DNA of 64,000 nt. Source: Olivibacter jilunii (GTDB lineage: Bacteria > Bacteroidota > Bacteroidia > Sphingobacteriales > Sphingobacteriaceae). This document shows positions 1-64,000 of the stretch, piece by piece. A program made the translations under genes and the position numbers. Below the pieces are notes generated by a model. The model did no database searches, was not told where the DNA came from, and saw nothing but the letters and a program-made list of their open reading frames with translations. Within the stretch, counting starts at the first letter, position 1. Each line of letters begins with the position of its first letter. The DNA is taken from contig NZ_LR027860.1 of the NCBI RefSeq assembly GCF_900607235.1, positions 30,477 to 94,476 of the forward strand. The letters run 5' to 3'.

Positions 1-3000
1 CACCACTAATCGTAGCACTTACTTCCTGTGTACCTACATCCGTGCGATTGTTATTCTCATAGCTTACGCTGGTGCCCACTGGCAAAGTCCCCGAGATGGC
101 CAGCGATTTTGCTGTTCCGTCGTATACAAAAGATCCATCTTGGAAACTGGTGCCGGTGATAGCGGCCTTGGTAATCGTTAAGTTTGCTTTCAGTACCAGC
201 GTTTCATAATTATCACCGCTGATCGTAGCACTTACTTCCTGCGTACCTACATCGGTGCGGTTGTTATTTTCATAGCTTACGCTGGTGCCCACCGGTAAGG
301 TACCTGAGATGGCCAATGATTTTGCGGTGCTGTCGTATACAAAAGATCCATCTTGGAAACTGATGCCGGTGATAGCGGCTTTGGTGATTGTCAGATTGGC
401 GGTCAACACTAGATCGGTATAATTCGCTCCGTTGATTGTTGCTATTACCTCTTGTGTACCTACATCTGTGCGACCATTGTTTCCATAGCTAACAGTAGTG
501 CCCGCTGGCAAGGTACCTGAGATGGCCAGTGATTTTGCGGTGCCGTCATACACAAAAGCCCCGTCTTCCAACGTTACACCTGTAATGGTAGCCTTACTGA
601 TCGCTAAGTTTGCTTTCAGCACCAGGGTTTCATAATTGTCACCGCTGATTGTGGCCGTTACTTCCTGCGTACCTACATCCGTGCGACTGTTATTTTCATA
701 ACTGACACTCGTGCCCGCTGGTAAGGTGCCAGCGATAGCCAGCGATTTTGCTGTTCCGTCGTATACAAAAGATCCATCTTGGAAACTGGTGCCGGTGATA
801 GCGGCCTTGGTAATCGTTAAGTTTGCTTTCAGTACCAGCGTTTCATAATTATCACCGCTGATCGTAGCACTTACTTCCTGCGTACCTACATCGGTGCGGT
901 TGTTATTTTCATAGCTTACGCTGGTGCCCACCGGTAAGGTACCTGAGATGGCCAATGATTTTGCGGTGCTGTCGTATACAAAAGATCCATCTTGGAAACT
1001 GATGCCGGTGATAGCGGCTTTGGTGATTGTCAGATTGGCGGTCAACACTAGATCGGTATAATTCGCTCCGTTGATTGTTGCTATTACCTCTTGTGTACCT
1101 ACATCTGTGCGACCATTGTTTCCATAGCTAACAGTAGTGCCTGCTGGTAAAGTACCTGCTATTGCTAATGACTTGGCCTTACCATCGTAGGCAAAACTTG
1201 CATCTTCCAATGTGATACCAGTAATGGTGGCCTTGCTGATTGTTAAGTTTGCTTTCAGCACCAGGGTTTCGTAATTATCACCGTTAATGGTGGCCGTCAC
1301 TTCCTGTGTTCCTACATCCGTGCGATTGTTATGCTCATAACTGACACTTGTGCCCGCTGGTAAGGTGCCAGCGATAGCCAGTGATTTTGCGGTGCCGTCA
1401 TACACAAAAGATTCGTCATACAACGTTACGTCCGTAATGTTGGCCTTGGTAATCGTTAAGTTTGCTTTCAGTACCAGCGTTTCATAATTATCACCGCTGA
1501 TCGTAGCACTTACTTCCTGTGTACCTACATCCGTGCGACTGTTATTTTCATAACTGACACTCGTGCCCGCTGGTAAGGTGCCAGCGATAGCCAGCGATTT
1601 TGCGGTACCGTCATAAACGAAAGATCCGTCATCCAACGTTACGCCCGTAATGTTGGCCTTGGTAATTGTTAAGTTTGCTTTCAGCACCAGGGTTTCGTAA
1701 TTATCACCGTTAATGGTGGCCGTCACTTCCTGTGTTCCTACATCCGTGCGACTGTTATGCTCATAACTGACACTCGTGCCTACTGGCAAAGTACCTGAGA
1801 TGGCCAATGATTTTACTGTTCCGTCGTATACAAAAGATCCATCAACAAAAGTGATATCTGATACATCATCTATAGATGCCTTGGTGATTGTCAGATTGGC
1901 GGTCAACACTAGATCGGTATAATTCGCTCCGTTGATTGTTGCTGTTACCTCTTGTGTACCTACATCTGTGCGACCATTGTTTCCATAGCTAACAGTCGTG
2001 CCCACTGGCAAAGTCCCCGAGATAGCCAGTGATTTTGCGGTGCCGTCATATACAAAAGATTCGTCATCCAACGTTACGCCCGTAATGTTGGCCTTGGTAA
2101 TTGTTAAGCGCGCTTTCATTACCAGGGTTTCATAATTATCACCGCTAATCGTAGCGCTTACTTCCTGTGTACCTACATCCGTGCGACTGTTATTTTCATA
2201 GCTAACGCTGGTGCCCACCGGTAAGGTACCTGAGATGGCCAGTGATTTTGCGGTGCCGTCATACACAAAAGCCCCGTCATCCAAGGTTATGCCCGTAATG
2301 GTGGCCTTACTGATCGCTAAGTTTGCTTTCAGCACCAGGGTTTCGTAGTTGTCACCGCTGATTGTGGCCGTCACTTCCTGCGTACCTACATCCGTGCGAC
2401 TGTTATTCTCATAGCTGACACTCGTGCCTACTGGCAAAGTACCTGAGATGGCCAGTGATTTTGCTGTTCCGTCGTATACAAAAGATCCATCTTGGAAACT
2501 GATGCCTGTGATAGCGGCTTTGGTAATCGTTAAGTTTGCTTTTAATATCAGGGTTTCATAATTATCACCGCTAATCGTGGCCGTTACTTCCTGCGTACCT
2601 ACATCGGTGCGACTGTTATTTTCATAACTGACACTCGTGCCCGCTGGTAAGGTGCCGGCGATAGCCAGCGATTTTGCGGTGCCGTCATACACAAAAGACC
2701 CGTCATCCAAGGTTATGCCCGTAATAATCGTCGCATACTGAAGACTTAGTGTATTGGATGCTAGGTTACCATTGCTACCGACATTAACCGCCATATCAGC
2801 TGGTATGTAGATCTGCACAATTCCCCCCACCGCGGGTGTCACTAAGAACGAATAAGAAATATTATCGTTTGTTTGTAAGTTACTAAGTGTTGCATTGCTT
2901 CCTATAATATCCTCAAGTGTAAATCCAGTAACGGCTTCACTGAACGTTGCAATTACGGTGAAAGGACTACTAACTGGAGAACTGGCCTCCGTAGAAAGCG

Positions 3001-5572
3001 TTACGCTTGGTTGTATGGTATTGACGAAAATTCCTGCTGTACTCGGTACATTATTCAACATAGCGGAAGCCTCATTGCCAGCAGCGTCCTGCATAACACT
3101 TGCATTGCCGATAATTCCGGCCAAGGTGATCCCATCTAAATCTAAGTCTCCGCTTTGCACGGCGTAGCTAAACGCAAGCGTGCTAGTTCCTGAACCTGCA
3201 ACATAGGCCGCCTGAACAAGTGCTTCTCCAATAGTTAGGTTCAGGTAAGGGTTGCCACTAACGGTAACAGGCTCATTGAAATTCACCGTAAAGTTTAGTG
3301 AACTTCCCATTCTATAATATCCATTATTTGGTACAATAACCAAGGTTGAAACGGGAGTAACTCCATCAACGACAATATCATGTTGACCGGCAAGGGAGTT
3401 TGGACCACCAGTATTTGGCAATGTGAGATCCGCATCAACTAAAGCCCCGTTTCTTATCACCGCACCATTGAGTCTCAATGCGGTGGTTGATAGGTAATCC
3501 AGGTCATGACTGAGATCACCTGCTTGCACCGTGTAATTAAATGTTATGGCATCGGTACCCGATCCGGAAACATATTCGGCATCCCTGTTCACGACACCTG
3601 TATTTAATGTCAGCGTGGGGTTTCCCCCTGCCGCTTGAACGACGACAATTTGATTAAAAACAACTACGATACTTATCTCATCTCCTAATTTATACAAACC
3701 GTTTGAGGCAGTTGTATTTACCATATTTATTCGTGGGCTTCCAGCAGTTACTGCTATTCTAAGCGTTGCGGTGTCACAAAGTGAAGGCGAGCCATTATCA
3801 CATACTTGATAGATTACACTATCTTGACCGAAAAAGTCTGAATTTGGCGTGTAGGTAAAACTGCCGTCTGCATTCAGCACGACTGTGCCATTCACAGGCG
3901 CCGTCACCAGTGAGGCAGTCAACGCATTCCCGTCGGGATCGTTATCGTTCGTCAAAACGTTACCCGTTGCAGGTTCATTTTCAGTTACAATAATTTCATC
4001 ATCAACTGCAACCGGAGCGTCATTTGTTGAATTTACGGTGAACTTGACAGTCGCTGTATCGCATAAGGACGGGCTACCATTATCGCATACCTGATAGTTC
4101 AGGCTGTCTAAGCCGACAAAATTAGTGTTTGGTGTGTACGTGAAACTGCCGTTAGCATTCAATACCACCGTTCCATTAACCGGCGCCGTCACCAGTGAGA
4201 CAGTCAGCACATTCCCTTCAGGGTCTGTATCATTCGTCAAAACATTCCCTATCGCTGCTACGTTTTTCGCTGTACTGACAGCATCGTCTACAGCCATCGG
4301 AGCATCGTTCACCGGCGTAATATCTATATTGATAGTACCAACGACTACATTATTTGCACCGCCTGAACCGGTGTTACCGTTATCATTGATGGAAACTTCT
4401 ACCAGAGCCGCATTGTCGCCTGACAGGTTATGATCAGGTCGGAAATAAATATTACTAGGCACATTGATGTAATTATTAAGATCTATCAGATTTCCCGTCA
4501 ATGTTAACTTTCCAGTCAAATGGCCCGTTATGGAGATTCCAGTTCCTGCTGCAATATCAAATATTCCGCCGGTGGCGTCCAACGTTAAGGAGACTTGTCC
4601 CACACCCGCATCAACATCCATTATTGTCGCCGACGAAATATCCAATGCATCTTCGGTAGCGTCTTCTCGCACGGTAATGTCGGCAGGTAGTCCCGCAATT
4701 ACCGGTGCATCGTTTACCGCTTCAATTTGGAAGTGTGCCCATGCTGTATCACATCGAGAAGGTGTACCATTATCGCAAACCTGATATCGTAAACTATCCA
4801 AACCATTAAAATTAGCACTTGGTGTATAAGTAAAGCTACCATCCGCATTGAGTACGATCGTGCCATTTACGGGCGCCGTCACCAAAGAGGCGGTCAGGGC
4901 GTTCTCTTCCGGATCACTATCATTCGTCAAGACATTCCCAGTGGTCGGCGTATCTTCCCTTACCGATACAGCATCATCCATGGCGTTGGGAGCCCAGTTA
5001 GTCACCACTTCAATTTCATCCAACATAACACCTATGTTGAAACCAACTATTTCAAGCTCATCCATATTCGCCAAGAATGGATAGTCGCTTGAACTTATGG
5101 TAATTTTATGGATGGGTGTAGTGGGTTGATAGTAAGTCCGGATGGTATCAATAAGAACACCATCTCTTTTTACATAAATTTCAATCATCTGGGTTTCATT
5201 TTGGGTAGGCCAAATATTAAATTGCCTTATACCAAAATTATCTCCAGAAGTACTTTTTAAAGTGGCAGAATGAAGCGTAGCACCAGCCAACGCGTCATAA
5301 CGTAAAACATTGGTACTTAGACTAGTTCCAATCAACACCCTGATTTGACTACCATTCCCATTTCCGGTTGCAATGGCTGAAAAACCATTACCAACCTCCC
5401 AAGTGGCTGGTGCTGTATTTGTGCTAATGGCGTGAACCTCTCCTGCATTAAAGCCCTCCCAGTCATAAACACCGGAATTGAGTACTTGGGCATGTACAAT
5501 AGGACTACTGAATAACAGTCCGCAAAACGTTATTAGGTAGTTGAAAAGTTTTGTAGGGTAAAAGTATTTCAT
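1..5572 (-). CDS. giant secreted repeat protein with cadherin-like and MBG-type domains, partial (C-terminus outside window)
   Basis: One minus-strand frame is open from an ATG at 5572 to the left edge (about 1857 codons, no stop), so the C-terminus is missing. I checked the frame at about 4978, 3799, 2980 and 58. Residues 1-29 form a Sec signal peptide ending in HAQ. An N-terminal globular domain follows (to about 195). Next come cadherin-like/Big_9-type modules with the motif TGNVLTNDxDP...GSFTYTP...YQVCDNG at about 197, 420 and 510, then Ig-like segments with FSEAVTGFTLEDI near 865. From about residue 950 there is a tandem array of 71-residue units containing GSFVYDGTAKSLAISGTLP, the pattern of MBG/YDG-type domains. 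In Bacteroidota such proteins are usually large surface or gliding-type adhesins, often with a type IX secretion C-terminal domain. That domain would lie outside the window, so it is inference. It is the last gene of a three-gene operon, 21 bp after the binding-protein gene. Confidence 0.9.
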   Translation of the reverse strand, partial: MKYFYPTKLFNYLITFCGLLFSSPIVHAQVLNSGVYDWEGFNAGEVHAISTNTAPATWEVGNGFSAIATGNGNGSQIRVLIGTSLSTNVLRYDALAGATLHSATLKSTSGDNFGIRQFNIWPTQNETQMIEIYVKRDGVLIDTIRTYYQPTTPIHKITISSSDYPFLANMDELEIVGFNIGVMLDEIEVVTNWAPNAMDDAVSVREDTPTTGNVLTNDSDPEENALTASLVTAPVNGTIVLNADGSFTYTPSANFNGLDSLRYQVCDNGTPSRCDTAWAHFQIEAVNDAPVIAGLPADITVREDATEDALDISSATIMDVDAGVGQVSLTLDATGGIFDIAAGTGISITGHLTGKLTLTGNLIDLNNYINVPSNIYFRPDHNLSGDNAALVEVSINDNGNTGSGGANNVVVGTINIDITPVNDAPMAVDDAVSTAKNVAAIGNVLTNDTDPEGNVLTVSLVTAPVNGTVVLNANGSFTYTPNTNFVGLDSLNYQVCDNGSPSLCDTATVKFTVNSTNDAPVAVDDEIIVTENEPATGNVLTNDNDPDGNALTASLVTAPVNGTVVLNADGSFTYTPNSDFFGQDSVIYQVCDNGSPSLCDTATLRIAVTAGSPRINMVNTTASNGLYKLGDEISIVVVFNQIVVVQAAGGNPTLTLNTGVVNRDAEYVSGSGTDAITFNYTVQAGDLSHDLDYLSTTALRLNGAVIRNGALVDADLTLPNTGGPNSLAGQHDIVVDGVTPVSTLVIVPNNGYYRMGSSLNFTVNFNEPVTVSGNPYLNLTIGEALVQAAYVAGSGTSTLAFSYAVQSGDLDLDGITLAGIIGNASVMQDAAGNEASAMLNNVPSTAGIFVNTIQPSVTLSTEASSPVSSPFTVIATFSEAVTGFTLEDIIGSNATLSNLQTNDNISYSFLVTPAVGGIVQIYIPADMAVNVGSNGNLASNTLSLQYATIITGITLDDGSFVYDGTAKSLAIAGTLPAGTSVSYENNSRTDVGTQEVTATISGDNYETLILKANLTITKAAITGISFQDGSFVYDGTAKSLAISGTLPVGTSVSYENNSRTDVGTQEVTATISGDNYETLVLKANLAISKATITGITLDDGAFVYDGTAKSLAISGTLPVGTSVSYENNSRTDVGTQEVSATISGDNYETLVMKARLTITKANITGVTLDDESFVYDGTAKSLAISGTLPVGTTVSYGNNGRTDVGTQEVTATINGANYTDLVLTANLTITKASIDDVSDITFVDGSFVYDGTVKSLAISGTLPVGTSVSYEHNSRTDVGTQEVTATINGDNYETLVLKANLTITKANITGVTLDDGSFVYDGTAKSLAIAGTLPAGTSVSYENNSRTDVGTQEVSATISGDNYETLVLKANLTITKANITDVTLYDESFVYDGTAKSLAIAGTLPAGTSVSYEHNNRTDVGTQEVTATINGDNYETLVLKANLTISKATITGITLEDASFAYDGKAKSLAIAGTLPAGTTVSYGNNGRTDVGTQEVIATINGANYTDLVLTANLTITKAAITGISFQDGSFVYDSTAKSLAISGTLPVGTSVSYENNNRTDVGTQEVSATISGDNYETLVLKANLTITKAAITGTSFQDGSFVYDGTAKSLAIAGTLPAGTSVSYENNSRTDVGTQEVTATISGDNYETLVLKANLAISKATITGVTLEDGAFVYDGTAKSLAISGTLPAGTTVSYGNNGRTDVGTQEVIATINGANYTDLVLTANLTITKAAITGISFQDGSFVYDSTAKSLAISGTLPVGTSVSYENNNRTDVGTQEVSATISGDNYETLVLKANLTITKAAITGTSFQDGSFVYDGTAKSLAISGTLPVGTSVSYENNNRTDVGTQEVSATISG
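31..2730 (-). repeat. tandem array of thirteen 213-bp (71-codon) MBG-type units
   Basis: The anchor tacctacatc (or a close variant) recurs at 31, 244, 457, 670, 883, 1096, 1309, 1522, 1735, 1957, 2170, 2383 and 2596. The spacing is exactly 213 bp except for one 222-bp step (1735 to 1957), which carries a 9-bp in-frame insertion. All steps are multiples of three, so the reading frame is kept. The units are inside the coding sequence of the giant secreted protein and encode near-identical beta-sandwich-like domains. The array continues beyond the left edge. Confidence 0.93.
99..1141. repeat. higher-order duplication: 404 bp exact copies at 99-502 and 738-1141
   Basis: Bases 99-502 and 738-1141 are identical over about 404 bp. 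The offset is 639 bp, exactly three 213-bp units. Elsewhere in the array neighbouring units differ at many positions. This indicates a recent three-unit expansion or gene conversion within the MBG array. Confidence 0.85.
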
Positions 5573-5593
5573 ATATACTTGTTAAAATATCGA

Positions 5594-6751
5594 CTAGACG
5601 CATAAGTAAGGGTTCTGCCACCCGGAACTATTTTGATAGGCCGCTTGCAGCATTTCAGGGTGCTCCCAACTGATACCTGGATCCTGGTCAATTACTTTAT
5701 TTTCTACTAGGCCTGTTTTACAATTGATTTGTGAGAGCCGGACATATACCGGGTGACTGGACTGATAAGGCGTCGTTTTAAGGTTGATTTCCCCTCGTGG
5801 ACCGAGGCAGGTGATCGTTGCCAACGCGCTAGCCAATGAATCGCGTGTGATCTTCTTATCTTCATGTCCACGAATCGCTTTTGAAAGACATAAGCCTACT
5901 TCGTAACCAAGCATGCTATACACCATCGGTTTCTCGTCATAGTTACTCTCATAAGCCTGTATAAAATCCTGATTAGCGCCTGTTTCTAATGTGTAGGTCC
6001 AGGTTATAGCGCTGGTTAGATTTGTCACGAATAGATCGCTTGTTTCCAAGCACTCATCCGTCATAAACGGAGCCACACTTAATGCGGTGCGAGAGGATAT
6101 CTTACTTTCCTGATAATAGCGGAGAAACTGCTCTCCTTCTTTTCCCGATAACATGGCGTGGGTGTGGTTTGGCATCAACATTTGTAATTGATTGATGAGA
6201 AGCAGGGTGTTTGGCATGGAAGTCATTCCATTTATAAAATTAAGCTTGACGTGGCTAGCTCCAGCCGCATGTAAGCCATAACGATAACATTCGTGCATAT
6301 TATACCCTGCCTCATAATACGATAGGCTTACACATGGATCTGCGCCGTATTCCCGTTGCGCCCATTTCCCCATCACCCACTCGCTTTTCCAAAGATCGAG
6401 ACTCGTATAAAAGAGATAATCTGACCGGAATTGATACGTAGGAACAAATCCACCTAAATTAGCTATCGCGACGGGTATACGGTATTTATTGATGATTTCT
6501 AAGCAGTTTTGAGTAACCTTGGTGCCTATCACACCAATGATCATATCGACTTGATCGAATAAAGCCAGTTTATTTAGTGCATTTTCGACAAAGGACTGCC
6601 CGCCGGTTTGAATAAACTCCTCAATGATTTCGATACGGCAGTTCGGTGTCCTTTGCGCCAACGCAAGCATAGCACCTTGCTTGAAATCATTGCGAAGATT
6701 TTTGAATACCCCTGAATAGGGTATTAAGAATCCTATTTTTAACTTTTGCAT
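5594..6751 (-). CDS. ABC-type substrate-binding protein (Peripla_BP_6-like), no signal peptide
   Basis: 385 residues resembling the branched-chain amino acid type (Leu/Ile/Val-binding fold) of periplasmic binding proteins. The N-terminus starts straight into the first beta strand (KIGFLIPYSGVF), followed by FKQGAMLAL and VDMIIGVIGTKV, typical of the first lobe. The C-terminal part has MLGYEVGLCLSKAI and a final segment on substrate-like features (GPRGEINL). It lacks the signal peptide or lipobox that transported-ligand receptors carry, and no permease or ATPase genes are adjacent, so a classical uptake role is doubtful. It lies 20 bp downstream of the tail-collar gene and 21 bp upstream of the giant secreted protein, so it is probably co-transcribed with both. 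Ligand unknown. Confidence 0.8.
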   Translation of the reverse strand: MQKLKIGFLIPYSGVFKNLRNDFKQGAMLALAQRTPNCRIEIIEEFIQTGGQSFVENALNKLALFDQVDMIIGVIGTKVTQNCLEIINKYRIPVAIANLGGFVPTYQFRSDYLFYTSLDLWKSEWVMGKWAQREYGADPCVSLSYYEAGYNMHECYRYGLHAAGASHVKLNFINGMTSMPNTLLLINQLQMLMPNHTHAMLSGKEGEQFLRYYQESKISSRTALSVAPFMTDECLETSDLFVTNLTSAITWTYTLETGANQDFIQAYESNYDEKPMVYSMLGYEVGLCLSKAIRGHEDKKITRDSLASALATITCLGPRGEINLKTTPYQSSHPVYVRLSQINCKTGLVENKVIDQDPGISWEHPEMLQAAYQNSSGWQNPYLCV

Positions 6752-6771
6752 ATCAAAGGTAGAAGGGGGGA

Positions 6772-7380
6772 TTATTCTCTCGAAGGAAATACACCTTGCA
6801 GTGCAATTACAAAATGGAGTACTTGATAAGGCTGCATGATGCTGAATGGTATATTGCCACCTGCTTGACCTACTGCTACATTACCTCCACCAGTTGCTGA
6901 TACTCCACTCAGATCTACTAAGGTACCTGCATTTGCCTGATCGATAAAGCCATTTAATGACGCGGCATTATTAGGGTCATAAGGTGCGGCCAATACGCTA
7001 CCAGATGTGGCTACATGTGTTTGTGCTTGGTTCGTGGAAACACCAACGGAAACGCTCCCGGGAGTTGGCGTGAACGTTGCTTGATGTGTGTGCATTGGCA
7101 TTTGCGTGTATGTTAAGGTAATGGTTTCTGTACCTGCCCTTTGTCCAAGTATATAGTTGGACCCACTTGGATTTTGGCCTTGGCCGATCACTACGCGCCC
7201 TTGCAAGTCCGGCAATGCAAAGGTAGTCGTACCGTTGCCTCCATAAATGGTTCCAAGCAGTGCAAACAGTGCGGAGTTTGAACTGATAGCCAAAAGCTGT
7301 CCTTGACAAAATGCCCAACCTTTAGGGGCAAAATCAGGTGCCCATATCATTATTTCACTTAAAAGAGGTTCTGCTGCCAT
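6772..7380 (-). CDS. phage tail-collar domain protein (microcystin-dependent MdpB-like)
   Basis: 202 residues. Residues 5-60 match the tail-collar fold shared with MdpB-like proteins: EIMIWAPDFAPKGWAFCQGQ, then LFALLGTIYGGNG and FALPDLQGRVVIGQG. The rest is Gly/Thr/Ala rich and ends in the typical IMQPYQVLHFVIALQG. No signal peptide is evident. In free-living Bacteroidota these genes usually sit outside prophages, often in small clusters, and their function is poorly known. No other phage genes are nearby, so this is not evidence for a prophage. It is the first gene of the operon leading to the binding protein and the giant secreted protein. About 260 bp separate it from the upstream response regulator gene. 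Confidence 0.87.
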   Translation of the reverse strand: MAAEPLLSEIMIWAPDFAPKGWAFCQGQLLAISSNSALFALLGTIYGGNGTTTFALPDLQGRVVIGQGQNPSGSNYILGQRAGTETITLTYTQMPMHTHQATFTPTPGSVSVGVSTNQAQTHVATSGSVLAAPYDPNNAASLNGFIDQANAGTLVDLSGVSATGGGNVAVGQAGGNIPFSIMQPYQVLHFVIALQGVFPSRE

Positions 7381-7490
7381 AATTTTTGAGTTTAGTATGT
7401 GTTACGTATATTGACTGCTATTGTGGATATGAAGTATTTCACACAATTTCCACAACGACACAAAATGAACACAAATTTTGCTCACTTTGT

Positions 7491-7510
7491 ATCCCTCCTT
7501 TGGGGGGGAT
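7491..7510. other. short C/G-run hairpin in the tail-collar upstream region
   Basis: ATCCCTCC at 7491-7498 can pair with GGGGGGAT at 7503-7510 across a four-base loop (one T-G pair). It lies between the response regulator gene and the tail-collar gene. It could be a weak terminator for the regulator transcript or a structured leader. There is no clear T tract. Confidence 0.35.
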
Positions 7511-7642
7511 CGCATGTGTGGAGATTAAGGGTTGTGCGCTGTGGCTAAGAGGAGGAGCTAGCGTAGCCTTGGATATACTTGTTATTTAGTGTCGGAGCTG
7601 ATACAAGGCATAGTTTATTAAACAAAGCTTCTTACACTTGAA

Positions 7643-8263
7643 CTATTTAAATTTTCGGCTGATCAATGCATGTCTACTATTGACCTCTAGCTTTTGATAG
7701 ATATTTTTAATATGATATTTAACGGTCTCTACAGCAATATCCAAACGCAGTGCGACTTCCTTATTAGTTAGTCCTTCCTCAATAGCACTTACGATTTGCT
7801 CTTCTCTCGGTGTAAGTTTTTCTTTTGGATCAGGCGTCACCCTGGGGTTGAAATACTCCACCACCAGTCGTGCAATACCTGGCGACATCGGTGCTCCCCC
7901 ATCGCAAAGTGAAATAACAGACTCTTTGATTTTTTGTAAAGGCGTTTGCTTTAAGAGGTAACCGGAAGCGCCATTGCACAAGGCTTGAAAAACCCTTTTT
8001 GCGTCATCATAAACAGTCAGCATAATTACCTGACATTTTGGTGCTCTCTTTTTTATGCGGGAAATCCCTTTAATTCCGGATTCTCCAGGCAGCCCGATAT
8101 CTGACAAAACCACATCGAGATAAGTATTGTCTGTCCACTGACTCATAAAGTCTTCTACCGAGCCCGCCGCTAAAAGACAAGAAAAACCTTGCTGTTCTTT
8201 GAAAAAATTTAACAGGGCTGTACGAATATGCTCGTCATCCTCAATTATCCCTAAACGTATCAT
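7643..8263 (-). CDS. NarL/LuxR-family response regulator
   Basis: 206 residues. The receiver domain (1-120) has the acidic pair EDD at 8-10, phospho-acceptor Asp55 in VVLSDIGLPG, and Lys in YLLKQTP. The C-terminal LuxR-type helix-turn-helix (about 148-206) contains LTPREEQIVSAIEEGLTNKE and VKYHIKNIYQKLEVNSR. It lies 69 bp downstream of the propeller kinase gene on the same strand, so the two form a two-component system. Its position just upstream of the tail-collar/adhesin operon makes that operon a plausible target; this is inference from order only. Confidence 0.93.
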   Translation of the reverse strand: MIRLGIIEDDEHIRTALLNFFKEQQGFSCLLAAGSVEDFMSQWTDNTYLDVVLSDIGLPGESGIKGISRIKKRAPKCQVIMLTVYDDAKRVFQALCNGASGYLLKQTPLQKIKESVISLCDGGAPMSPGIARLVVEYFNPRVTPDPKEKLTPREEQIVSAIEEGLTNKEVALRLDIAVETVKYHIKNIYQKLEVNSRHALISRKFK

Positions 8264-8294
8264 GCGTTAAAACTATTTATTATTTTTGGTTCTA

Positions 8295-8315
8295 CACCCC
8301 CCTCATTGGGGGGTG
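8295..8315. other. perfect 8-bp intercistronic hairpin (CACCCCCC/GGGGGGTG)
   Basis: CACCCCCC (8295-8302), loop TCATT, GGGGGGTG (8308-8315). It lies in the 69-bp gap between the sensor kinase stop and the regulator start. There is no T run on the minus strand immediately after it. It may stabilise or process the kinase-regulator mRNA, or attenuate between the two genes. Confidence 0.5.
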
Positions 8316-8332
8316 CATGCATTAGTTTTAAT

Positions 8333-11320
8333 CTACATAAGTATTATATGCACCTGAAAATATTGATTCTCTTCAACAATAGACAACTGTGCATTCATTT
8401 TAGCAGCGCGCTCCTTCATATTTTGGAGTCCGCGTCCACCTTGGTGATTTACAAATAATTCCTTAGGATTTGAACAGGTATTTTTAATCGACAAGTGTAT
8501 AGTATTGTCGATAACCAGCTCGATGATTGCTCCTGAACCATCGCCATACTTGATCACGTTGGTCACAGCCTCTTTAAAAATAAGAAAAAGGTTCTGCCTT
8601 ACAATTTGAGACAAGCCGTTTGAGGCATAAGCTCCCCGAATCTCAAACTTATACTGAAAATCTACCTCCTCCTGAAGTTTATACAGGTAGTCTTTCATAC
8701 GGATAACCAGGTCTTTTAGTGTATCAAAACGCGAATCGATCGACCAAACCATGTCGCTCATGGTAGATAAGGCTTGCCTACTAGTATCTGCGATTTGTTG
8801 CAATTGCTTATTTTCTCCACTCCACCCGTTTATTTTGCTGTTCAGCGAATCGGCTTGGTAATAAATGCGTGTTAAAGAACTTCCCACCTCATCATGAAGA
8901 TCGCTGGCGATGCTAATTCGTAAACGACGTTCTTTGATTTGTATATATTCACGATATTTAAAGATTGCCCAAATAATGATCGCGAAAAACAATACGAGCA
9001 GGCATTTAAACCAAATTGTTTGATAAAAGGTGGGATTCACTTGAAGTGGCACGATTAGGCTAGCGTTAGTCCACCGCCCATCCGGCAGACGAGAAGCAAG
9101 GTGCAGCTGATAACTGCCGGGCGGCGTTTCAACGAAGGTAATTTCCTGCCGACGCCCCAAAGGCAGCCAATCCAAGTGTCCATCCAATCGATAAAAAAAC
9201 TGTAGCTCTTTGGCCAGCTCACTCACCCCGCCAAAGCCAATCGTAAAATAGCGCGTCCCAGCTTCTATTATAAGCCTTTTATCTTGTTTATACGGGAAGG
9301 TGTAATGCCGTTCCAATCCCTGGCCTGCTCGCTCGGTAGTAAAGCTGGTAATATTTAGGGGAGTGGTTTTCGTTAATCTTCTTACTTGCGGCACACGAGG
9401 CGCCTCCGCATTAAAATAAAGCAAACCATTGATGGTTCCCAAGTAAAAGGTATTGCCCTGCTGAAAAGCAGCCGCCTGATTAAATTCATTTGCTGGCAAT
9501 CGATCCAGTCGAGAGTAATTAGCAATCTGCTTTGTCTGTTTGTCAATCATACTTAAACCATTATGGGTGGCTACCGCGACATGGTCTGCCTTGGTTAATA
9601 TACTATACACAATATCATCAGCCAAGCCATCTTCATTGGTGATTTTCTGCCGTACCGCTCCATTCCCGTCTAATATCCAAACGCCTTCTCCATGTGTTCC
9701 TATCCAAAACGTATCATCTACCGGCGTAATACAATACACTGCGTTTCCCAAGGCATTTGTTTGCAAGCTGTTAGTTTGGCAATCCCAGATAAATAGCCCT
9801 TCGGGCGTACCGATCCATAATTTTTTTCCAACGGGTGTTACATGTAATATCTTTAATCGTGCAAGTTTAGGGTGTTTCACTACCCGGTATGTTTTTGAAT
9901 AAGGATTAACCATATATAAGCCTGCATAAGTGCCTACCCATACAGAATCATGCGAAACACGCGTCAACGTTGTCATGGCTTCAACTGGCAGTTTTTCGCT
10001 TTTTGCCGCCAAACTAAGCCTAATAGATGAAAGTCGTTTTTTTTTTCGATCGAACCAGAGCAAGCCACTTCCTTCCGTTCCTAATAATAAGGTGTCTTTA
10101 CTCCATGGAAGTATCCGATAAACAAACTGCCCACCGAGTGTTTCCTTTTCTCCGGTCCGCTCGTTTATGGCAATAAATCGATCTTTGTACGATCCGACAT
10201 AGAGCGTGCCGTCACTGTGCTTATAGATGCTTCGTATACTATTGATTGACGTACCATTGCTAAGGAGCGTATGAAATCGATGATTAGTGGGCAATAACTC
10301 TAAGACATGATTGTTAAGCGACATCAACAAGCTATTACCTAAATTTTTAAACCATACGATATGATCATCTTTTAGGTTGTCGGGGTAGGTCATTTCTTGC
10401 TTGCTTACATGGTTGGTCGGAAAGTTATATGTAAACAGCTGTTCTTTACCGATACTTGCTTTATTCGTGAATATCAAGATGTGATCATTATTGAAAGGTG
10501 CCATATATACGGTACCGTCCTTACCAACCTGATTCCTTTCCAATGCCGGAATTTGGTCAAAAGTTCCGTTTTGAGTATCAAAAAGATACAAACCACGATC
10601 TTTAATGTTTAACAAGCATTTTCCCGAGGGATGAAAGTGCACTTGTTCAATCTCTGTATTATTCAATTCAGGTAAGCCAAAGTATGTCGGAGGTGATAAA
10701 TAACCCTCCCGGATTCGGAGACGGATCATTTTCCCTGCTTTCGTGGATACCCAAAGTTCTCCGGCATAAGGTTCTGAGATGGAAACGATAGAAGGCTTGT
10801 TGAAATGGTTTGGATAATCCCGATTGATATCAAGCAGAAGTTTCAGGCTATCACCGTTGACCTGATAGAGTCTACCATCAAACGACCCTGCATATATATT
10901 GCCGTTGCGCCCTTGCCCAATACACTCTATATCCGGTTTATGAACATATTGGTCTAATTCCGGGTTTTTTACAAAATTCATTTCCCAACTTCGCAAATCG
11001 AAGCGTACGAGGCCATTTTCAGTTCCGATCCAAAGGTTGTTTTGCCTGTCGGGAAAAAGGGTTTTAATTCTACTGTTCGGAATAGCGGGTTTACTTTTAT
11101 TATTCAGGAAGATAGTTTCGTTTCCGTCGTATCGACATAATCCACCGCTAGTAGCCATCCACAGAAGCCCCGCACTGTCTCTTATAACATCCGTAATAAC
11201 TTGGCTCTGCAAATTTTCGGGAAACTTGGCATCTCGAAAAATAAATCCCTCTTCTTGGGAGTACACGTACAACATACGTGTAAGCAAAACAATAAGCAAG
11301 AAAGGTTTTCTAATATACAT
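8333..11320 (-). CDS. two-component sensor kinase with periplasmic beta-propeller (Reg_prop/Y_Y_Y, HisKA_3)
   Basis: 995 residues. A signal peptide (about 1-21) is followed by two seven-bladed-propeller-type regions with repeated two-component propeller motifs (VIRDSAGLLWMATSGGLCRYDG, LFPDRQNNLWIGTENGLVRFD). A Y_Y_Y-like beta domain follows (about 670-750), then one membrane helix near 765-785, then a HisKA_3 dimerisation domain with phospho-acceptor His at about 809 (DLHDEVGSSL). The HATPase domain has an N box (FKEAVTNVIKYG) and G box (GGRGLQNMKERA). Unlike Bacteroides hybrid systems it has no fused receiver and HTH; the partner regulator is the next gene. Such sensors usually detect polysaccharide fragments or other periplasmic cues. 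The GH43 gene diverges from it, so glycan sensing is plausible but unproven. Confidence 0.93.
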   Translation of the reverse strand: MYIRKPFLLIVLLTRMLYVYSQEEGFIFRDAKFPENLQSQVITDVIRDSAGLLWMATSGGLCRYDGNETIFLNNKSKPAIPNSRIKTLFPDRQNNLWIGTENGLVRFDLRSWEMNFVKNPELDQYVHKPDIECIGQGRNGNIYAGSFDGRLYQVNGDSLKLLLDINRDYPNHFNKPSIVSISEPYAGELWVSTKAGKMIRLRIREGYLSPPTYFGLPELNNTEIEQVHFHPSGKCLLNIKDRGLYLFDTQNGTFDQIPALERNQVGKDGTVYMAPFNNDHILIFTNKASIGKEQLFTYNFPTNHVSKQEMTYPDNLKDDHIVWFKNLGNSLLMSLNNHVLELLPTNHRFHTLLSNGTSINSIRSIYKHSDGTLYVGSYKDRFIAINERTGEKETLGGQFVYRILPWSKDTLLLGTEGSGLLWFDRKKKRLSSIRLSLAAKSEKLPVEAMTTLTRVSHDSVWVGTYAGLYMVNPYSKTYRVVKHPKLARLKILHVTPVGKKLWIGTPEGLFIWDCQTNSLQTNALGNAVYCITPVDDTFWIGTHGEGVWILDGNGAVRQKITNEDGLADDIVYSILTKADHVAVATHNGLSMIDKQTKQIANYSRLDRLPANEFNQAAAFQQGNTFYLGTINGLLYFNAEAPRVPQVRRLTKTTPLNITSFTTERAGQGLERHYTFPYKQDKRLIIEAGTRYFTIGFGGVSELAKELQFFYRLDGHLDWLPLGRRQEITFVETPPGSYQLHLASRLPDGRWTNASLIVPLQVNPTFYQTIWFKCLLVLFFAIIIWAIFKYREYIQIKERRLRISIASDLHDEVGSSLTRIYYQADSLNSKINGWSGENKQLQQIADTSRQALSTMSDMVWSIDSRFDTLKDLVIRMKDYLYKLQEEVDFQYKFEIRGAYASNGLSQIVRQNLFLIFKEAVTNVIKYGDGSGAIIELVIDNTIHLSIKNTCSNPKELFVNHQGGRGLQNMKERAAKMNAQLSIVEENQYFQVHIILM

Positions 11321-11522
11321 GAATAGGTAGAATGGAACACATCCATCTGATCTGGTGCGAAACTTTAATTATAAATTAAGCGAAATATTGTCCATCTTTT
11401 TTATTCATTCTGTTCATTTTTTTTACACATAAAAATTGGGTAAAAAGTGTTCTCCAAAGTCTTTCTCCAAACGAATCGATAGAAGAACAGTTTTTTTATT
11501 TTCTTTTATACTTTCCTGCGTT

Positions 11523-11530
11523 TATATTTG
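11523..11530 (+). promoter_or_regulatory. candidate -7 box (TATATTTG) of the first GH43 gene
   Basis: TATATTTG matches the Bacteroidota -7 consensus TAnnTTTG. It lies 20 bp before the ATG at 11551, leaving room for a start site near 11537. The -33 element is not clear; only T-rich sequence lies at the expected distance. The region 11321-11550 is divergent between the kinase and GH43 genes. Confidence 0.5.
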
Positions 11531-11550
11531 TCGGCATCGAATGACCAACA

Positions 11551-12684
11551 ATGAAACGAATTATAAGCATTTTCACTTTCTTTTCACTAACATTATCCTT
11601 TAATAACCAGCTGTTTGCTCAATCGCAAAACACCTATCAAAACCCGTTGCCGGTTGCATTTGGTGACCCTTACGTACTGCACGTATCGGGCGACAAATAT
11701 TATATGTACGGCACGGGTGGAGTTGCAAAAAATGGATTTGCTGCTTATTCTTCGACCGACCTTGTGAATTGGAAAGATGAAGGCCAAGTATTTTATGCCG
11801 GTAACCCAAATGGTTGGAGCGATTCTACCGCCGCTTGGAACGGAGCCTACTGGGCACCGGAAGTATATGCGCATAACGGCAAGTTCTACCTATTTTACTC
11901 CGCTCAATGGAGCGATAACCCTGGCAAGGAGGTTGAAAATTTTCGCATTGGAGTAGCTGTGGCGGATAAGCCTACGGGGCCATTTGTTGACTTAACCGAT
12001 AAACCAATTTTTGATCCTGGATACCCTATTATCGATGCGAATGTACTTTTTGATGACAGCGGTAAGATTTATCTTTATTATTCCCGCTGCTGTTATAAGC
12101 ATCCCGTGGAAAGCGAAGTAGCTACCTGGGCTAAGAAAAAGGGATGGTTTGATACAATAGAGGAAAGTTGGGTGTATGGTGTTGAGTTGAAACCTGATTT
12201 CAGCGGCGTTATAGGCGAGCCCGTCTTATTATTAAGACCTCCTGTAGAAATGAGCGATAAACAAGCGGAGTGGGAAAGTCGTTCGGTTACGTCAAAGGAA
12301 GTTAATCGCCGGTGGACAGAGGGCTCCGCTATTTTTAAGAAGGGAGACACTTATTATATGATGTACTCGGCCAATTATTTTGGGGGTAAGAATTATGCCG
12401 TAGGATACGCGACTTCCAAAAGTCCGCTCGGCCCATTTACCAAAGCGGCTAATAACCCTGTATTGCAGAAGAACAGCGAACGTGGTGGTGTGGTAACAGG
12501 AACCGGTCATAATAGTGTGACCTACTCGCCAGACGGAAAGGAAATGTTCTGCGTGTATCACGCACGGACCTTATCAACGGGTGAAGAACGTGTTGTTTTT
12601 ATTGATAGAATGAAGATAACAGAAGACGGGAAATTGATAGTAGAGGGACCGACTACGACACCTCAACTAGTTCCAAGCAGATAA
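11551..12684 (+). CDS. glycoside hydrolase family 43 protein
   Basis: 377 residues with a Sec signal peptide (cleavage near FAQS, residue 24-25). It has the five-bladed propeller signature of GH43. The putative catalytic base Asp is in FGDPYV (about 39), the pKa-modulating Asp in IIDANVLFDD (about 167), and the general acid Glu in RRWTEGSAIF (about 250). WNGAYWAPEVYAHNGKFYLFYSA is the typical second-blade motif. GH43 enzymes act on arabinans, xylans or related side chains, here probably in the periplasm or on the surface. It diverges from the propeller kinase gene and is followed by a hairpin terminator. The exact substrate cannot be told from the sequence. Confidence 0.92.
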   Translation: MKRIISIFTFFSLTLSFNNQLFAQSQNTYQNPLPVAFGDPYVLHVSGDKYYMYGTGGVAKNGFAAYSSTDLVNWKDEGQVFYAGNPNGWSDSTAAWNGAYWAPEVYAHNGKFYLFYSAQWSDNPGKEVENFRIGVAVADKPTGPFVDLTDKPIFDPGYPIIDANVLFDDSGKIYLYYSRCCYKHPVESEVATWAKKKGWFDTIEESWVYGVELKPDFSGVIGEPVLLLRPPVEMSDKQAEWESRSVTSKEVNRRWTEGSAIFKKGDTYYMMYSANYFGGKNYAVGYATSKSPLGPFTKAANNPVLQKNSERGGVVTGTGHNSVTYSPDGKEMFCVYHARTLSTGEERVVFIDRMKITEDGKLIVEGPTTTPQLVPSR

Positions 12685-12720
12685 AAAAAGGAACCTCCTG
12701 CACAGTGGGTTCCCTTTACT
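12684..12720 (+). terminator. hairpin terminator after the first GH43 gene
   Basis: AAAGGAACC pairs with GGTTCC(C)TTT around a 12-base loop, starting just after the GH43 stop codon and ending in a T-rich stretch. The A run on the left makes it usable from the minus strand too, where the lipoprotein gene ends at 12741. Confidence 0.65.
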
Positions 12721-12740
12721 TTTGATCAGGAAACGTTGGC

Positions 12741-13931
12741 TCAGTCTAACGTGTCGAGTTGTTTAAGATCGAAATCATCATTAATCACTTCGCCGTTGGG
12801 TTTTACCAAGACAAATCTGGGTAGCTCAGAAAGATATAGGGTATTGATTAAGTCCTGTTGTGCTTCGTTTCTCATTCTATAACTATATTTAAAATCCAGG
12901 CCTTCCGTATTCTCTTTCCACTTACTGAATTGGCTTTCCATTGAAATCGGCAATATATCAATTCCTCTTTTCTCCAAAACTGGCACTTCTTGTTCCAATT
13001 GCTTAACCGCCTTGGCGGACGCTTGATCTGCACTATTCCAAAATGACAGCAGCAAATATTTACGATCCTTAAAAGAATCCCATGGAATTTCTGAAAGCTG
13101 TGCATCGGTTGCGACTACCTGTTTTTGAAGATCTAACCGTTGTATTTTCGTTTGCACCTTTTCGAGTCGTTTGGCAAAGTCTAGGCCATACTTGCTCTGC
13201 TTTACCTCAATTGGCGCCTGTTCTAACAGATTCCCGTATGCTTTTGCGTATTGACGCTGTTTTCCCGCCCGTGATAACAAATAAAATGAGCTGATTAATG
13301 GCTGGTGTTTTTTGATGAAATCTTCAGTAATTGAAGCAGGACTTTTCGAAAGTTCTTTCTTACCCGAAACTTTGGTGACGCCTGCCCCGCCAAGGCTGTA
13401 ACTTTCTGTCTGTCCTTCTTCTTCCGCTTCAAGTTCGGCAAGTACAGTATGCCATTTATTTAATAACTCTTGTTCTTTTCCACCACCTTGAATCGAAAAG
13501 GCAGTTTTGCTTATGGAGCCTGGGTGATTAAAGGGCCGTTGTACAAGCTTCAGATCTGTAGAAGCGGATGCTAAAACCGGGATGGAGGCTTCCCAAACTA
13601 ACCCACTGGTACCGCGTTTTGTGGACTTTCCTTCTATTTTTATAAAGTAAATTTCGTTAAGATTAGCGGTATCCAGCTTGAGTTTGAATTTCCCGTTCTC
13701 AATAGGGACGGATATAACGGAATCCTTCTCATTGTCCTTGAACAAAGAAACTTTTTTTATTTCGGAATTCGCTGTTTCGCTAATAATCGATAGCGCGCCT
13801 TTCTCGGGTGTATAAAGATATTTTTGCTTTTTAGTGTCCGTCTGTTTATTTTGTTCGCGGTGTTGGCATGACGATATAGTCAGTAAAAAGCCAATCACAA
13901 TAACGTAAGGGCTCGATCTAAAGAATTTCAT
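12741..13931 (-). CDS. thioredoxin-like lipoprotein lacking the CXXC active site
   Basis: 396 residues. An N-terminal lipoprotein signal has lipobox LTISSC (Cys about 22). Residues 35-140 look like the beta-rich domain (DUF4369-like) that precedes AhpC/TSA or TlpA domains in Bacteroidota proteins. A helical middle follows, then a thioredoxin-fold C-terminus from about 285 (RKYLLLSFWNSADQAS ... GIDILPISME ... LPRFVLVKPNGEVI). The position of the usual WCxxC is occupied by NSADQA, so no redox-active pair is left; the fold may have a binding or structural role. The gene converges with the GH43 gene. The function is not known. Confidence 0.78.
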   Translation of the reverse strand: MKFFRSSPYVIVIGFLLTISSCQHREQNKQTDTKKQKYLYTPEKGALSIISETANSEIKKVSLFKDNEKDSVISVPIENGKFKLKLDTANLNEIYFIKIEGKSTKRGTSGLVWEASIPVLASASTDLKLVQRPFNHPGSISKTAFSIQGGGKEQELLNKWHTVLAELEAEEEGQTESYSLGGAGVTKVSGKKELSKSPASITEDFIKKHQPLISSFYLLSRAGKQRQYAKAYGNLLEQAPIEVKQSKYGLDFAKRLEKVQTKIQRLDLQKQVVATDAQLSEIPWDSFKDRKYLLLSFWNSADQASAKAVKQLEQEVPVLEKRGIDILPISMESQFSKWKENTEGLDFKYSYRMRNEAQQDLINTLYLSELPRFVLVKPNGEVINDDFDLKQLDTLD

Positions 13932-14005
13932 ATGCTAATATACCAACATGTAATCATATTGTTTGTGTACTTGCGAAAATTGTAAACATCCATTTAATAT
14001 TTATA

Positions 14006-14013
14006 TAAGTTTG
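14006..14013 (+). promoter_or_regulatory. candidate -7 box (TAAGTTTG) of the YdeI-like gene
   Basis: TAAGTTTG fits TAnnTTTG and lies 29 bp before the ATG at 14043. The -33 TTTG/TTG element is not convincing at the expected spacing. Confidence 0.45.
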
Positions 14014-14042
14014 CACGGATATCTAATTACAGTAACTAAGTT

Positions 14043-14624
14043 ATGATTCAAAAAGAAGACACCGAAATATTTTATCCAATGGATTTGACAGCTTGGCGGG
14101 CATGGTTGGAGAAAAACCATCAATCAAAATCATCCGTCTGGCTCGTTCTTTATAATAAATCTTCAGGCAAACCTTCCATTTCCTGGAGTGAGGCGGTAGA
14201 CGTTGCTTTGTGCTTTGGATGGATAGATAGTAAAAAGATAAAAATAGACCCTGAAAGATCCCATCAGTTTTTCAGCAAGCGAAAAGCTAAAAGCACATGG
14301 TCAAAAATCAACAAAGATAAAGTGGAGAGATTGATAGCAAGCGGCTTAATGACACAAGCTGGTTTGGAGTGTATTGAAAAGGCGAAACAGAATGGGTCCT
14401 GGACGATTTTAGATGAAGTGGAAGCACTTAAAATTCCGGCGGATTTAGAAGCTGCATTTATGATTCATACCGGGGCAAAATCATTTTTCGAAGGGCTGAG
14501 CAAGTCCGCAAGAAAGGCAATGTTACAGTGGTTGGTTCTAGCCAAGCGGCCTGAAACAAGACAGGAACGAGTACACCAGATTGCTGCACTCGCTTCAAAA
14601 GGAATGAAACCGAAACCGTTTTAA
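14043..14624 (+). CDS. YdeI/OmpD-associated family protein
   Basis: 193 residues, no signal peptide, cytoplasmic. The N-terminal half has DLTAWRAWLEKNHQ, SSVWLVLYNKSSGKPS and DVALCFGWIDSKK, and the C-terminal region has SFFEGLSKSARKAMLQWLVLAKRPETRQERV. Both are hallmarks of the YdeI/bacteriocin-protection-like family (DUF1801/OmdA-related). Members of the family have been linked to antimicrobial-peptide or bacteriocin resistance in enterobacteria, but the mechanism is not established. It stands alone, with a candidate promoter just upstream and about 300 bp of non-coding sequence after it. Confidence 0.85.
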   Translation: MIQKEDTEIFYPMDLTAWRAWLEKNHQSKSSVWLVLYNKSSGKPSISWSEAVDVALCFGWIDSKKIKIDPERSHQFFSKRKAKSTWSKINKDKVERLIASGLMTQAGLECIEKAKQNGSWTILDEVEALKIPADLEAAFMIHTGAKSFFEGLSKSARKAMLQWLVLAKRPETRQERVHQIAALASKGMKPKPF

Positions 14625-14928
14625 CTTGTACTTACTCGGCATACCTATCAAAATCATTCCGAAATTAATTCCACATCCTTTTGCAAATAACGCACAAAAC
14701 ACTGATAAAAATTAGTGAAAAATAGAGACATATTGTGCAATTCGATTCCGCTTGTTTGTTTTTATTTGCCTACAGAGTGAGGGGTTTCTTGCAAGTTTGT
14801 TAAAAACCAATTATGTCCTATAGAACCGGATTGGGGCCTCTTCTAAAATTACGGACAAACGAAGGTGTTCATGAACTGCACCGGTAGCGTATAAAGTACG
14901 ATTATTTCACCATTATAATGTCCAAATT
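14625..14928. other. non-coding gap before the second GH43 gene
   Basis: 304 bp, AT-rich, no credible ORF on either strand and no strong hairpin. It presumably carries the promoter of the GH43-sulfatase operon, but no exact TAnnTTTG box was found. Confidence 0.5.
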
Positions 14929-16434
14929 ATGAAAAAGATTACGATCAATTTATGTTATCTATGTCTCTTGTTCTTGTACGCTTGTGAAAAAAACGTTAAG
15001 ATGCAGCCAAATCCTGAAACGATGGATATGGCGGATTTTATTATTGACAGCACTTTTACCAACCCTATCATACCGCGAGGCGCCGATCCATGGGTGACGC
15101 ACAAACATGGCTTTTACTACTTTACATACACGCAGGGGGGCAAATTAGTCTTGTATAAAACAAAAAACATGTCTGAGTTGGCATTGGCGAGCGCCCACGA
15201 TGCGTGGATACCCGAACAAGGTATGCCATATTCCAAAAATCTATGGGCGCCGGAATTACACTACCTTGATAATAAATGGTATATGTATTTTGCTGCAGAC
15301 AATGGGCAGAATGCAAATCATCGAATGTATGTCGTAGAAAATGCGGCAGCAGATCCTACGACCGGAGAGTGGGTGCTCAAGGGAAAGGTGGCCGACCCGT
15401 CCAACGAGTGGGCCATTGATGGTACCGTACTTGAATATAAAGGGCAACGCTATATGTTATGGTCGGGTGGAAACGCCGGTGCTGCTCCGCAACGTATCTA
15501 TATTGCAAAGATGAGCAATCCATGGACCATCAGTAGCGAAAAGGTGGCTATCTCCAGTCCGATACATCCTTGGGAAATGAATGGTAGTGCGATTAACGAA
15601 GGTCCCCAGGTATTAATAAGTCCGAGTGGTCGCGTACACGTGGTATATTCAGCAAGTGGTTATTGGGTTGACACCTATTGCTTAGGTTTACTAAGCCTGA
15701 ACATAGATGGAGATCCAATGAAGCCCGATGACTGGGTAAAAACACCGCAACCCGTTTTTTCTATGAATGCCGAAAGCGGCGCTTATGGCCCCGGCCACAA
15801 TGGTTTTTTCAAATCGCCGGACGATAGCGAAGACTGGATTATTTATCATGCACGGAGCTTACCTGGAGGTGGGGATGGAAACGGTCGGAATGCCCGCATT
15901 CAGCAATTTACTTGGAATGCAGATGGAACCCCCAACTTCGGTATACCCGTTAAGATTGGTGTACCTATTGCAAAACCTTCTGGCGAACCCATTCGAAAAG
16001 TATATCGTACTGATAACTGGTCTATTGCAAGCTTTAGTTCTGAGGAGACTGTCAATAATCGTTTGGCTAGTAAATTGATTGATAATGACGTAAATTCGTA
16101 CTGGATAACGCGATACTCATCCAATCCAACAAACTATCCCGATCATTGGATTACCGTTGATATGGGGGAATCCCTAACAGTGGATGGCTTTATGCTCGCG
16201 CAGAAAAGCGGTGATCGAAAAGTTAAAGAAATAGAAATTTTAATAAGCGACGACAACAGTTCGTGGGAAAGTCTGGGAACCTTTGAATTGGCTAATGTAA
16301 ATTTGGTTAAACAATACTTAAATATAGATGTAAGGCGTACCTGTAGGTACTTTAAGTTAGTCCCGTTGGCTGGTTATGATAGTCAGCAGCAACCCGGACT
16401 TGCAGAAGCGGGTGCCTACATTAAAGGAGAGTAA
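14929..16434 (+). CDS. GH43-family lipoprotein with C-terminal F5/8 type C (discoidin-like) domain
   Basis: 501 residues. The lipoprotein signal ends at LLFLYAC (Cys 19). The five-bladed propeller runs from about 45 to 345: RGADPWVTHKHGFYYFTYT (catalytic base Asp in ADPW), NLWAPELHYLDNKWYMYFAA, WAIDGTVLEYKGQRYMLWSG, and a C-terminal blade with AYGPGHNGFF and WIIYHA. From about 360 a discoidin/CBM32-like beta sandwich follows (ASKLIDNDVNSYWITRY, HWITVDMGESLTVDGFML, RYFKLVPL), probably for glycan binding. Expected at the outer membrane. It is the first gene of an operon with the sulfatase 38 bp downstream. Substrate is likely an arabinose-containing or related, possibly sulfated, glycan; this is inference from gene order. 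Confidence 0.9.
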   Translation: MKKITINLCYLCLLFLYACEKNVKMQPNPETMDMADFIIDSTFTNPIIPRGADPWVTHKHGFYYFTYTQGGKLVLYKTKNMSELALASAHDAWIPEQGMPYSKNLWAPELHYLDNKWYMYFAADNGQNANHRMYVVENAAADPTTGEWVLKGKVADPSNEWAIDGTVLEYKGQRYMLWSGGNAGAAPQRIYIAKMSNPWTISSEKVAISSPIHPWEMNGSAINEGPQVLISPSGRVHVVYSASGYWVDTYCLGLLSLNIDGDPMKPDDWVKTPQPVFSMNAESGAYGPGHNGFFKSPDDSEDWIIYHARSLPGGGDGNGRNARIQQFTWNADGTPNFGIPVKIGVPIAKPSGEPIRKVYRTDNWSIASFSSEETVNNRLASKLIDNDVNSYWITRYSSNPTNYPDHWITVDMGESLTVDGFMLAQKSGDRKVKEIEILISDDNSSWESLGTFELANVNLVKQYLNIDVRRTCRYFKLVPLAGYDSQQQPGLAEAGAYIKGE

Positions 16435-16472
16435 AAATTTAAGTCCCCTGAATTAATCGGGTTGAAAAAAAA

Positions 16473-17849
16473 ATGAAACTATATTGTAAGTTTATATGTC
16501 TTTTCTGTCTGCTATTATTGGCAGGCAATTTGCGTGGTCAAGAAAAACCTAATATCATTATTATTCTTACAGATGACATGGGATTCAGCGACATAGGCAC
16601 TTTTGGAGGCCAGTTTGTTCCCACCCCCCATTTGGATCAACTGGCTAAAGAAGGCACTAAATATACGCAGTATTATAGCGCCGCTCCTATTTGCAGCCCT
16701 TCTCGTACCAGTATCCTGACGGGTATGTTCCCTGCTGAATGGAATTTCACGACCTTCCTGAATGATCGGCGAAGCAATGCGCGTGCAGAGCAAGCAAACT
16801 ATTTGAATGTAAACGCCCCCTCATTGGCCAAAGTATTAAAAGCAGCGGGATACGCCACCGGGCATTTTGGAAAGTGGCATATGGGCGGTGGCCGTGATAT
16901 TAAAAATGCACCGGGCTTTAAGAAATATGGTTTTGACGAGCACGCCAGCACGTACGAAAGTCCGGATCCTGACCCTGCCCTAACTGCAAGGGACTGGATC
17001 TGGTCTGATGAGGACAGCATCAAACGTTGGGACCGAACGGCTTACTTTGTAGATAAAACGCTTGATTTCCTCCGTCGGCATAAGGGTGTACCTTGTTTCG
17101 TGAACCTTTGGCCGGATGACATGCACACGCCATGGGTACCGGAAGAAAATCGTCGGCAATCGGGTAAATTCCCAATGAATCCGGACGAAGAGAAGGCTTT
17201 TAAGCTGGTATTAGCTGAATTTGACAAACAAATGGGCAGGTTGTTTGACGGCTTAGAGAAACTGGGTTTAGCTGAAAATACGCTGATCATTTTCACCAGT
17301 GATAATGGTCCGCTACCGAGCTTTAAGGGCAGCAGGGCGGGCGGCTTGCGGGGCACGAAACTCTCACTCTACGAAGGTGGTATTCGTATGCCTTTTATCG
17401 TACGATGGCCGGGCCATACACCTGCGGGTCAGACGGACAGTGTGTCGGTCTTGAATTCAAGCGACTTGTTTCCCACCTTGGCACGTATTGCCGCTGCTCC
17501 ACTACCACCTAATTACAAAGGAGACGGCGAGGATAGAATGAAGGTATTCTTAGGAAAGCCCTCCTCAAGAGAAAAAGATATGTATTGGGAATATGGGCGA
17601 AATGATTATGCTTTTAACTATCCCAAAGGAAGAGACCGGAGTCCGAACTTAGCGATCCGGTCGGGTAAGTGGAAACTGTTAGTTGACTACCAAGGTGATA
17701 ATGTAGAATTATATAATATCGTGGATGATAAATATGAAACTAACAACGTTGCCGCATGGCATTCGGATATCGTAGCTGACTTAAAAACGAAGCTTATTAC
17801 TTGGCGGGCTTATTTACCTGAATTAACAGCCGACCGCGCTAATCCTTAA
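16473..17849 (+). CDS. secreted sulfatase (arylsulfatase family)
   Basis: 458 residues with a Sec signal peptide (about 1-22). The metal site includes IIILTDDMG. The formylglycine motif is CSPSRTSILTG (Cys about 76), so the enzyme needs a formylglycine-generating maturase, which is not in this window. GHFGKWHMG carries further active-site His/Lys, and IIFTSDNGP carries metal-binding Asp/Asn. It ends with LRSGKWKLLV-like and LYNIVDD features, as in carbohydrate sulfatases. It is translated from the same transcript as the upstream GH43 gene, which suggests removal of sulfate groups from the same polysaccharide. The specific sulfate position cannot be deduced. Confidence 0.93.
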   Translation: MKLYCKFICLFCLLLLAGNLRGQEKPNIIIILTDDMGFSDIGTFGGQFVPTPHLDQLAKEGTKYTQYYSAAPICSPSRTSILTGMFPAEWNFTTFLNDRRSNARAEQANYLNVNAPSLAKVLKAAGYATGHFGKWHMGGGRDIKNAPGFKKYGFDEHASTYESPDPDPALTARDWIWSDEDSIKRWDRTAYFVDKTLDFLRRHKGVPCFVNLWPDDMHTPWVPEENRRQSGKFPMNPDEEKAFKLVLAEFDKQMGRLFDGLEKLGLAENTLIIFTSDNGPLPSFKGSRAGGLRGTKLSLYEGGIRMPFIVRWPGHTPAGQTDSVSVLNSSDLFPTLARIAAAPLPPNYKGDGEDRMKVFLGKPSSREKDMYWEYGRNDYAFNYPKGRDRSPNLAIRSGKWKLLVDYQGDNVELYNIVDDKYETNNVAAWHSDIVADLKTKLITWRAYLPELTADRANP

Positions 17850-17928
17850 CATGAATACGGTTGCTCGATTTTGACGCAAGTCAATGTTTTTAAAAGTTAT
17901 TTAATGCAACTTTGGCTTGTAATTCACG

Positions 17929-18501
17929 GTGATGTCTGACATGCTAAAGGACCTTATACAACGAAAAACACAACTTGAAGAAAAGCAAGTTCTCGAGATA
18001 CTGAGGTATTTCAAGCCACTTGTCGCCAAAAAAAACGAATTATTACTTGCAGAGGGTGCTGTAGCAGATAAGTTGTTTTTTATTGACAAGGGATGTCTGC
18101 GGCTCTATTACAATAATGATAACCACGGCGTATCGACAAGATTTATGGCTTTTGAGCATACTTTTTTAACGTCAATTGTTAGTTTTATTTCAAGAACACC
18201 GGCACCTGAATATATACAGGCTGTAGAAACTTCGGAATTATTCGTGATCTCCTACCATGATTTTTTTCGATTGCGGACGACGATCCCGGCATGGGACAAA
18301 ATGTATATTTATATCCTAGAATACGGTCTCACCGTTATTACATCGAAGCTTAGCGGATTACTTACGCAGAGCGCAACAGAACGTTATCGCAACTTACTAA
18401 AAAATAACCCGGAACTTGTACAGCGGTTATCAAATGCAAACTTAGCGGCTTATTTGAATATATCACCCGAAACACTCAGTAGGTTAAAATCAAATTTATA
18501 A
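17929..18501 (+). CDS. Crp/Fnr-family transcriptional regulator
   Basis: 190 residues from a GTG at 17929; ATGs at 17932 and 17941 are equally possible starts. The cyclic-nucleotide-binding-like beta barrel (about 20-120) has LLLAEGAVADKLFFIDKGCLRLYY and the PAPEYIQAVETSELFVISY pattern typical of Bacteroidota Crp-like proteins. The C-terminal HTH is short: LVQRLSNANLAAYLNISPETLSRLKSNL. The canonical cAMP-binding Arg/Ser motif is absent, as in many Bacteroidota members. The gene stands alone between the sulfatase and ilvD. Confidence 0.88.
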   Translation: MMSDMLKDLIQRKTQLEEKQVLEILRYFKPLVAKKNELLLAEGAVADKLFFIDKGCLRLYYNNDNHGVSTRFMAFEHTFLTSIVSFISRTPAPEYIQAVETSELFVISYHDFFRLRTTIPAWDKMYIYILEYGLTVITSKLSGLLTQSATERYRNLLKNNPELVQRLSNANLAAYLNISPETLSRLKSNL

Positions 18502-18568
18502 TAGTAGAATCAAAGCGGCATACCCGTTTCAGAAACAAAATTGATTTAAGTAAATAAGCAAATCAGTC

Positions 18569-20257
18569 ATGAGAAGTGATGAAGTAAAAAAAGGATACCA
18601 TAGAACGCCACACCGGTCTTTATTTAGAGCCACCGGATTAAAGGATGAAGATTTCGAAAAGCCCTTTATCGGTGTAGCCAACTCATTCATAGAGATTATT
18701 CCCGGACACTTTTTTTTGAACAAGGTGGCGAACATCATTAAGGAGGAGATTCGTGCAAACGGATGCATCCCTTTTGAATTCAACACCATTGGAATTGACG
18801 ATGGCATTGCTATGGGACATGACGGTATGCTGTATTCGCTTCCGAGTAGAGAATTAATTGCCAGTTCAATAGAAAGTGTAATGAACGCACACAAATTGGA
18901 CGCCATGATTGCTATACCAAATTGTGATAAGATAGTACCTGGTATGATCATGGGTGCACTACGTGTAAACGTACCTACCATTTTTGTGAGTGGAGGTCCC
19001 ATGGCAAAAGGTTATAAAAAAGATGGTACTCCCATCGATCTCGCATCTGCATTTGAGGCAGTGGGCAAGCACGAGGCTGGGGTTATTAGCGAGGAACAAC
19101 TTCGGGATATCGAATGTAATGCCTGTCCAAGTGCGGGCAGCTGCTCGGGTATGTTTACGGCTAATTCTATGAACACCTTGATGGAGGCAATGGGCATAGC
19201 CCTACCGGGTAACGGAACTATCCTTGCCCAAACAGTCGAACGGGAGACACTTTATAGAAAAGCGGCTCGACGCATCTGTGAGATTGCAAAAGAAGAGACA
19301 GCACGTAAAAAATTCACCCTGAAAAATATATTGAACGAAAACGCCGTTCGAAATGCCTTTGCTGTTGATATGGCAATGGGTGGTAGTTCCAATACTGTTT
19401 TACATATGCTTGCTATTGCAAATGAGGCAGGTTTAGATTTTCAACTGAAAGATATTAACGCAATTTCACGGAATGTTTCGCACATTGCTAAAATCTCACC
19501 AAGCCTAACGAATGTTCATATGGAAGACATTAATCGGGCAGGTGGCGTTAGTGCTGTGATGAAAGAGATGACCAAAAGGAGTAATAATATTCTTATAGAC
19601 AATTTAACAATCAGCGGCGAAAACCTTTTACAACTTATAGTAGGAGCCGAAATTAAGGACAAAAATATTATACGTACCATCGATAACCCATACAGTGAAG
19701 TGGGTGGCTTAGCAATTCTGTATGGAAATCTGGCCGAACAAGGTGCCGTTATCAAAACCGCAGGGCTTACGGGTTCTAGGGTATTTACTGGCAAAGCCGT
19801 TTGTTTTAATGGTCAACAGGAAGCCGTCGATGGCATAATCGGCGGAAAAGTTAAAGAGGGTGATGTGGTAGTTATCCGTTACGAAGGTCCAAAAGGCGGT
19901 CCTGGAATGCAAGAAATGCTGACGCCCACAAGCTTGATTATGGGCATGGGCTTGGGAAGCTCTGTTGCACTAATAACAGATGGTAGATTTAGCGGAGCAA
20001 CTAGAGGTGCCTCCATTGGACACGTATCTCCGGAAGCGGCTGAGGGTGGTATGATTGGTTTAATAGAGGATGGGGATGAAATTCATATTGACGTAGACAA
20101 TTACATCTTATCGGTTAAGTTAAGTGATGAGGAAATTGGGAAGAGAAAAGCGAATTTTGTGCTCCTCAAAAAAAAGCTGCAATCGCGATGGCTTAGCCAA
20201 TACAGGGCTTTAGTAACAAATGCCAGCAAAGGTGCGGTCTTAAGAAGTGACCTGTAA
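18569..20257 (+). CDS. ilvD: dihydroxy-acid dehydratase
   Basis: 562 residues, cytoplasmic. It catalyses dehydration of 2,3-dihydroxy-isovalerate and -methylvalerate, the third step of valine and isoleucine synthesis. Family motifs: [41 protein letters not shown] (cluster Cys119), and [19 protein letters not shown] (Cys186/Cys192). C-terminal motifs are [35 protein letters not shown] and the domain around [11 protein letters not shown]. At the first possible cluster position it has PGH, as in E. coli IlvD, not PCN. No ilvB, ilvN, ilvC or leuABCD genes are near, so it is separated from the usual branched-chain operon. A sugar-acid dehydratase role (IlvD/Edd family) is less likely but not excluded. 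Confidence 0.93.
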
Positions 20258-20362
20258 AGGAAAGGCGATAATTAGACATTGATGAGGATGTAAATGTCCG
20301 AATTATAATTTCGGAGTAAAATTGCACTGAAAAATTCTATTTGGTTATTCCGTCCTTTATTT

Positions 20363-21235
20363 TTGGAGATGCGACATCAGCTTATACGCCATGATCAATT
20401 TTGGCGAAAAACGTGGATCAGAAGTTTTTCATATTTTGTATTTTTACTCTATCCAACCCTTAGCAAAGCGCAATTAATTGAACGCGACAGTGCATTTACT
20501 TCATCTGAAGCAATTACAGGTCACCCCGGTTTTTCTATACATCGCGATAACTATTTCATCACGGGTATTCCGATGAATCAACAACCAACACGAAATAACT
20601 CGGATATTAAGTATCAGATTAGTTTCAAACAACGCTTACGCAAAACACCACTACCCGGTGGCCTATTTCCTTATATTACCTACTCACAAAAAGCATTTTG
20701 GGATATCTATCGCGATTCTAAACCATTTGACGAAATTAACTTCAACCCCGGGCTCGCACTAGTAAGACCTTTTTTTCTAAAAGGGCATCGTTTGGCCTAC
20801 GCTACGCTATCGCTGGAACACGAATCAAACGGACGTGATTCTGTTTATTCACGTAGCTGGAACTTTATGGCCTTTTCCTTGAGATCGCAACTAGATGAAC
20901 GCTGGATTGTAGGGCTTCGGTTCTGGTTGCCTATGTCTTATAAGGATGACAACCCTGATCTAATGGACTATGTAGGTTATGCCGAGGCTAATGCTACTTA
21001 TCGAATTAAACCCGACAAATGGTCAGTCGATATAACTGCAAAAAAAGGAAAAGGATGGAATAGACGAGGATCAATCCAAGCTCAGTTGAATTGGCGACCC
21101 TTCAAGGATGAAAACCAATACCTCATGTTACAATGGTTTCAAGGTTATGGCGAAAGTTTAATAGACTATCGGGAACATACAAGCATGATCCGCATAGGAT
21201 TCATGCTGAAAGCAACTACATTGGGGATTTATTAA
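20363..21235 (+). CDS. pldA: outer-membrane phospholipase A (OMPLA, PldA-like)
   Basis: 290 residues. Start is TTG 20363 or, more likely, ATG 20369. The signal peptide ends near SKAQ (about 37). The rest is a 12-strand beta-barrel pattern. The catalytic region LEHESNGRDSVYSRSWN gives His153, Ser155 and Asn167, the same spacing as His142/Ser144/Asn156 of E. coli OMPLA. The enzyme hydrolyses phospholipids in the outer leaflet and helps keep outer-membrane asymmetry. It stands alone; a 400-bp gap separates it from the SusC gene. Confidence 0.9.
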   Translation: MEMRHQLIRHDQFWRKTWIRSFSYFVFLLYPTLSKAQLIERDSAFTSSEAITGHPGFSIHRDNYFITGIPMNQQPTRNNSDIKYQISFKQRLRKTPLPGGLFPYITYSQKAFWDIYRDSKPFDEINFNPGLALVRPFFLKGHRLAYATLSLEHESNGRDSVYSRSWNFMAFSLRSQLDERWIVGLRFWLPMSYKDDNPDLMDYVGYAEANATYRIKPDKWSVDITAKKGKGWNRRGSIQAQLNWRPFKDENQYLMLQWFQGYGESLIDYREHTSMIRIGFMLKATTLGIY

Positions 21236-21634
21236 CACCGGTATTAAACTGTGCGGAAATAGGAAAATATGGCAACCAAAACTATGTTTCATAGTCCCTT
21301 TATTGAACCCTCAATACCCCTTCTTTTCTTATTGTTACAGCTTGCGTTTACGCACACGTTTGCGTAAATCCACGCAATCGATTGATCTCGAAACCAATTT
21401 GTTTTTTTATATAGGCTTGAATATGTTTGCTCACGCAGTAACCAATTTGACCACAATAAACTAGGAAAAATCGTGAACTCGTCTTTACCGTAAGGACGAA
21501 GTATTCGACTGAATGATTGTGTGTATTACTAAATTATGAAGAACTATGAGAGAGCGTTAAACTTATTCTTGTAGGCGGACGTCACGCCAAACAAAGCAAC
21601 AAAATTATTAACAAAAACCCTTAAACTATGCTAT
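21236..21634. other. non-coding region upstream of the SusC gene
   Basis: 399 bp without a credible ORF. It contains a good candidate promoter at 21398-21429, and near its 3' end an A/C-rich leader (CAACAAAATTATTAACAAAA) of the kind often seen just ahead of SusC genes in Sphingobacteriaceae. No ECF sigma or anti-sigma gene is present. Confidence 0.6.
21398..21429 (+). promoter_or_regulatory. candidate Bacteroidota promoter of susC/susD (TTTG-N20-TATGTTTG)
   Basis: TTTG at 21398-21401 and TATGTTTG at 21422-21429 with a 20-bp spacer match the TTTG/TAnnTTTG consensus of the Bacteroidota housekeeping sigma factor. This predicts a leader of about 200 nt before the SusC start. Confidence 0.6.
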
Positions 21635-24600
21635 ATGATTAGTACCGGATTCCTATTGCCTAAAAAAAGGCACATTTCAATCAATCTTTTATATGTTTTC
21701 CTTGTTTCATTTTGCACGGCAGGAAGCAGCATATCCATTCATGCACATGCAAGTAAGCGACTATCGACGTTTTTTCGTCAAACAAGTGTATATGGCACAG
21801 TCACCGATGAACGTGGCGCCCCCATAGAGGGAGTAACAATTTCTGTAAAAGGAACAACAATAGCCGCTAAAACCAATAGTGAGGGAAGATACCAATTAAA
21901 CGTGCCCCCTAAGGCTGTTTTGATTTTTAGCAATTTGGGCTTTGAGACACAAGAACTCAACTTCGCAGGAGAACGCGAACTTAACGTAGTATTAAAAGAT
22001 ATGATCAGCGATCTTGAAGAAGTTGTTATTGTTGGATATGGAACGCAGAAGAAAGTAAATCTTACAGGGGCGGTTAGTTCGGTTAACGCCAGGGAACTGA
22101 CGAATATTGCACCGGCAAATCTGTCTAATACACTAGCCGGTCGAGCCCCAGGTGTAAACGTCACTAATACTTCCGGACTCTCAGGTGCCACTTCCCAAAT
22201 TAGAATAAGGGGTAGTTTTGGTGAACCACTTTATGTCATTGATGGTATTGTACGAGACAAAGCCGCTTTTGACGCTTTGGAGGCATCTGAAGTAGACCAA
22301 ATGAGCTTTTTGAAAGACGCTGCAACGGCCTCTATCTACGGATCGAGAGCTGGAAATGGGGTTGTGCTGGTAACGACCCGAAAGGGAATTGAGCAAAAAC
22401 CTACCTTCAATTTTCAATCTAATTATACAACGTCCAGCCCGACCATGCCACTGCTATCTGACCTCACAACAGCAACGGATGAATTAATTTACCAAAATCG
22501 GGTGGCGGAATTTAACGGAACACCTCCACCTAACGGACAAGAAGAGTTCGACTATTTTAAGGATAAAAGCTACAATGTACACGACATGATCTGGCGAAAT
22601 CCAACGAGTCATCGCCAAGCGTTGAGCGTTAGCGGAGGATCCGAGAAGATAACCTACTATTCATTACTAAGCTATCGCGGCGAGAACGGATCGTATAAAA
22701 CGGTAGATCATGGTAAATTTAATCTTCGCAGTAATGTCTCGGCTAAAATCAGTGAAAGTATCTCTGTTGATTTGAATCTCTCTGCGTACCAACAAAATCT
22801 AGATCGCTTTTATTGGCCTTTTACCGGCGATGATGACTTTGATGTGTCCGATTTATATCGGGTAACCTTCAACTGGCCAAAAACTTATCCTTTCTACGTC
22901 GAAGCAGATGGGACACCAGCCAATTATGTAACTCCCTATCCTATCCAGACGCCAATGGGGAGTTGGCAGGCTTGGAGCGTGATCGATCAGGTCGTAGGTG
23001 ATCGCTATATCAAGACCCGACAACGTCAATTCAATCCGATACTAGCGGTTAACATTAAGCTGGATAAATTTATTCCGGGCCTCTCTACAAAAGTGGTAGG
23101 AAGCTATCTGGGTGAAGACTACATGCGAAAAAAATATTTAACGTTCCAAAAGAACTATGTCTTCAATCAAGCAGATCCGGATGGTAATCGCTTTTTGCCT
23201 GGGCCTCCTGACCCGAATAAGACAAACACTTTTACCTTCAGCCAAAATCAGCCCTTTATGAGCTATGAACTAACGAACGATTGGAGCTATCAGTTCAACT
23301 GGTTTGCAAATTATACGCGGACCTTCAATAAACACAGTGTAGATGCATTATTTGTTTTTGAGCAGGCTGAGAATGGCGGTTATGCATCCTATGCAAGAGC
23401 CGAAAATCCGCTAACTTCATTAGATCAGATGTTTGCTTATCCTACCGACAGGCAATTCCGCGAAGCGAACGGGTGGGAAGAAATAGGCGCCCGGCAATCA
23501 TACATAGGAAGAGTAAACTATAATTTTGACAGTCGATATATCGCTGAGTTTTCTTTCCGTTACGACGGGAATACCTTATTCCCTGAAAATAAGCGTTGGG
23601 GCTTTTTCCCATCAGTCTCTGCCGCTTGGCGTCTGTCAGAAGAGAGCTTCTTCAAGAAGTTCACCAATGCTTTTAATGAACTGAAGATTAGAGGTTCTTA
23701 CGGAACCACCGGGAACGACTTAGACGTCAATAACGAAAAGATAAATCCTTTTTCTTATGTAGCAAGGTACATTAATTCCGGCGGGTATATGTTTGGCGAT
23801 CGCTTTTACGGAGCCATCGCACCAGGGGCGACGCCCAATCCGAATCTAACTTGGGCAACCTCTACGAGTTATAACATCGGTTTGGATGCGGCAGGTTTTA
23901 ATAATCGCTTGAGTGGAACGCTCGATCTATTTTTAAGGAAAGAAACGGATATTCTCGGCTCTCGTTTAGTGACTTTACCTGATAATTATGGGCAGGCGCT
24001 AGCACCGGAAAATTACGCAGCTAGATCCTGGAGAGGCGGCGAAATCACTTTACAATGGAACGACAATGCGGCCAATAATGAGGTTAACTATTCCATTATG
24101 GCAAATGCGGGTTATGCAAAAGACCGCTGGGATATTTTTGACGAAAGTGCGGCTTATGGACCTGGTGGCTATCGCCACTTCGAATCGCGTATTGGACAAC
24201 CTGCCGAAAGGATTATCGGTCTAAAGACACTGGGAATTATAAGAACCCAAGAACAACTGGATGAATTACTCGCACAAGGTTTTAAACAATTTGGACGTGA
24301 TCCCTATTTAGGTGGTTTATACTTCGAGGATGTACGGGGTGATGGGTACGCTCCGGGACCTGACGGAAAAATAGACGGTAATGATAATCAGTTGCTCTCG
24401 ACAAATGCGGCTCCTAGGATTAACTATGGTTTTGGCTTCAACATCGCTTATAAGAACTTCTCTTTACAAGCGCATTTTCAGGGCGTGCTCAATTACGATC
24501 GAATTATCAGCAACCAAGAAGGAGCAGGTATGAGGCAGCACGGAGGTACTGTAAGACCTTATTATCCTGTATGGGCATCTGACAAGGTATGGACACCGGA

Positions 24601-24901
24601 AAATCCAGATGGTGAATATCCTCGCCCAATTGGGCAGAATTGGTATGAATCCGGAACAGGTGCGTCTTCTTTCTGGATCCGAAATGGGGGCTATCTCCGT
24701 TTGAGAACACTTAATGTGGGATATAACCTGCCGAAATCTTGGGTATCTGCACTAAAGCTGGAAAACGCGCAATTATACTTTAACGGAACCAACTTATTTG
24801 TGCTGTCAGATATGAAGGAGTTTCAAGATCCCGAGCAAAAAAATTACGACTCCTATCCTATTATGAAGACCTTCACTTTTGGTTTGGATGTCAGGTTTTA
24901 A
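21635..24901 (+). CDS. SusC/RagA-family TonB-dependent outer-membrane transporter
   Basis: 1088 residues. The signal peptide spans about 1-38. A carboxypeptidase-D regulatory-like domain lies at about 50-125 (VYGTVTDERGAPIEGVTISV). A TonB-box-like segment follows (EEVVIVGYGTQKKVNLTGAV), then the SusC plug (LAGRAPGVNVTNTSG, IRIRG, PLYVIDGIV, DAATASIYGSRAGNGVVLVTTRKG) and the 22-strand barrel ending in the aromatic DVRF. It forms the pump of a SusCD nutrient-uptake pair with the next gene. The absence of an N-terminal STN domain and of nearby sigma/anti-sigma genes argues against trans-envelope signalling. Substrate is unknown; no degradative enzyme is directly attached. Confidence 0.96.
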   Translation: MISTGFLLPKKRHISINLLYVFLVSFCTAGSSISIHAHASKRLSTFFRQTSVYGTVTDERGAPIEGVTISVKGTTIAAKTNSEGRYQLNVPPKAVLIFSNLGFETQELNFAGERELNVVLKDMISDLEEVVIVGYGTQKKVNLTGAVSSVNARELTNIAPANLSNTLAGRAPGVNVTNTSGLSGATSQIRIRGSFGEPLYVIDGIVRDKAAFDALEASEVDQMSFLKDAATASIYGSRAGNGVVLVTTRKGIEQKPTFNFQSNYTTSSPTMPLLSDLTTATDELIYQNRVAEFNGTPPPNGQEEFDYFKDKSYNVHDMIWRNPTSHRQALSVSGGSEKITYYSLLSYRGENGSYKTVDHGKFNLRSNVSAKISESISVDLNLSAYQQNLDRFYWPFTGDDDFDVSDLYRVTFNWPKTYPFYVEADGTPANYVTPYPIQTPMGSWQAWSVIDQVVGDRYIKTRQRQFNPILAVNIKLDKFIPGLSTKVVGSYLGEDYMRKKYLTFQKNYVFNQADPDGNRFLPGPPDPNKTNTFTFSQNQPFMSYELTNDWSYQFNWFANYTRTFNKHSVDALFVFEQAENGGYASYARAENPLTSLDQMFAYPTDRQFREANGWEEIGARQSYIGRVNYNFDSRYIAEFSFRYDGNTLFPENKRWGFFPSVSAAWRLSEESFFKKFTNAFNELKIRGSYGTTGNDLDVNNEKINPFSYVARYINSGGYMFGDRFYGAIAPGATPNPNLTWATSTSYNIGLDAAGFNNRLSGTLDLFLRKETDILGSRLVTLPDNYGQALAPENYAARSWRGGEITLQWNDNAANNEVNYSIMANAGYAKDRWDIFDESAAYGPGGYRHFESRIGQPAERIIGLKTLGIIRTQEQLDELLAQGFKQFGRDPYLGGLYFEDVRGDGYAPGPDGKIDGNDNQLLSTNAAPRINYGFGFNIAYKNFSLQAHFQGVLNYDRIISNQEGAGMRQHGGTVRPYYPVWASDKVWTPENPDGEYPRPIGQNWYESGTGASSFWIRNGGYLRLRTLNVGYNLPKSWVSALKLENAQLYFNGTNLFVLSDMKEFQDPEQKNYDSYPIMKTFTFGLDVRF

Positions 24902-24935
24902 CGAGGCAAATAATACGGTAACAAATAGAAACAAG

Positions 24936-26702
24936 ATGAAAAGGAATATATATATTATTTTATGCTTTATAGGTGTTTTTGCAAGCTCTTGCAAAAAGAT
25001 ACTTGATATTGAAGATATCGACAATTACGACCCACAGCAGGTTTGGAATGACCCCAATTTGGCAAACGCTTATATGGCTAATATCTACCCCATGTTCGGC
25101 AACTGGAATCCAGGCGCCGATTCGGATAGCGAGCAGTTGATCGGCATTAATTTTTATCCCGATCGGGTGACGATTTCGAATGGCGAGTTTAAATCATGGA
25201 ATTACAGTAATATACGTTTAATAAATCAAGCTATCAGGGATGTCAATGCCGGTGCTTTAGACCAAGCCACAAAAGACGGCATAACTGGTCAAGCTTTGTT
25301 TATGCGTGCTTATGCGTATTTTTGGATGGTAGTATATCATGGCGGTGTACCCTATATCACCGTACCGCAAGATCGCTATGAAGATGACCTTTATGTAGCG
25401 CGGAACTCTACAGCCGAGTGCTTCGATTTAATTATTCGTGATTTGGATGAAGCAATTGCTAAGCTCCCGGAGCGCATCGCTACCTCATCTACTGACTATG
25501 GAAAAATTGACGCTAGTTTTGCGCTCGCTTTTAAAGCAAAAGTACTTCTTTATAAGGCCTCTCCTCAATTCAATCCTACTAACCCTTGGAACAATTCATA
25601 CTGGGAAGCCGCTTATCAGGAAAACAAAAAGGCCTTTAATGATTTGCAGGCAAGGGGTTATCGATTGACGGAGGACTATGCGAATATCGCTTTAGTGGAA
25701 AAAGGCCCCGAAGTAATCTTTGCCGTGGTAAATTCCTATCCCAATAAAGTCGCCTCATGGGATTATGGTGTCCGACCGGGATCCGAAAGCCGTGGCCCCG
25801 CCTATGCATGTCCAACTTGGGAGTTCATAAAAGAATTCCCGATGAAAGATGGCAAACTATATAACGATTCCACGAGCGCCTATCATAAAACGGAGGCTGC
25901 CTTTCTCCAGCAATATTGGGAAGATAGAGACCCCCGTTTCGATAAGTCGATCGTTTGGAACGGAAAACCCTATGCTGTTTCCGGCAAAACGGGAAAACGG
26001 CAATATACATCACTAGGCATAGCACATGAATTGGATGATTTTGGTGTGAATCCAAAAGCTGGTGTGAATTCAACCAATCTCAATAGGTACAGTGGTTTTT
26101 TTATCGAAAAAAATAGTTTGCTGAAACTGACACAGGCGGAGGTGCAACAATATGATGTCGATTTTGTGCTAATGCGTTTCGCGGAAGTTATGCTGAATTA
26201 TGCAGAGGCCGCTAATGAAACCGGGAGAATCGGTGAAGCGATGGATATTTTAAAGCAAATACGCCAACGGGCCGGTATTGAAGCCGGTGGAGACAGTAAC
26301 TACGGAATCAAAGCAATAACGAGAGATCAAATGCGTGAGGCGATTCTGGCAGAACGTAATATAGAGTTCTGCTTCGAAGGACATCGCTTTTGGGATTTAC
26401 GTCGGCTACGGATGTTAAATCGTTTAGACGGCACCACAAAACATGGTGTAGAAGCGATTGCGATTAATGATGATGGATCAGAAATGGCGATGGGACAGGC
26501 ACGGGCACTTGCCGATAAATACGAACTGATGGAAAACAATTTTAAATATAGCGTTTTACAAGTTCCCCTATCAGGCGTTAAAGTAAACTCGTTACCTGAA
26601 AGCTATTATTTCTTTCCGATTCAGGAAAGCATAATCGATAAAAATCCTAAAATTGAACAGAACAATAACTGGGGTGGTACGTTTAATCCGACCTTAGAAT
26701 AA
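24936..26702 (+). CDS. SusD/RagB-family nutrient-binding outer-membrane lipoprotein
   Basis: 588 residues from ATG 24936. An in-frame upstream start at 24879 would overlap the SusC gene and spoil the signal peptide. The lipoprotein signal has lipobox FASSC (Cys about 19). SusD features are an N-terminal tetratricopeptide-like core (YDPQQVWNDPNLANAYMANI, GQALFMRAYAYFWMVVYHGGVPYI), MRFAEVMLNYAEAANETG, and the C-terminal AILAERNIEFCFEGHRFWDLRR. It caps the SusC barrel and binds the imported glycan or oligopeptide. It lies 34 bp after susC and is followed by a strong terminator. Confidence 0.96.
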   Translation: MKRNIYIILCFIGVFASSCKKILDIEDIDNYDPQQVWNDPNLANAYMANIYPMFGNWNPGADSDSEQLIGINFYPDRVTISNGEFKSWNYSNIRLINQAIRDVNAGALDQATKDGITGQALFMRAYAYFWMVVYHGGVPYITVPQDRYEDDLYVARNSTAECFDLIIRDLDEAIAKLPERIATSSTDYGKIDASFALAFKAKVLLYKASPQFNPTNPWNNSYWEAAYQENKKAFNDLQARGYRLTEDYANIALVEKGPEVIFAVVNSYPNKVASWDYGVRPGSESRGPAYACPTWEFIKEFPMKDGKLYNDSTSAYHKTEAAFLQQYWEDRDPRFDKSIVWNGKPYAVSGKTGKRQYTSLGIAHELDDFGVNPKAGVNSTNLNRYSGFFIEKNSLLKLTQAEVQQYDVDFVLMRFAEVMLNYAEAANETGRIGEAMDILKQIRQRAGIEAGGDSNYGIKAITRDQMREAILAERNIEFCFEGHRFWDLRRLRMLNRLDGTTKHGVEAIAINDDGSEMAMGQARALADKYELMENNFKYSVLQVPLSGVKVNSLPESYYFFPIQESIIDKNPKIEQNNNWGGTFNPTLE

Positions 26703-26712
26703 ATCAAATAAT

Positions 26713-26760
26713 GATTTCAATCGGTAAAGTTTCTATATGCAAACTTTACCGATTGAAATC
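26713..26760. terminator. perfect 20-bp-stem hairpin after susD
   Basis: Bases 26713-26732 are the exact reverse complement of 26741-26760, with an 8-base loop (CTATATGC). It lies 10 bp after the susD stop and 29 bp from the end of the convergent AsmA-like gene, so it can end both transcripts. There is no long T tract, but the stem is unusually long and mismatch-free. Confidence 0.8.
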
Positions 26761-26789
26761 ACCTAATTGAACTCTCTTTAGCGTTTCCT

Positions 26790-29747
26790 TTACTCAAAAT
26801 TGATCAGTTTCAGAACCGCATTTCTCTTACGGATAATGGTACTATCGGCTTTTTTGGCTAAACGTTCTTTATCGGTAAAATAATACTTATATCGGGCTTT
26901 TGTCATGCTAATATTATAGTCAGGTATCTTACCCTTTACATCTACGCCCATTTTAAAAGGGACCGGAGATTTTAGTACCGAGATATGATAATCATAGGAC
27001 AGATCAATATGTTGTATGCCTCCTACTGCTAGGCGATAACGGTCAATTTCGACCAAAGCGGGTAAAATCTCTAGCTGCCGATCTTTAATTAACATTTCTA
27101 CGTTCAGCGAATCGATGTATGTGCTGTCTCGTTCCTTGAACTTGAAGGTTTTGGCCAGCTCCCTAAACGCTTCATTGTCTTGCACGGCCAAGTGGGTAGC
27201 TCGCAACGCGGCTACACTTCTTACTGATCCGATATCGATCTCCATATCGTTATTCAGATTAGCAGAGCCTTTTATACTGAAATCTGCATTACCTTCCAGT
27301 GATTTTATAACAGGGAAAAGAGTGTCTAACGTGGGGGCAAAATCCTTCAATTGATTCATTTTCATGTTACGTACGTCAATCACGTATTGCATTCTAGCTT
27401 GACCATTCGCCAGTGGTTTATAACGCAGTTTGGTTTGCAGAGAAGCCTCACCGGATTTTAAACTGAAATCATGTAAATTCAACTGCCCGTTATCAACACG
27501 GGCTTGACCTTTAAGATTGTTCAGCATTAATGATCCCATTTTCAATTGCTCTATAAAGGAGTTAAAGGTAAAACGAATATTGGTAGGTAATGTAAAACGA
27601 GTAGAGTCTGCTATAGGTGTTACGGGTGGCGCGGCGGTCAACGCTGGCGCCGCCATACGCTCTATAACTCCTGCGTTAGCGCTTTCGGCTTGCAATACGC
27701 CCATTAACTCGTCAATATCCAAATAGCGGGCATGCAGATTTAAATCAGCATACAAAAGCGTATCCCGCTTGTCTACCGGAAAGATGTTGCGTACCTCGCC
27801 GTCGAGCTTCATCTTGAAGTCGCCAAGCGCCACAAAAGCATTGTTTAGGTGAATATCATGTCCTTTTACAGTAATAAGGGAACGATTAACCGACAGCGGC
27901 ATACCGACATTAGGAATGGCCGCCTTAAGCTTCGAAAAGCTAAAGGAGCCTATTGGCCACCATTGCTTCTGCTCATTTTTCTCGACATTGAATTGGTAAG
28001 ACCCTTTATCAACGATCAGTGTCATTTGTCCATAGTGCAGGGCTAAATTCTGCGCGTCGAAGCTCGTAACAAAATGAGGAGCACGTGGCAGCTTACCTGG
28101 GCCAACCGCAGCAGCGATGGAAGCTTTCTCAATGCGTACATTCATACTGTCTGTAGATTGATAGTGAAGAGCCGCCAAATTGATCTTCGATTTCAGCGGT
28201 AAGCGTTTGTCGACTTTTTTAGATCCTGAAAGCTGCGCATGAAGTGCCTGCACCGTAAGCTTATGTTTTTTTCCGTATTGTAGATTAAGCCTATCTATAT
28301 CCAATTGTCCGGACAATCCATTCTTTTCATCTCTTTTCAGGCTCAGTGCAGTATAAGGTGTATGAAAAAGAAGCTCCTCTTTAGCCATGTTTATTTGTAG
28401 ATCCGCGAGCTTAGCATTACCTTGTAATGACAGATCGCGATAATCAAAGCCCGATTGAGCCGTATACGTAATTTTTCCCGCGAGATCTATGAACGCTCTT
28501 CCACCGAGCTGCAATCCCTCGACAATAGGAAATGTTGACCCAATTTTTGTAAGATCGATATTTGCTTCGACATCCGGTTCAATTTCCGGGTTATCCAACA
28601 GGTTTTGTGCTGATACGCTACCGCTAAGGTGTATGCCCGTTCCTCTTATTAGCATCTTATTGATACGTACTGCGGAACGTTGGCGCTCATTAAAGTCTAA
28701 AAGACTTTCTACATCTGCCTCTAGGGCGGTAATTTGGCCCGGAAACTTTTTATAACGCAGAGAACCGCCATGTATTTTAAGCTGTGCCCTTGATACAGGC
28801 AGCTTGCCTTCACCGTACACGCCATTTGTCCGCAACACTAAAAACACCCTCCCGCCAACATCAACATCTGTTGTCTTAAGGTATCTTTTTGGCACCATTT
28901 TCCATAAATTTGCCAGCGATGGCACCTTCATTTTAGCTTGCAATGCTACATTTACAGCTTTTCTGCCATTGGGTCGTTCAAAGACGCCGTCAAGCAGAAA
29001 GTCTATATCGTTCAATTTTAGCGTTCCATTGGTAAAGCTGAGTTTTCGACTTTTCTTATCAAGCTTCATATCTGTATCCAAAAGGCTGTTCAATTGCCGG
29101 ATAAAGACAAATCCAACCTTCGTGATCGTTAGCTGCTTACTATCTGAATGTAATTTTAACAGGAGGTGATCCTCGTCGTAAACAAACCCAATTTTAAGAG
29201 CCAAATGCGGGATTCGGCAATCAAGTCTTGATCCTTTGTCTTCATAGTGAAAACTGGCATCTTCGATGCGAAGCGATTTAATATGAATTTTTTTTATTGC
29301 CGATTGGACATCGCTTGTGTCAGTAGCTTCAGCCGTTTCCTTCTTCAGAATATCATAATTTGCGTTGCCGTGCTGATCCACTGCCAAATGAAGTCGCGGC
29401 CTGCGCAATGTAATTCGCTCAATATCTATTTCTTTTTTTAAAAGTAATTTAGTCATGTTGACGGCGCCCCGAAAGTCACTGAAAACAACTAGGGTATCTC
29501 TCCTGTCTCTCGAAAGAATATATCCGTCATGTAGACGAGCACCGAAACGTGGAAAAGAAGAAAAAAAAGTTAATTCGACGCTTTTACAAAAAACCTGTCC
29601 ATCCAATTGTTGATTAATCGCCTTAAGTGCTATGGGCGTTATCTTCTCAGGTTTAAAGAGAAAATTAGTAATGAAAGTTATGGCAAGCAGAATCAAAGTG
29701 CAGGCTAAGCCCAAGCTAATAAGAATTTTTTTTAGGATGTTCGACAT
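26790..29747 (-). CDS. AsmA-family inner-membrane/periplasmic protein
   Basis: 985 residues from ATG 29747 (MSNILKK); a longer frame to 29807 adds a charged 20-residue stretch before the membrane anchor and is less likely. One N-terminal membrane helix (LGLACTLILLAITFITNFLF) is followed by the AsmA N-terminal pattern: FSSFPRFGARLHDGYIL, DIERITLRRPRLHLAVDQHGNANYDIL. A long beta-rich repeat body ends in a second AsmA-like region (DIDELMGVLQAE, GNADFSIKGSANL). AsmA-like proteins are bridge-like lipid-transfer or outer-membrane-biogenesis factors; the exact role here is unknown. Monocistronic, convergent with susCD. Confidence 0.88.
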   Translation of the reverse strand: MSNILKKILISLGLACTLILLAITFITNFLFKPEKITPIALKAINQQLDGQVFCKSVELTFFSSFPRFGARLHDGYILSRDRRDTLVVFSDFRGAVNMTKLLLKKEIDIERITLRRPRLHLAVDQHGNANYDILKKETAEATDTSDVQSAIKKIHIKSLRIEDASFHYEDKGSRLDCRIPHLALKIGFVYDEDHLLLKLHSDSKQLTITKVGFVFIRQLNSLLDTDMKLDKKSRKLSFTNGTLKLNDIDFLLDGVFERPNGRKAVNVALQAKMKVPSLANLWKMVPKRYLKTTDVDVGGRVFLVLRTNGVYGEGKLPVSRAQLKIHGGSLRYKKFPGQITALEADVESLLDFNERQRSAVRINKMLIRGTGIHLSGSVSAQNLLDNPEIEPDVEANIDLTKIGSTFPIVEGLQLGGRAFIDLAGKITYTAQSGFDYRDLSLQGNAKLADLQINMAKEELLFHTPYTALSLKRDEKNGLSGQLDIDRLNLQYGKKHKLTVQALHAQLSGSKKVDKRLPLKSKINLAALHYQSTDSMNVRIEKASIAAAVGPGKLPRAPHFVTSFDAQNLALHYGQMTLIVDKGSYQFNVEKNEQKQWWPIGSFSFSKLKAAIPNVGMPLSVNRSLITVKGHDIHLNNAFVALGDFKMKLDGEVRNIFPVDKRDTLLYADLNLHARYLDIDELMGVLQAESANAGVIERMAAPALTAAPPVTPIADSTRFTLPTNIRFTFNSFIEQLKMGSLMLNNLKGQARVDNGQLNLHDFSLKSGEASLQTKLRYKPLANGQARMQYVIDVRNMKMNQLKDFAPTLDTLFPVIKSLEGNADFSIKGSANLNNDMEIDIGSVRSVAALRATHLAVQDNEAFRELAKTFKFKERDSTYIDSLNVEMLIKDRQLEILPALVEIDRYRLAVGGIQHIDLSYDYHISVLKSPVPFKMGVDVKGKIPDYNISMTKARYKYYFTDKERLAKKADSTIIRKRNAVLKLINFE

Positions 29748-29898
29748 ATATTCTATTTCCTGTTCTGCCGCAAGGCGTTTAACCGATTCAGCCTCGGAGA
29801 GCTGCAAACAGGCCTTATATTTTGCGTCGCCAAATTTAATACTATTTTCAAAATGCTTTTTAGCACATCAGATACTCCTATACACATAAACGACTTGG

Positions 29899-30243
29899 TT
29901 AACTTTCTGCGGCTTCTTTTGTTACTACATCCCGATGCGCTCTCCCCCAATTAATCATTTCCTGGATAATATTACCGAAAGTTCTACAGTATCCTGTTGG
30001 TTCATATTCAATCAATACCGGCGTGTCTACATAAACCGTTCGTTTCACCAATTTATTTAATTCCATCTCCTTCAGTTCTTTAGATAACATACGCGTAGTA
30101 ATTCCTGGAATACTCCGTTCAATTTCCCGAAAACGCCTGTTACCGTTGCAAATGGAATTAATGATAGGTATCCGCCATTTCCCGCCGATAAAGTATAGGG
30201 TGTCTTGCAAAGCCCTGAGTTCTTCTTCTTGATTTCTTTCCAT
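29899..30243 (-). CDS. HxlR-family transcriptional regulator
   Basis: 114 residues, winged helix. Motifs: LYFIGGKWRIPIINSICNGNRRFREIERSIPGITTRMLSKELKEMELNKLV, then the wing RTVYVDTPVLIEYEPT. HxlR proteins commonly repress a divergent oxidoreductase gene and respond to reactive electrophiles, quinones or oxidants. The divergent SDR gene is the likely target. Confidence 0.93.
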   Translation of the reverse strand: MERNQEEELRALQDTLYFIGGKWRIPIINSICNGNRRFREIERSIPGITTRMLSKELKEMELNKLVKRTVYVDTPVLIEYEPTGYCRTFGNIIQEMINWGRAHRDVVTKEAAES

Positions 30244-30262
30244 TTTTATTTATGTTACCTGA

Positions 30263-30293
30263 TATACTCTGTTATACTGATTACAAAAGTATA
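30263..30293. promoter_or_regulatory. candidate HxlR operator overlapping the HxlR -7 box
   Basis: TATACT occurs at 30263 and 30273 (10-bp phasing), and its inverse AGTATA at 30288, giving TATACT-N9-AGTATA. The same stretch contains CAAAAGTA at 30284-30291, which on the minus strand is TACTTTTG, a TAnnTTTG -7 box for the regulator. A dimer bound here would autorepress and could also control the divergent SDR gene. Confidence 0.5.
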
Positions 30294-30329
30294 CCATTTT
30301 CAGCATATCTTTATCAAAAAAATAAAAAA

Positions 30330-31073
30330 ATGAATAATTTAAAAAATAAGATAGCCCTTGTAACCGGCGGGAATAGTGGCATTGGCTATGCAATTGGGAA
30401 AGAACTGGTAGCGCAAGGCGCAAAAGTCGTTATTACAGGAAGACGTAAAGAGGCAATAGAGGCCGCTGCCCATGAAATAGGTGCCAGTTCTTTCTTAGCC
30501 GACCAAGCGAACCTCGATGACACCATACAATTAACGGCTGCTGTTAAAGAGCAATTTGCTAAGATAGATATCTTAGTTATCAACGCAGGAATTACCGGAA
30601 CCTTGGGACCGATTGAAGAAGCGAGTGTAGAAAATTTCGATCGTGTGATGAATATCAATTTTAGGGGAGCCTATTTTACGTTGAGCAAGTTCATTCCCTT
30701 ACTAAATGATGGTGCTTCGGTTGTGATACTTTCCTCTATAGTAGCCGCTACTCATAAACCAAACAGTTCTATTTATCAGGCCAGCAAAGCGGCTTTAAAT
30801 TCAATCGCAAAAACAGCAGCCGCAGAATTGGCGCCAAGAAAAATCAGGGTAAATATTGTAAGTCCGGGTCCGCATAGAACGGAAATAATGAGGAAAACAG
30901 GCTTGGAAGAAATGGCGTTAAAAAGCATTACAGAACAGCTAATCAACGATATTCCATTGAAAAAAATGGGTGAACCGGAAGATGTTGCCAAATTGGTCAC
31001 TTACTTATGTGATGACGCGGCCTCTTTTATCACCGGTACGGAAGTTATTGTGGATGGTGGAATAACACTTTAA
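30330..31073 (+). CDS. SDR-family oxidoreductase
   Basis: 247 residues from ATG 30330 (MNNLKNKIALVTGG), since an upstream in-frame ATG at 30252 would add 26 residues ahead of the Rossmann fold. Classical short-chain dehydrogenase: cofactor motif TGGNSGIGYAIG (residues 12-23), GRRK after the second strand suggesting NADP(H) preference, NAGITG, catalytic Ser in LSSIVA, YQASK as the Tyr/Lys pair, and SPGPHRTEI. The C-terminus FITGTEVIVDGGITL is typical. Divergent from HxlR. Substrate unknown; an aldehyde, ketone or quinone is typical for this pairing. Confidence 0.92.
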   Translation: MNNLKNKIALVTGGNSGIGYAIGKELVAQGAKVVITGRRKEAIEAAAHEIGASSFLADQANLDDTIQLTAAVKEQFAKIDILVINAGITGTLGPIEEASVENFDRVMNINFRGAYFTLSKFIPLLNDGASVVILSSIVAATHKPNSSIYQASKAALNSIAKTAAAELAPRKIRVNIVSPGPHRTEIMRKTGLEEMALKSITEQLINDIPLKKMGEPEDVAKLVTYLCDDAASFITGTEVIVDGGITL

Positions 31074-31092
31074 CCCAGGTGGCTTATATAAA

Positions 31093-31127
31093 GTAAAAAA
31101 GCAAACCATAAAGGTTTGCTTTTTTAC
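31093..31127. terminator. bidirectional terminator between the SDR and DoxX genes
   Basis: GTAAAAAAGCAAACC (31093-31107) pairs with GGTTTGCTTTTTTAC (31113-31127) across a 5-base loop. There is an A run before and a T run after the GC core, so it works on both strands. Confidence 0.85.
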
Positions 31128-31128
31128 G

Positions 31129-31515
31129 CTATAGGGAAAATATCGTATATTTTATGGGATACAGTTTTCTAAACTGGATGTAGACCATCGTTAATACGCT
31201 AAAAGCAACGAGTGCATCAACCGTAGCAGGAAAACCGATTACACTTATCTTAGAAAAGAAAGCGAAGATAATATCAAAGAACATTCCTGCAAACACCCAT
31301 TCTTTTAGTCGAATGAGCTTATTAGGAAGCAAGAGTACGGCAACGCCTGAAAGCTTAAAAACACCTAATAGGTAGATAAAATGTGATGGATATCCCAATT
31401 GCTGCGTGATACCCCATACAATTGGATTTCTCGTCAGTTCGAAATAGCCACTCGCTCCAAACCAAAGCGACATAAAGATAACTCCTGACCAGTAAATAAT
31501 TTTTGTTGTTTTCAT
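31129..31515 (-). CDS. DoxX-like family membrane protein
   Basis: 128 residues with four predicted membrane helices (IIYWSGVIFMSLWFGASGY, FIYLLGVFKLSGVAVLLLP, WVFAGMFFDIIFAFFSKISV, ALVAFSVLTMVYIQF). The pattern SGYFELTRNP...QLGYPSHFIYLLGVFK is the DoxX_2-type signature. Such proteins are linked to respiratory or redox processes, but the family's role is unclear. It follows the P460-like gene (61-bp gap) on the same strand and may be in its transcript. Confidence 0.87.
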   Translation of the reverse strand: MKTTKIIYWSGVIFMSLWFGASGYFELTRNPIVWGITQQLGYPSHFIYLLGVFKLSGVAVLLLPNKLIRLKEWVFAGMFFDIIFAFFSKISVIGFPATVDALVAFSVLTMVYIQFRKLYPIKYTIFSL

Positions 31516-31576
31516 TTTTTATTTAGTTATTGAATTTAAGATGAGATAGTAATAGCTTCGCCGAGTGAGTTAGCGG

Positions 31577-32017
31577 CTAGAAGACCGGTTTGTACCCCAT
31601 GATATAGCTTATTCTTTTTTGCTGGTCTTCCGGCTTATTATTTCCGTTTTGCAGCGTCCCTTTATTAAGCTGATACGATATGGCACCCATTCCATCACTT
31701 TCAATCGATTCGACACTTAAGAGTTCACCGTTTATGGTACCTCCAACATATTGGGGATTATCATGCGAACGCCAGGTAACCAAGCGTAAAACACTACCTG
31801 CCGCAGGTAAGCTATCGCCTTTTGACAAAGTCTGATAGGCTTTTTCATTACCATATAAGGCAGCCATGGTTTGGTTCTTTTTACTCACGGAAGAGGCAAT
31901 AAATTTTAAGGCCCCGGGGTCAAATACAACACGACTATAACCCTTGTTTTCCGCTTTGTCGACACAGCTGCTAAGCAACGTACCAATAAGCACTAGCATA
32001 AAAATCATTTTATTCAT
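31577..32017 (-). CDS. cytochrome-P460-like lipoprotein without a haem motif
   Basis: 146 residues with lipobox LLSSC (Cys about 18). The body matches the cytochrome P460 fold pattern: MAALYGNEKAYQTL, GSVLRLVTWRSHDNPQYVGGTINGELLSVE. It has no CxxCH, so it probably does not bind haem covalently. It overlaps the upstream haem-protein gene by 8 bp, so the two are translationally coupled and may work as partners. Function is unknown. Confidence 0.75.
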   Translation of the reverse strand: MNKMIFMLVLIGTLLSSCVDKAENKGYSRVVFDPGALKFIASSVSKKNQTMAALYGNEKAYQTLSKGDSLPAAGSVLRLVTWRSHDNPQYVGGTINGELLSVESIESDGMGAISYQLNKGTLQNGNNKPEDQQKRISYIMGYKPVF

Positions 32018-33014
32018 GTCTTATTATTTTTGAGATTAATTCTTTACGATTTACTTTTAAGGGTACGTCAAAAAGATACCCGGTAGATTCCGCTAGCTGG
32101 CGGTGACAGCTGATACAGGATTGCTGTGCAAATAAGGCTGTTTTACCAGTGGGAATTAATTGTTGGCCACTGAATTTGGCAAAGCCCCAACCCTCTGTAT
32201 TCTTATATTGCTCAGCATCCTTCACCATGAATTGTGCATTGATGAATTTACCTGCTCGGAGTTCGCCGTCGGGCCCTTCTGTTTGCTCCCAAACGGCCTT
32301 CACTACTAAACTGCCTTTAGGCCAGGGGTGAAAATTTTCTTCTTCAATCGCTTTTACGGCGATCTCGTTTCCAAAAATTACCCGGATAGAATGGTCAAAC
32401 AGCGTACTCATGCTGATCACCTTCCAGTTTTTAAAAGCGTCCGTATATTTTATACCATTGGGCGAAACAGAAAACCTTTCTTCCGAAATAGTTGGAATTG
32501 CTTCCGGATGTGCGAAAGAGCTATTTGCAGTAGTGTCCTTTCTTGATAAGGATAAAGTGTACGCGTTAATCACTGCTATATCTTTTTTTGAGATTTTTGC
32601 GGTAGGATGCAATAAGGTATATGGCGATAGAGGCATTTTCCCAGCCTTTAGCATGTTGAGTATGGCGTACATTTTCCCTTCATGTTCTGCTGGCGAGTAT
32701 TTTCCCCATTCGGAAAAATTTAATACTTCTCGTGCCCGATTCACATCTTTTTTTACTATCCAAGAAACTGGGGCAGTCCGCTCTAGCCAGTTCAGCTTTT
32801 GCTCATTAGAATGACATCCATAACATGACCGCTCGAGAATGGCCCTTACTTCTTTCGGAGCTTCAATAGCACCGGTGATCGGTTTACCCGCTAAAGGTTG
32901 GTTAAAAAACTGAATGCCGATAAACAGGCTAATTATCCCGAGTAATGCCAGGTATAATCGCTGTTTTCTCTTTCTTCTTATTGCTTCCATAATCTGTGTT
33001 TTTTCTATTTTCAA
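32010..33014 (-). CDS. fused haem-binding domain / cytochrome P460 protein
   Basis: 334 residues. Start M1 at 33014 or M9 at 32990. One N-terminal membrane helix (about 19-37). The first half is a haem-binding domain with CYGCHSNEQKLNWLERTAPVSW and the distal GKMPLSPYTLLHP Met segment. The second half (about 185-325) is P460-like: DHSIRVIFGNEIAVKAI, WPKGSLVVKAVWEQ, GWGFAKFSG, and a C-terminal CISCHR haem site. So two c-type haem motifs sit in one periplasmic, membrane-anchored polypeptide. It overlaps the apo-P460-like gene. Electron transfer or oxidant handling is likely, but no partner oxidase is visible. Confidence 0.85.
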   Translation of the reverse strand: MKIEKTQIMEAIRRKRKQRLYLALLGIISLFIGIQFFNQPLAGKPITGAIEAPKEVRAILERSCYGCHSNEQKLNWLERTAPVSWIVKKDVNRAREVLNFSEWGKYSPAEHEGKMYAILNMLKAGKMPLSPYTLLHPTAKISKKDIAVINAYTLSLSRKDTTANSSFAHPEAIPTISEERFSVSPNGIKYTDAFKNWKVISMSTLFDHSIRVIFGNEIAVKAIEEENFHPWPKGSLVVKAVWEQTEGPDGELRAGKFINAQFMVKDAEQYKNTEGWGFAKFSGQQLIPTGKTALFAQQSCISCHRQLAESTGYLFDVPLKVNRKELISKIIRHE

Positions 33015-33110
33015 TAGCGAAAATAGTGATGGAAACGTCGGAAGGAAACGAATATCTTGGTGGATTAGGCAAATTAGGGCCTGTAGACGGAATTTTGGGG
33101 CTTGGCCAGA

Positions 33111-33872
33111 CTATCGATCTTCCAACCAGTGCAGAAATGCTGCTGTTTTTTCCTTTCCGATTAAAAGCTTTTCGGGTGTAGCGATATGCAAGCGAACAAA
33201 CAGTTTTCTGGCAAAGTAATGTTCTACTTCTTTTATAGCCGTAAAGTTGATAAGGTATTGCCTATTTAATCGATAAAACTGTCTGCTCGATAACTGATTC
33301 TGTATTTGATCCAATGATTGGTTAATGGCATACTCATCTCCTTTGAAAGTAACGATAGATGGAGCGTTATAATTAATATAGATATAGGCAATTTGTTCGG
33401 TTTGTACCGTTTGGTATTTATTGTTCTTAAAAACCAAAAAACTTTTTTTTCCATCATCTACATTCATTCTACGAATCAGCTCTTGCAGATTGGTTCCTGT
33501 ATGTTGTTGAAAGAAATTTTTAAAGTTATCGATTCTTCCAAAAGCTGTTTCAAGATCGGCTTCAGCGAATGGTTTCAGTAGATAGTCAACACCGTTAGCC
33601 TTTATTGCTTCTAAGGCATACTCCCCGTAGGCAGTACAAAATATAATAGGACAGGTAATATTCACGGATTTAAAAATCTCGAAGCAAAGTCCGTCGGACA
33701 ATTGAATATCCATAAATATCACTTCCGGCATCTCGTGATTTGATAAATAACTTATGGATGCCTCTACACTTTGCAATTTAGCCAATATGCAGGTAGAAGG
33801 ACGCAATTTTACAATCATATTCTCTAAAGATTTGGCCGCTTTGATCTCGTCCTCAATGATGATTGCTTTCAT
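33111..33872 (-). CDS. LytTR-family response regulator
   Basis: 253 residues from ATG 33872; a longer frame to 33917 adds 15 residues before the receiver. The receiver has IIEDE, phospho-acceptor Asp in VIFMDIQLSDG, TAYGEYAL and LLKPF. The C-terminal LytTR DNA-binding domain has the typical QIAYIYINYNAPSIVTFKGDEY, FYRLNRQYLINFTAI and KLLIGKEKTAAFLHWLE. The start overlaps the upstream kinase gene by 20 bp, so they form one translational unit. The P460/haem genes lie 97 bp downstream and are candidate targets. Confidence 0.93.
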   Translation of the reverse strand: MKAIIIEDEIKAAKSLENMIVKLRPSTCILAKLQSVEASISYLSNHEMPEVIFMDIQLSDGLCFEIFKSVNITCPIIFCTAYGEYALEAIKANGVDYLLKPFAEADLETAFGRIDNFKNFFQQHTGTNLQELIRRMNVDDGKKSFLVFKNNKYQTVQTEQIAYIYINYNAPSIVTFKGDEYAINQSLDQIQNQLSSRQFYRLNRQYLINFTAIKEVEHYFARKLFVRLHIATPEKLLIGKEKTAAFLHWLEDR

Positions 33873-34875
33873 AAATAACTGGTAATTTAATGGTGAATGT
33901 GTTATCGGTGACTTCAATTACTATTTCCCTGTCTAAAAGATGTTGGTAGCGCTGGTTAATATTCTCAAGTCCTAATCCGGTGGAAGACTCCGGTTCTCGC
34001 TTCAGCTGGATATTGTTTTCTATCACCAAATAATCCGTATCCAAATAAAGGCGTATTTGTAGGGGCTTTTCTAAGGAGACAATATTATGTTTTATGCAAT
34101 TCTCTATCAATAACTGCAAAGTGAAAGGTGGAATCGGTGAAGTATGTACTTTTTCCGGCAAGTTGGTTGATAGTTCAATCCCGTTTTCAAAGCGTGCTTT
34201 CAACAGATACATATAGGCTTCTAATATCTTTAATTCTTCTGAAAGATCAATCAAATCAAGTTTTCTGCTTTCTAACGTGAAACGATAAAAGTCGGATAGT
34301 TTTAAAATAAAATTGACTGCCTGCGGATCTCCGCTTTCAACCATATATTTGAGTGTGTTTAAACTATTAAATAGAAAATGTGGATTTACCTGTTGCTTTA
34401 ATAATTCGTATTGGGCCCATACATTTGCAGCTGTTGTCCGCTCCAGTTCTACGCTGACCTGTTGATTAAGATAACTTTGATACAAAAGATGGATAAACAT
34501 ATAGAAGGCACTGCTAATGAGGATACTACGCACCTCAAACATCAGCATCACGGGACCAAAAGGCAGATGTGATAAGAGATATTGCTGTATGCAAGCAAGC
34601 AAAAACATGAGCACCAAACCAAAGAAAAGCCCTTTCAGCAGCTGCTTTGTCGAGAAACCACCTTTCGGGTTATTGGCCGTATATCTTGGCAAATTATAGA
34701 CATTGTAATACCATATAATCAAGGCAAATAGAAAGGTTACGGATGAATCGACTAAAGCCTCGTAAGGGCGAAACTGGTGTTCTGCAATTTTAGGTACGGC
34801 CGTGAGCATTCCTAAAAAAAGCGAGCTGAACCAGATGAGCCTATGGGAAATTTTAAATGTCCTCACTGCTTTCAT
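33853..34875 (-). CDS. LytS-like sensor histidine kinase
   Basis: 340 residues. Four membrane helices in the first 140 residues without a large sensor domain, then the His_kinase domain with QVNPHFLFNSLNTLKYMV (phospho-acceptor His) and a HATPase part with LLIENCIKHNIV and STGLGLENINQRYQ. Signal unknown. It forms a two-component pair with the overlapping LytTR gene. Confidence 0.93.
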   Translation of the reverse strand: MKAVRTFKISHRLIWFSSLFLGMLTAVPKIAEHQFRPYEALVDSSVTFLFALIIWYYNVYNLPRYTANNPKGGFSTKQLLKGLFFGLVLMFLLACIQQYLLSHLPFGPVMLMFEVRSILISSAFYMFIHLLYQSYLNQQVSVELERTTAANVWAQYELLKQQVNPHFLFNSLNTLKYMVESGDPQAVNFILKLSDFYRFTLESRKLDLIDLSEELKILEAYMYLLKARFENGIELSTNLPEKVHTSPIPPFTLQLLIENCIKHNIVSLEKPLQIRLYLDTDYLVIENNIQLKREPESSTGLGLENINQRYQHLLDREIVIEVTDNTFTIKLPVIYESNHH

Positions 34876-35264
34876 AAAAAACTAAAAAAAGCTTCATATA
34901 GCTAGCTGATTAAATCAGATCGCTAAACAAACAATCTGTTTGATATTTCTTTCGGAAAAAATTGCTATTCATATAAATGGATATGGCATCAAACTTAACA
35001 AATTGGATTGATAATACTTCTATGAATTTATCGAAATGGACCGGTTTACATCTGATCTGGACAATACGCAGGCCGAACTAGACAAGTCTAAAACCGGGTA
35101 CAAACTGCCATTCGAAATAGGTAAAGGAATAAAATAAGTTTGACAATGAAAAATGCCAAATTCAAGACCTAATCTGCCTTATTCAACCATTTAATGATTC
35201 TCTGGGAGTTCATCCCGAACTACTTTTGTTCCACTTACCAATCACAAAGCGACGGTAAGGAGTA
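34876..35264. other. intergenic region with an orphan coding-like fragment
   Basis: About 390 bp between the kinase and the first hydrolase. A short plus-strand frame from about 35020 to 35137 encodes about 38 residues including MDRFTSDLDNTQAELDKSK, ending in a TAA. It has no clear start or family and may be a remnant of a lost gene. TAAGTTTG at 35135-35142 fits the -7 consensus and could serve the hydrolase gene. Confidence 0.35.
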
Positions 35265-35285
35265 GTGTTAAATTCATATTTTATC

Positions 35286-36359
35286 ATGATGGAACAAATA
35301 GTCAAATATGGGCGTCGGCGCTTTTTAAGCGTCGCTGCATTAACCGTTGTTGCGGCAGAAATGAGCGGCATAGGTCTATTGAAAGCAGAGAACAGTAAAA
35401 TTCCTTTTTTAACTGAGAATGGCATAAGCCCTCGATTCCGAAATTCATCTTTTGATATAATTAAGCAGGTAAAAGCCGGCGTATTGGACCTTGGTTATGC
35501 CGAAGTTGGTCCAACCAACGGTCAAGCAGTTATTTTATTACATGGCTGGCCTTATGATATCCACAGTTACGCGGAGGTTAGCGCCTTATTGGCAAACGAA
35601 GGTTATCGAGTTATTGTACCTTACCTACGTGGCCATGGCAGTACAAGGTTTCTTTCCGACCAATCACCCAGAAATGGACAGCAGTCAGCAATTGCGATGG
35701 ACATTATTGCGTTGATGGATGCACTGAAAATCGATAAGGCTGTTATTGGTGGGTTTGACTGGGGGGCCCGCACGGCCAATATTATAGCTGCCTTATGGCC
35801 GCAACGTTGTAAAGCGATGGTTTCTGTAAGCGGCTATCTAATTGGAAGTCAACAAGCAAATGCAAATCCCCTATCGCCAAAAGCAGAGTTATCATGGTGG
35901 TACCAATTTTATTTTGCAACCGAACGTGGCCGCAAGGGCTATGAAGCAAATCGGCGCGATTTTGCAAAGCTTATTTGGCAAACGGCTTCACCCAAATGGG
36001 AATTTGATGATACCACATTCGAGCTGTCTGCACCTGCCTTGGATAATCCCGATCATGTTGCAATCGTCGTTCACAATTATCGTTGGCGTTTGGGTCTTGC
36101 GGCAGGTGAAAGCCAGTACGACTCCCTTGAAAAACAGCTGGCTGAGGGCCCGGTGATAAATGTTCCAACCATCACACTCGAAGGCGATGCAAATGGCGCT
36201 CCTCACCCCGACCCTGCTATATATGCTGCCAAATTTAAAGGTAAATACAGACATAGAACTCTTCAGGGGGGTATTGGACATAATTTACCGCAGGAAGCAC
36301 CTGAAGCTTTTGCCAAAGCCATTATAGAAGCTGATGATTACGCCAAAGCTTCACAATAG
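35286..36359 (+). CDS. exported alpha/beta hydrolase with Tat-type signal and Asp nucleophile
   Basis: 357 residues from ATG 35286 (35265 and 35289 are also possible). The N-terminus has a twin-arginine motif (GRRRFLSVAAL) and a hydrophobic stretch, so export by Tat is likely. Core motifs: ILLHGWPYDIHSY (oxyanion region), VIVPYLRGHGST, and the nucleophile elbow GGFDWGA, where Asp replaces Ser. That is the pattern of epoxide hydrolases and haloalkane dehalogenases. The catalytic His is likely in GGIGHNLPQEAPE near the C-terminus. It is the first of three hydrolase genes in a row, 42 bp before the next. Confidence 0.88.
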   Translation: MMEQIVKYGRRRFLSVAALTVVAAEMSGIGLLKAENSKIPFLTENGISPRFRNSSFDIIKQVKAGVLDLGYAEVGPTNGQAVILLHGWPYDIHSYAEVSALLANEGYRVIVPYLRGHGSTRFLSDQSPRNGQQSAIAMDIIALMDALKIDKAVIGGFDWGARTANIIAALWPQRCKAMVSVSGYLIGSQQANANPLSPKAELSWWYQFYFATERGRKGYEANRRDFAKLIWQTASPKWEFDDTTFELSAPALDNPDHVAIVVHNYRWRLGLAAGESQYDSLEKQLAEGPVINVPTITLEGDANGAPHPDPAIYAAKFKGKYRHRTLQGGIGHNLPQEAPEAFAKAIIEADDYAKASQ

Positions 36360-36401
36360 CTGATAAATCAACAAATATATTCACGACAAATCTCAAAACA
36401 A

Positions 36402-37193
36402 ATGAAAACAACATGTAAATGGTTTAATACCATCAAATTAACCCTTGTAGCTACACTTCTGATAAGCTGTCAATTACTTATAGCCACGGGAAATGCTTAT
36501 GCACAAGGCGTTCCTGTAAAGAATATCGTACTGGTGCACGGCGCTTTTGCGGATGGTTCGGGTTGGAAAGGAGTTTACGACATTCTTACTAAAAAGGGCT
36601 ACCATGTCAGTATTGTCCAGAATCCATTGACTTCACTTAGGGACGATGTTGCCGAAACGCAAAGTGTTATTGAAGCGAAGGATGGCCCGGTAATTTTAGT
36701 AGGTCATTCTTGGGGAGGCACCGTGATTACCGAAGCAGGTTTACACCCAAAGGTAAGTGGTTTGGTATATGTAGCCGCCTTTATGCCAGATAAAGGTGAA
36801 ACAACTGGAAAATGGGTTGCAGCCGCGCCTGCAGCACCTGAAGCTGGGTTTACAGCAACGGACAGGTTTGGGTTTGTATATTTTGATCCGATGAAATTTC
36901 ATGCTGGTTTTGCCGGTGATTTAAGTAAAGCGCAGAGCGACTTTATGAACGCTTCACAGGTACCGATTATCGGAAAGTGTTTTGAGGAGCCCGTTGAAAA
37001 CGCGGCCTGGAAAATGAAACCAAGCTACGCCATTGTTGCCACGGAAGATAAGGCCCTCAATCCGGAGACGGAGCGGGTTATGTATAAGCGCGCGCACGCT
37101 GATGTCACTGAAATTAAGGGTAGTCATGTAATTTTTATTTCACAAGCGGAAGCAGTAGCAGAGGTGATTATGAAAGCAGCAACTCAGCTATAA
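36402..37193 (+). CDS. secreted alpha/beta hydrolase (esterase-like)
   Basis: 263 residues. The Sec signal peptide ends near AYAQG (about 35). Motifs: IVLVHGAFADGSGWKGVYDIL, nucleophile Ser in LVGHSWGGTVITEAG, AAFMPDKGE, and catalytic His in IKGSHVIFISQAEAVAEVI. This resembles small secreted hydrolases related to hydroxynitrile lyases and esterases such as SABP2-like proteins. It lies between two other hydrolases, probably in one operon. Confidence 0.9.
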   Translation: MKTTCKWFNTIKLTLVATLLISCQLLIATGNAYAQGVPVKNIVLVHGAFADGSGWKGVYDILTKKGYHVSIVQNPLTSLRDDVAETQSVIEAKDGPVILVGHSWGGTVITEAGLHPKVSGLVYVAAFMPDKGETTGKWVAAAPAAPEAGFTATDRFGFVYFDPMKFHAGFAGDLSKAQSDFMNASQVPIIGKCFEEPVENAAWKMKPSYAIVATEDKALNPETERVMYKRAHADVTEIKGSHVIFISQAEAVAEVIMKAATQL

Positions 37194-37282
37194 CAAGTTA
37201 ACAGTACATATATTAACGATGTGCCGATTCCTTTTCACGAAGTCCAATTTTATTAGCCTATTGCCTTACTAAAAACAACAAT

Positions 37283-38209
37283 ATGAAAAAAATTATCTTA
37301 TCAGTACTAGTCGCGCTTCAACTATTATCCTGTAAAAAAGAGGACGGTCCGCAAGAAGGCTCCAATATGGATGAAATAGATTATCATCAAACAGCAAGCA
37401 CCCAATTTATTAAAGTAGGAGAAGTTAAATTTGCTTACAGGGTTTTAGGCAAAACGGATGATATACCGCTTGTTATGGTTTCTCCTTTGGGTAGCTCTAT
37501 GGATGATTGGGATCCTGCCATTACAAATGGCTTAGCCGAAAAGAATAAAGTAATCTTATTTGATCTTGAAGGGGCTGGCTCTTCAAGCGGCCACACGCCC
37601 GAAAATATACCTGATATGGCTAAGGGTGTGGTAGCCTTTATAAAAGCTTTGGGGTATAAGAAAGTAAATCTTCTGGGTTTTTCAATGGGCGGATTTATCA
37701 GTCAGCAGATTATATTAACTGAACCTACCCTTGTAAATAAACTGATTTTAACCGGAACAGGACCCAAAGGTAGTGAAGGGCTTTCGAAGTTACCAGAGCT
37801 GCTGGAAAGCACGGCAAATCTGAGTCCGGAGGAGAGTTTTTTACATGTTGGTTTCACTAAATCCAACGCTAGCCGGCAAGCAGGAAAACGCGTCTACGAA
37901 AGAATTCAAAAGCGTGTAATCGATCGCGATCTTCCCTTGAGTGCACAGAGTGCCACAGCAGAATTAACCGCGGTACTGAAATGGGCTACCCCCTACCCGG
38001 ATGCGCTGAAAGAGTTGGCAACAGTTAAACAACTGGTTTTGATTGCACAAGGTCAGGAAGATGTTCCCACTCCGGTGATAAATGCTATAAAGATGTCCGA
38101 GCATATACCAAATGCGCGGCTGATCGTCTATAAAGATGCGGGTCATGCGGCTGCTTTTCAATATGCACTTGATTTCGTACAGCAAGCAATTGAGTTTTTA
38201 AACAATTAA
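37283..38209 (+). CDS. alpha/beta hydrolase lipoprotein
   Basis: 308 residues, lipobox LQLLSC (Cys about 17). An Asp-rich linker precedes the hydrolase: IPLVMVSPLGSSMDDWDP, nucleophile Ser in LLGFSMGGFISQQ, acid Asp near GQEDVPTP, and catalytic His in YKDAGHAAAFQY. The oxyanion motif is SPLGSS instead of HG. It lies 89 bp downstream of the previous hydrolase and 5 bp before a small secreted protein. Substrate unknown. Confidence 0.9.
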   Translation: MKKIILSVLVALQLLSCKKEDGPQEGSNMDEIDYHQTASTQFIKVGEVKFAYRVLGKTDDIPLVMVSPLGSSMDDWDPAITNGLAEKNKVILFDLEGAGSSSGHTPENIPDMAKGVVAFIKALGYKKVNLLGFSMGGFISQQIILTEPTLVNKLILTGTGPKGSEGLSKLPELLESTANLSPEESFLHVGFTKSNASRQAGKRVYERIQKRVIDRDLPLSAQSATAELTAVLKWATPYPDALKELATVKQLVLIAQGQEDVPTPVINAIKMSEHIPNARLIVYKDAGHAAAFQYALDFVQQAIEFLNN

Positions 38210-38214
38210 AACGA

Positions 38215-38628
38215 ATGAAAATAATAACTGCTTTCATGTTGGCCCTTTCCTTTAGTGTATCAGCCAACGCCCAATCCTTATCCCCAGGGGGGATAAGGTC
38301 ATCACAAGAATTGGCACCTAGTAAATTATTATCTATAGGCGTCACAAAATCCGCATTTCCGCAATCGCCGAGCTATATCAGTAAACAAGCGGATTTTGTA
38401 TATTTTCCCTTTAGCGAACCCGTGGAAATCAACCAATACCCGCCAATTGGCCAGCGCTTGGACTTAATAACGTCTTTTGCAATTGGACGGGAGTCATACG
38501 ATAAAGCTGCACTCTATAAACAACATTTGAAGTTGCCGGGTAAGTTTGTCTTTAGCGGTTCGCTGGAAGTTATACCCTGTAATGACCTCAGTTATTTTAT
38601 TCCTGAACCAATTGCTCGGAATTATTAA
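38215..38628 (+). CDS. small secreted protein of unknown function
   Basis: 137 residues, not recognised. The signal peptide (residues 1-20, SANAQS) is clear. The mature part is about 117 residues with a single Cys (VIPCNDLSY), no evident repeat or motif, and moderately basic. The start lies 5 bp after the hydrolase lipoprotein, so it is probably translated from the same mRNA and could be a partner. Confidence 0.7.
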   Translation: MKIITAFMLALSFSVSANAQSLSPGGIRSSQELAPSKLLSIGVTKSAFPQSPSYISKQADFVYFPFSEPVEINQYPPIGQRLDLITSFAIGRESYDKAALYKQHLKLPGKFVFSGSLEVIPCNDLSYFIPEPIARNY

Positions 38629-39065
38629 CTTTACTCATTCGTGCTCTCCAAATAACGTCTCTTATTTGTACAGTACCTTGTTATATGAGGTTTAGATTTG
38701 TCATTCAGTAACGACTGAATATAGCGATGGTGAAGATGCATTTTCATTGAGCACGACAATGCCTACGTCATTTTTTACAGCAAATTTGTTTGGAAAAATG
38801 AACATTCGGTGCCATACACATTAAATTTGACCAATCAATTTTCCATTTTTCAACAGATAATTTATACCTTGTACATGTGAAATAATATGCTAGTGTACTT
38901 GTATTTTTTCTATAAAAGAACCTTAAGAAGCGGAAGAGAGACAGCTATACGACTTTTATGCAATTCGATGATATTATGTATAAAACAATTTATCTTAGTT
39001 TGTAAGTAACTATCGTAACGGAAAGTTAGTGGCATTGTAAACGCGCTAAAAAACTGTCGCCAACT
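38629..39065. other. non-coding gap
   Basis: 437 bp, AT-rich. No ORF with coding character, no strong hairpin and no exact promoter box were seen. It should contain the promoter of the membrane protein/molybdoenzyme pair. Confidence 0.5.
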
Positions 39066-39362
39066 ATGAAAAAATATAGAATATTACTTTGGGGAGCGGG
39101 CACCGTTTTACTTTTTACTTTTTTTACTGCGTTTTCCTATCGTGGCGGTATGCCTTACACCGATGATACAACGATGGGATTTCCGCTTATATTCCTCCGA
39201 AAATCAGTTGGTCAAAACGTGGAGACAGGACTTTTTGCTGAAATAAAGGACTTTCACTTTGGGTATCTTTTTATCGACATCGTTTTTTCAGTACTACTTG
39301 TTCTCGGTTTATTTAAGCTGTTCCGATTTAAATATACCGTCCCGGATGAAGAGGATAGCTGA
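39066..39362 (+). CDS. small two-helix membrane protein upstream of a sulfite-oxidase-like gene
   Basis: 98 residues with two membrane helices (LLWGAGTVLLFTFFTAFSY and YLFIDIVFSVLLVLGLFKLF) and a charged C-terminus. It is not a recognised family. It lies 15 bp before the molybdoenzyme gene, so it could anchor or support it, but this is inference from position. Confidence 0.7.
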   Translation: MKKYRILLWGAGTVLLFTFFTAFSYRGGMPYTDDTTMGFPLIFLRKSVGQNVETGLFAEIKDFHFGYLFIDIVFSVLLVLGLFKLFRFKYTVPDEEDS

Positions 39363-39377
39363 TATGACAGACACTTA

Positions 39378-40082
39378 ATGAAGCCCGATATGGAAGGATC
39401 AGCAAAATTGAATCGTATTGTAGAGGCGAGAATGAAATTAAAAGCACGTTTCGCAGCAAAAATGAAAGATACGCCCTCTATGGCGGACGACAAACCCATG
39501 GGGACGGGTAAAATAAATCGGCATGGGATGCCAACTATTCCTATAGGACAGGCTGTAACTACCAAATGGCCGGTTTTAGACCTCGGTTATCAGCCCGATA
39601 TTTCGCTAGATCGTTGGCGTTTAAGGATAGACGGCAATGTAAAGCATCCGGTTATGTTAACTTGGGAAGATTTTATGGCACTACCACAGACCCATGACAT
39701 ATCCGACTTCCACTGCGTCACTACTTGGTCCAAACTGGATATGAGCTGGATTGGTGTCAGTATGTTGGATTTAGCTGCACTTGTGCAACCTCACGAAGAC
39801 GCAACTCATATTCTTTGTCATGGCTATGATACTTATACTACTAACCTTTCATTAGAAGAGGCCTTGAAGCCAGACGTGCTTTTAGTGCATACCTTTGAGA
39901 ACCAACCGCTGGCGAAGGAACACGGCGGGCCTTGTCGTATGATTACACCTCAACTTTATGCTTGGAAAGGCGCCAAATGGATAAAAAGAATTGAATTCCT
40001 GAACCAGGACCAACCAGGCTTTTGGGAGGAGCGTGGTTATTCGAATACCGCTTATCCTTGGCGTAATGATCGTTATGATTAA
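39378..40082 (+). CDS. sulfite-oxidase-like molybdopterin oxidoreductase
   Basis: 234 residues, no signal peptide. It matches the sulfite oxidase molybdopterin domain (Oxidored_molyb): YQPDISLDRWRLRIDGNVKHPVMLTWEDFMALP, the molybdenum-ligand Cys in FHCVTTWSKLDMSWIGV, HGYDTYTTNLSLEEAL, and GPCRMITPQLYAWKGAKWIKRIEF near the C-terminus. The haem domain of true sulfite oxidases is absent. The physiological electron partner could be the preceding membrane protein, which lacks a haem motif. The substrate may be sulfite, an oxidised sulfur compound or another oxo-anion. Confidence 0.9.
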   Translation: MKPDMEGSAKLNRIVEARMKLKARFAAKMKDTPSMADDKPMGTGKINRHGMPTIPIGQAVTTKWPVLDLGYQPDISLDRWRLRIDGNVKHPVMLTWEDFMALPQTHDISDFHCVTTWSKLDMSWIGVSMLDLAALVQPHEDATHILCHGYDTYTTNLSLEEALKPDVLLVHTFENQPLAKEHGGPCRMITPQLYAWKGAKWIKRIEFLNQDQPGFWEERGYSNTAYPWRNDRYD

Positions 40083-40433
40083 CCAAAGAACGATTCTATT
40101 CATCAAATTTTGATAAAAAAGCCACCCGGATCCAAAAGGGTGGCCAAATCAAAAATGAAATCTATTCGTTTCCTATGCATGGAAACTTCTCAAAAATAAC
40201 CTTGACCTATTGAATTGAAGTAAGAAAACAAAGAAACCGTTAATATTTTTAATTAACACTATATTAAACAAACTGATAATAAACAACATAAACAAATAAA
40301 ACTAATATTATCATATATTTTGCACGGTATTTGTTATAACTTCATGTCGCGCAGTTCCTTTTGCCGTTAGAGGCTAAACAATATAGAGCTTTTTTTCACT
40401 TGTGTAATTTGTGCGAAGTTATGCTATACCGCT
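40083..40433. other. non-coding gap with a GC hairpin
   Basis: 351 bp. GCCACCC at 40121-40127 pairs with GGGTGGC at 40138-40144 across a ten-base loop. The T run is on the minus-strand side, so as a plus-strand terminator it is imperfect. The rest is AT-rich with no ORF. Confidence 0.55.
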
Positions 40434-40802
40434 ATGACTAAGAAAAAAACAATGTTATACGTTGAAGACGATTCAGAGATGCAAGGTCTGATTATGGATA
40501 TTCTCGATTATGAAGGTATTGAAGTTATCATGGACACCGGGAAAAACTTGTATAGATTGCTGGATGAACATGAGGTAGGCATGATTTTAATGGATGAAAA
40601 TCTGCGATGGTGTCAGGGAAGCGATCTTTGTAAGCAGCTTAAATCCTTAAGTAATTACCAGCATGTACCGGTAATTATGATATCCGGACTATGGGATATT
40701 CCATCAATTGCACTGGAATGCGGAGCAGATGGATATATACGTAAACCCTTTGATATGTATGATATTATGTCGACAATCAATCTACACTACGCGCATTCAT
40801 AG
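40434..40802 (+). CDS. single-domain response regulator
   Basis: 122 residues consisting of a receiver domain only. Acidic pair EDD (11-13), phospho-acceptor Asp54 in ILMDENL, Ser in MISGLWD, Lys in YIRKPFD. No output domain. It lies alone, not next to a kinase. It could act in a phosphorelay or by protein contacts. Confidence 0.88.
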   Translation: MTKKKTMLYVEDDSEMQGLIMDILDYEGIEVIMDTGKNLYRLLDEHEVGMILMDENLRWCQGSDLCKQLKSLSNYQHVPVIMISGLWDIPSIALECGADGYIRKPFDMYDIMSTINLHYAHS

Positions 40803-40968
40803 TCTAAGCTGATTATTCATGACGGTCTATCGCCATTTTGATTTTCCACCGTTTCTGCAATACTTAGGTACTGACATTTATCAGAGCAGTAGCCGTATTA
40901 TCATTATTCCGCCTATAAAATTGTACTGAATTAGTTAACAAATAAGTTAAAACAGTTACTTTTACGTC

Positions 40969-41538
40969 ATGTCTGATAGAATAAAACCGTGGACTCTTTT
41001 AGAAGACGAGGATATTTCGCCAAGCGTCTGGTATCCTCTACATAAGCAAAAAGTAGAATTACCAAATGGTCTGATCGTAGATGATTACTTTTTATCTCCA
41101 CTGGGCGATGTGGTGCAGGTTTTAGCTTTTACTCCTGACAATCAGGTGGTACTTACTCGTCAATATAAACATGGGCTTGGCGAAATTCTAATTGAAGTGC
41201 CCGGAGGAATGCAACAAAAGGATAAAACGCTAAAACAATCAGCCGTAGCCGAGCTTGAAGAAGAGTGTGGAATCAAAGCCGCTGAGGAAGATTTGAAATT
41301 TATCTGTCGTTTTGCTATTAATCCAACTAAACTCAAACAAATAACCTATGGCTATATCTTATTTAATGCTGAATTCAATGCTGTACAACGTCTGGACATC
41401 ACTGAAAATATAGAAGTAATTACGTTACCGGCATCGGAAGCGCTTCGTATGGTTGAAAATGGTGAAATTTGGGTTACGGATTCAATGAATTTAATATTAA
41501 TGGCAGCAAGAAAATATCCGGCTATTTTTAATGTCTAA
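40969..41538 (+). CDS. NUDIX hydrolase
   Basis: 189 residues. ADP-ribose-pyrophosphatase-like layout: VVQVLAFTPDNQVVLTRQYKHGLGEILIEVPGG, then the Nudix box region GMQQKDKTLKQSAVAELEEECGI. The box is not canonical: the first Glu is Lys and the Arg of REUxEExGU is Ala, while the EE pair is kept. Activity may be altered but metal ligands look retained. Convergent with the TetR gene (17-bp gap). Confidence 0.88.
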   Translation: MSDRIKPWTLLEDEDISPSVWYPLHKQKVELPNGLIVDDYFLSPLGDVVQVLAFTPDNQVVLTRQYKHGLGEILIEVPGGMQQKDKTLKQSAVAELEEECGIKAAEEDLKFICRFAINPTKLKQITYGYILFNAEFNAVQRLDITENIEVITLPASEALRMVENGEIWVTDSMNLILMAARKYPAIFNV

Positions 41539-41555
41539 GAATCCTTTGCTTACGA

Positions 41556-42212
41556 CTAGGTCATTTGTTGATTAGCTATATCTCCATCTAAACCGTTAAT
41601 AGCGGTTTTTATTAAATATATTAAAAACTGTCTCAAATTTATTTTGAACTCTTTCTGCAAACACATAACACCGAAACAAGAAGCATGTCCACCTATTCTG
41701 TATTGAAACGCCATATACGTAATACCACCTAAAATAATCGGGAATAGAAACTCGAGGAGAAACGGCTTTCCCGTTGAGTCAGTTAATTCGGATGTTTTCA
41801 TCATCTTCAACATGCGTCGTTCACGAGCCGATACCATTTTCGCGATCGCAGCATCTGTTCCCATAAATTCGGCAACTGCGAATTCTCGGTATAGGGGATC
41901 TCTCATAAGTGCATCAAAATGTTGAACGATAAGGTGCGCTAAGAGTTCAAATCGCATAGCTTCCTCCTGTCTCGCCGCTAAAGCGACTATTTGGGGTAAG
42001 TTCGCAATAAGGTAGTCGTGTCGGCTGTACAGTTCTTTTTTTACACCATCTAAACTACCGAAATGATTATAGATCGTCCACCGGGTGAATTTGGATCTAT
42101 CGGCGAGACGACTTATTTTTAGTGCTTGAAGACCTTTTTCTCGTATGATATTGGCAGCTGCCTCTAAAATAATAGCTCTTGTGCGCTGTGCGTTTTTTTT
42201 CTCTATCTCCAT
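41556..42212 (-). CDS. TetR-family transcriptional regulator
   Basis: 218 residues from ATG 42212; an in-frame ATG at 42329 adds 39 uncharacteristic residues. The N-terminal HTH is typical: QRTRAIILEAAANIIREKGLQALKISRLADRSKFTRWTIYNHFGSLDGVKKELYSRHDYL. The ligand-binding C-terminus is not diagnostic. Its target is not evident; it is separated by non-coding sequence from the RiPP-like locus. Confidence 0.88.
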   Translation of the reverse strand: MEIEKKNAQRTRAIILEAAANIIREKGLQALKISRLADRSKFTRWTIYNHFGSLDGVKKELYSRHDYLIANLPQIVALAARQEEAMRFELLAHLIVQHFDALMRDPLYREFAVAEFMGTDAAIAKMVSARERRMLKMMKTSELTDSTGKPFLLEFLFPIILGGITYMAFQYRIGGHASCFGVMCLQKEFKINLRQFLIYLIKTAINGLDGDIANQQMT

Positions 42213-43054
42213 CGTAACCCTATCTATAGGTGTATACGAAATTGCATGGTTTGCCTTGCAATTAACAGTTAACTTTACGAACAGTGCTATAGCATCTATC
42301 AATTCGTTTTCTTGGTCTACTTTTCGCATGCTGAGCCATGCGAGCTTATACTTCGATTTAGTTAATTTGTCTTAGGTTTGGCCTCATATCACGTCGAATG
42401 GTATCCAGTCTACAGACTGACTTTCTCAAACGGCTACCAGACGTTGCTGATGTAATGTTGTTTCTCTTCGGAAAGTTTGCCGTATTCACTACGGGTAGAC
42501 ATAGTTTGAAGCGAGAGCATAACACTTTCTTAGCCAATTTTCAATAAACAGCATAGTACTGGAATACCTTCGATCATGTTCCAAATTGACAATAATATAT
42601 TGTTCAATATGAAATATCCTTGAGCAAATGTAAGTATTATAATCACTCTGAACGAGCCTCCACCAGATGCAGATCACTTTCATTAAATTATTGCTACACT
42701 TTTCTGATTTTGTTGATAAAATCATTTATTACAACAGATAATCAATAACTTACAAAAAATACCTCGGTTATATCCTAAAAGAACGGGTGACAATTGCGCA
42801 CATCAAGCACTAAAGAAGCCGAATTATCTATTCTACACTAAATTGAATTTGTGGTTGACTGATGATTTATTAAATACCTAATATAAGTCGTCACGAGCAA
42901 CAGATTTCTTCATACCAACTTGGTAGCAAAAATTCTTGGCAAAACGATGTTGAGCGTATATGCAAGTTGGTATAAGAAGATAGGCGGTTGATTAAATAAA
43001 CATGCCTATCAAATTCATTCCCCTCAAATTAGCCTAGGATAAATTATAAACAAC
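42213..43054. other. long non-coding region ahead of the RiPP-like locus
   Basis: 842 bp between the TetR gene and the 51-codon peptide gene, with no convincing gene. It holds a notable inverted repeat at 42912-42973 about 80 bp before the peptide ATG. No exact TAnnTTTG box was found near the peptide gene. Confidence 0.55.
42912..42973. promoter_or_regulatory. 11-bp perfect inverted repeat upstream of the peptide gene
   Basis: ATACCAACTTG (42912-42922) and its exact complement CAAGTTGGTAT (42963-42973) are separated by 40 bp. CTTC/GAAG flanks nearly extend it. The 51-bp centre-to-centre distance is about five helical turns, which would suit two half-sites for a looping or cooperative LytTR-type regulator; it could also be a long hairpin. 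Assignment is inference. Confidence 0.5.
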
Positions 43055-43210
43055 ATGGAAAAGTTTAACAAAAGTCTTTTAGAAAGTTATTTAAGAATCG
43101 AAGCAGAGTGTATCTGCACTATAGACGCACCGCGCGAAAGTAACCAGCATCTTCGAGATGGTGACGAAACAGTGAGCAGCATGACCTTTACCACATCGAA
43201 TTTCATTTAA
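43055..43210 (+). CDS. putative RiPP precursor peptide (51 residues, Ser/Thr-rich C-terminus)
   Basis: 51 codons from ATG 43055 to TAA 43208-43210, too short for ordinary gene calls. The N-terminal part (MEKFNKSLLESYLRIE) is amphipathic and has FNKSLLE, loosely like the FNLD-type recognition motif of class I lanthipeptide leaders. Two Cys sit at 19 and 21 (ECIC). The C-terminal 13 residues, TVSSMTFTTSNFI, have seven Ser/Thr and no Cys. It directly precedes a receiver gene (26 bp) and the LanB dehydratase, the usual position of a precursor. If the C-terminus is the core, dehydration would give dehydroamino acids without a local Cys for ring closure. It has no GG or other clear protease site. 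Not recognised as a known family; the precursor role is inference from size, composition and context. Confidence 0.6.
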   Translation: MEKFNKSLLESYLRIEAECICTIDAPRESNQHLRDGDETVSSMTFTTSNFI

Positions 43211-43236
43211 TACTCACCTTGCTAAAATAAAGGAAT

Positions 43237-43623
43237 ATGCGATGCTTGATATGCGCTATCGTGGAGGATGAGCCGCTCGCTGTACAAATGCTCAAGGGCT
43301 ATATCAGTAAACGGTCCGATTTAACGTTGGTAGCTACGATTGATAATGTGTACGATTTTCATGTGATTATAAAAAGAATTACGCCGGATATCATCTTCCT
43401 TGATTTCAAAACACCTGGTTTTGATGGCGATGTTGACAAAATACTGGATCAAATCTCACCTAATTCAATTGTTATCAACACATCTGCTTCACCCCTATCC
43501 CACTTCAGAAATAAAGAAGAAATAGAAAACAATAATAAGGTTTATGAATTATTGAAGCCCTTTTCGCTTGAAAAATTCAATGAATGCATTGACTTTTTGT
43601 TAGGAATAGGACACTTCCAGTAG
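43237..43623 (+). CDS. stand-alone receiver-domain protein in the RiPP-like locus
   Basis: 128 residues: a CheY-like receiver of the type usually fused to LytTR domains, but with no DNA-binding part. Conserved sites: VEDEP, phospho-acceptor Asp in IIFLDFKTPGFDG, NTSAS as the Ser/Thr site, and LLKPFSLEKFNECI. It lies between the precursor-like gene and the dehydratase gene (12-bp gap), so it is in the same transcript. It may compete with or titrate the phosphate of the LytTR system, or act by protein contacts. Alternative: a truncated LytTR regulator. Confidence 0.85.
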   Translation: MRCLICAIVEDEPLAVQMLKGYISKRSDLTLVATIDNVYDFHVIIKRITPDIIFLDFKTPGFDGDVDKILDQISPNSIVINTSASPLSHFRNKEEIENNNKVYELLKPFSLEKFNECIDFLLGIGHFQ

Positions 43624-43635
43624 ACTCTGCATGCG

Positions 43636-46600
43636 ATGTTAAGTAATATTGAACATTTAGGTTTCTTTTTATTAAGATTGCCAAGTTTACCATTGCAGGA
43701 AATTCAAAGGATCAATGCCGATAATACGGCCAGCCTAGCCGAAAACCTACATGATTTGCTCAGTCGTAATCCGGAAGTATTGGAAGCTATTTCATTTGCC
43801 AGCAAAGATCTCTATCATACCTATCTTAGCTGGTTAGAGAATGGATATATGCCAGATCTAAAGCTACTGGTTACTCTGTATAAATATGTCTCTCGCATGG
43901 CTTCTCGCGCTACTCCCTTTGGTAGTTTTGCCGGTGTCTGCATGGGGCATATCAATGATAATACGAGTACATTAACGCTTACAGGGCACGCAACTATCTA
44001 TGCTCGTGTGAGTCTAGATCACTTGATGCGTCAACTTCATCAGCTACAACAAAGTCAGGATTGGCTAAACGACATTGTATTCTACACGAATAATAGTATT
44101 TACGCAGTAGGCGGTTATTTCAGGTATATACGTTTTGAAACCGTAAAAGACAAAAGGACTTTTTTTCAGGTTAAACTTAAGATAAACCCTTTATTGAAAT
44201 TGCTTTATGATTATGCCAGGGAAGGGAGAACTTTCAGTGAACTCATAACCTTTCTTATGGACTTTGATATTGAGAGAAACGAGATAACAGCCTATCTATC
44301 TAAGCTCTTAGATAATCAATTTCTAATATCGGAATTAGAGCCCACGATTTTGGAAGACCAAGATATTCACAAGCTTACTCATAAGTTAAAGGGAACGGAT
44401 GCCGCAGTTGTAGAGATGCGAGACCTATTAACTTTGTCATCTTGCTCCAACAGAATAGCTACCTTAGATGAATTCCCATTCAACGTTGTGCTACCACAGG
44501 TTGATAAAAAATTCATCGCAAAGGAGGTCAACCTGAAACAATCTGTAATACAGCTAATAGCTAGAGAATTGTGTGAGCTACATCCGTTGTTTACATCATT
44601 AATACCACAAGAACTGCAGGTTTTTATTCAAAAATTTAAAAGGCGATACGAGATGATGGAGGTACCACTGCTGGAAGTACTTGATGGGGATTTGGGTATC
44701 GGCTATGGAAACCTCGATAATCAATATAAAAGCGAACATCCTTTAATTAACAACCTGGATATAAGCGAGGGTAAGAAACAGCTCACATCGACGCTTGAAG
44801 AACAAGTGATGACTAATGCGTTGTTTTCCGGTTCACGGCATATAGATCTGGAAACAATTTATCCTCTTTTGGAAAAGAGACAGGAGAACAGTGCTGTTGC
44901 GCCGACCTGCTACGCCATTGGCAATCTTTTGACAAAAAAAGTAGAGGATTTGGATAACGGCAATTTTCAATTTCACCTAGCCGCATGTAGTGGATCGTCA
45001 GCAGTAAATTTGATGTCGCGCTTTGCTTATATGGACGAGGCGCTGAAGAATAACCTTCGAAGCTGCGCTATTTATGAAGAACAATGCTTTGATAATGTGA
45101 TTCTGGCAGATATCAAACATATACCGGAGAATAAAATAGGTAACATCTTGCGGCGGCCGAAGCTGTACAGTTATGAAATACCCGTATTGGGACTTACTTG
45201 TACAAAAAATAAAAAACAAATCCCTCTTTCGGACCTTACAGTAACTGTGAGAAACAACCAGGTTATTTTGTTCTCCAAAAAACTAGACAAAAGGGTTATT
45301 CCAAGGTTGAGTTGCGCTCACAATTTTAGACAAGGAATCTCCGTTTATCGATTTTTATGCGATTTGCAATATCAAGACACCCCTTTTTCCATCTATTGGA
45401 ACTGGGACAAATATAAAAGGGCTCCGTTCTTACCTAGAATCAGCTATAAACATCTTATCTTATCTCGCGCGCGCTGGTATATAAAGCAAAGGCGCCAGTT
45501 CGATATAAATTGGTTTAGGCAGCTGCAAAAGGATCTACGATTACCGAACGAAATATTGATCGCTGAAGGCGACAATGAATTATACATTGACATCAGAACC
45601 AGTTGGGGAATGCAGTTATTGAAAGACAAACTGGCGTTGGGGGATGTAATATTATATGAGTCTTTAGTGCACCATAGCACTATTATTAAGGATACAAACG
45701 GTAATGCTTTTGTTAACGAAATTATCATTCCTTTCAAATCGATTGTAAAAAAGTGCGCGTTCATCGAAATGACCCCGTTGAAGAACAAGGAAGTGAAACG
45801 GAGTTTCTTGCCTGGAAGCGAATGGATTTATATAAAGCTTTATTGTCCACAGAAAACTGCGGATGAAATATTGGCTGAAGATATCATGAACTTAGTTAGA
45901 CAGCTTAAAGAATGGCAACTCATCGATAAGTGTTTCTTTACGCGCTATCATGACCCCGAATTCCATATCCGTTTGCGCCTACACGCACCCAATAACAGTA
46001 AAAAGGCTTATAATAAACTACGAGAAATTTTACGCTTCACTATGGAACATTTGGCCTCTCAAAACAAAATTTGGACAGTTCAATACGATACATATGTGAG
46101 AGAACTTGAACGTTATGGCGTTGATAATATCGAGCATTGCGAATCGATATTCTCAATTGATTCAGCGGTTGTTTTGGATTTTTTGGCAACGCTGCCCAAG
46201 GACGACGTAAATGTGCGATGGCTTTTTGGATTAAAGGCCGTTGATCAACTATTTAACGCTTTCGGAATAAATCTATCAGAACGTTTCGAATTAACTGAAG
46301 AATGGAGTTTAGCGCTGGCCAGAGAATTTAAAATTGATAAGGTAAAGCAAAAAAAGATGAATCTAAATTACCGAAATCATGCCGCTTCCATTGATGCTCT
46401 GCTTTGGCATCAAGAGCCTTCCCGGATTTTCGCGAAAGATCTTCTTGAAAAGCGATTCCAAGGTATTACCCATATATTACAAAAATGGAAGCCAAATAAG
46501 ATTGAGGTAAATAAGCTAATTGGAAGCATCTGCCATATGTTTTTTAACCGACTTTTCTTTTCGGATCAGCGAGCCAACGAAATGGTCCTATATAGCTTTT

Positions 46601-46692
46601 TGGCTAAAAATTACCGATCAAGGATAGCTCGATCGAAGAATGAAAGCGCTACCACCTTTGCAATTACGACAGGAGAACTATGTCCAAGTTAG
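43636..46692 (+). CDS. LanB-type lantibiotic dehydratase (class I lanthipeptide/thiopeptide-type)
   Basis: 1018 residues, full length for LanB. The N-terminal glutamylation domain starts with FFLLRLPSLPLQEI and contains YVSRMASRATPFGSFAGVCMG, a hallmark of the family. It continues to about residue 690. The C-terminal elimination (SpaB/thiopeptide-type) domain starts at about 728: WIYIKLYCPQKTADEIL, CFFTRYHDPEFHIRLRLHAP, WTVQYDTYVRELERYG. Established activity of the family: tRNA-Glu-dependent glutamylation of Ser/Thr and elimination to Dha/Dhb. It is not split into two proteins. No LanC, LanM, protease or transporter gene is adjacent. Its stop overlaps the convergent LytTR gene by 4 bp. Target peptide is likely the 51-residue product upstream. 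Confidence 0.93.
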   Translation: MLSNIEHLGFFLLRLPSLPLQEIQRINADNTASLAENLHDLLSRNPEVLEAISFASKDLYHTYLSWLENGYMPDLKLLVTLYKYVSRMASRATPFGSFAGVCMGHINDNTSTLTLTGHATIYARVSLDHLMRQLHQLQQSQDWLNDIVFYTNNSIYAVGGYFRYIRFETVKDKRTFFQVKLKINPLLKLLYDYAREGRTFSELITFLMDFDIERNEITAYLSKLLDNQFLISELEPTILEDQDIHKLTHKLKGTDAAVVEMRDLLTLSSCSNRIATLDEFPFNVVLPQVDKKFIAKEVNLKQSVIQLIARELCELHPLFTSLIPQELQVFIQKFKRRYEMMEVPLLEVLDGDLGIGYGNLDNQYKSEHPLINNLDISEGKKQLTSTLEEQVMTNALFSGSRHIDLETIYPLLEKRQENSAVAPTCYAIGNLLTKKVEDLDNGNFQFHLAACSGSSAVNLMSRFAYMDEALKNNLRSCAIYEEQCFDNVILADIKHIPENKIGNILRRPKLYSYEIPVLGLTCTKNKKQIPLSDLTVTVRNNQVILFSKKLDKRVIPRLSCAHNFRQGISVYRFLCDLQYQDTPFSIYWNWDKYKRAPFLPRISYKHLILSRARWYIKQRRQFDINWFRQLQKDLRLPNEILIAEGDNELYIDIRTSWGMQLLKDKLALGDVILYESLVHHSTIIKDTNGNAFVNEIIIPFKSIVKKCAFIEMTPLKNKEVKRSFLPGSEWIYIKLYCPQKTADEILAEDIMNLVRQLKEWQLIDKCFFTRYHDPEFHIRLRLHAPNNSKKAYNKLREILRFTMEHLASQNKIWTVQYDTYVRELERYGVDNIEHCESIFSIDSAVVLDFLATLPKDDVNVRWLFGLKAVDQLFNAFGINLSERFELTEEWSLALAREFKIDKVKQKKMNLNYRNHAASIDALLWHQEPSRIFAKDLLEKRFQGITHILQKWKPNKIEVNKLIGSICHMFFNRLFFSDQRANEMVLYSFLAKNYRSRIARSKNESATTFAITTGELCPS

Positions 46693-47387
46693 TGATTCAC
46701 TAATTTTTTATAAACCTCATCCCGATAGGTAACACCTATTGGGATATCTTTTATACTCCCTCTCATAATGATCTTGTCCGGATCGACTGCTCGCACAAAG
46801 TTTTTATTGATAATATAGGACTTATGGGTCCTCAGAAACACATCCTGTGGTAGGTCGTTGGTGATTTTTTTTAATGAGTAAATGATCAGGAACTCCCGTT
46901 CAGTTGTGGATATTCTGATATATTCCCGGTCGCCCTCTACGTATTGTATTTCGTGATAGGGAACCAGATAGTTCCTATAATTGTCTTTAATAGCAAACGT
47001 ACCAGTCTGCACTTTTTCTACTACATCATTTCGAGTAAGATGGCTCTGTGCTCGCGATAAGGCCTTGAATAACCTTTCAAATGAATAAGGCTTCAGTATA
47101 TAATCGAATACTTCCAATTCAAAGCTTTCCAATGCATAGTCTGCTCGTCCTGTAATAAATATGAAAAGCGGTCTTTTAGATAGCGATTTCAGGAAATCAA
47201 CCCCATTAATACCAGGCATATTAATGTCTGAAATGACCACATCGATGTTGTTTTTGCTTAAAAAAACGATTGCATCCATCGCCGTTTCGAAACTAGCTTC
47301 CAAACTTACAAAGGGGATCTGAGTGATATGTTCACTTATGCCTTTTCTCGCCAACGGTTCATCTTCAATTATTATACATCGTAGCAT
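46689..47387 (-). CDS. LytTR-family response regulator of the RiPP-like locus
   Basis: 232 residues. Receiver domain with IIEDEP, phospho-acceptor Asp in VVISDINMPGING, TGRADYAL and YILKPYSFERL. The LytTR DNA-binding domain follows: NYLVPYHEIQYVEGDREYIRIST, DLPQDVFLRTHKSYIINK, VTYRDEVYKKLV. It is encoded opposite to the dehydratase and overlaps its last codon. It forms a two-component pair with the kinase 3 bp upstream. It is the prime candidate regulator of the peptide/dehydratase transcript. Confidence 0.94.
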   Translation of the reverse strand: MLRCIIIEDEPLARKGISEHITQIPFVSLEASFETAMDAIVFLSKNNIDVVISDINMPGINGVDFLKSLSKRPLFIFITGRADYALESFELEVFDYILKPYSFERLFKALSRAQSHLTRNDVVEKVQTGTFAIKDNYRNYLVPYHEIQYVEGDREYIRISTTEREFLIIYSLKKITNDLPQDVFLRTHKSYIINKNFVRAVDPDKIIMRGSIKDIPIGVTYRDEVYKKLVNH

Positions 47388-47390
47388 ATT

Positions 47391-48518
47391 TCAATTAGAT
47401 TTCAGATTAATTTTCAAATGTACTGAATATACGTTTTTTTGTACCCCATAGGACAAATAATACTTGTCCTTATAATGTAAGTCCAATCTTCGGAGAATAT
47501 TGGACATACCCACCCCTCCTACGGATTGACTATCATTTGGTTTAGCGATGTGTTGGGTAGATTCTACTTCGTTCTCTACCTGCAAAAATATCCAATCGTC
47601 GTTTACGTCAATGTTAATGTAAACGAAATTATTGTTAGGGCTTTTATCCGGTCCGTGCTTGAAAGCATTTTCCACAAATGGTATAAGCATCAATGGACTG
47701 ATTTTATAAGGCTCTTTTATATCCGTAATATACGCTTCGATCTGCACGCGTTCACCGTATCTAATATGCATAAGCGCTATAAAATCTTTAAGGAATTCGA
47801 GTTCCTTTCGTAAGGGAATAAAATGATTTTGGGATTCGTATAGCGTATAGCGCATTAACGTCGAAAGACGCAGAACCATATCTCGGCCTTTATCATAATC
47901 CGTATCGAGTAGTTGATAGATATTGTTTAGGGTATTAAATAAAAAGTGTGGGTTTACCTGCGACTTGAGAAAATTAAGCTCAAGCTCGAGGTTGTCGCGC
48001 TCTAGCCTTGTTTTAGTAAGTACTTGTTCTAACATGATTTTCACGAATTTCGGCCCAACGGGGAGTGAAATAAGAAAGATAAAATCAAGCACAAAAATGT
48101 AAACATTCTTCACTATACTTAAAGGTCCATCTGTCAGTACAAGCTCAAGATACTTACCGAATCTCGGTCCATAGTTTTTGAATGTAGCCTGAAAGATAAA
48201 ACATGCAGCGTAAGTTGTTAAGGCCCAAATTACATACAAGACTGCTATCCATAACAGCACAAAAGGGATACCACGTGGATTGGAGAAAACAGACACAACT
48301 TTTCGAGAAGATAGTGAATAAAAAGCAATCATCACCACTAATAACTCTTTTATTACAAATATCCATACGTGCTCGGCGTTACCGATCAATCTATAGTAGT
48401 TAAAATAATAAACTACAGCGATTAATAGCCAAAAGAGACTATGATAAGCTAAACGTAAACCCAGCCGCGAAAATACTGAGTCACTTGACGTTGGAATACG
48501 TAGCTCACTAACATTCAT
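47391..48518 (-). CDS. LytS-like sensor histidine kinase of the RiPP-like locus
   Basis: 375 residues with five or so membrane helices in the first 190 residues, then the His_kinase domain: SQVNPHFLFNTLNNIYQLLD (phospho-acceptor His) and HATPase with PFVENAFKHGPDKS and VGGVGMSNILRRLDLHY. Its 3' end is 3 bp from the LytTR start. The multi-helix sensor resembles peptide- or membrane-stress sensing kinases, for example quorum-sensing-type systems. The ligand is unknown; sensing of the mature peptide would be a natural idea. Confidence 0.93.
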   Translation of the reverse strand: MNVSELRIPTSSDSVFSRLGLRLAYHSLFWLLIAVVYYFNYYRLIGNAEHVWIFVIKELLVVMIAFYSLSSRKVVSVFSNPRGIPFVLLWIAVLYVIWALTTYAACFIFQATFKNYGPRFGKYLELVLTDGPLSIVKNVYIFVLDFIFLISLPVGPKFVKIMLEQVLTKTRLERDNLELELNFLKSQVNPHFLFNTLNNIYQLLDTDYDKGRDMVLRLSTLMRYTLYESQNHFIPLRKELEFLKDFIALMHIRYGERVQIEAYITDIKEPYKISPLMLIPFVENAFKHGPDKSPNNNFVYINIDVNDDWIFLQVENEVESTQHIAKPNDSQSVGGVGMSNILRRLDLHYKDKYYLSYGVQKNVYSVHLKINLKSN

Positions 48519-48842
48519 CTTATTGACAGGTTAAGTGCCATAAAAATAGGCTTTATTTCCAAAATGCGTTATATCGGAATGCTTAAAAATAAAATAGTTT
48601 AGCAAATAGTTCCCCATTCTTGAACAACTATTTTTAGACCATTCTAATACGGTTTGGTTATTTTAGCGAAACTCTCGACAAGAGGGCATACTTTACAGCA
48701 CAGTTTAATAAAGGCCGCTTGAGAAAGCGGCTTTTATTATGATGTAAAATCGCTCCCTTAACTTATCGTTCCATCTATCAGATCGATATAACGTACATGG
48801 GGGATGCTGTCCACCATAAGATAAGTATGATTATTAAATCGT
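48519..48842. other. non-coding gap with a terminator hairpin
   Basis: 324 bp between the kinase start and the end of a small membrane-protein gene. No ORF was seen. It contains the hairpin at 48707-48738. Confidence 0.6.
48707..48738. terminator. hairpin terminator (GCCGCTT/AAGCGGC)
   Basis: AATAAAG-GCCGCTT (48707-48720) pairs with AAGCGGC-TTTTATT around a GAGA loop. It is a GNRA tetraloop with A/T tracts on both sides, so it may end transcripts on either strand, chiefly the minus-strand membrane-protein gene. Confidence 0.75.
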
Positions 48843-49106
48843 TTAGACATTTTTTTTACGTAAAAACATCCAGAGTACGTATAGCAAAAAGCAGACGAGC
48901 CCTAGCATCATATCAATAAACAGATTGGTAGGGATTAAACCTACAGATGTATCTGTACCATGAGAAGATACAAAACGCTGCACTTCGAGGTAAGAGAAGG
49001 GCTGTCCAAACTGCAAACCTCCATGCTGCAACCAAAGGGAAAAGTTAGGTCCCAACAGTAAAACAATGATTAGACAGATCAATATATAGGATATTCTATT
49101 TCTCAT
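48843..49106 (-). CDS. small two-helix membrane protein, unknown function
   Basis: 87 residues from ATG 49106 (MRNRISYIL); an upstream in-frame start at 49169 adds 21 residues without signal character. Two hydrophobic helices: ISYILICLIIVLLLGPNF near the start and IDMMLGLVCFLLYVLWMFLRKK at the C-terminus with a basic end. The short loop has VSSHGTDTSVGL. No family recognised. Confidence 0.5.
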   Translation of the reverse strand: MRNRISYILICLIIVLLLGPNFSLWLQHGGLQFGQPFSYLEVQRFVSSHGTDTSVGLIPTNLFIDMMLGLVCFLLYVLWMFLRKKNV

Positions 49107-49455
49107 GTTTTGATTTAGAAAGCAGATGGCATCTAACCATAAACTTTGTAATGCAGTTATGACGATCACTTTTCAATCGGAGATGGCCTCTGTTGATGAT
49201 ACGACTTTGTTTCTGTTTTATTTATAGCAAAAATAAGGAACCACTAATTTCAGGGAAAGAAATTTACACATAAACAGCCCTACCTTACACGAAAATCTGT
49301 GTCAGCTACATAACAACCCCACATGGAAAGCGTATCTCAATGAAGTGAATAAAATGTCATTCACCCTGACAGCTTGTCTGCTAAAGTCCTATATAATGTG
49401 TATTCAGCTTTCGGCATAAGATTTGATAGTAGAAGGACAGGTTTAGGTTGATTAG

Positions 49456-49487
49456 AAAAGTCCGGCGATCCCAAAAGCCGGGCTTTT
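49456..49487 (+). terminator. terminator-like hairpin in the non-coding region
   Basis: AAAAG-T-CCGGC (49456 onwards) pairs with GCCGG-G-CTTTT, followed by CGCTTTTATT. The A run upstream and T run downstream make it a plausible terminator, perhaps of a small RNA transcribed on the plus strand upstream of it. No coding gene precedes it. Confidence 0.55.
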
Positions 49488-49657
49488 CGCTTTTATTAAA
49501 CTTAGTTTGTGTCAATTACTCAGAAGCATACGCCCATACGCAGGTTTATATAGCTGTAGCTTATCCATAAACCGTATTCCCTAAAATCTCAAGATAGGCT
49601 TTTCTCTTCCGCAACCTTTTTGCTTGATCCGAAAAACCATGTATCGAAAAAAGAAAA

Positions 49658-49682
49658 GCCTTCAACCGGGGAGATTGAAGGC
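49658..49682 (+). other. hairpin plus A/C-rich leader-like segment
   Basis: GCCTTCAA (49658-49665) pairs with TTGAAGGC (49675-49682) across a nine-base loop, then TTTACTAACC and a short A-rich segment. It could be an attenuator or a degenerate upstream leader of a lost gene. Confidence 0.4.
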
Positions 49683-50068
49683 CTTTACTAACCAATTATA
49701 AACCTAAATTATGATGACACAAATATCGCATTAAAGAGACAATGTTGCAAAATGATTAACATATTTTAACAAAGCTGGCAGTAAACGCCCACTTCTGCAA
49801 CATCAACTATCATACGCGCAAAAATTCGATTACTCTTTTACGGTTATAGCGGATCCGTTTAATAAACCACTGACAAACAGGTTGCTTGTAAACCATTCAA
49901 AAGAAAACCTTGCGGTCATCGCGACGGCAAGGCTGAGCATTGGTGTTTAATGCGATATAACTGTTGTCTATTAACCCTCAACGTTAGCTTTTGTTTTGAG
50001 GTATAGAAATTTTTCTTTCGTTTTATTAGGTATTCGGCCCATTGCAAGCTAGTTCATAAGATTATAGT

Positions 50069-50509
50069 TTATACCACCTGAATTTCGTAGGCTTGTAAGC
50101 CTTTAGGTCCCTTTCGGGTTCTGAAATTCACAACATCATCAACTTTGATAGACGCAGGTGCCTCGGCAATGAGGAAAAACACACGTTCTCCAAATTCGTT
50201 GTTAATAAAGCCCCAACCACGCTGTTCATTATAATACTTCACCTTTCCTTTATGCACATCGTCTTCCTCCACCATTTTGGGTGTGCTAATCTGGATCTCT
50301 TCGACGTTAATCTTTTGTTTTCTAAATTCTGCAGGTTTTTCAGTAGTCAAGTTTCCATTCTCATCCACATACGCCAACATATCTTCCAACGATTTTCCCT
50401 TGTCAGATTGACTACTCCTATTTTCCTTTCTTAGCTCTTTATCCTTTTTCTTTTGTTCGCGCTTTTTAATATTTTCTTTCTTTCTGAATGTTTCTTGACT
50501 TCTACCCAT
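50069..50509 (-). CDS. cold-shock-domain protein with basic N-terminal extension
   Basis: 146 residues. Residues 1-35 are highly charged and Lys-rich (KKENIKKREQKKKDKE), then an acidic linker. The cold-shock fold occupies about 85-146: KGKVKYYNEQRGWGFI (RNP1-like), ERVFFLIAEA (replacing the RNP2 DVFVH), DDVVNFRTRKGPKGLQAYEIQVV. RNP2 is thus divergent (FFLI). Likely RNA-binding with an extra nucleic-acid-binding tail. Adjacent to the sigma factor gene. Confidence 0.88.
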   Translation of the reverse strand: MGRSQETFRKKENIKKREQKKKDKELRKENRSSQSDKGKSLEDMLAYVDENGNLTTEKPAEFRKQKINVEEIQISTPKMVEEDDVHKGKVKYYNEQRGWGFINNEFGERVFFLIAEAPASIKVDDVVNFRTRKGPKGLQAYEIQVV

Positions 50510-50661
50510 ACGTTATTATTTATGAATTAATAAATGAAATTGACCGTGTTTACAATGAAAAAGGAGACCTGCGGAAAAAGGAGACCGGAAACAGAGTAAG
50601 TGAGGTTTTCGTCAAATATACGAAAATATTTGTACATCTCCTATGAAGGAGAGCGTATAAG

Positions 50662-51519
50662 CTAAAGATGTTGCAACAAATCGCGTCCCGAAGACGAATT
50701 TTTAATATGTAGAAGCGCCTTTGTTTTCAACTGCCGGATACGCTCCGGTGTAAGTTTTAACTGATAGGCGATTTCGTCCAGCGTTTGCGGCTCACTATTG
50801 CTTAATCCATAAAACATGGTAAGAATTTGCCGTTCACGTGATGAAAGTTTCTTCAGCACCAAATCAATCCGCAGAAAGAGCGAGTCTTGAATCAGTTGCT
50901 GATCAGTGGCAGGATCTGAACTAGCTAAACTATCCAACAATCGCTCTTCTTCCGAGAATACTGATGGAGCATCTATCGACAGCTGCCTTTCAGCATTTGC
51001 AAAAGAGGCAATAATACGATCGGTAGTAGTTCCCAGCTCGACGGCTAATTCTTCCACGCTCGGCTCGCGTTCTAGGCGTTGTTCCATCTCAGCCTGGGAA
51101 CGCCGCAGTTTGATCAAGTTGCTAATCTGATTTCCCGGAAGTCGGACCGCTCTAGACTGAATGGAAATAGCGGACATGATACTCTGTCGAATCCACCATA
51201 CTGCATAAGAGATAAATTTAAAACCCTTCGTTTCATCAAAGCGTCTAGCAGCCTTTACTAAGCCGGCATTCCCCTCATTGATTAGATCTTCCAATACCAA
51301 TCCCTGATGTTGATACTGCTTTGCTACAGAAATCACAAAGCGCAAGTTGGCCTTGGTTAAACGTTCGAGCGCAAGTTGATCTCCCTCTCTTATTTTTTCA
51401 GCTAAAGACACTTCTTCGTCGGCACTGATTAATTCAAACTTGCTAACCTCATTTAAATACAGACTGAGGGAACGGTTATTACGGTTGGTAATTGAATCGG
51501 ATATTTTTAATTGTCTCAT
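50662..51519 (-). CDS. RNA polymerase sigma-70 family factor, RpoD/SigA-type
   Basis: 285 residues. Region 1.2/2 starts with SLSLYLNEVSKFELISADEEVSLAEKIREGD. Region 2 has NLRFVISVAKQYQHQGLVLEDLINEGNAGL and WWIRQSIMSAI. Regions 3 and 4 end with LSSRERQILTMFYGL and LTPERIRQLKTKALLHIK (-35 recognition helix-turn-helix). It resembles the vegetative RpoD of Bacteroidota in length, but a second copy of this type may exist elsewhere; an accessory (stress-linked) factor is suggested by its cold-shock neighbours. Function as housekeeping sigma is plausible. Confidence 0.9.
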   Translation of the reverse strand: MRQLKISDSITNRNNRSLSLYLNEVSKFELISADEEVSLAEKIREGDQLALERLTKANLRFVISVAKQYQHQGLVLEDLINEGNAGLVKAARRFDETKGFKFISYAVWWIRQSIMSAISIQSRAVRLPGNQISNLIKLRRSQAEMEQRLEREPSVEELAVELGTTTDRIIASFANAERQLSIDAPSVFSEEERLLDSLASSDPATDQQLIQDSLFLRIDLVLKKLSSRERQILTMFYGLSNSEPQTLDEIAYQLKLTPERIRQLKTKALLHIKNSSSGRDLLQHL

Positions 51520-51601
51520 TGATTTTTTTTTACGGATACGTTATGCCTAAAAGCGAAAGCATTCTTCGACTAAAAAGAATGCTCTTACATATGCGGATAG
51601 C

Positions 51602-51754
51602 TTAGGCTATCTTAAGTTCGATGGCGCTTAGGCCTTTAGACCTTTGTACTACCTTGTAGGTAACTTGATCGTTTTCATGAATTTTTCCCCGTTGTGGTAT
51701 TGTAAAGCCAAAACCGCGAGATCCATTAAAAATTCTTACTATTCCCTCCTGCAT
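51602..51754 (-). CDS. 50-residue truncated cold-shock-like protein
   Basis: 50 codons from ATG 51754 to TAA 51602-51604. The start MQEGIVRIFNGSRGFGFTIP carries beta strand 1 and an RNP1-like GFGF motif. It then jumps to GKIHENDQVTYKVVQRSKGLSAIELKIA, the C-terminal strands. The RNP2 region (DVFVHxSAI) of the usual 65-70-residue protein is absent, so it is a natural or secondary shortened domain. It lies 82 bp upstream of the sigma factor gene on the same strand. Confidence 0.75.
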   Translation of the reverse strand: MQEGIVRIFNGSRGFGFTIPQRGKIHENDQVTYKVVQRSKGLSAIELKIA

Positions 51755-51774
51755 AATGGTTTTTGTTAAGCTTA

Positions 51775-51909
51775 TTACTTCTTTCCTTTTGTTAAGTTAG
51801 ATTTTCCGGTTGTTATTATTTCTGTTTTTGAAGAGGTCTTTTTACTGTTTTGATAATCAGAAGAACCCTTCTTCTCGGTGCTTTTGGGTGTTTTTTTGTC
51901 TCTGCTCAT
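51775..51909 (-). CDS. small basic peptide, 44 residues
   Basis: 44 codons from ATG 51909 to TAA 51775-51777. It is Lys/Ser/Thr rich (MSRDKKTPKSTEKKGSSDYQ ... SNLTKGKK) with about a dozen Lys and likely unstructured. It lies 20 bp upstream of the small cold-shock gene. Such basic peptides are seen near stress genes in Sphingobacteriaceae, but it is not a named family to my knowledge. Coding status is moderately supported by position and composition. Confidence 0.5.
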   Translation of the reverse strand: MSRDKKTPKSTEKKGSSDYQNSKKTSSKTEIITTGKSNLTKGKK

Positions 51910-51919
51910 GGTATATTTA

Positions 51920-52306
51920 TTAATTATTTCCCATTAATCGTTCTAACCGACGGATATTATCCTCAAGTAAATTTTTGTTTAGATCATCATAATGGTCGAT
52001 ACGGTATTGCTTTAATACTGCTATCACCGCATCAGCCTGTGCAATAAGAGATGATATGTAATGTAGTGCGCCACTTTTTGCATGTTCCATCGCCGTAATC
52101 TTATCAACGAAATCCTGCTGAATAGAACGCATTCCGGTAAGCGAATATGCTTGATTGGTTAACGAATAATACACTTTCACGGGATGGTTGTCTTTCCAAA
52201 TTGTCTTGAAAGGCTTCATATTAATCCGAGTGAAATCATTCGAAGACATCTCAGTAATTTCGGTATTATTTATTGAGACCCGGTAGTACCGATAATAGCT
52301 CTTCAT
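51920..52306 (-). CDS. hypothetical protein, 128 residues
   Basis: Not recognised. No signal peptide. Tyr-rich start (MKSYYRYYRVSINNTEI), then a helical C-terminal half (DFVDKITAMEHAKSGALHYISSLIAQADAVIAVLKQYR ... LLEDNIRRLERLMGNN) that may form a coiled coil. It ends 11 bp before the basic peptide start, so it may be co-transcribed with the small stress genes. Confidence 0.65.
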   Translation of the reverse strand: MKSYYRYYRVSINNTEITEMSSNDFTRINMKPFKTIWKDNHPVKVYYSLTNQAYSLTGMRSIQQDFVDKITAMEHAKSGALHYISSLIAQADAVIAVLKQYRIDHYDDLNKNLLEDNIRRLERLMGNN

Positions 52307-52790
52307 CGTAAATTGTTTTTAAGTAAAGTATATTCTTTTAGGAAGGAACTTGCCAGAGCATCCATTCAAAAAATGAATGATGAGATGCATTGCTTCATTA
52401 CCATAATGATCTTATTCTATTAAAAATTACCGCTCAGTCGATATCGATTGCTAAATAATTTGATAAAAAAAGAAGTATTGTTCCAAGGGTTCATGATCTG
52501 TAGCCTCGAGCTACCTAGTAGCCCTATATCAACCAATTTTACCCTTTTCTTTTGGAGATATGCAATAAAGGTAATAAAATAATTGACAACCAATGAATTG
52601 TACCACTTTATTTTTTTAAGTCTCCCTCTTTAAATCATTGCTTTTTTTTGTTATTACCAACCAAAAAAGTTATCTTTACATTTTAGAGTACAGTTAGCAT
52701 TCTACAGGTTACCACTTTCCTTCTTTCTACACTGCCAAAGTGGGCTTCAAATTTTTTCTGCATTCTTGATTTATTTACACAATTAGTTTT
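52307..52790. other. non-coding gap
   Basis: 484 bp, AT-rich, no credible ORF. It is the divergent promoter region between the small-gene cluster and the first desaturase gene. TATCTTTA near 52670 is only a near-match to the -7 consensus. Confidence 0.5.
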
Positions 52791-53531
52791 ATGGTTATTT
52801 TCATTTTTTTTATCGGACTATGGTATCTGTCCCTTTTTTCACAAACCTTCTTTCAACATCGATATGCAGCACATGGCTCCTTTACGATGAGTAAGTTTTG
52901 GGAGCGTTTTTTTTTCATCTTCGCCTATCTCACCCAGGGTTCTTCTTACATGAGCGCCCGAGCCTACGCCATTATGCATCGCATGCATCACGCTTATACT
53001 GATACCGAGAAAGATCCTCATTCTCCTCGGTTCTCATCTAATATCTTCAGTATGATGTGGCGTACACGAAATATTTACGGGAATATTGTTAACAATAAAG
53101 AACCGATAGAAACACGGTTTCTTAAAAACTTGCCTGAGTGGAAAGGATTTGATCGCTGGGCACATTCGGGAGTATCGCGACTTCTGTGGGTAGCTGCCTA
53201 TTTCGCTTTTTTTCTATTTTTTGCCAACACCTATTGGTGGTTTTTGCTGTTGCCTATTGTAATCACGATGGGTGCGTTTCATGGCGCGATCGTTAATTGG
53301 TTTGCGCATAAATATGGCTATATAAATTTCAGGTTACGAAACACCGCTAAAAATTTATTGGTTATTGATGTATTGATGCTCGGTGAATCGTACCATAATA
53401 ATCATCATAAGCATCCTTCATCTGTAAATTTCGGAAATCGCTGGCATGAAATAGATCCTGTTTATCCCATCATTGTTTTGTTGAAGTGGCTTCGGATTAT
53501 TCGCTTTCCCAAACTTACTCCAGTAATTTAA
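52791..53531 (+). CDS. fatty acid (acyl-CoA type) desaturase, short form
   Basis: 246 residues with four membrane helices. The three His boxes are HRYAAH (near 23), HRMHHAY (about 63) and HNNHH (about 203), the di-iron ligands of membrane desaturases. It lacks the N-terminal extension seen in the second copy. It introduces a double bond into acyl chains, probably for membrane fluidity. 191 bp upstream of the second desaturase gene. Confidence 0.92.
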   Translation: MVIFIFFIGLWYLSLFSQTFFQHRYAAHGSFTMSKFWERFFFIFAYLTQGSSYMSARAYAIMHRMHHAYTDTEKDPHSPRFSSNIFSMMWRTRNIYGNIVNNKEPIETRFLKNLPEWKGFDRWAHSGVSRLLWVAAYFAFFLFFANTYWWFLLLPIVITMGAFHGAIVNWFAHKYGYINFRLRNTAKNLLVIDVLMLGESYHNNHHKHPSSVNFGNRWHEIDPVYPIIVLLKWLRIIRFPKLTPVI

Positions 53532-53722
53532 CTCATTAAAAGCCGAATAACGATCTGGTTTATTGCTTTTTTGGCGGTTTAGTGCTAGGCGCCGCGAAGT
53601 GTCGATGCAGCTTCCGGAACGAAATCATTGTACCGAACAGAAGCAAATGTTAAGTTATGTTAAGATTTGGGCTATGCTGAAAATCTACCGACTAAAAGAC
53701 GTACCTTACACCAATTAAAAAT

Positions 53723-54736
53723 ATGATGTTATTAGATAAAGTGTTAGATCCGCCATCGTATGGATGGACGGATCGGGATGGGGCCTTCAGTAAACCTACA
53801 ACCAAGCAATTACTCCGCGAGTTTTTAAAACGTATTAATATATTTCAATCCAAAAAAAATTGGTTACCTCTATTTAGCTGGGCTCGCGTACTTTTACTGA
53901 TTCCGCTGCTATTTCTTTTTATATTCAACTATTTCAGCGTCGCTTTATTAGTTGCCGCGTTTATTTACAGCATGATCATTATGGGAACGCACGGAACGAT
54001 CTGGCACCATCGGTATTGCACGCACAAAGCCTACCGTTTTAAGAATCGATTTTGGCGGGTGCTAACACAAAACCTAACGATCAGCATGATTCCCGAAGAA
54101 ATTTATGCCATCTCGCACCACGTGCATCACGCGAAATCAGACAAGCCGGGCGATCCTTATAATGCCAATGGCGGTTTCTTATATTGCTTTTTAGCAGATG
54201 TAAATCATCAACCTATTGCTAAAGACCTCAGTGCAGAGGAATATAAGCAAACTGTGCAACTAATGGCACACACCGGTGTAAAAGCTAATTGCTATAGAAA
54301 GTATCAGAAATGGGGATCAGTTGTACATCCAATGCGTGCTATCTCTGCTTGCTTAGTAAATTGGTTGGTATGGTACGGTATATTTTATTTAATTGGCGGT
54401 CATGCGCTGGCTTGCGCACTCTTTGGTGCCGCAGCTTTCTGGGCAATAGGCGTGCGAACGTTTAATTATGAAGGACATGGAAAAGGAAAAGATAAGCGTA
54501 AAAAAGGCTATGATTTAAACGAAAAAGATATGTCAATTAATCAATTATGGCCAGGTTTTGTTGCAGGGGAATGGCATAATAATCATCATTTATACCCGAG
54601 CAGTGCGCGTTCAGGCTTTTTAAAACATCAGGTAGACTTGGCTTGGTATTATATAAAGTTCTTGCACTTTATCGGTGGCGTAATCACTTACCATGATTCG
54701 AAAGCTTCTTTTATGAAGCGATATAACGGGGCATAA
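53723..54736 (+). CDS. fatty acid (acyl-CoA type) desaturase, long form
   Basis: 337 residues (ATG at 53723; the next codon is also ATG). It has the same fold with boxes HHRYCTHKAY, HHVHHAK and EWHNNHH, and an N-terminal extension of about 55 residues before the first membrane helix. A long middle helix/loop (KQTVQLMAHTGVKAN) distinguishes it from the short copy. Its sequence differs enough to suggest different chain or position specificity. Terminated by a hairpin. Confidence 0.92.
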   Translation: MMLLDKVLDPPSYGWTDRDGAFSKPTTKQLLREFLKRINIFQSKKNWLPLFSWARVLLLIPLLFLFIFNYFSVALLVAAFIYSMIIMGTHGTIWHHRYCTHKAYRFKNRFWRVLTQNLTISMIPEEIYAISHHVHHAKSDKPGDPYNANGGFLYCFLADVNHQPIAKDLSAEEYKQTVQLMAHTGVKANCYRKYQKWGSVVHPMRAISACLVNWLVWYGIFYLIGGHALACALFGAAAFWAIGVRTFNYEGHGKGKDKRKKGYDLNEKDMSINQLWPGFVAGEWHNNHHLYPSSARSGFLKHQVDLAWYYIKFLHFIGGVITYHDSKASFMKRYNGA

Positions 54737-54761
54737 AATAACGACTACTCCTGTTGGAGAG

Positions 54762-54806
54762 GCAAAAAATAGCCAGCGATCTAGTTAAGAGGCTGGCTAT
54801 CTTTAT
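54762..54806. terminator. hairpin terminator after the long desaturase
   Basis: ATAGCCAGC (54769-54777) pairs with GCTGGCTAT (54792-54800) around a 14-base loop, preceded by an A run and followed by CTTTATTTG. It also fits the convergent DUF1080 gene that ends at 54817. Confidence 0.8.
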
Positions 54807-54816
54807 TTGTATAAAG

Positions 54817-55788
54817 CTACTTTGCGGGTGTAATAACAACCTTTCTGAATTCAATCGGACCATGGTCTCCTTGAAAATAGATCGGACCAGGCTCACCTTC
54901 ATTACTGTCGAGCGCACCACCGGTAATACCTGGTATTTCTTGATTCGCAATAATCGTTTTACCATTGGCTACTATGGTAACCATCCGCCCCACCAGTGTA
55001 ATATCGTAACTCTGCCATTCGCCCGGACCTTTTACCGCCATCTCACTTGGCACTAAAAAGCCGTAAACTCCACCGAACAAATGACTATTGGGATGATCTG
55101 TTTTTGGATTGTCAATGATTTGTACTTCGTATCGGCCTCTCAAATAAACACCACTATTGCTCCCCTCTTTATACCTAAATTCCACGTGTAGCTTAAAGTC
55201 GTTAAACTTTTTCTCCGACACCAGGTTTGCACCCGATTCCGGACTCGTCAGAATTCCATCTTTCACTACCCATTGATTTTTGTTCCCAAGTGCCGTCCAC
55301 CCTGTTAAATCTTTTCCATTGAACAGCTCGATTGGTTTTCCCCAAACGGGTTCAGCTGTTCTTGTTAGATAGGGGGCTCTTACTCCAGTAAAAGACTGCT
55401 TTACACCGGCGCTTGTAGTGATTGTCCCCTGAATGCGATCGCCCGATACAGTTCCTTCTAAGACCAAGTCACGGTCTTCGCGCTCCCATTGTGGAGGAAT
55501 AGCAAAACTGAATTTTCCATTCTCAAAATTAACTTTAGCAACAGGCCGTGCACTACCTCCTGTACTAACAAAACGTCCCACCAGTGTTTTAAAGCCCGAC
55601 AACTCCACTTCCAACCAAGATGGTGCCGGTTTGCCATTCTCTTCGACGGTGATATCCCAACGACCGATGAGCTCCCCTCCTTGCACCGCATTGCTGTGGA
55701 TAGGCGCTACCTGTGCCTGTGCGCAAAAAGGCTCGATTGCAGCAAACAATAAACCACATGCTAAGCCTAAAAATAGTTTCTTCTTCAT
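54817..55788 (-). CDS. DUF1080-family secreted protein (3-keto-disaccharide hydrolase-like)
   Basis: 323 residues from ATG 55788 (MKKKLFLGL); a longer frame to 55803 adds five residues. The signal peptide ends near CAQAQ. The first part (about 30-130) is a separate beta domain. The second half is the DUF1080 jelly-roll: GKPIELFNGKDLTGWTALG, NDFKLHVEFRYKEGSNSGVYLRGRYEVQI, GPIYFQGDHGPIEFRKVVI. The family is associated with hydrolysis of 3-keto-glycosides, or glycan binding. Standing alone, substrate unknown. Confidence 0.88.
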   Translation of the reverse strand: MKKKLFLGLACGLLFAAIEPFCAQAQVAPIHSNAVQGGELIGRWDITVEENGKPAPSWLEVELSGFKTLVGRFVSTGGSARPVAKVNFENGKFSFAIPPQWEREDRDLVLEGTVSGDRIQGTITTSAGVKQSFTGVRAPYLTRTAEPVWGKPIELFNGKDLTGWTALGNKNQWVVKDGILTSPESGANLVSEKKFNDFKLHVEFRYKEGSNSGVYLRGRYEVQIIDNPKTDHPNSHLFGGVYGFLVPSEMAVKGPGEWQSYDITLVGRMVTIVANGKTIIANQEIPGITGGALDSNEGEPGPIYFQGDHGPIEFRKVVITPAK

Positions 55789-55929
55789 AAATATGGTATT
55801 CAATAGTTATTATGGTCAATAAAGATATCGTTTTTTACCCATACACGAAATTTTTAGACTGAATAGACTTTTCTTAACCATAGCTTCCATTTTTCAAATG
55901 GGTGTTTTCGGTTTAGGAAAATGCTTAAG

Positions 55930-56568
55930 CTACATTTCCAGATATCCCTGAAATGTGGTAACGAACTTGCCAACATCAACCCCATCACACAGCGCATGAT
56001 GTACATGTATAGACATGGGAAGCAAGATCTGATCATTTTGAAATAGGTATTTCCCAAAGGTGATTTTTGGTATGCCATTATCTTGCCCCCCATATAAAGC
56101 ATGTTCCATTTGTGTAAAGGAAATGTAGGGCAGCACCGAATAGTGTATAACATCCCGGCAATTTGCATCCGTTTGTAATCCACGCGACTGCTTTTCTAAA
56201 TTAATTTGTTTTTTTAGTTCTACTTGAAAGCGCTCAAATTCATCGTAAAAATCAAAATAGGCAAAGCCGAAAGTTTCGTCAGGCCTGATGACGGTAATGG
56301 ACCCGCCAATTTCGTGATACTCCAGGACGTTGTTGTCATGTATGCGATAACGAAAAGCCTGCACTTCGTTAACCGCCCGCAGCGATAAGTATAAATAATA
56401 GCAAAAAAACGAGACATTATAAGTCTTACAATATGCAAAAGCTTTCGTACAATTTAACTGCGTGGTGACACCCCAGAACGGTTTTTCAAAGGATCTAAAA
56501 AAGTCGTAATGAGCTTGCCGTTTCCAGTTCAGCGTATTGACTTGGTTATAAGAAACTTCTTTTTTCAT
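55930..56568 (-). CDS. chloramphenicol-acetyltransferase-like acyltransferase
   Basis: 212 residues, with the whole CAT fold: the start NTLNWKRQAHYDFFRSFEKPFWGVTTQLN, then FRYRIHDNNVLEYHEIGGSITVI, and catalytic HHALCDGVDVGKF (general-base His, about 190). The overall length matches type A CAT. Chromosomal location and divergence from an AraC regulator suggest a housekeeping acetyltransferase; chloramphenicol acetylation cannot be assumed. Confidence 0.88.
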   Translation of the reverse strand: MKKEVSYNQVNTLNWKRQAHYDFFRSFEKPFWGVTTQLNCTKAFAYCKTYNVSFFCYYLYLSLRAVNEVQAFRYRIHDNNVLEYHEIGGSITVIRPDETFGFAYFDFYDEFERFQVELKKQINLEKQSRGLQTDANCRDVIHYSVLPYISFTQMEHALYGGQDNGIPKITFGKYLFQNDQILLPMSIHVHHALCDGVDVGKFVTTFQGYLEM

Positions 56569-56580
56569 GCGACAAATATC

Positions 56581-56588
56581 TATTTTTG
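56581..56588 (+). promoter_or_regulatory. candidate -7 box (TATTTTTG) of the AraC gene
   Basis: TATTTTTG matches TAnnTTTG, 13 bp from the divergent CAT-like start and 53 bp before the ATG at 56641. No TTTG is seen at the expected -33 position. Confidence 0.4.
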
Positions 56589-56640
56589 CTCGTGGAGCCT
56601 TGGTGCAAAAAAGGATTTTAAACAGCGCAAACGGATTTTT

Positions 56641-57630
56641 ATGTATACCTTATATAGCCATGAATTCACCCAATTAGTGGACCGGCAATTTGCTGATTCG
56701 GAAAAAGGCCAGTATAAAGCGTTAAAGCATGTCGGTCAATTTAATGCTATAACGCGTACGTCCAACAACAGCAATTTTAACATACTTCAATTCGAGTCGT
56801 CCTTTCAGGAGGAAGTACGTGTCGTTAACTTTCGAGACTTCAATCATACCAGCTTCCACTTCCAACTTGAAGGGCATTCGAACGCGCGTATCTCTTGTTT
56901 CGGGGATGCGCTACCCATGAAGCAGGGTGAATTTAATGTAATGAATTGTATTGATCCTATCAGTAATTTCTCGTTTCCAAAACAGAAAGACTATAGTTAT
57001 ATATGCCTAGGGATTAATCAACAATACCTTACATCACTATTGGAACAGTGCGGAGCCGAATGGCAGAAAATAGCTAAAAAGCTAGCAAAAGACCAACCCT
57101 TTACTTTATTTGACAAACCAAAGCATTTTGGCTCCTTACTAAAACAAACCCTTTACGCAATCATTCATCCTCCGGTGGCCGATTCTTTAATTTCTACCTA
57201 TGTCCCCCATAAAATTGAAGAATTGATATTACTTATCCTAAATGAATCATCGCTTAGTCAGAAAAGAAACACTTTTCCTTTCAGTCAACGCGACGTCGAC
57301 TTACTTCACGATTTAAAAATATACTTAGACGATAATTTCCTGAAGCAGCATAACCTTTCCGGGCTGGCCAGACAGGCCGGTATCAATGAATTCAAACTAA
57401 AGAAAGGCTTCAAAATCTTATTTAACTATTCAGTGTTTGGCTACATCAACCATTTGCGTATGCAATATAGTTATAAACTCCTCCAAGCAAGAGCTCTTCC
57501 TTTGGGTGCAATTGCGGCCTTGGTTGGCTATCAATCTGATGCCTCCTTTATACGTGCCTTTAAAAACTATTATGGGTACGCGCCGAATAAAAGTAAGCCC
57601 CTTGGAAATGGTTGTTTTCAGGGATTATAG
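56641..57630 (+). CDS. AraC-family transcriptional regulator
   Basis: 329 residues from ATG 56641; the in-frame ATG at 56509 would lie inside the divergent CAT-like gene. The N-terminal part is a long effector-type domain. The C-terminal double HTH has LDDNFLKQHNLSGLARQAGINEFKLKKGFK and the second helix pair AIAALVGYQSDASFIRAFKNYYGYAP, the AraC signature. Probably regulates the divergent acetyltransferase. Confidence 0.9.
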   Translation: MYTLYSHEFTQLVDRQFADSEKGQYKALKHVGQFNAITRTSNNSNFNILQFESSFQEEVRVVNFRDFNHTSFHFQLEGHSNARISCFGDALPMKQGEFNVMNCIDPISNFSFPKQKDYSYICLGINQQYLTSLLEQCGAEWQKIAKKLAKDQPFTLFDKPKHFGSLLKQTLYAIIHPPVADSLISTYVPHKIEELILLILNESSLSQKRNTFPFSQRDVDLLHDLKIYLDDNFLKQHNLSGLARQAGINEFKLKKGFKILFNYSVFGYINHLRMQYSYKLLQARALPLGAIAALVGYQSDASFIRAFKNYYGYAPNKSKPLGNGCFQGL

Positions 57631-57647
57631 AAATGAGTTTCCTGTAC

Positions 57648-57655
57648 TAATTTTG
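57648..57655 (+). promoter_or_regulatory. candidate -7 box (TAATTTTG) before the WG-repeat-like lipoprotein
   Basis: TAATTTTG fits TAnnTTTG, 22 bp before the ATG at 57678. The -33 element is not clear. Confidence 0.45.
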
Positions 57656-57677
57656 ATGTAGAAATCATACATCAACA

Positions 57678-59204
57678 ATGGCTACCTGGAGCTTTAGCTA
57701 CACTTTTTTTATTTCAGTTGTTTTCTGTTGCTCCATGCACGCCTGTCAAAGCAAAACGAAGGTGATCGCAACCACTGTAGAAACCAATTCCCTTCAGCTA
57801 TATCCTTATCTTGGCAGCAATGGACTTTATGGTTACGCTGACACGGCGATGCGCTTGGTGGTTTCCCCATGTTATATTACTGCGAATAAGTTTACTCATA
57901 CCGGTTTTGCCGTCGTACAAGATACGACACTGCAATATGGTGTCATCAACACTCTTGGGAATATCGTTGTGCCTATAAAGTATAAACATATTTATCTTCA
58001 AGAACTGGACAACTACACGTTAATGTGGACGGAAGAGACTTATACTACGCGATGGCGTTTCTGGAATTGGCGCTTTCTTCCCGGTCTTTCGCTTATGGGA
58101 TCTTCAAAAAATGATAACCGTTTATTTGACACCAAGGTTAACATGTCTAAACTAAAAATCACTATTATTGAAAACAAGCAAGTTATTTATGATAATGAAG
58201 TACAGACTTCTGAAAGCTATCGTTACCACATGGAGGTTAATAATTTGGGCGACGGATATTTTTTACACAAAAGAAAATTATATCAACTAAATGATGGCAA
58301 AGCAAAGGTCATAAGCAACCATATTGAAAATGTTATTGGATATGACCAATTGTTTCAAGTTAACGGTAACAACTATTATATCACCGATCGAAATAACCGA
58401 AAAACAGATGGACGGATATTTAGAAAAAAAGACAGTTTAATTTATACTGTTAAAGGCGAAAGCCATGCCATTAAACTGCATAAAGACGACTACCTTTACC
58501 AAAATATCGCGCAAGTGTTTGAAGATACAGAAGGCAAGCAGTACCTCTTCCCTGAAATGAAGATAGCATTTCCCCAATCTGTCGAAACTCTAATTGATGA
58601 TCATATTTTAGCTGATTCGGTATTACAGCAAGCGATGTTATTAGCGCCCATTGCCGGAACAAATTGCTTCTTAGTACGCTCGTTCGACCAAATAACCGGC
58701 CAGATTAAACACAAAGTTCTTCAATCGGATGGAAGGTGGGTGTCCCAACCTTCCGGCGAACATAATTTTACATTACGTTATCCTACCGGCGATATCGTAT
58801 GGCCCGAATTATCCACTGTAATCAATCCAAATGCTTTGAAAGATTTTCGTGCCATTGCTTACGAAGATGTATCCGAAAATATGCATTGGTTGATCATAAC
58901 TCTTAAGCGAGGCGATCACCAGAGACAAGGCCTTTGGAATAAACAGGAAAATCGTTGGATTTGGAATCCCGATAATTATAGCATCCGCTGCTTGGATGCC
59001 GAAAAGGGGTTATGGTCTTTTAGGCCTGAACGTGAAAAGGCCTACGGTATTTATCGTCCAAAAACAGGTGAGGTTTTAATTACCCCGACCTATTTTGACA
59101 TCAATAGCGATGGGATGGTTACCTTACAGGAGAACGGACAATATATACGTTTCTACGTCGATTTTGAGAGCTTACAGGAATATCGGGATAAAATCAGGAA
59201 ATAA
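57678..59204 (+). CDS. WG-repeat-like lipoprotein, 508 residues
   Basis: The N-terminus has a hydrophobic core and a lipobox region (CCSMHACQSK; the acylated Cys is one of 15/16/21). After that, WG/KWG-type repeat units are visible: GSNGLYGYADTAMRLVVSPCYITANKF, QYGVINTLGNIVVPIKYKHIYL, and near the end YGIYRPKTGEVLITPTYFDINSDG. The middle region is less repetitive. WG-repeat proteins have beta-hairpin repeats of unknown ligand. The function is not known. Confidence 0.78.
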   Translation: MATWSFSYTFFISVVFCCSMHACQSKTKVIATTVETNSLQLYPYLGSNGLYGYADTAMRLVVSPCYITANKFTHTGFAVVQDTTLQYGVINTLGNIVVPIKYKHIYLQELDNYTLMWTEETYTTRWRFWNWRFLPGLSLMGSSKNDNRLFDTKVNMSKLKITIIENKQVIYDNEVQTSESYRYHMEVNNLGDGYFLHKRKLYQLNDGKAKVISNHIENVIGYDQLFQVNGNNYYITDRNNRKTDGRIFRKKDSLIYTVKGESHAIKLHKDDYLYQNIAQVFEDTEGKQYLFPEMKIAFPQSVETLIDDHILADSVLQQAMLLAPIAGTNCFLVRSFDQITGQIKHKVLQSDGRWVSQPSGEHNFTLRYPTGDIVWPELSTVINPNALKDFRAIAYEDVSENMHWLIITLKRGDHQRQGLWNKQENRWIWNPDNYSIRCLDAEKGLWSFRPEREKAYGIYRPKTGEVLITPTYFDINSDGMVTLQENGQYIRFYVDFESLQEYRDKIRK

Positions 59205-59209
59205 ATCAG

Positions 59210-59803
59210 TTATGCATTCTTAACAATTTTCACTAATCGCACAAGAACCGGTGATGTTAGTAAAAGAATAAGACCTATGGTGATATAGTTGAGATAGGGC
59301 TTCAACATTGGCACTTTGCCTATTAAATATCCTGTGAGTGAAAACCCAACTACATAAAAAAGGGAACCTACAGCGGCATACAGTAAAAACTTATTGAAAT
59401 GGACCTTAGTAATACCGGCAACAATAGGCACAAAAGTACGAACCACAGGAAAAAATAAAGCAACAGCAATTGCTAAAGAGCCATGTTTTTGAAAGAACCG
59501 CTGTGCACTTATTAAGTAGGTTTGCTTAAAGAATCGGGAATCTTGTCGCGTATGCAGATATGGTGCTATTTTTTTACCGAATATATATCCCGTTATATTG
59601 CCGGCAATAGCAGCGATAGTTAGCAGCATACATAGTGTCGGCAGGTCATAATGATATCTACCGGCTGCAATTAGCACACCGGCGGTAAACATAAACCCAC
59701 CACTCGGTAAGAAAAAGAGAAAAATCAACCCGATCTGTCCATAAACAGAAAAAATCAAAAACAACATGCCCCCCTGGTTTAGCAACGCTTCCGTATCAAA
59801 CAT
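59210..59803 (-). CDS. DedA-family membrane protein
   Basis: 197 residues with five to six membrane helices. The DedA signatures are present: FFLPSGGFMFTAGVLIAAG, GNITGYIFGKKIAPYL, FFQKHGSLAIAVALFFPVVRTFVPIVAGITKV (with the FxR and GxxxV elements). DedA proteins are lipid scramblases or transporters (undecaprenyl phosphate type in known cases). Convergent with the WG-like gene. Confidence 0.92.
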   Translation of the reverse strand: MFDTEALLNQGGMLFLIFSVYGQIGLIFLFFLPSGGFMFTAGVLIAAGRYHYDLPTLCMLLTIAAIAGNITGYIFGKKIAPYLHTRQDSRFFKQTYLISAQRFFQKHGSLAIAVALFFPVVRTFVPIVAGITKVHFNKFLLYAAVGSLFYVVGFSLTGYLIGKVPMLKPYLNYITIGLILLLTSPVLVRLVKIVKNA

Positions 59804-59981
59804 GACACAAACATACTAAATTCAGTATTTGCAAAAGAAGAATATGGTCTTACGCGCATGAGGTAATTGTGTTGATACGCAAAAAACAAGCAAAGGAGCC
59901 TTTCATCCCAAAAAAAGCACTATTCATCCCAATTAATTGCGTCAGGACAGTTAATTATTTAGCATTGTACAAAATAAGAAT

Positions 59982-61451
59982 ATGAAACTAAGAAGAATCG
60001 AAGCCATTGTCGCTACCGTTATTACACTGGTTGTTATGGTAATAATGTTTGGCAAAAAAACGAAAAACTGGGAAGCTAGGACGTCGCTATTTCTAGAAAA
60101 GCCCTTTGAAGAAAAGGGAATGACTTTTAACTTTTTTGAAAACCATCTTTTGCCGACCCTATTATTTGTAGCACTTTTCTATATAGCTTTTCTCACATTC
60201 AATAATTTCATTATTCCCAGATACATAAACAAAGCGAAGTACGAAATGGCACTCTTTACATCTTTTCTTACGCTTTTTATTTTGTGGTTTGGCTTTGCCT
60301 ACTGTGAGTGGATGCAGCATCGATATAATAGACTAACTGTTTGGGCCTATTTTGGCGAAAGCGGGAGGGTAATCAGCTCTATTGTTTCTATTGTTCTATT
60401 TATTAGTACTTATACGTTAGCGAAACAAGGGCGTCTCTTTTTACTTCAAAAAAAATTAAATCTGTCATCGACACTTCTAAAAGAAAGTTTAATTGCTTTC
60501 TCCGTTATATCATCTGCCTATTTGTTCCTTCTGGTTTTTAATGGAAGTATGGCCTTTTTCTGGCTTATAATTTCCATTTATCTATTTATTATGTATAGTA
60601 TAGAAATGTACGGATTACTCCCATTTTGTAGCAAAGCCAAATACAGTTTAAAACAATACCTCTATGTACGATTGCCTCTTTCGTTTCTTATTTATGCACC
60701 ATTTGGATTTGTAGTGGTTAGCGGGCTAGGATTCAACACTAATGCCTTTTTCGCGTTATGGTGCTGTACTTGTCTAATCTCTATCCCGGTTATTAAACAC
60801 CTATATCACCTAAAGCTGCAACATCATACAAAATTAGGTAATCTTGAAAATGCCTTAGGTAATAGTACGGCTAATTTGAGCTTTTTACGTTCGCAAATTA
60901 ATCCTCATTTTTTATTTAACGCATTAAATACTTTATATGGCAGCGCGCTGACAGAGGGCGCAGAGATGACCGCCACGAGTATACAGAAACTCGGTGATAT
61001 TATGCGCTTTATGCTTCATGAGAACATACTAGATAACATACTGTTGGTTAGGGAAATAGAATATTTACACAACTATATAGATCTTCAGAAACTGCGGACA
61101 GATTTATCGCAAAATGTTATCGTGGATTACAATATTCAACAAGTTACTAAGGACCTTTTTATCGCCCCTATGTTGTTGATCCCTTTTGTCGAAAATGCCT
61201 TTAAGCACGGTATAAGTTTAAAAGAGCCGTCGTGGATTAAAGTCAATCTTTCTATGCAGGATGATCGCTTATTTTTTGATGTATACAATAGCGTGCATTT
61301 AAAGCAGATAAATGATCCCGAAAAAAACCGCAGTAGTATAGGTATTCCCAATGTAAGGCAGCGCTTATTACAACTCTATCCTAATAAACACGAGCTTACT
61401 ATACGTCAAACTGATATGGAGTATTTTGTTCACTTAACCCTAACATTATGA
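59982..61451 (+). CDS. LytS-like sensor histidine kinase (operon with TlpA-like protein and LytTR)
   Basis: 489 residues. Eight or so membrane helices in the first 275 residues, then a His_kinase domain with SQINPHFLFNALNTLYGSAL (phospho-acceptor His), and HATPase with PFVENAFKHGISLK and SSIGIPNVRQRLLQLYP. Its stop overlaps the start of the TlpA-like gene by ATGA. Partner is the LytTR gene at 62950. Confidence 0.92.
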   Translation: MKLRRIEAIVATVITLVVMVIMFGKKTKNWEARTSLFLEKPFEEKGMTFNFFENHLLPTLLFVALFYIAFLTFNNFIIPRYINKAKYEMALFTSFLTLFILWFGFAYCEWMQHRYNRLTVWAYFGESGRVISSIVSIVLFISTYTLAKQGRLFLLQKKLNLSSTLLKESLIAFSVISSAYLFLLVFNGSMAFFWLIISIYLFIMYSIEMYGLLPFCSKAKYSLKQYLYVRLPLSFLIYAPFGFVVVSGLGFNTNAFFALWCCTCLISIPVIKHLYHLKLQHHTKLGNLENALGNSTANLSFLRSQINPHFLFNALNTLYGSALTEGAEMTATSIQKLGDIMRFMLHENILDNILLVREIEYLHNYIDLQKLRTDLSQNVIVDYNIQQVTKDLFIAPMLLIPFVENAFKHGISLKEPSWIKVNLSMQDDRLFFDVYNSVHLKQINDPEKNRSSIGIPNVRQRLLQLYPNKHELTIRQTDMEYFVHLTLTL

Positions 61452-62948
61452 AATTTAAAGCTTTTCTAATTGATGTAATTCTTATCTTTTCGTCTTTTCT
61501 TTCATTTGCACAATTCAAAATCAGCGGTTCTGTGATCGGCGATAAGGAGGTGAATCTAAAATTGGACGTCCCGGTAATCTACGATCTCGACCCATTAAAT
61601 GCAAAAGAAATAGCTGTTGAAAGCAACGGGAACTTCAGCGTCAACATCCCACTAACAGACCGACGATTTATTGCTCTTCATCTTGATAACGATCAAATAC
61701 TTCTATTCGTCCAGCCTCACGAAGATTTATTTTTAGTGATCAATAGTAACAATAGAACGATTGCGGACTTCAAAGGAAGTCTGGCGGATGAGAACTACTT
61801 ACTGCAAGCTATTGGTTTTAACAAAACTCCTTTTTTCATGGAACAGCAAGGAGGAAAGTATAACTATGCATCTACAACGGCTGAAGAAATACAAAGCATG
61901 GTAGTTAAACCGTGGTTTAAAGAACGTGAGGAAAAGTTACTGCGTATAACACAGAGCTCGATCTCTCAAGCAAACAAGGAGCTTTTTAAAAATGAGGTGC
62001 GATTCCATGCGCTAGCAAGCTTGACAGATTTTACAGGGTCAATTGTCCGTTGGAGGAAAAGCGAATGGAGAAATTTTCAGCTGGCATTATACGATACCTG
62101 TGTCACCGAATCTGGAGGAACAGTATCATGGTCTTCAATACTATAAATTCATTGACCGATACATTAGTTATATGCAATCCAAAGCGCTTGATCAATACTT
62201 AAAGGACACAACAATCAGCCGTCTGCTTTTTTTCAATTTAAGTTTAGACAGCATAATGAGGCTAGCTAAAGTAAATGGTGAAAACTATGTGGCATGGTTG
62301 TCTGTTAAACAAAATGTCAGTCGTGCTACTGCTGAAAGGTATCTTGCGCAGCAAATCCTAAACAGCTATCGCTATAAGGATTTAAAATCGATGAAAATTT
62401 TAATGGTTGATTTTGAAGCATATTTTGCCGATAGTCGTTATTTACCCCATCTCCGGACTTGCATAGCGAAGCTTGATGAAAAATTGATGGCTAATAAGCG
62501 TAACGCTTCTATTAAATTTTTTAATGAAGGCAACCATATAAAATCTATTTACGAAATCATCAAACGATATCGAGGGAAAGTGGTGTATTTAGCTATTTGG
62601 GGAACCTGGTGCGGCCCCTGTAAAGTAGAATTATCTTACACATCGCAATTAAAAGATAAATTTAACAATAAAGATATTGTTTTTATATATTTAGACATGG
62701 ACGACGACGACAAAGAGGATGAATGGCGTAATTTTGTCTGGATTAGTAATCTACAAGTCCTCCATATACGTATGAATAATGAGCATATTCAGCGAATCTG
62801 GGCAGAGCTTCTTCCAACCGGGGACGGTCTACGCGGATTATATCCTAGTTATTTTATATTTGACAAAAATGGAATCTTGATCAAAGAGAAGGCAAAGCGT
62901 CCGAGTGATCAGCAACTACTCTATACACAACTGGAAAAACACCTATGA
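61448..62948 (+). pseudogene. TlpA-like thioredoxin-family protein interrupted by a frameshift near 62099
   Basis: Two overlapping frames together make one protein. Frame 1 (61448-62146) encodes a signal peptide and DUF4369-like N-terminal domain up to FQLALYDT at about residue 217. Frame 2 (from the overlap to 62948) continues as VSPNLEEQYHGLQYYKF and ends with a thioredoxin fold containing GTWCGPCK, an intact CxxC. Removing one base (T at 62099 in ACCTGTGTCACCG) joins them into GATACC-GTGTCACCG. The whole would be about 499 residues, the usual size of Bacteroidota TlpA/DUF4369 fusions. It may be a mutation, a sequencing error or programmed shifting. It sits inside a kinase-regulator operon. 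Confidence 0.8.
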
Positions 62949-62949
62949 T

Positions 62950-63627
62950 ATGATTAAAGCAATCGCTATCGATGATGAGCCTATAGCCTTAGGTATTATA
63001 CAAAAGCTTGCAGAGAAAGTACCTTTTCTGCAAATAGATAGTACATTTACTAATGCTTATCAGGCCATAGAATACTTGCAAGTGGAAAAAGTAGATCTAT
63101 TGTTTTTAGATATAAAAATGCCTGACATTTCAGGTATCGACTTTTATGATGGCTTATATAAAAAACCCTTCGTAATATTTACAACCGCTTATGCAGAACA
63201 CGCTCTAAAAGGCTTTGACCTAGATGCAGTGGATTATCTTTTAAAGCCCTTCTCCGTCACTCGTTTCTTGAAAGCATGTCATAAGGCTAAGAATCTCTTA
63301 CAAGTAAAAAATGGCGTTACCGAAATGTCTCACGCTATTTTAGTTAAAAGCGGTATAGAACAAATCCGCCTATATCTGAACGATCTGCTTTATATAGAAG
63401 CAACTGGCAATTATGTCAGTTTTGTATGTAAAAACGAAATTGTCAATAGTCGGATGACCTTAACCGAGTGTGAAGAGTTGCTTCCTAAAAGTCGTTTTAT
63501 CCGCATTCATAGATCATTTATCGTAAATACAGACGCGGTAACGAAAATCGAACGTCATCAATTAACCGCTCAAGGCTATATTCTTCCCATTTCATCTTCG
63601 TATAAAAACAAGTTGCCTAGGCTTTAA
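62950..63627 (+). CDS. LytTR-family response regulator (partner of the kinase at 59982)
   Basis: 225 residues from ATG 62950, one base after the TlpA-like stop; the in-frame ATG at 62905 lies inside it. Receiver: IDDEPIALG, phospho-acceptor Asp in LLFLDIKMPDISG, TTAYAEHALKGF, LLKPFSVTRFL. LytTR domain: IRLYLNDLLYIEATGNYVSFV, LPKSRFIRIHRSFIVNTDAV, and the end ILPISSSYKNKL. Confidence 0.93.
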   Translation: MIKAIAIDDEPIALGIIQKLAEKVPFLQIDSTFTNAYQAIEYLQVEKVDLLFLDIKMPDISGIDFYDGLYKKPFVIFTTAYAEHALKGFDLDAVDYLLKPFSVTRFLKACHKAKNLLQVKNGVTEMSHAILVKSGIEQIRLYLNDLLYIEATGNYVSFVCKNEIVNSRMTLTECEELLPKSRFIRIHRSFIVNTDAVTKIERHQLTAQGYILPISSSYKNKLPRL

Positions 63628-63728
63628 TAGAAATTGGCAAATCATGCATACTAGCCTGTATTGTCCATCGATGGATTCGAAAGGTACAGAAGCCAATTAT
63701 CTCAAATTAATACAACTGGTTCAAGCGT

Positions 63729-64000
63729 TCAACTAATTATATCTGTATCAACAGGTTGATATCCAAGGCATCTACTTATACTTAGTATTTGTCCTTTATG
63801 ATGAAACTCATGAGTAATAACATGGCTAAATAGGTGAAAAGGACTTAGTGTACATAGACGGCCATTTCGCATAAAAGTAACGCCCAATTTTTTCTGCCTG
63901 CTTTTTTTTATGAAGGCATCAACATGAGCATCTATGTCCAAATAGATAGGAATAATGTCTTTCATAGAGCTAACCACTTCCTCCTTCAAAAAATCCGTGT
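63729..64000 (-). CDS. DinB-family protein, partial (N-terminus outside window)
   Basis: The visible 90 residues run from the right edge to a TAA at 63729-63731. The only start-like codon inside is a TTG at 63989, and the frame is open beyond it (TDF before LKEEVVSSM), so the gene is truncated. The C-terminal half has SPFHLFSHVITHEFHHKGQILSISRCLGY, with the His residues of the DinB four-helix metal site (HVITHEFHH). DinB-like proteins are metal-dependent thiol-transferase-type enzymes or stress proteins. Confidence 0.85.
   Translation of the reverse strand, partial: TDFLKEEVVSSMKDIIPIYLDIDAHVDAFIKKSRQKKLGVTFMRNGRLCTLSPFHLFSHVITHEFHHKGQILSISRCLGYQPVDTDIIS

Follow-up and report, generated by a model that had tools for sequence, protein, structure and literature searches.

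The question raised by this locus is what a full-length LanB makes when no LanC lies beside it, given that a LanB is usually regarded as one half of a LanB/LanC pair. The window analysed, a 64,000-nucleotide stretch of the Olivibacter jilunii genome (NZ_LR027860.1, positions 30,477 to 94,476, forward strand), had been credited in a preliminary description with a minimal locus of LanB and a small peptide. A bare two-gene locus is ruled out, as a lone receiver, a kinase, a regulator and a candidate operator belong to the same unit, and it is better described as a regulated five-gene module that recurs in three Bacteroidota groups. The locus probably represents a compact RiPP module, under its own regulation, that makes a linear, LanC-independent peptide containing Dha/Dhb.

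Precursor peptide

The peptide gene (43055..43210, + strand) encodes 51 residues, with a leader that carries a class I-like LanB recognition motif and no GG, and a Ser/Thr-rich C-terminal tail. The putative modified core, TVSSMTFTTSNFI (43169..43207, +, from a predicted leader-core boundary), has 7 Ser/Thr in 13 residues and is Cys-free. The small gene reported before LanB is indeed present. The window holds 126 ORFs of 40-120 aa that start with ATG, and this peptide alone has at least 7 Ser/Thr in its last 13 residues. Pfam and NCBIfam searches with the peptide, a search of viral contigs and a PADLOC run returned no match or relative. Orthologues with 65-67% identity occur in Olivibacter loci L015 and L016, and across the three species (window peptide included) the tail is invariant at 14 of the last 15 columns, against 13 of the 37 earlier columns. 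Cys21 is invariant in all three peptides. This conservation, together with codon-level purifying selection among the Olivibacter orthologues, rules out a chance ORF.

Relatives of the peptide also sit 5' of LanB in genera other than Olivibacter. An HMM built from four same-genus peptides recovered 11 further peptides above the inclusion threshold from 10,633 small ORFs of LanB-centred loci, each directly upstream of a receiver and LanB; homologues beside related LanB genes, which the preliminary description had proposed to look for, are therefore found. By hhalign, the leader profile matched that of 11 canonical precursors of Bacteroidota lanthipeptides (probability 93, E 2.9e-7 over 28 columns). 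Among 39 assigned peptides, a set that leaves out the LanB-locus variants L017, L022, L023, L024, L041, L042, L050, L089 and L094, 34 lack GG and 23 are wholly without Cys. The last 22 residues are Cys-free in 32, while the remaining seven, every one from the collinear set, have 1-2 Cys there; leader Cys is present in several relatives. NF038153 matched seven of the 39 at E <= 0.1 (best 0.0073), the window peptide being unmatched.

LanB dehydratase

The LanB gene (43636..46692, +) specifies a class I dehydratase of 1018 aa, which was correctly described as full-length: both Pfam domains were matched (PF04738, E 2.3e-117; PF14028, E 1.2e-61), and homology to MadB, MibB and NisB was accompanied by a model and fold match. 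Glutamylation and elimination domains are fused and their catalytic residues intact. An alignment of 16 LanBs, of which 15 came from module loci and the other from L025, shows no substitution in any sequence at the NisB-equivalent residues R87/R91/T93 and R779/R781/E823/R826/H967.

Regulatory genes and candidate operator

Overlooked in the preliminary description were the lone receiver, the convergent LytTR regulator with its histidine kinase, and a direct repeat of 21-bp period. The receiver-domain protein (43237..43623, +; 128 aa; PF00072, E 3.4e-7) is encoded in the same operon as the peptide and LanB, 26 bp 3' of the former and 12 bp 5' of the latter. Receiver-only genes are present in 35 of 41 module loci, none being recognised in the other six. 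Where peptide and receiver genes are both present (34 loci), the gap between them is always <=89 bp. The phospho-acceptor Asp56 is found in 30 of the 35 receivers and absent from five; Lys107 is likewise found in 30 of 35. Convergent with LanB lies a LytTR response regulator (46689..47387, -; PF00072 and PF04397), next to a LytS-type membrane histidine kinase (47391..48518, -; PF06580), for which a simple hydropathy scan predicts about four TM segments. All five genes recur, in varying order, in Sphingobacteriaceae, Chitinophaga and Spirosoma relatives.

The candidate LytTR-type operator (42966..42998, +) is the direct repeat GTTGGTATAAGA - 9 bp - GTTGATTAAATA, with a 21-bp period; it begins 89 bp ahead of the start codon of the peptide gene. 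Direct repeats of period 21 are enriched 5' of 32 module peptides (z 9.5, with controls also run). In five genomes of the genus, a pattern made from the three Olivibacter sites had 0-mismatch matches solely at the three modules, and a Chitinophaga pattern, derived from that group's own sites, found a single site within 3 mismatches per genome (five genomes). Operator fit is poor at several module loci. The sequence supports control by the LytTR regulator of its own operon, and the lone visible site in each genome speaks against wide control of other genes, such that a broad quorum-sensing regulon was not adopted as the main reading.

Cyclase and export genes

Profiles for LanC and C39 transporters had no match at 37-53 kb of the window, and Pfam matches on the flanks were to a hydrolase, molybdopterin oxidoreductase, NUDIX, TetR, receiver, cold-shock protein and sigma factor, with three genes unmatched. 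The sole LANC_like match in the whole Olivibacter jilunii genome lies on another contig within a class III-type LanKC (RamC_N, Pkinase and LANC_like), and the reported lack of LanC at the locus is confirmed. Of 17 module-bearing genomes, seven carry a LANC_like gene somewhere and ten gave no match, which weakens the earlier alternative of a cyclase encoded elsewhere; a cyclase acting in trans is largely rejected on this count. One locus of the same genus, L019, departs from any strict pairing of LanC with Cys: its LanB is accompanied by a LANC_like gene, and the small ORF there is free of Cys.

As to the further proposal that export genes lie elsewhere, the Olivibacter jilunii genome has two Peptidase_C39 matches, both on other contigs, and no C39-transporter match at 37-53 kb. 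A C39 transporter is near 4 of 39 module peptides, and no transport, immunity or leader-protease gene was found to recur across modules. Peptidase_C39 was matched in 17 of 17 module genomes, making export in trans possible.

Proposed function and rival explanations

Gene content, operon-like spacing, the operator-like repeat, conservation and intact catalytic residues can all be read from the sequence itself. In the mechanism that we favour, the membrane kinase and LytTR regulator would turn on a single operon, encoding the 51-aa precursor, lone receiver and LanB, via the 21-bp-period direct repeat, and activation of the operon by LytTR is very probable. LanB would bind the leader helix through its L-x-L-x-K-E-I-I type motif, glutamylate Ser/Thr of the tail from glutamyl-tRNA, and then eliminate glutamate to give Dha/Dhb; dehydration of the tail by LanB appears only slightly less assured than the activation step. 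The product would be linear and rich in dehydrobutyrine, with no lanthionine rings, since there is no LanC and usually no Cys, and we consider the absence of rings reasonably likely. The preliminary description had likewise proposed a LanB-modified peptide with a Cys-free core and no LanC; this is supported, homologues do lie beside LanB, and dehydration and linearity are still predictions. That the kinase senses the product or a related cue is a tentative suggestion, and a role for the lone receiver as phosphate sink or brake is more conjectural again. Autoinduction or signalling by the module is only suggested. In its boldest form, the proposal is that the modules are a RiPP class of their own across Bacteroidota, passed over by mining that relies on LanC and Cys, comprising LanB-only linear dehydrobutyrine peptides, and that the circuit of kinase, LytTR and lone receiver senses the product as an autoinduced dehydropeptide signal or effector; this may be so, but is advanced with considerable reserve.

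A related possibility, although a doubtful one, is a ComQXPA/Agr-like pheromone, whereby a secreted LanB-modified peptide would be sensed by the adjacent kinase and LytTR would alter many genes. ComQXPA is not known to include a dedicated exporter, and the failure of transport or immunity genes to recur in the modules fits such a system, as does the match to the ComQXPA set of modifying enzyme, pre-peptide, kinase and regulator. In two of the three groups, peptides with similar tails also tend to go with kinases that have similar sensors, to a degree beyond the similarity of the kinase domains: with kinase-domain distance controlled, the partial r was 0.35 (p 0.002; leader -0.03) in the convergent (Sphingobacteriaceae) set and 0.63 (p 0.002; leader 0.27, p 0.026) in Chitinophaga. 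However, the covariation is absent from the Spirosoma group (n 8), and control for LanB distance reduced the Chitinophaga value to 0.29 (p 0.058), no better than the leader (0.30). Olivibacter tails are strongly conserved rather than diversified, and the sole visible operator site per genome is at the module's own operon, with no wider regulon seen, divergent sites aside. If the peptide stayed in the cell, LanB and receiver could instead serve the two-component system as an internal device for feedback or for sensing tRNA-Glu, which would suit a receiver in the same operon, a regulator with one visible target, and the lack of a recurrent exporter or protease. We know of no precedent for this, strong conservation of so short a Ser/Thr tail is in keeping with a product that is made, and export in trans is open to all 17 module genomes through Peptidase_C39, so that an intracellular role seems improbable.

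An unlikely reading, though slightly less so than the intracellular one, is a class I lanthipeptide with a cyclase acting from another site, or with a LanC-independent ring made via leader Cys19/Cys21; the preliminary description had raised both a distant cyclase and a part for these two Cys. Dehydrated residues react with thiols, and the invariant Cys21, the leader Cys of several relatives and the LANC_like genes of seven module genomes are in keeping with it. Against this, the leader-Cys route is inapplicable to the 23 of 39 relatives that have no Cys, though a possibility within the Olivibacter lineage with its invariant Cys21; the Cys sits in the leader, ten module genomes gave no LANC_like match, and the only Olivibacter jilunii example is the class III-type LanKC. 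A decaying lanthipeptide cluster that has lost LanC and exporter is very improbable and was largely rejected on the LanB tree. LanC-free and LanC-bearing LanBs do interleave there (11 changes), as decay would allow, but in this FastTree phylogeny three groups contain clades of some size made up of LanC-free modules, and catalytic residues, operator-like repeats and the Olivibacter tail are conserved. LanC and type of precursor were also compared in independent pairs; with 4 pairs the test was underpowered.

Comparison with known systems

The module appears to be a kind of modified-peptide system that has gone unnoticed. Within the literature covered, most subscription journals being outside its scope, the accessible text described no LanC-free, kinase-coupled LanB system. 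A large survey began from LanC and discarded Cys-free ORFs (PMC7268733), a procedure that would have missed any LanB working independently of LanC. If the favoured reading is true, a widespread type of Dha/Dhb peptide is added in Bacteroidota, along with a small five-gene system for studying LanB without LanC, and the module may provide Gram-negative bacteria with a regulatory circuit built on a peptide.

The nearest systems are the Bacteroidota class I lanthipeptides (pinensin type; Pedobacter/Chitinophaga clusters), which share a full-length LanB with both catalytic domains and what appears to be the same leader family (LxLxKETI...), have LytTR/kinase genes near many of their loci and, in loci of the L027 type, also a lone receiver. 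In contrast, LanC is missing from the neighbourhood of the modules, 35 of 39 are without a C39 transporter nearby, and there is only one precursor, which lacks GG in 34 of 39 and has a Cys-free tail in 32 of 39. With no LanC and no core Cys, the module fails the class I lanthipeptide definition. It differs from nisin-type autoinduced lantibiotics in that dedicated exporter and immunity genes are not recurrent, and no C39 transporter is near the window locus. The roles in ComQXPA are modifier, pre-peptide, kinase and regulator, as given in PMC4008528, and their adjacency is matched in the module, the relatives' loci having been chosen for this layout; with Agr, the LytTR regulator is in common. 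Unlike either, the modifier is LanB, there is an additional lone receiver, the visible operator is at its own operon only, and sensing is putative. Goadsporin and thiopeptide systems use LanB-type dehydration without LanC, and GodF and TbtB, both structural matches of the window LanB, are separate glutamylation enzymes (split LanBs) for azole-containing peptides. Here both domains are fused, and a search of the Olivibacter jilunii genome for YcaO (PF02624) gave no match, which rules out an azole-type RiPP. The small LanBs known as PEARLs (peptide aminoacyl-tRNA ligases) have the same glutamylation-domain ancestry and are without the elimination domain, whereas the window LanB retains PF14028 and its residues.

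Gene content of the locus and conservation of the peptide

The 6.7 Mb genome of O. jilunii (Bacteroidota, Sphingobacteriaceae) carries a compact module of five genes: a precursor peptide of 51 aa (43055-43210, plus strand), a lone receiver of 128 aa (43237-43623, plus), a LanB of 1018 aa (43636-46692, plus) and, converging on LanB, a LytTR regulator (46689-47387, minus) and a LytS-type kinase (47391-48518, minus). Only 26 bp separate peptide and receiver, and 12 bp receiver and LanB, and the LytTR gene overlaps LanB by 4 bp. No RiPP or transport genes were present among the flanking genes scanned with Pfam, three of which had no match, and YcaO was not found in the genome.

The window has 126 ORFs that start with ATG and are 40-120 aa long, and the peptide is the only one with at least seven Ser/Thr in its last 13 residues. 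Orthologues recovered by tblastn from two genomes of the same genus, Olivibacter domesticus DSM 18733 and Olivibacter sp. XZL3, are 65% and 67% identical and lie upstream of LanBs that are 59% and 55% identical. Invariant columns of the three peptides are concentrated in the Ser/Thr-rich tail (14 of 15, versus 13 of 37 earlier columns; Fisher p 1.4e-4), and the last 15 codons differ from the XZL3 copy by nine synonymous and no nonsynonymous changes, and from the O. domesticus copy by seven and one, respectively.

The preliminary description had read the peptide as a precursor-like partner of LanB, and relatives beside other LanBs were indeed found. Besides the two tblastn orthologues, an HMM of the three Olivibacter peptides and one same-genus paralogue (L020), run on 10,633 small ORFs from the window and loci L015-L064, gave 11 further peptides above threshold, every one directly upstream of a receiver and LanB. 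When a second HMM, of 15 rows, was run on 399 whole genomes from the family, it produced 18 matches in 17 genomes: fifteen were the training loci themselves, all adjoining LanB, two lay close to contig ends with the neighbour out of view (G031, G291), and one was a weak match (E 0.0035) within a 206-aa frame (G193). Thus, the weak match excepted, these 399 genomes yielded no peptide of the family at a distance from LanB.

The module across related genomes

For comparison, 41 loci with a LanB, a two-component system and no LanC near were picked, 19 with convergent kinase and regulator genes and 22 collinear. Profiles recognised LanB in 41, the kinase and the LytTR regulator in 40 each (both are missing from L020, which runs into the end of its contig), and a receiver-only gene in 35, with none recognised in L043, L099, L105, L106, L138 and L141. 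This recurrence is partly selected, as layout was the criterion for picking the loci; the absence of any other widely shared gene, with no further recurring cluster in more than five of the 41, is not a product of that selection. Kinase and regulator are convergent in Sphingobacteriaceae, while the order is kinase-regulator-peptide-receiver-LanB in Chitinophaga and regulator-kinase-peptide-receiver-LanB in most Spirosoma and Dyadobacter relatives, some of them without a recognised receiver. The phospho-acceptor Asp is kept in 30 of the 35 lone receivers. A peptide was assigned in 39 loci, none being found in L096 and L105. Those of the convergent set comprise four from the original finding and tblastn, 11 found by HMM and four by eye (two with sub-threshold HMM scores); the 20 of the collinear set were taken by eye as small same-strand ORFs before receiver or LanB.

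LanC and cysteine

The last 22 residues are Cys-free in 32 of the 39 module peptides, including 19/19 of the convergent set; 23 are wholly Cys-free, and 34 lack a GG dipeptide (exceptions L020, L032, L078, L084 and L091). A regular expression for the leader identified 116 GG-type precursors in 39 loci, 111 with at least two Cys after GG; one of the five exceptions is the L078 module peptide, and the others resemble chance ORFs or unrelated double-glycine peptides. Across 118 LanBs, 38 combined absence of LanC with a module peptide and 31 combined LanC with a Cys-rich GG precursor, six had such a precursor without LanC (which may sit outside the fetched flank), and the precursor was unassigned in 43; the count of zero for LanC with a module peptide holds by construction, because only LanC-free loci went into the module set. 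A LanB tree built with FastTree, which gave a long-branch warning, has 11 changes of LanC state and three of precursor type; as it offers just four independent pairs, the association between the two is not statistically secured. Whole-genome searches found LANC_like missing from 10 of 17 module genomes and a Peptidase_C39 match in 17/17; G031 was included on the strength of a peptide close to the start of one contig and a LanB located on a different one.

The pairing of LanC with Cys does not hold at locus L019, from a further genome of the genus. It contains LanB, regulator, kinase, one LANC_like gene (Pfam E 7.3e-9), a second neighbour that was picked up by a custom profile and has no Pfam match, and a Cys-free small ORF (5953-6114 and 3848-4882 of that locus, both minus strand). 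Elsewhere in the O. jilunii genome, a class III-type LanKC (RamC_N, kinase and LANC_like) has two similar small ORFs nearby, Thr-rich and Cys-containing, that are possible class III precursors (L018:6784-9483 and 13393-14113, G000:C2).

Regulation and proposed function

Direct repeats with a period of 21 bp stand upstream of the peptides. In 220-bp stretches of 32 non-redundant peptides, scanned at periods 10 to 44, the mean best score was 7.59 of 10 against 6.22 in dinucleotide shuffles (z 9.5), the runner-up periods being 42 and 13 (z 3.1 each); for 84 other genes from these loci the upstream mean was 6.64, and 0/10,000 random sets reached the peptide mean. LytTR sites consist, according to the account in PMC4847170, of two repeats of 9-11 nt, 11-13 nt apart. 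A matrix built from the peptide upstream sites, and circular for the peptides themselves, scored at least 15 in 24/32 peptide upstreams, 7/84 other upstreams, 0/13 convergent-set kinase upstreams and 1/17 collinear-set two-component upstreams. Its fit was poor in L020, L031, L039, L087, L099 and L142, and in the Olivibacter locus L015 it picked a different place from the repeat common to L015 and the window. The 17 kinase/regulator upstreams of collinear loci (Chitinophaga/Spirosoma type) showed raised 21-bp periodicity (mean 7.65) but not the operator matrix of the peptides, a hint that a second LytTR site of another kind lies there.

A three-site Olivibacter pattern, searched in five genomes, matched without mismatch at those three sites only; the three remaining matches had three mismatches, and a reversed control likewise gave three. 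The five-site Chitinophaga pattern had exactly one match per genome (five genomes, at most three mismatches), and its control one match overall. The visible target of the regulator is thus its own peptide operon, although more divergent sites may exist. A general quorum-sensing system would need further regulator targets beyond its own operon, and as none was seen, we regard this reading as rather unlikely; an account of ComQXPA is found in PMC4008528.

Once kinase-domain distance was controlled for, tail distances followed kinase-sensor distances among the convergent loci (tail partial r 0.35 with p 0.002, leader -0.03) and in Chitinophaga (tail 0.63 with p 0.002, leader 0.27 with p 0.026), and did not do so in the Spirosoma group of eight (-0.08). 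When LanB distance served as control instead, the convergent set gave 0.33 (p 0.004; leader 0.17, p 0.046), Chitinophaga 0.29 (p 0.058; leader 0.30, p 0.016) and the Spirosoma group 0.00. All 37 loci together gave 0.51 for the tail and 0.44 for the leader (kinase control); under different end-gap settings the tail value was 0.59 with the kinase control and 0.63 with the LanB control. As shared ancestry was not removed, this covariation is a hint, not proof, that the kinase may sense a product-related cue.

We propose that the dedicated kinase and LytTR regulator would switch on peptide, receiver and LanB, and that LanB would dehydrate the tail, the product, without LanC and core Cys, presumably staying ring-less. 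The lone receiver may drain phosphate, and the product may act back on the kinase.

Relationship to known lanthipeptide systems

The window LanB matches MadB (9g04), MibB (5ehk) and NisB (4wd9, 6m7y) in sequence. Counted on the NisB alignment, the counterparts of NisB R83/R87/T89, R784/R786 and H961 are R87/R91/T93, R779/R781 and H967, respectively, and E823 and R826 have the same number in both proteins. None of these positions varies among the 16 LanBs aligned (15 from module loci plus L025, whose stretch also carries LanC and a C39 gene); in NisB, these residues serve glutamylation or elimination. An AlphaFold model (mean pLDDT 79.5, pTM 0.74, 16 sequences) matched MadB, NisB and MibB over the whole length in Foldseek (E 3.3e-45 or better, TM 0.56-0.62), with loose domain placement given an rmsd of ~19-20 A; TbtB and GodF followed. 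An hhalign comparison of module leaders with 11 canonical lanthipeptide precursors from Bacteroidota aligned 28 columns (probability 93, E 2.9e-7). NCBIfam NF038153 matched 7/39 module peptides at E <= 0.1 (best 0.0073), compared with 6.8e-14 and 2.5e-11 for the two canonical precursors that were run against it.

A literature search over a limited range of journals showed no account of a LanB module that is LanC-free and kinase-coupled. By their search descriptions, the survey of PMC7268733 began with LANC_like proteins and dropped Cys-free ORFs, and the NisC-based search of PMC3091789 sought LanA candidates with Cys. A passage of PMC10352776 reports no LanB in Bacteroidales, and PMC9576775 describes a (methyl)lanthionine-bearing class I product from Bacteroidota.

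Several variants of the LanB locus were noted. A second LanB locus in the O. jilunii genome (L017, G000:C1:918822-920822) combines a kinase and LytTR regulator with a Cys-free small ORF and has no LanC in its vicinity (LanB at 8817-11621 and ORF at 7553-7708 of the locus, both minus); L022, L023 and L024, from three further genomes of the genus, resemble it. In L041, L042, L050, L089 and L094 (the last two from Pedobacter), kinase, regulator and receiver are directed away from LanB and no LanC is near; the small ORFs identified in L041, L042, L050 and L094 have a single Cys in the tail. Mucilaginibacter polytrichastri L053 (named copy L115) has a Cys-rich GG precursor near LanB and, beside the LytTR/kinase genes, a Cys-free Thr-rich small ORF (L053:15057-15272) with the same leader motif. 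Finally, L027, L028, L030, L033, L034 (named copy L070, Pedobacter cryoconitis), L036 and L038 have LanC, GG/Cys-rich precursors and a C39 transporter as well as a lone receiver, LytTR regulator and kinase, and form a bridge from the module to canonical lanthipeptide clusters.
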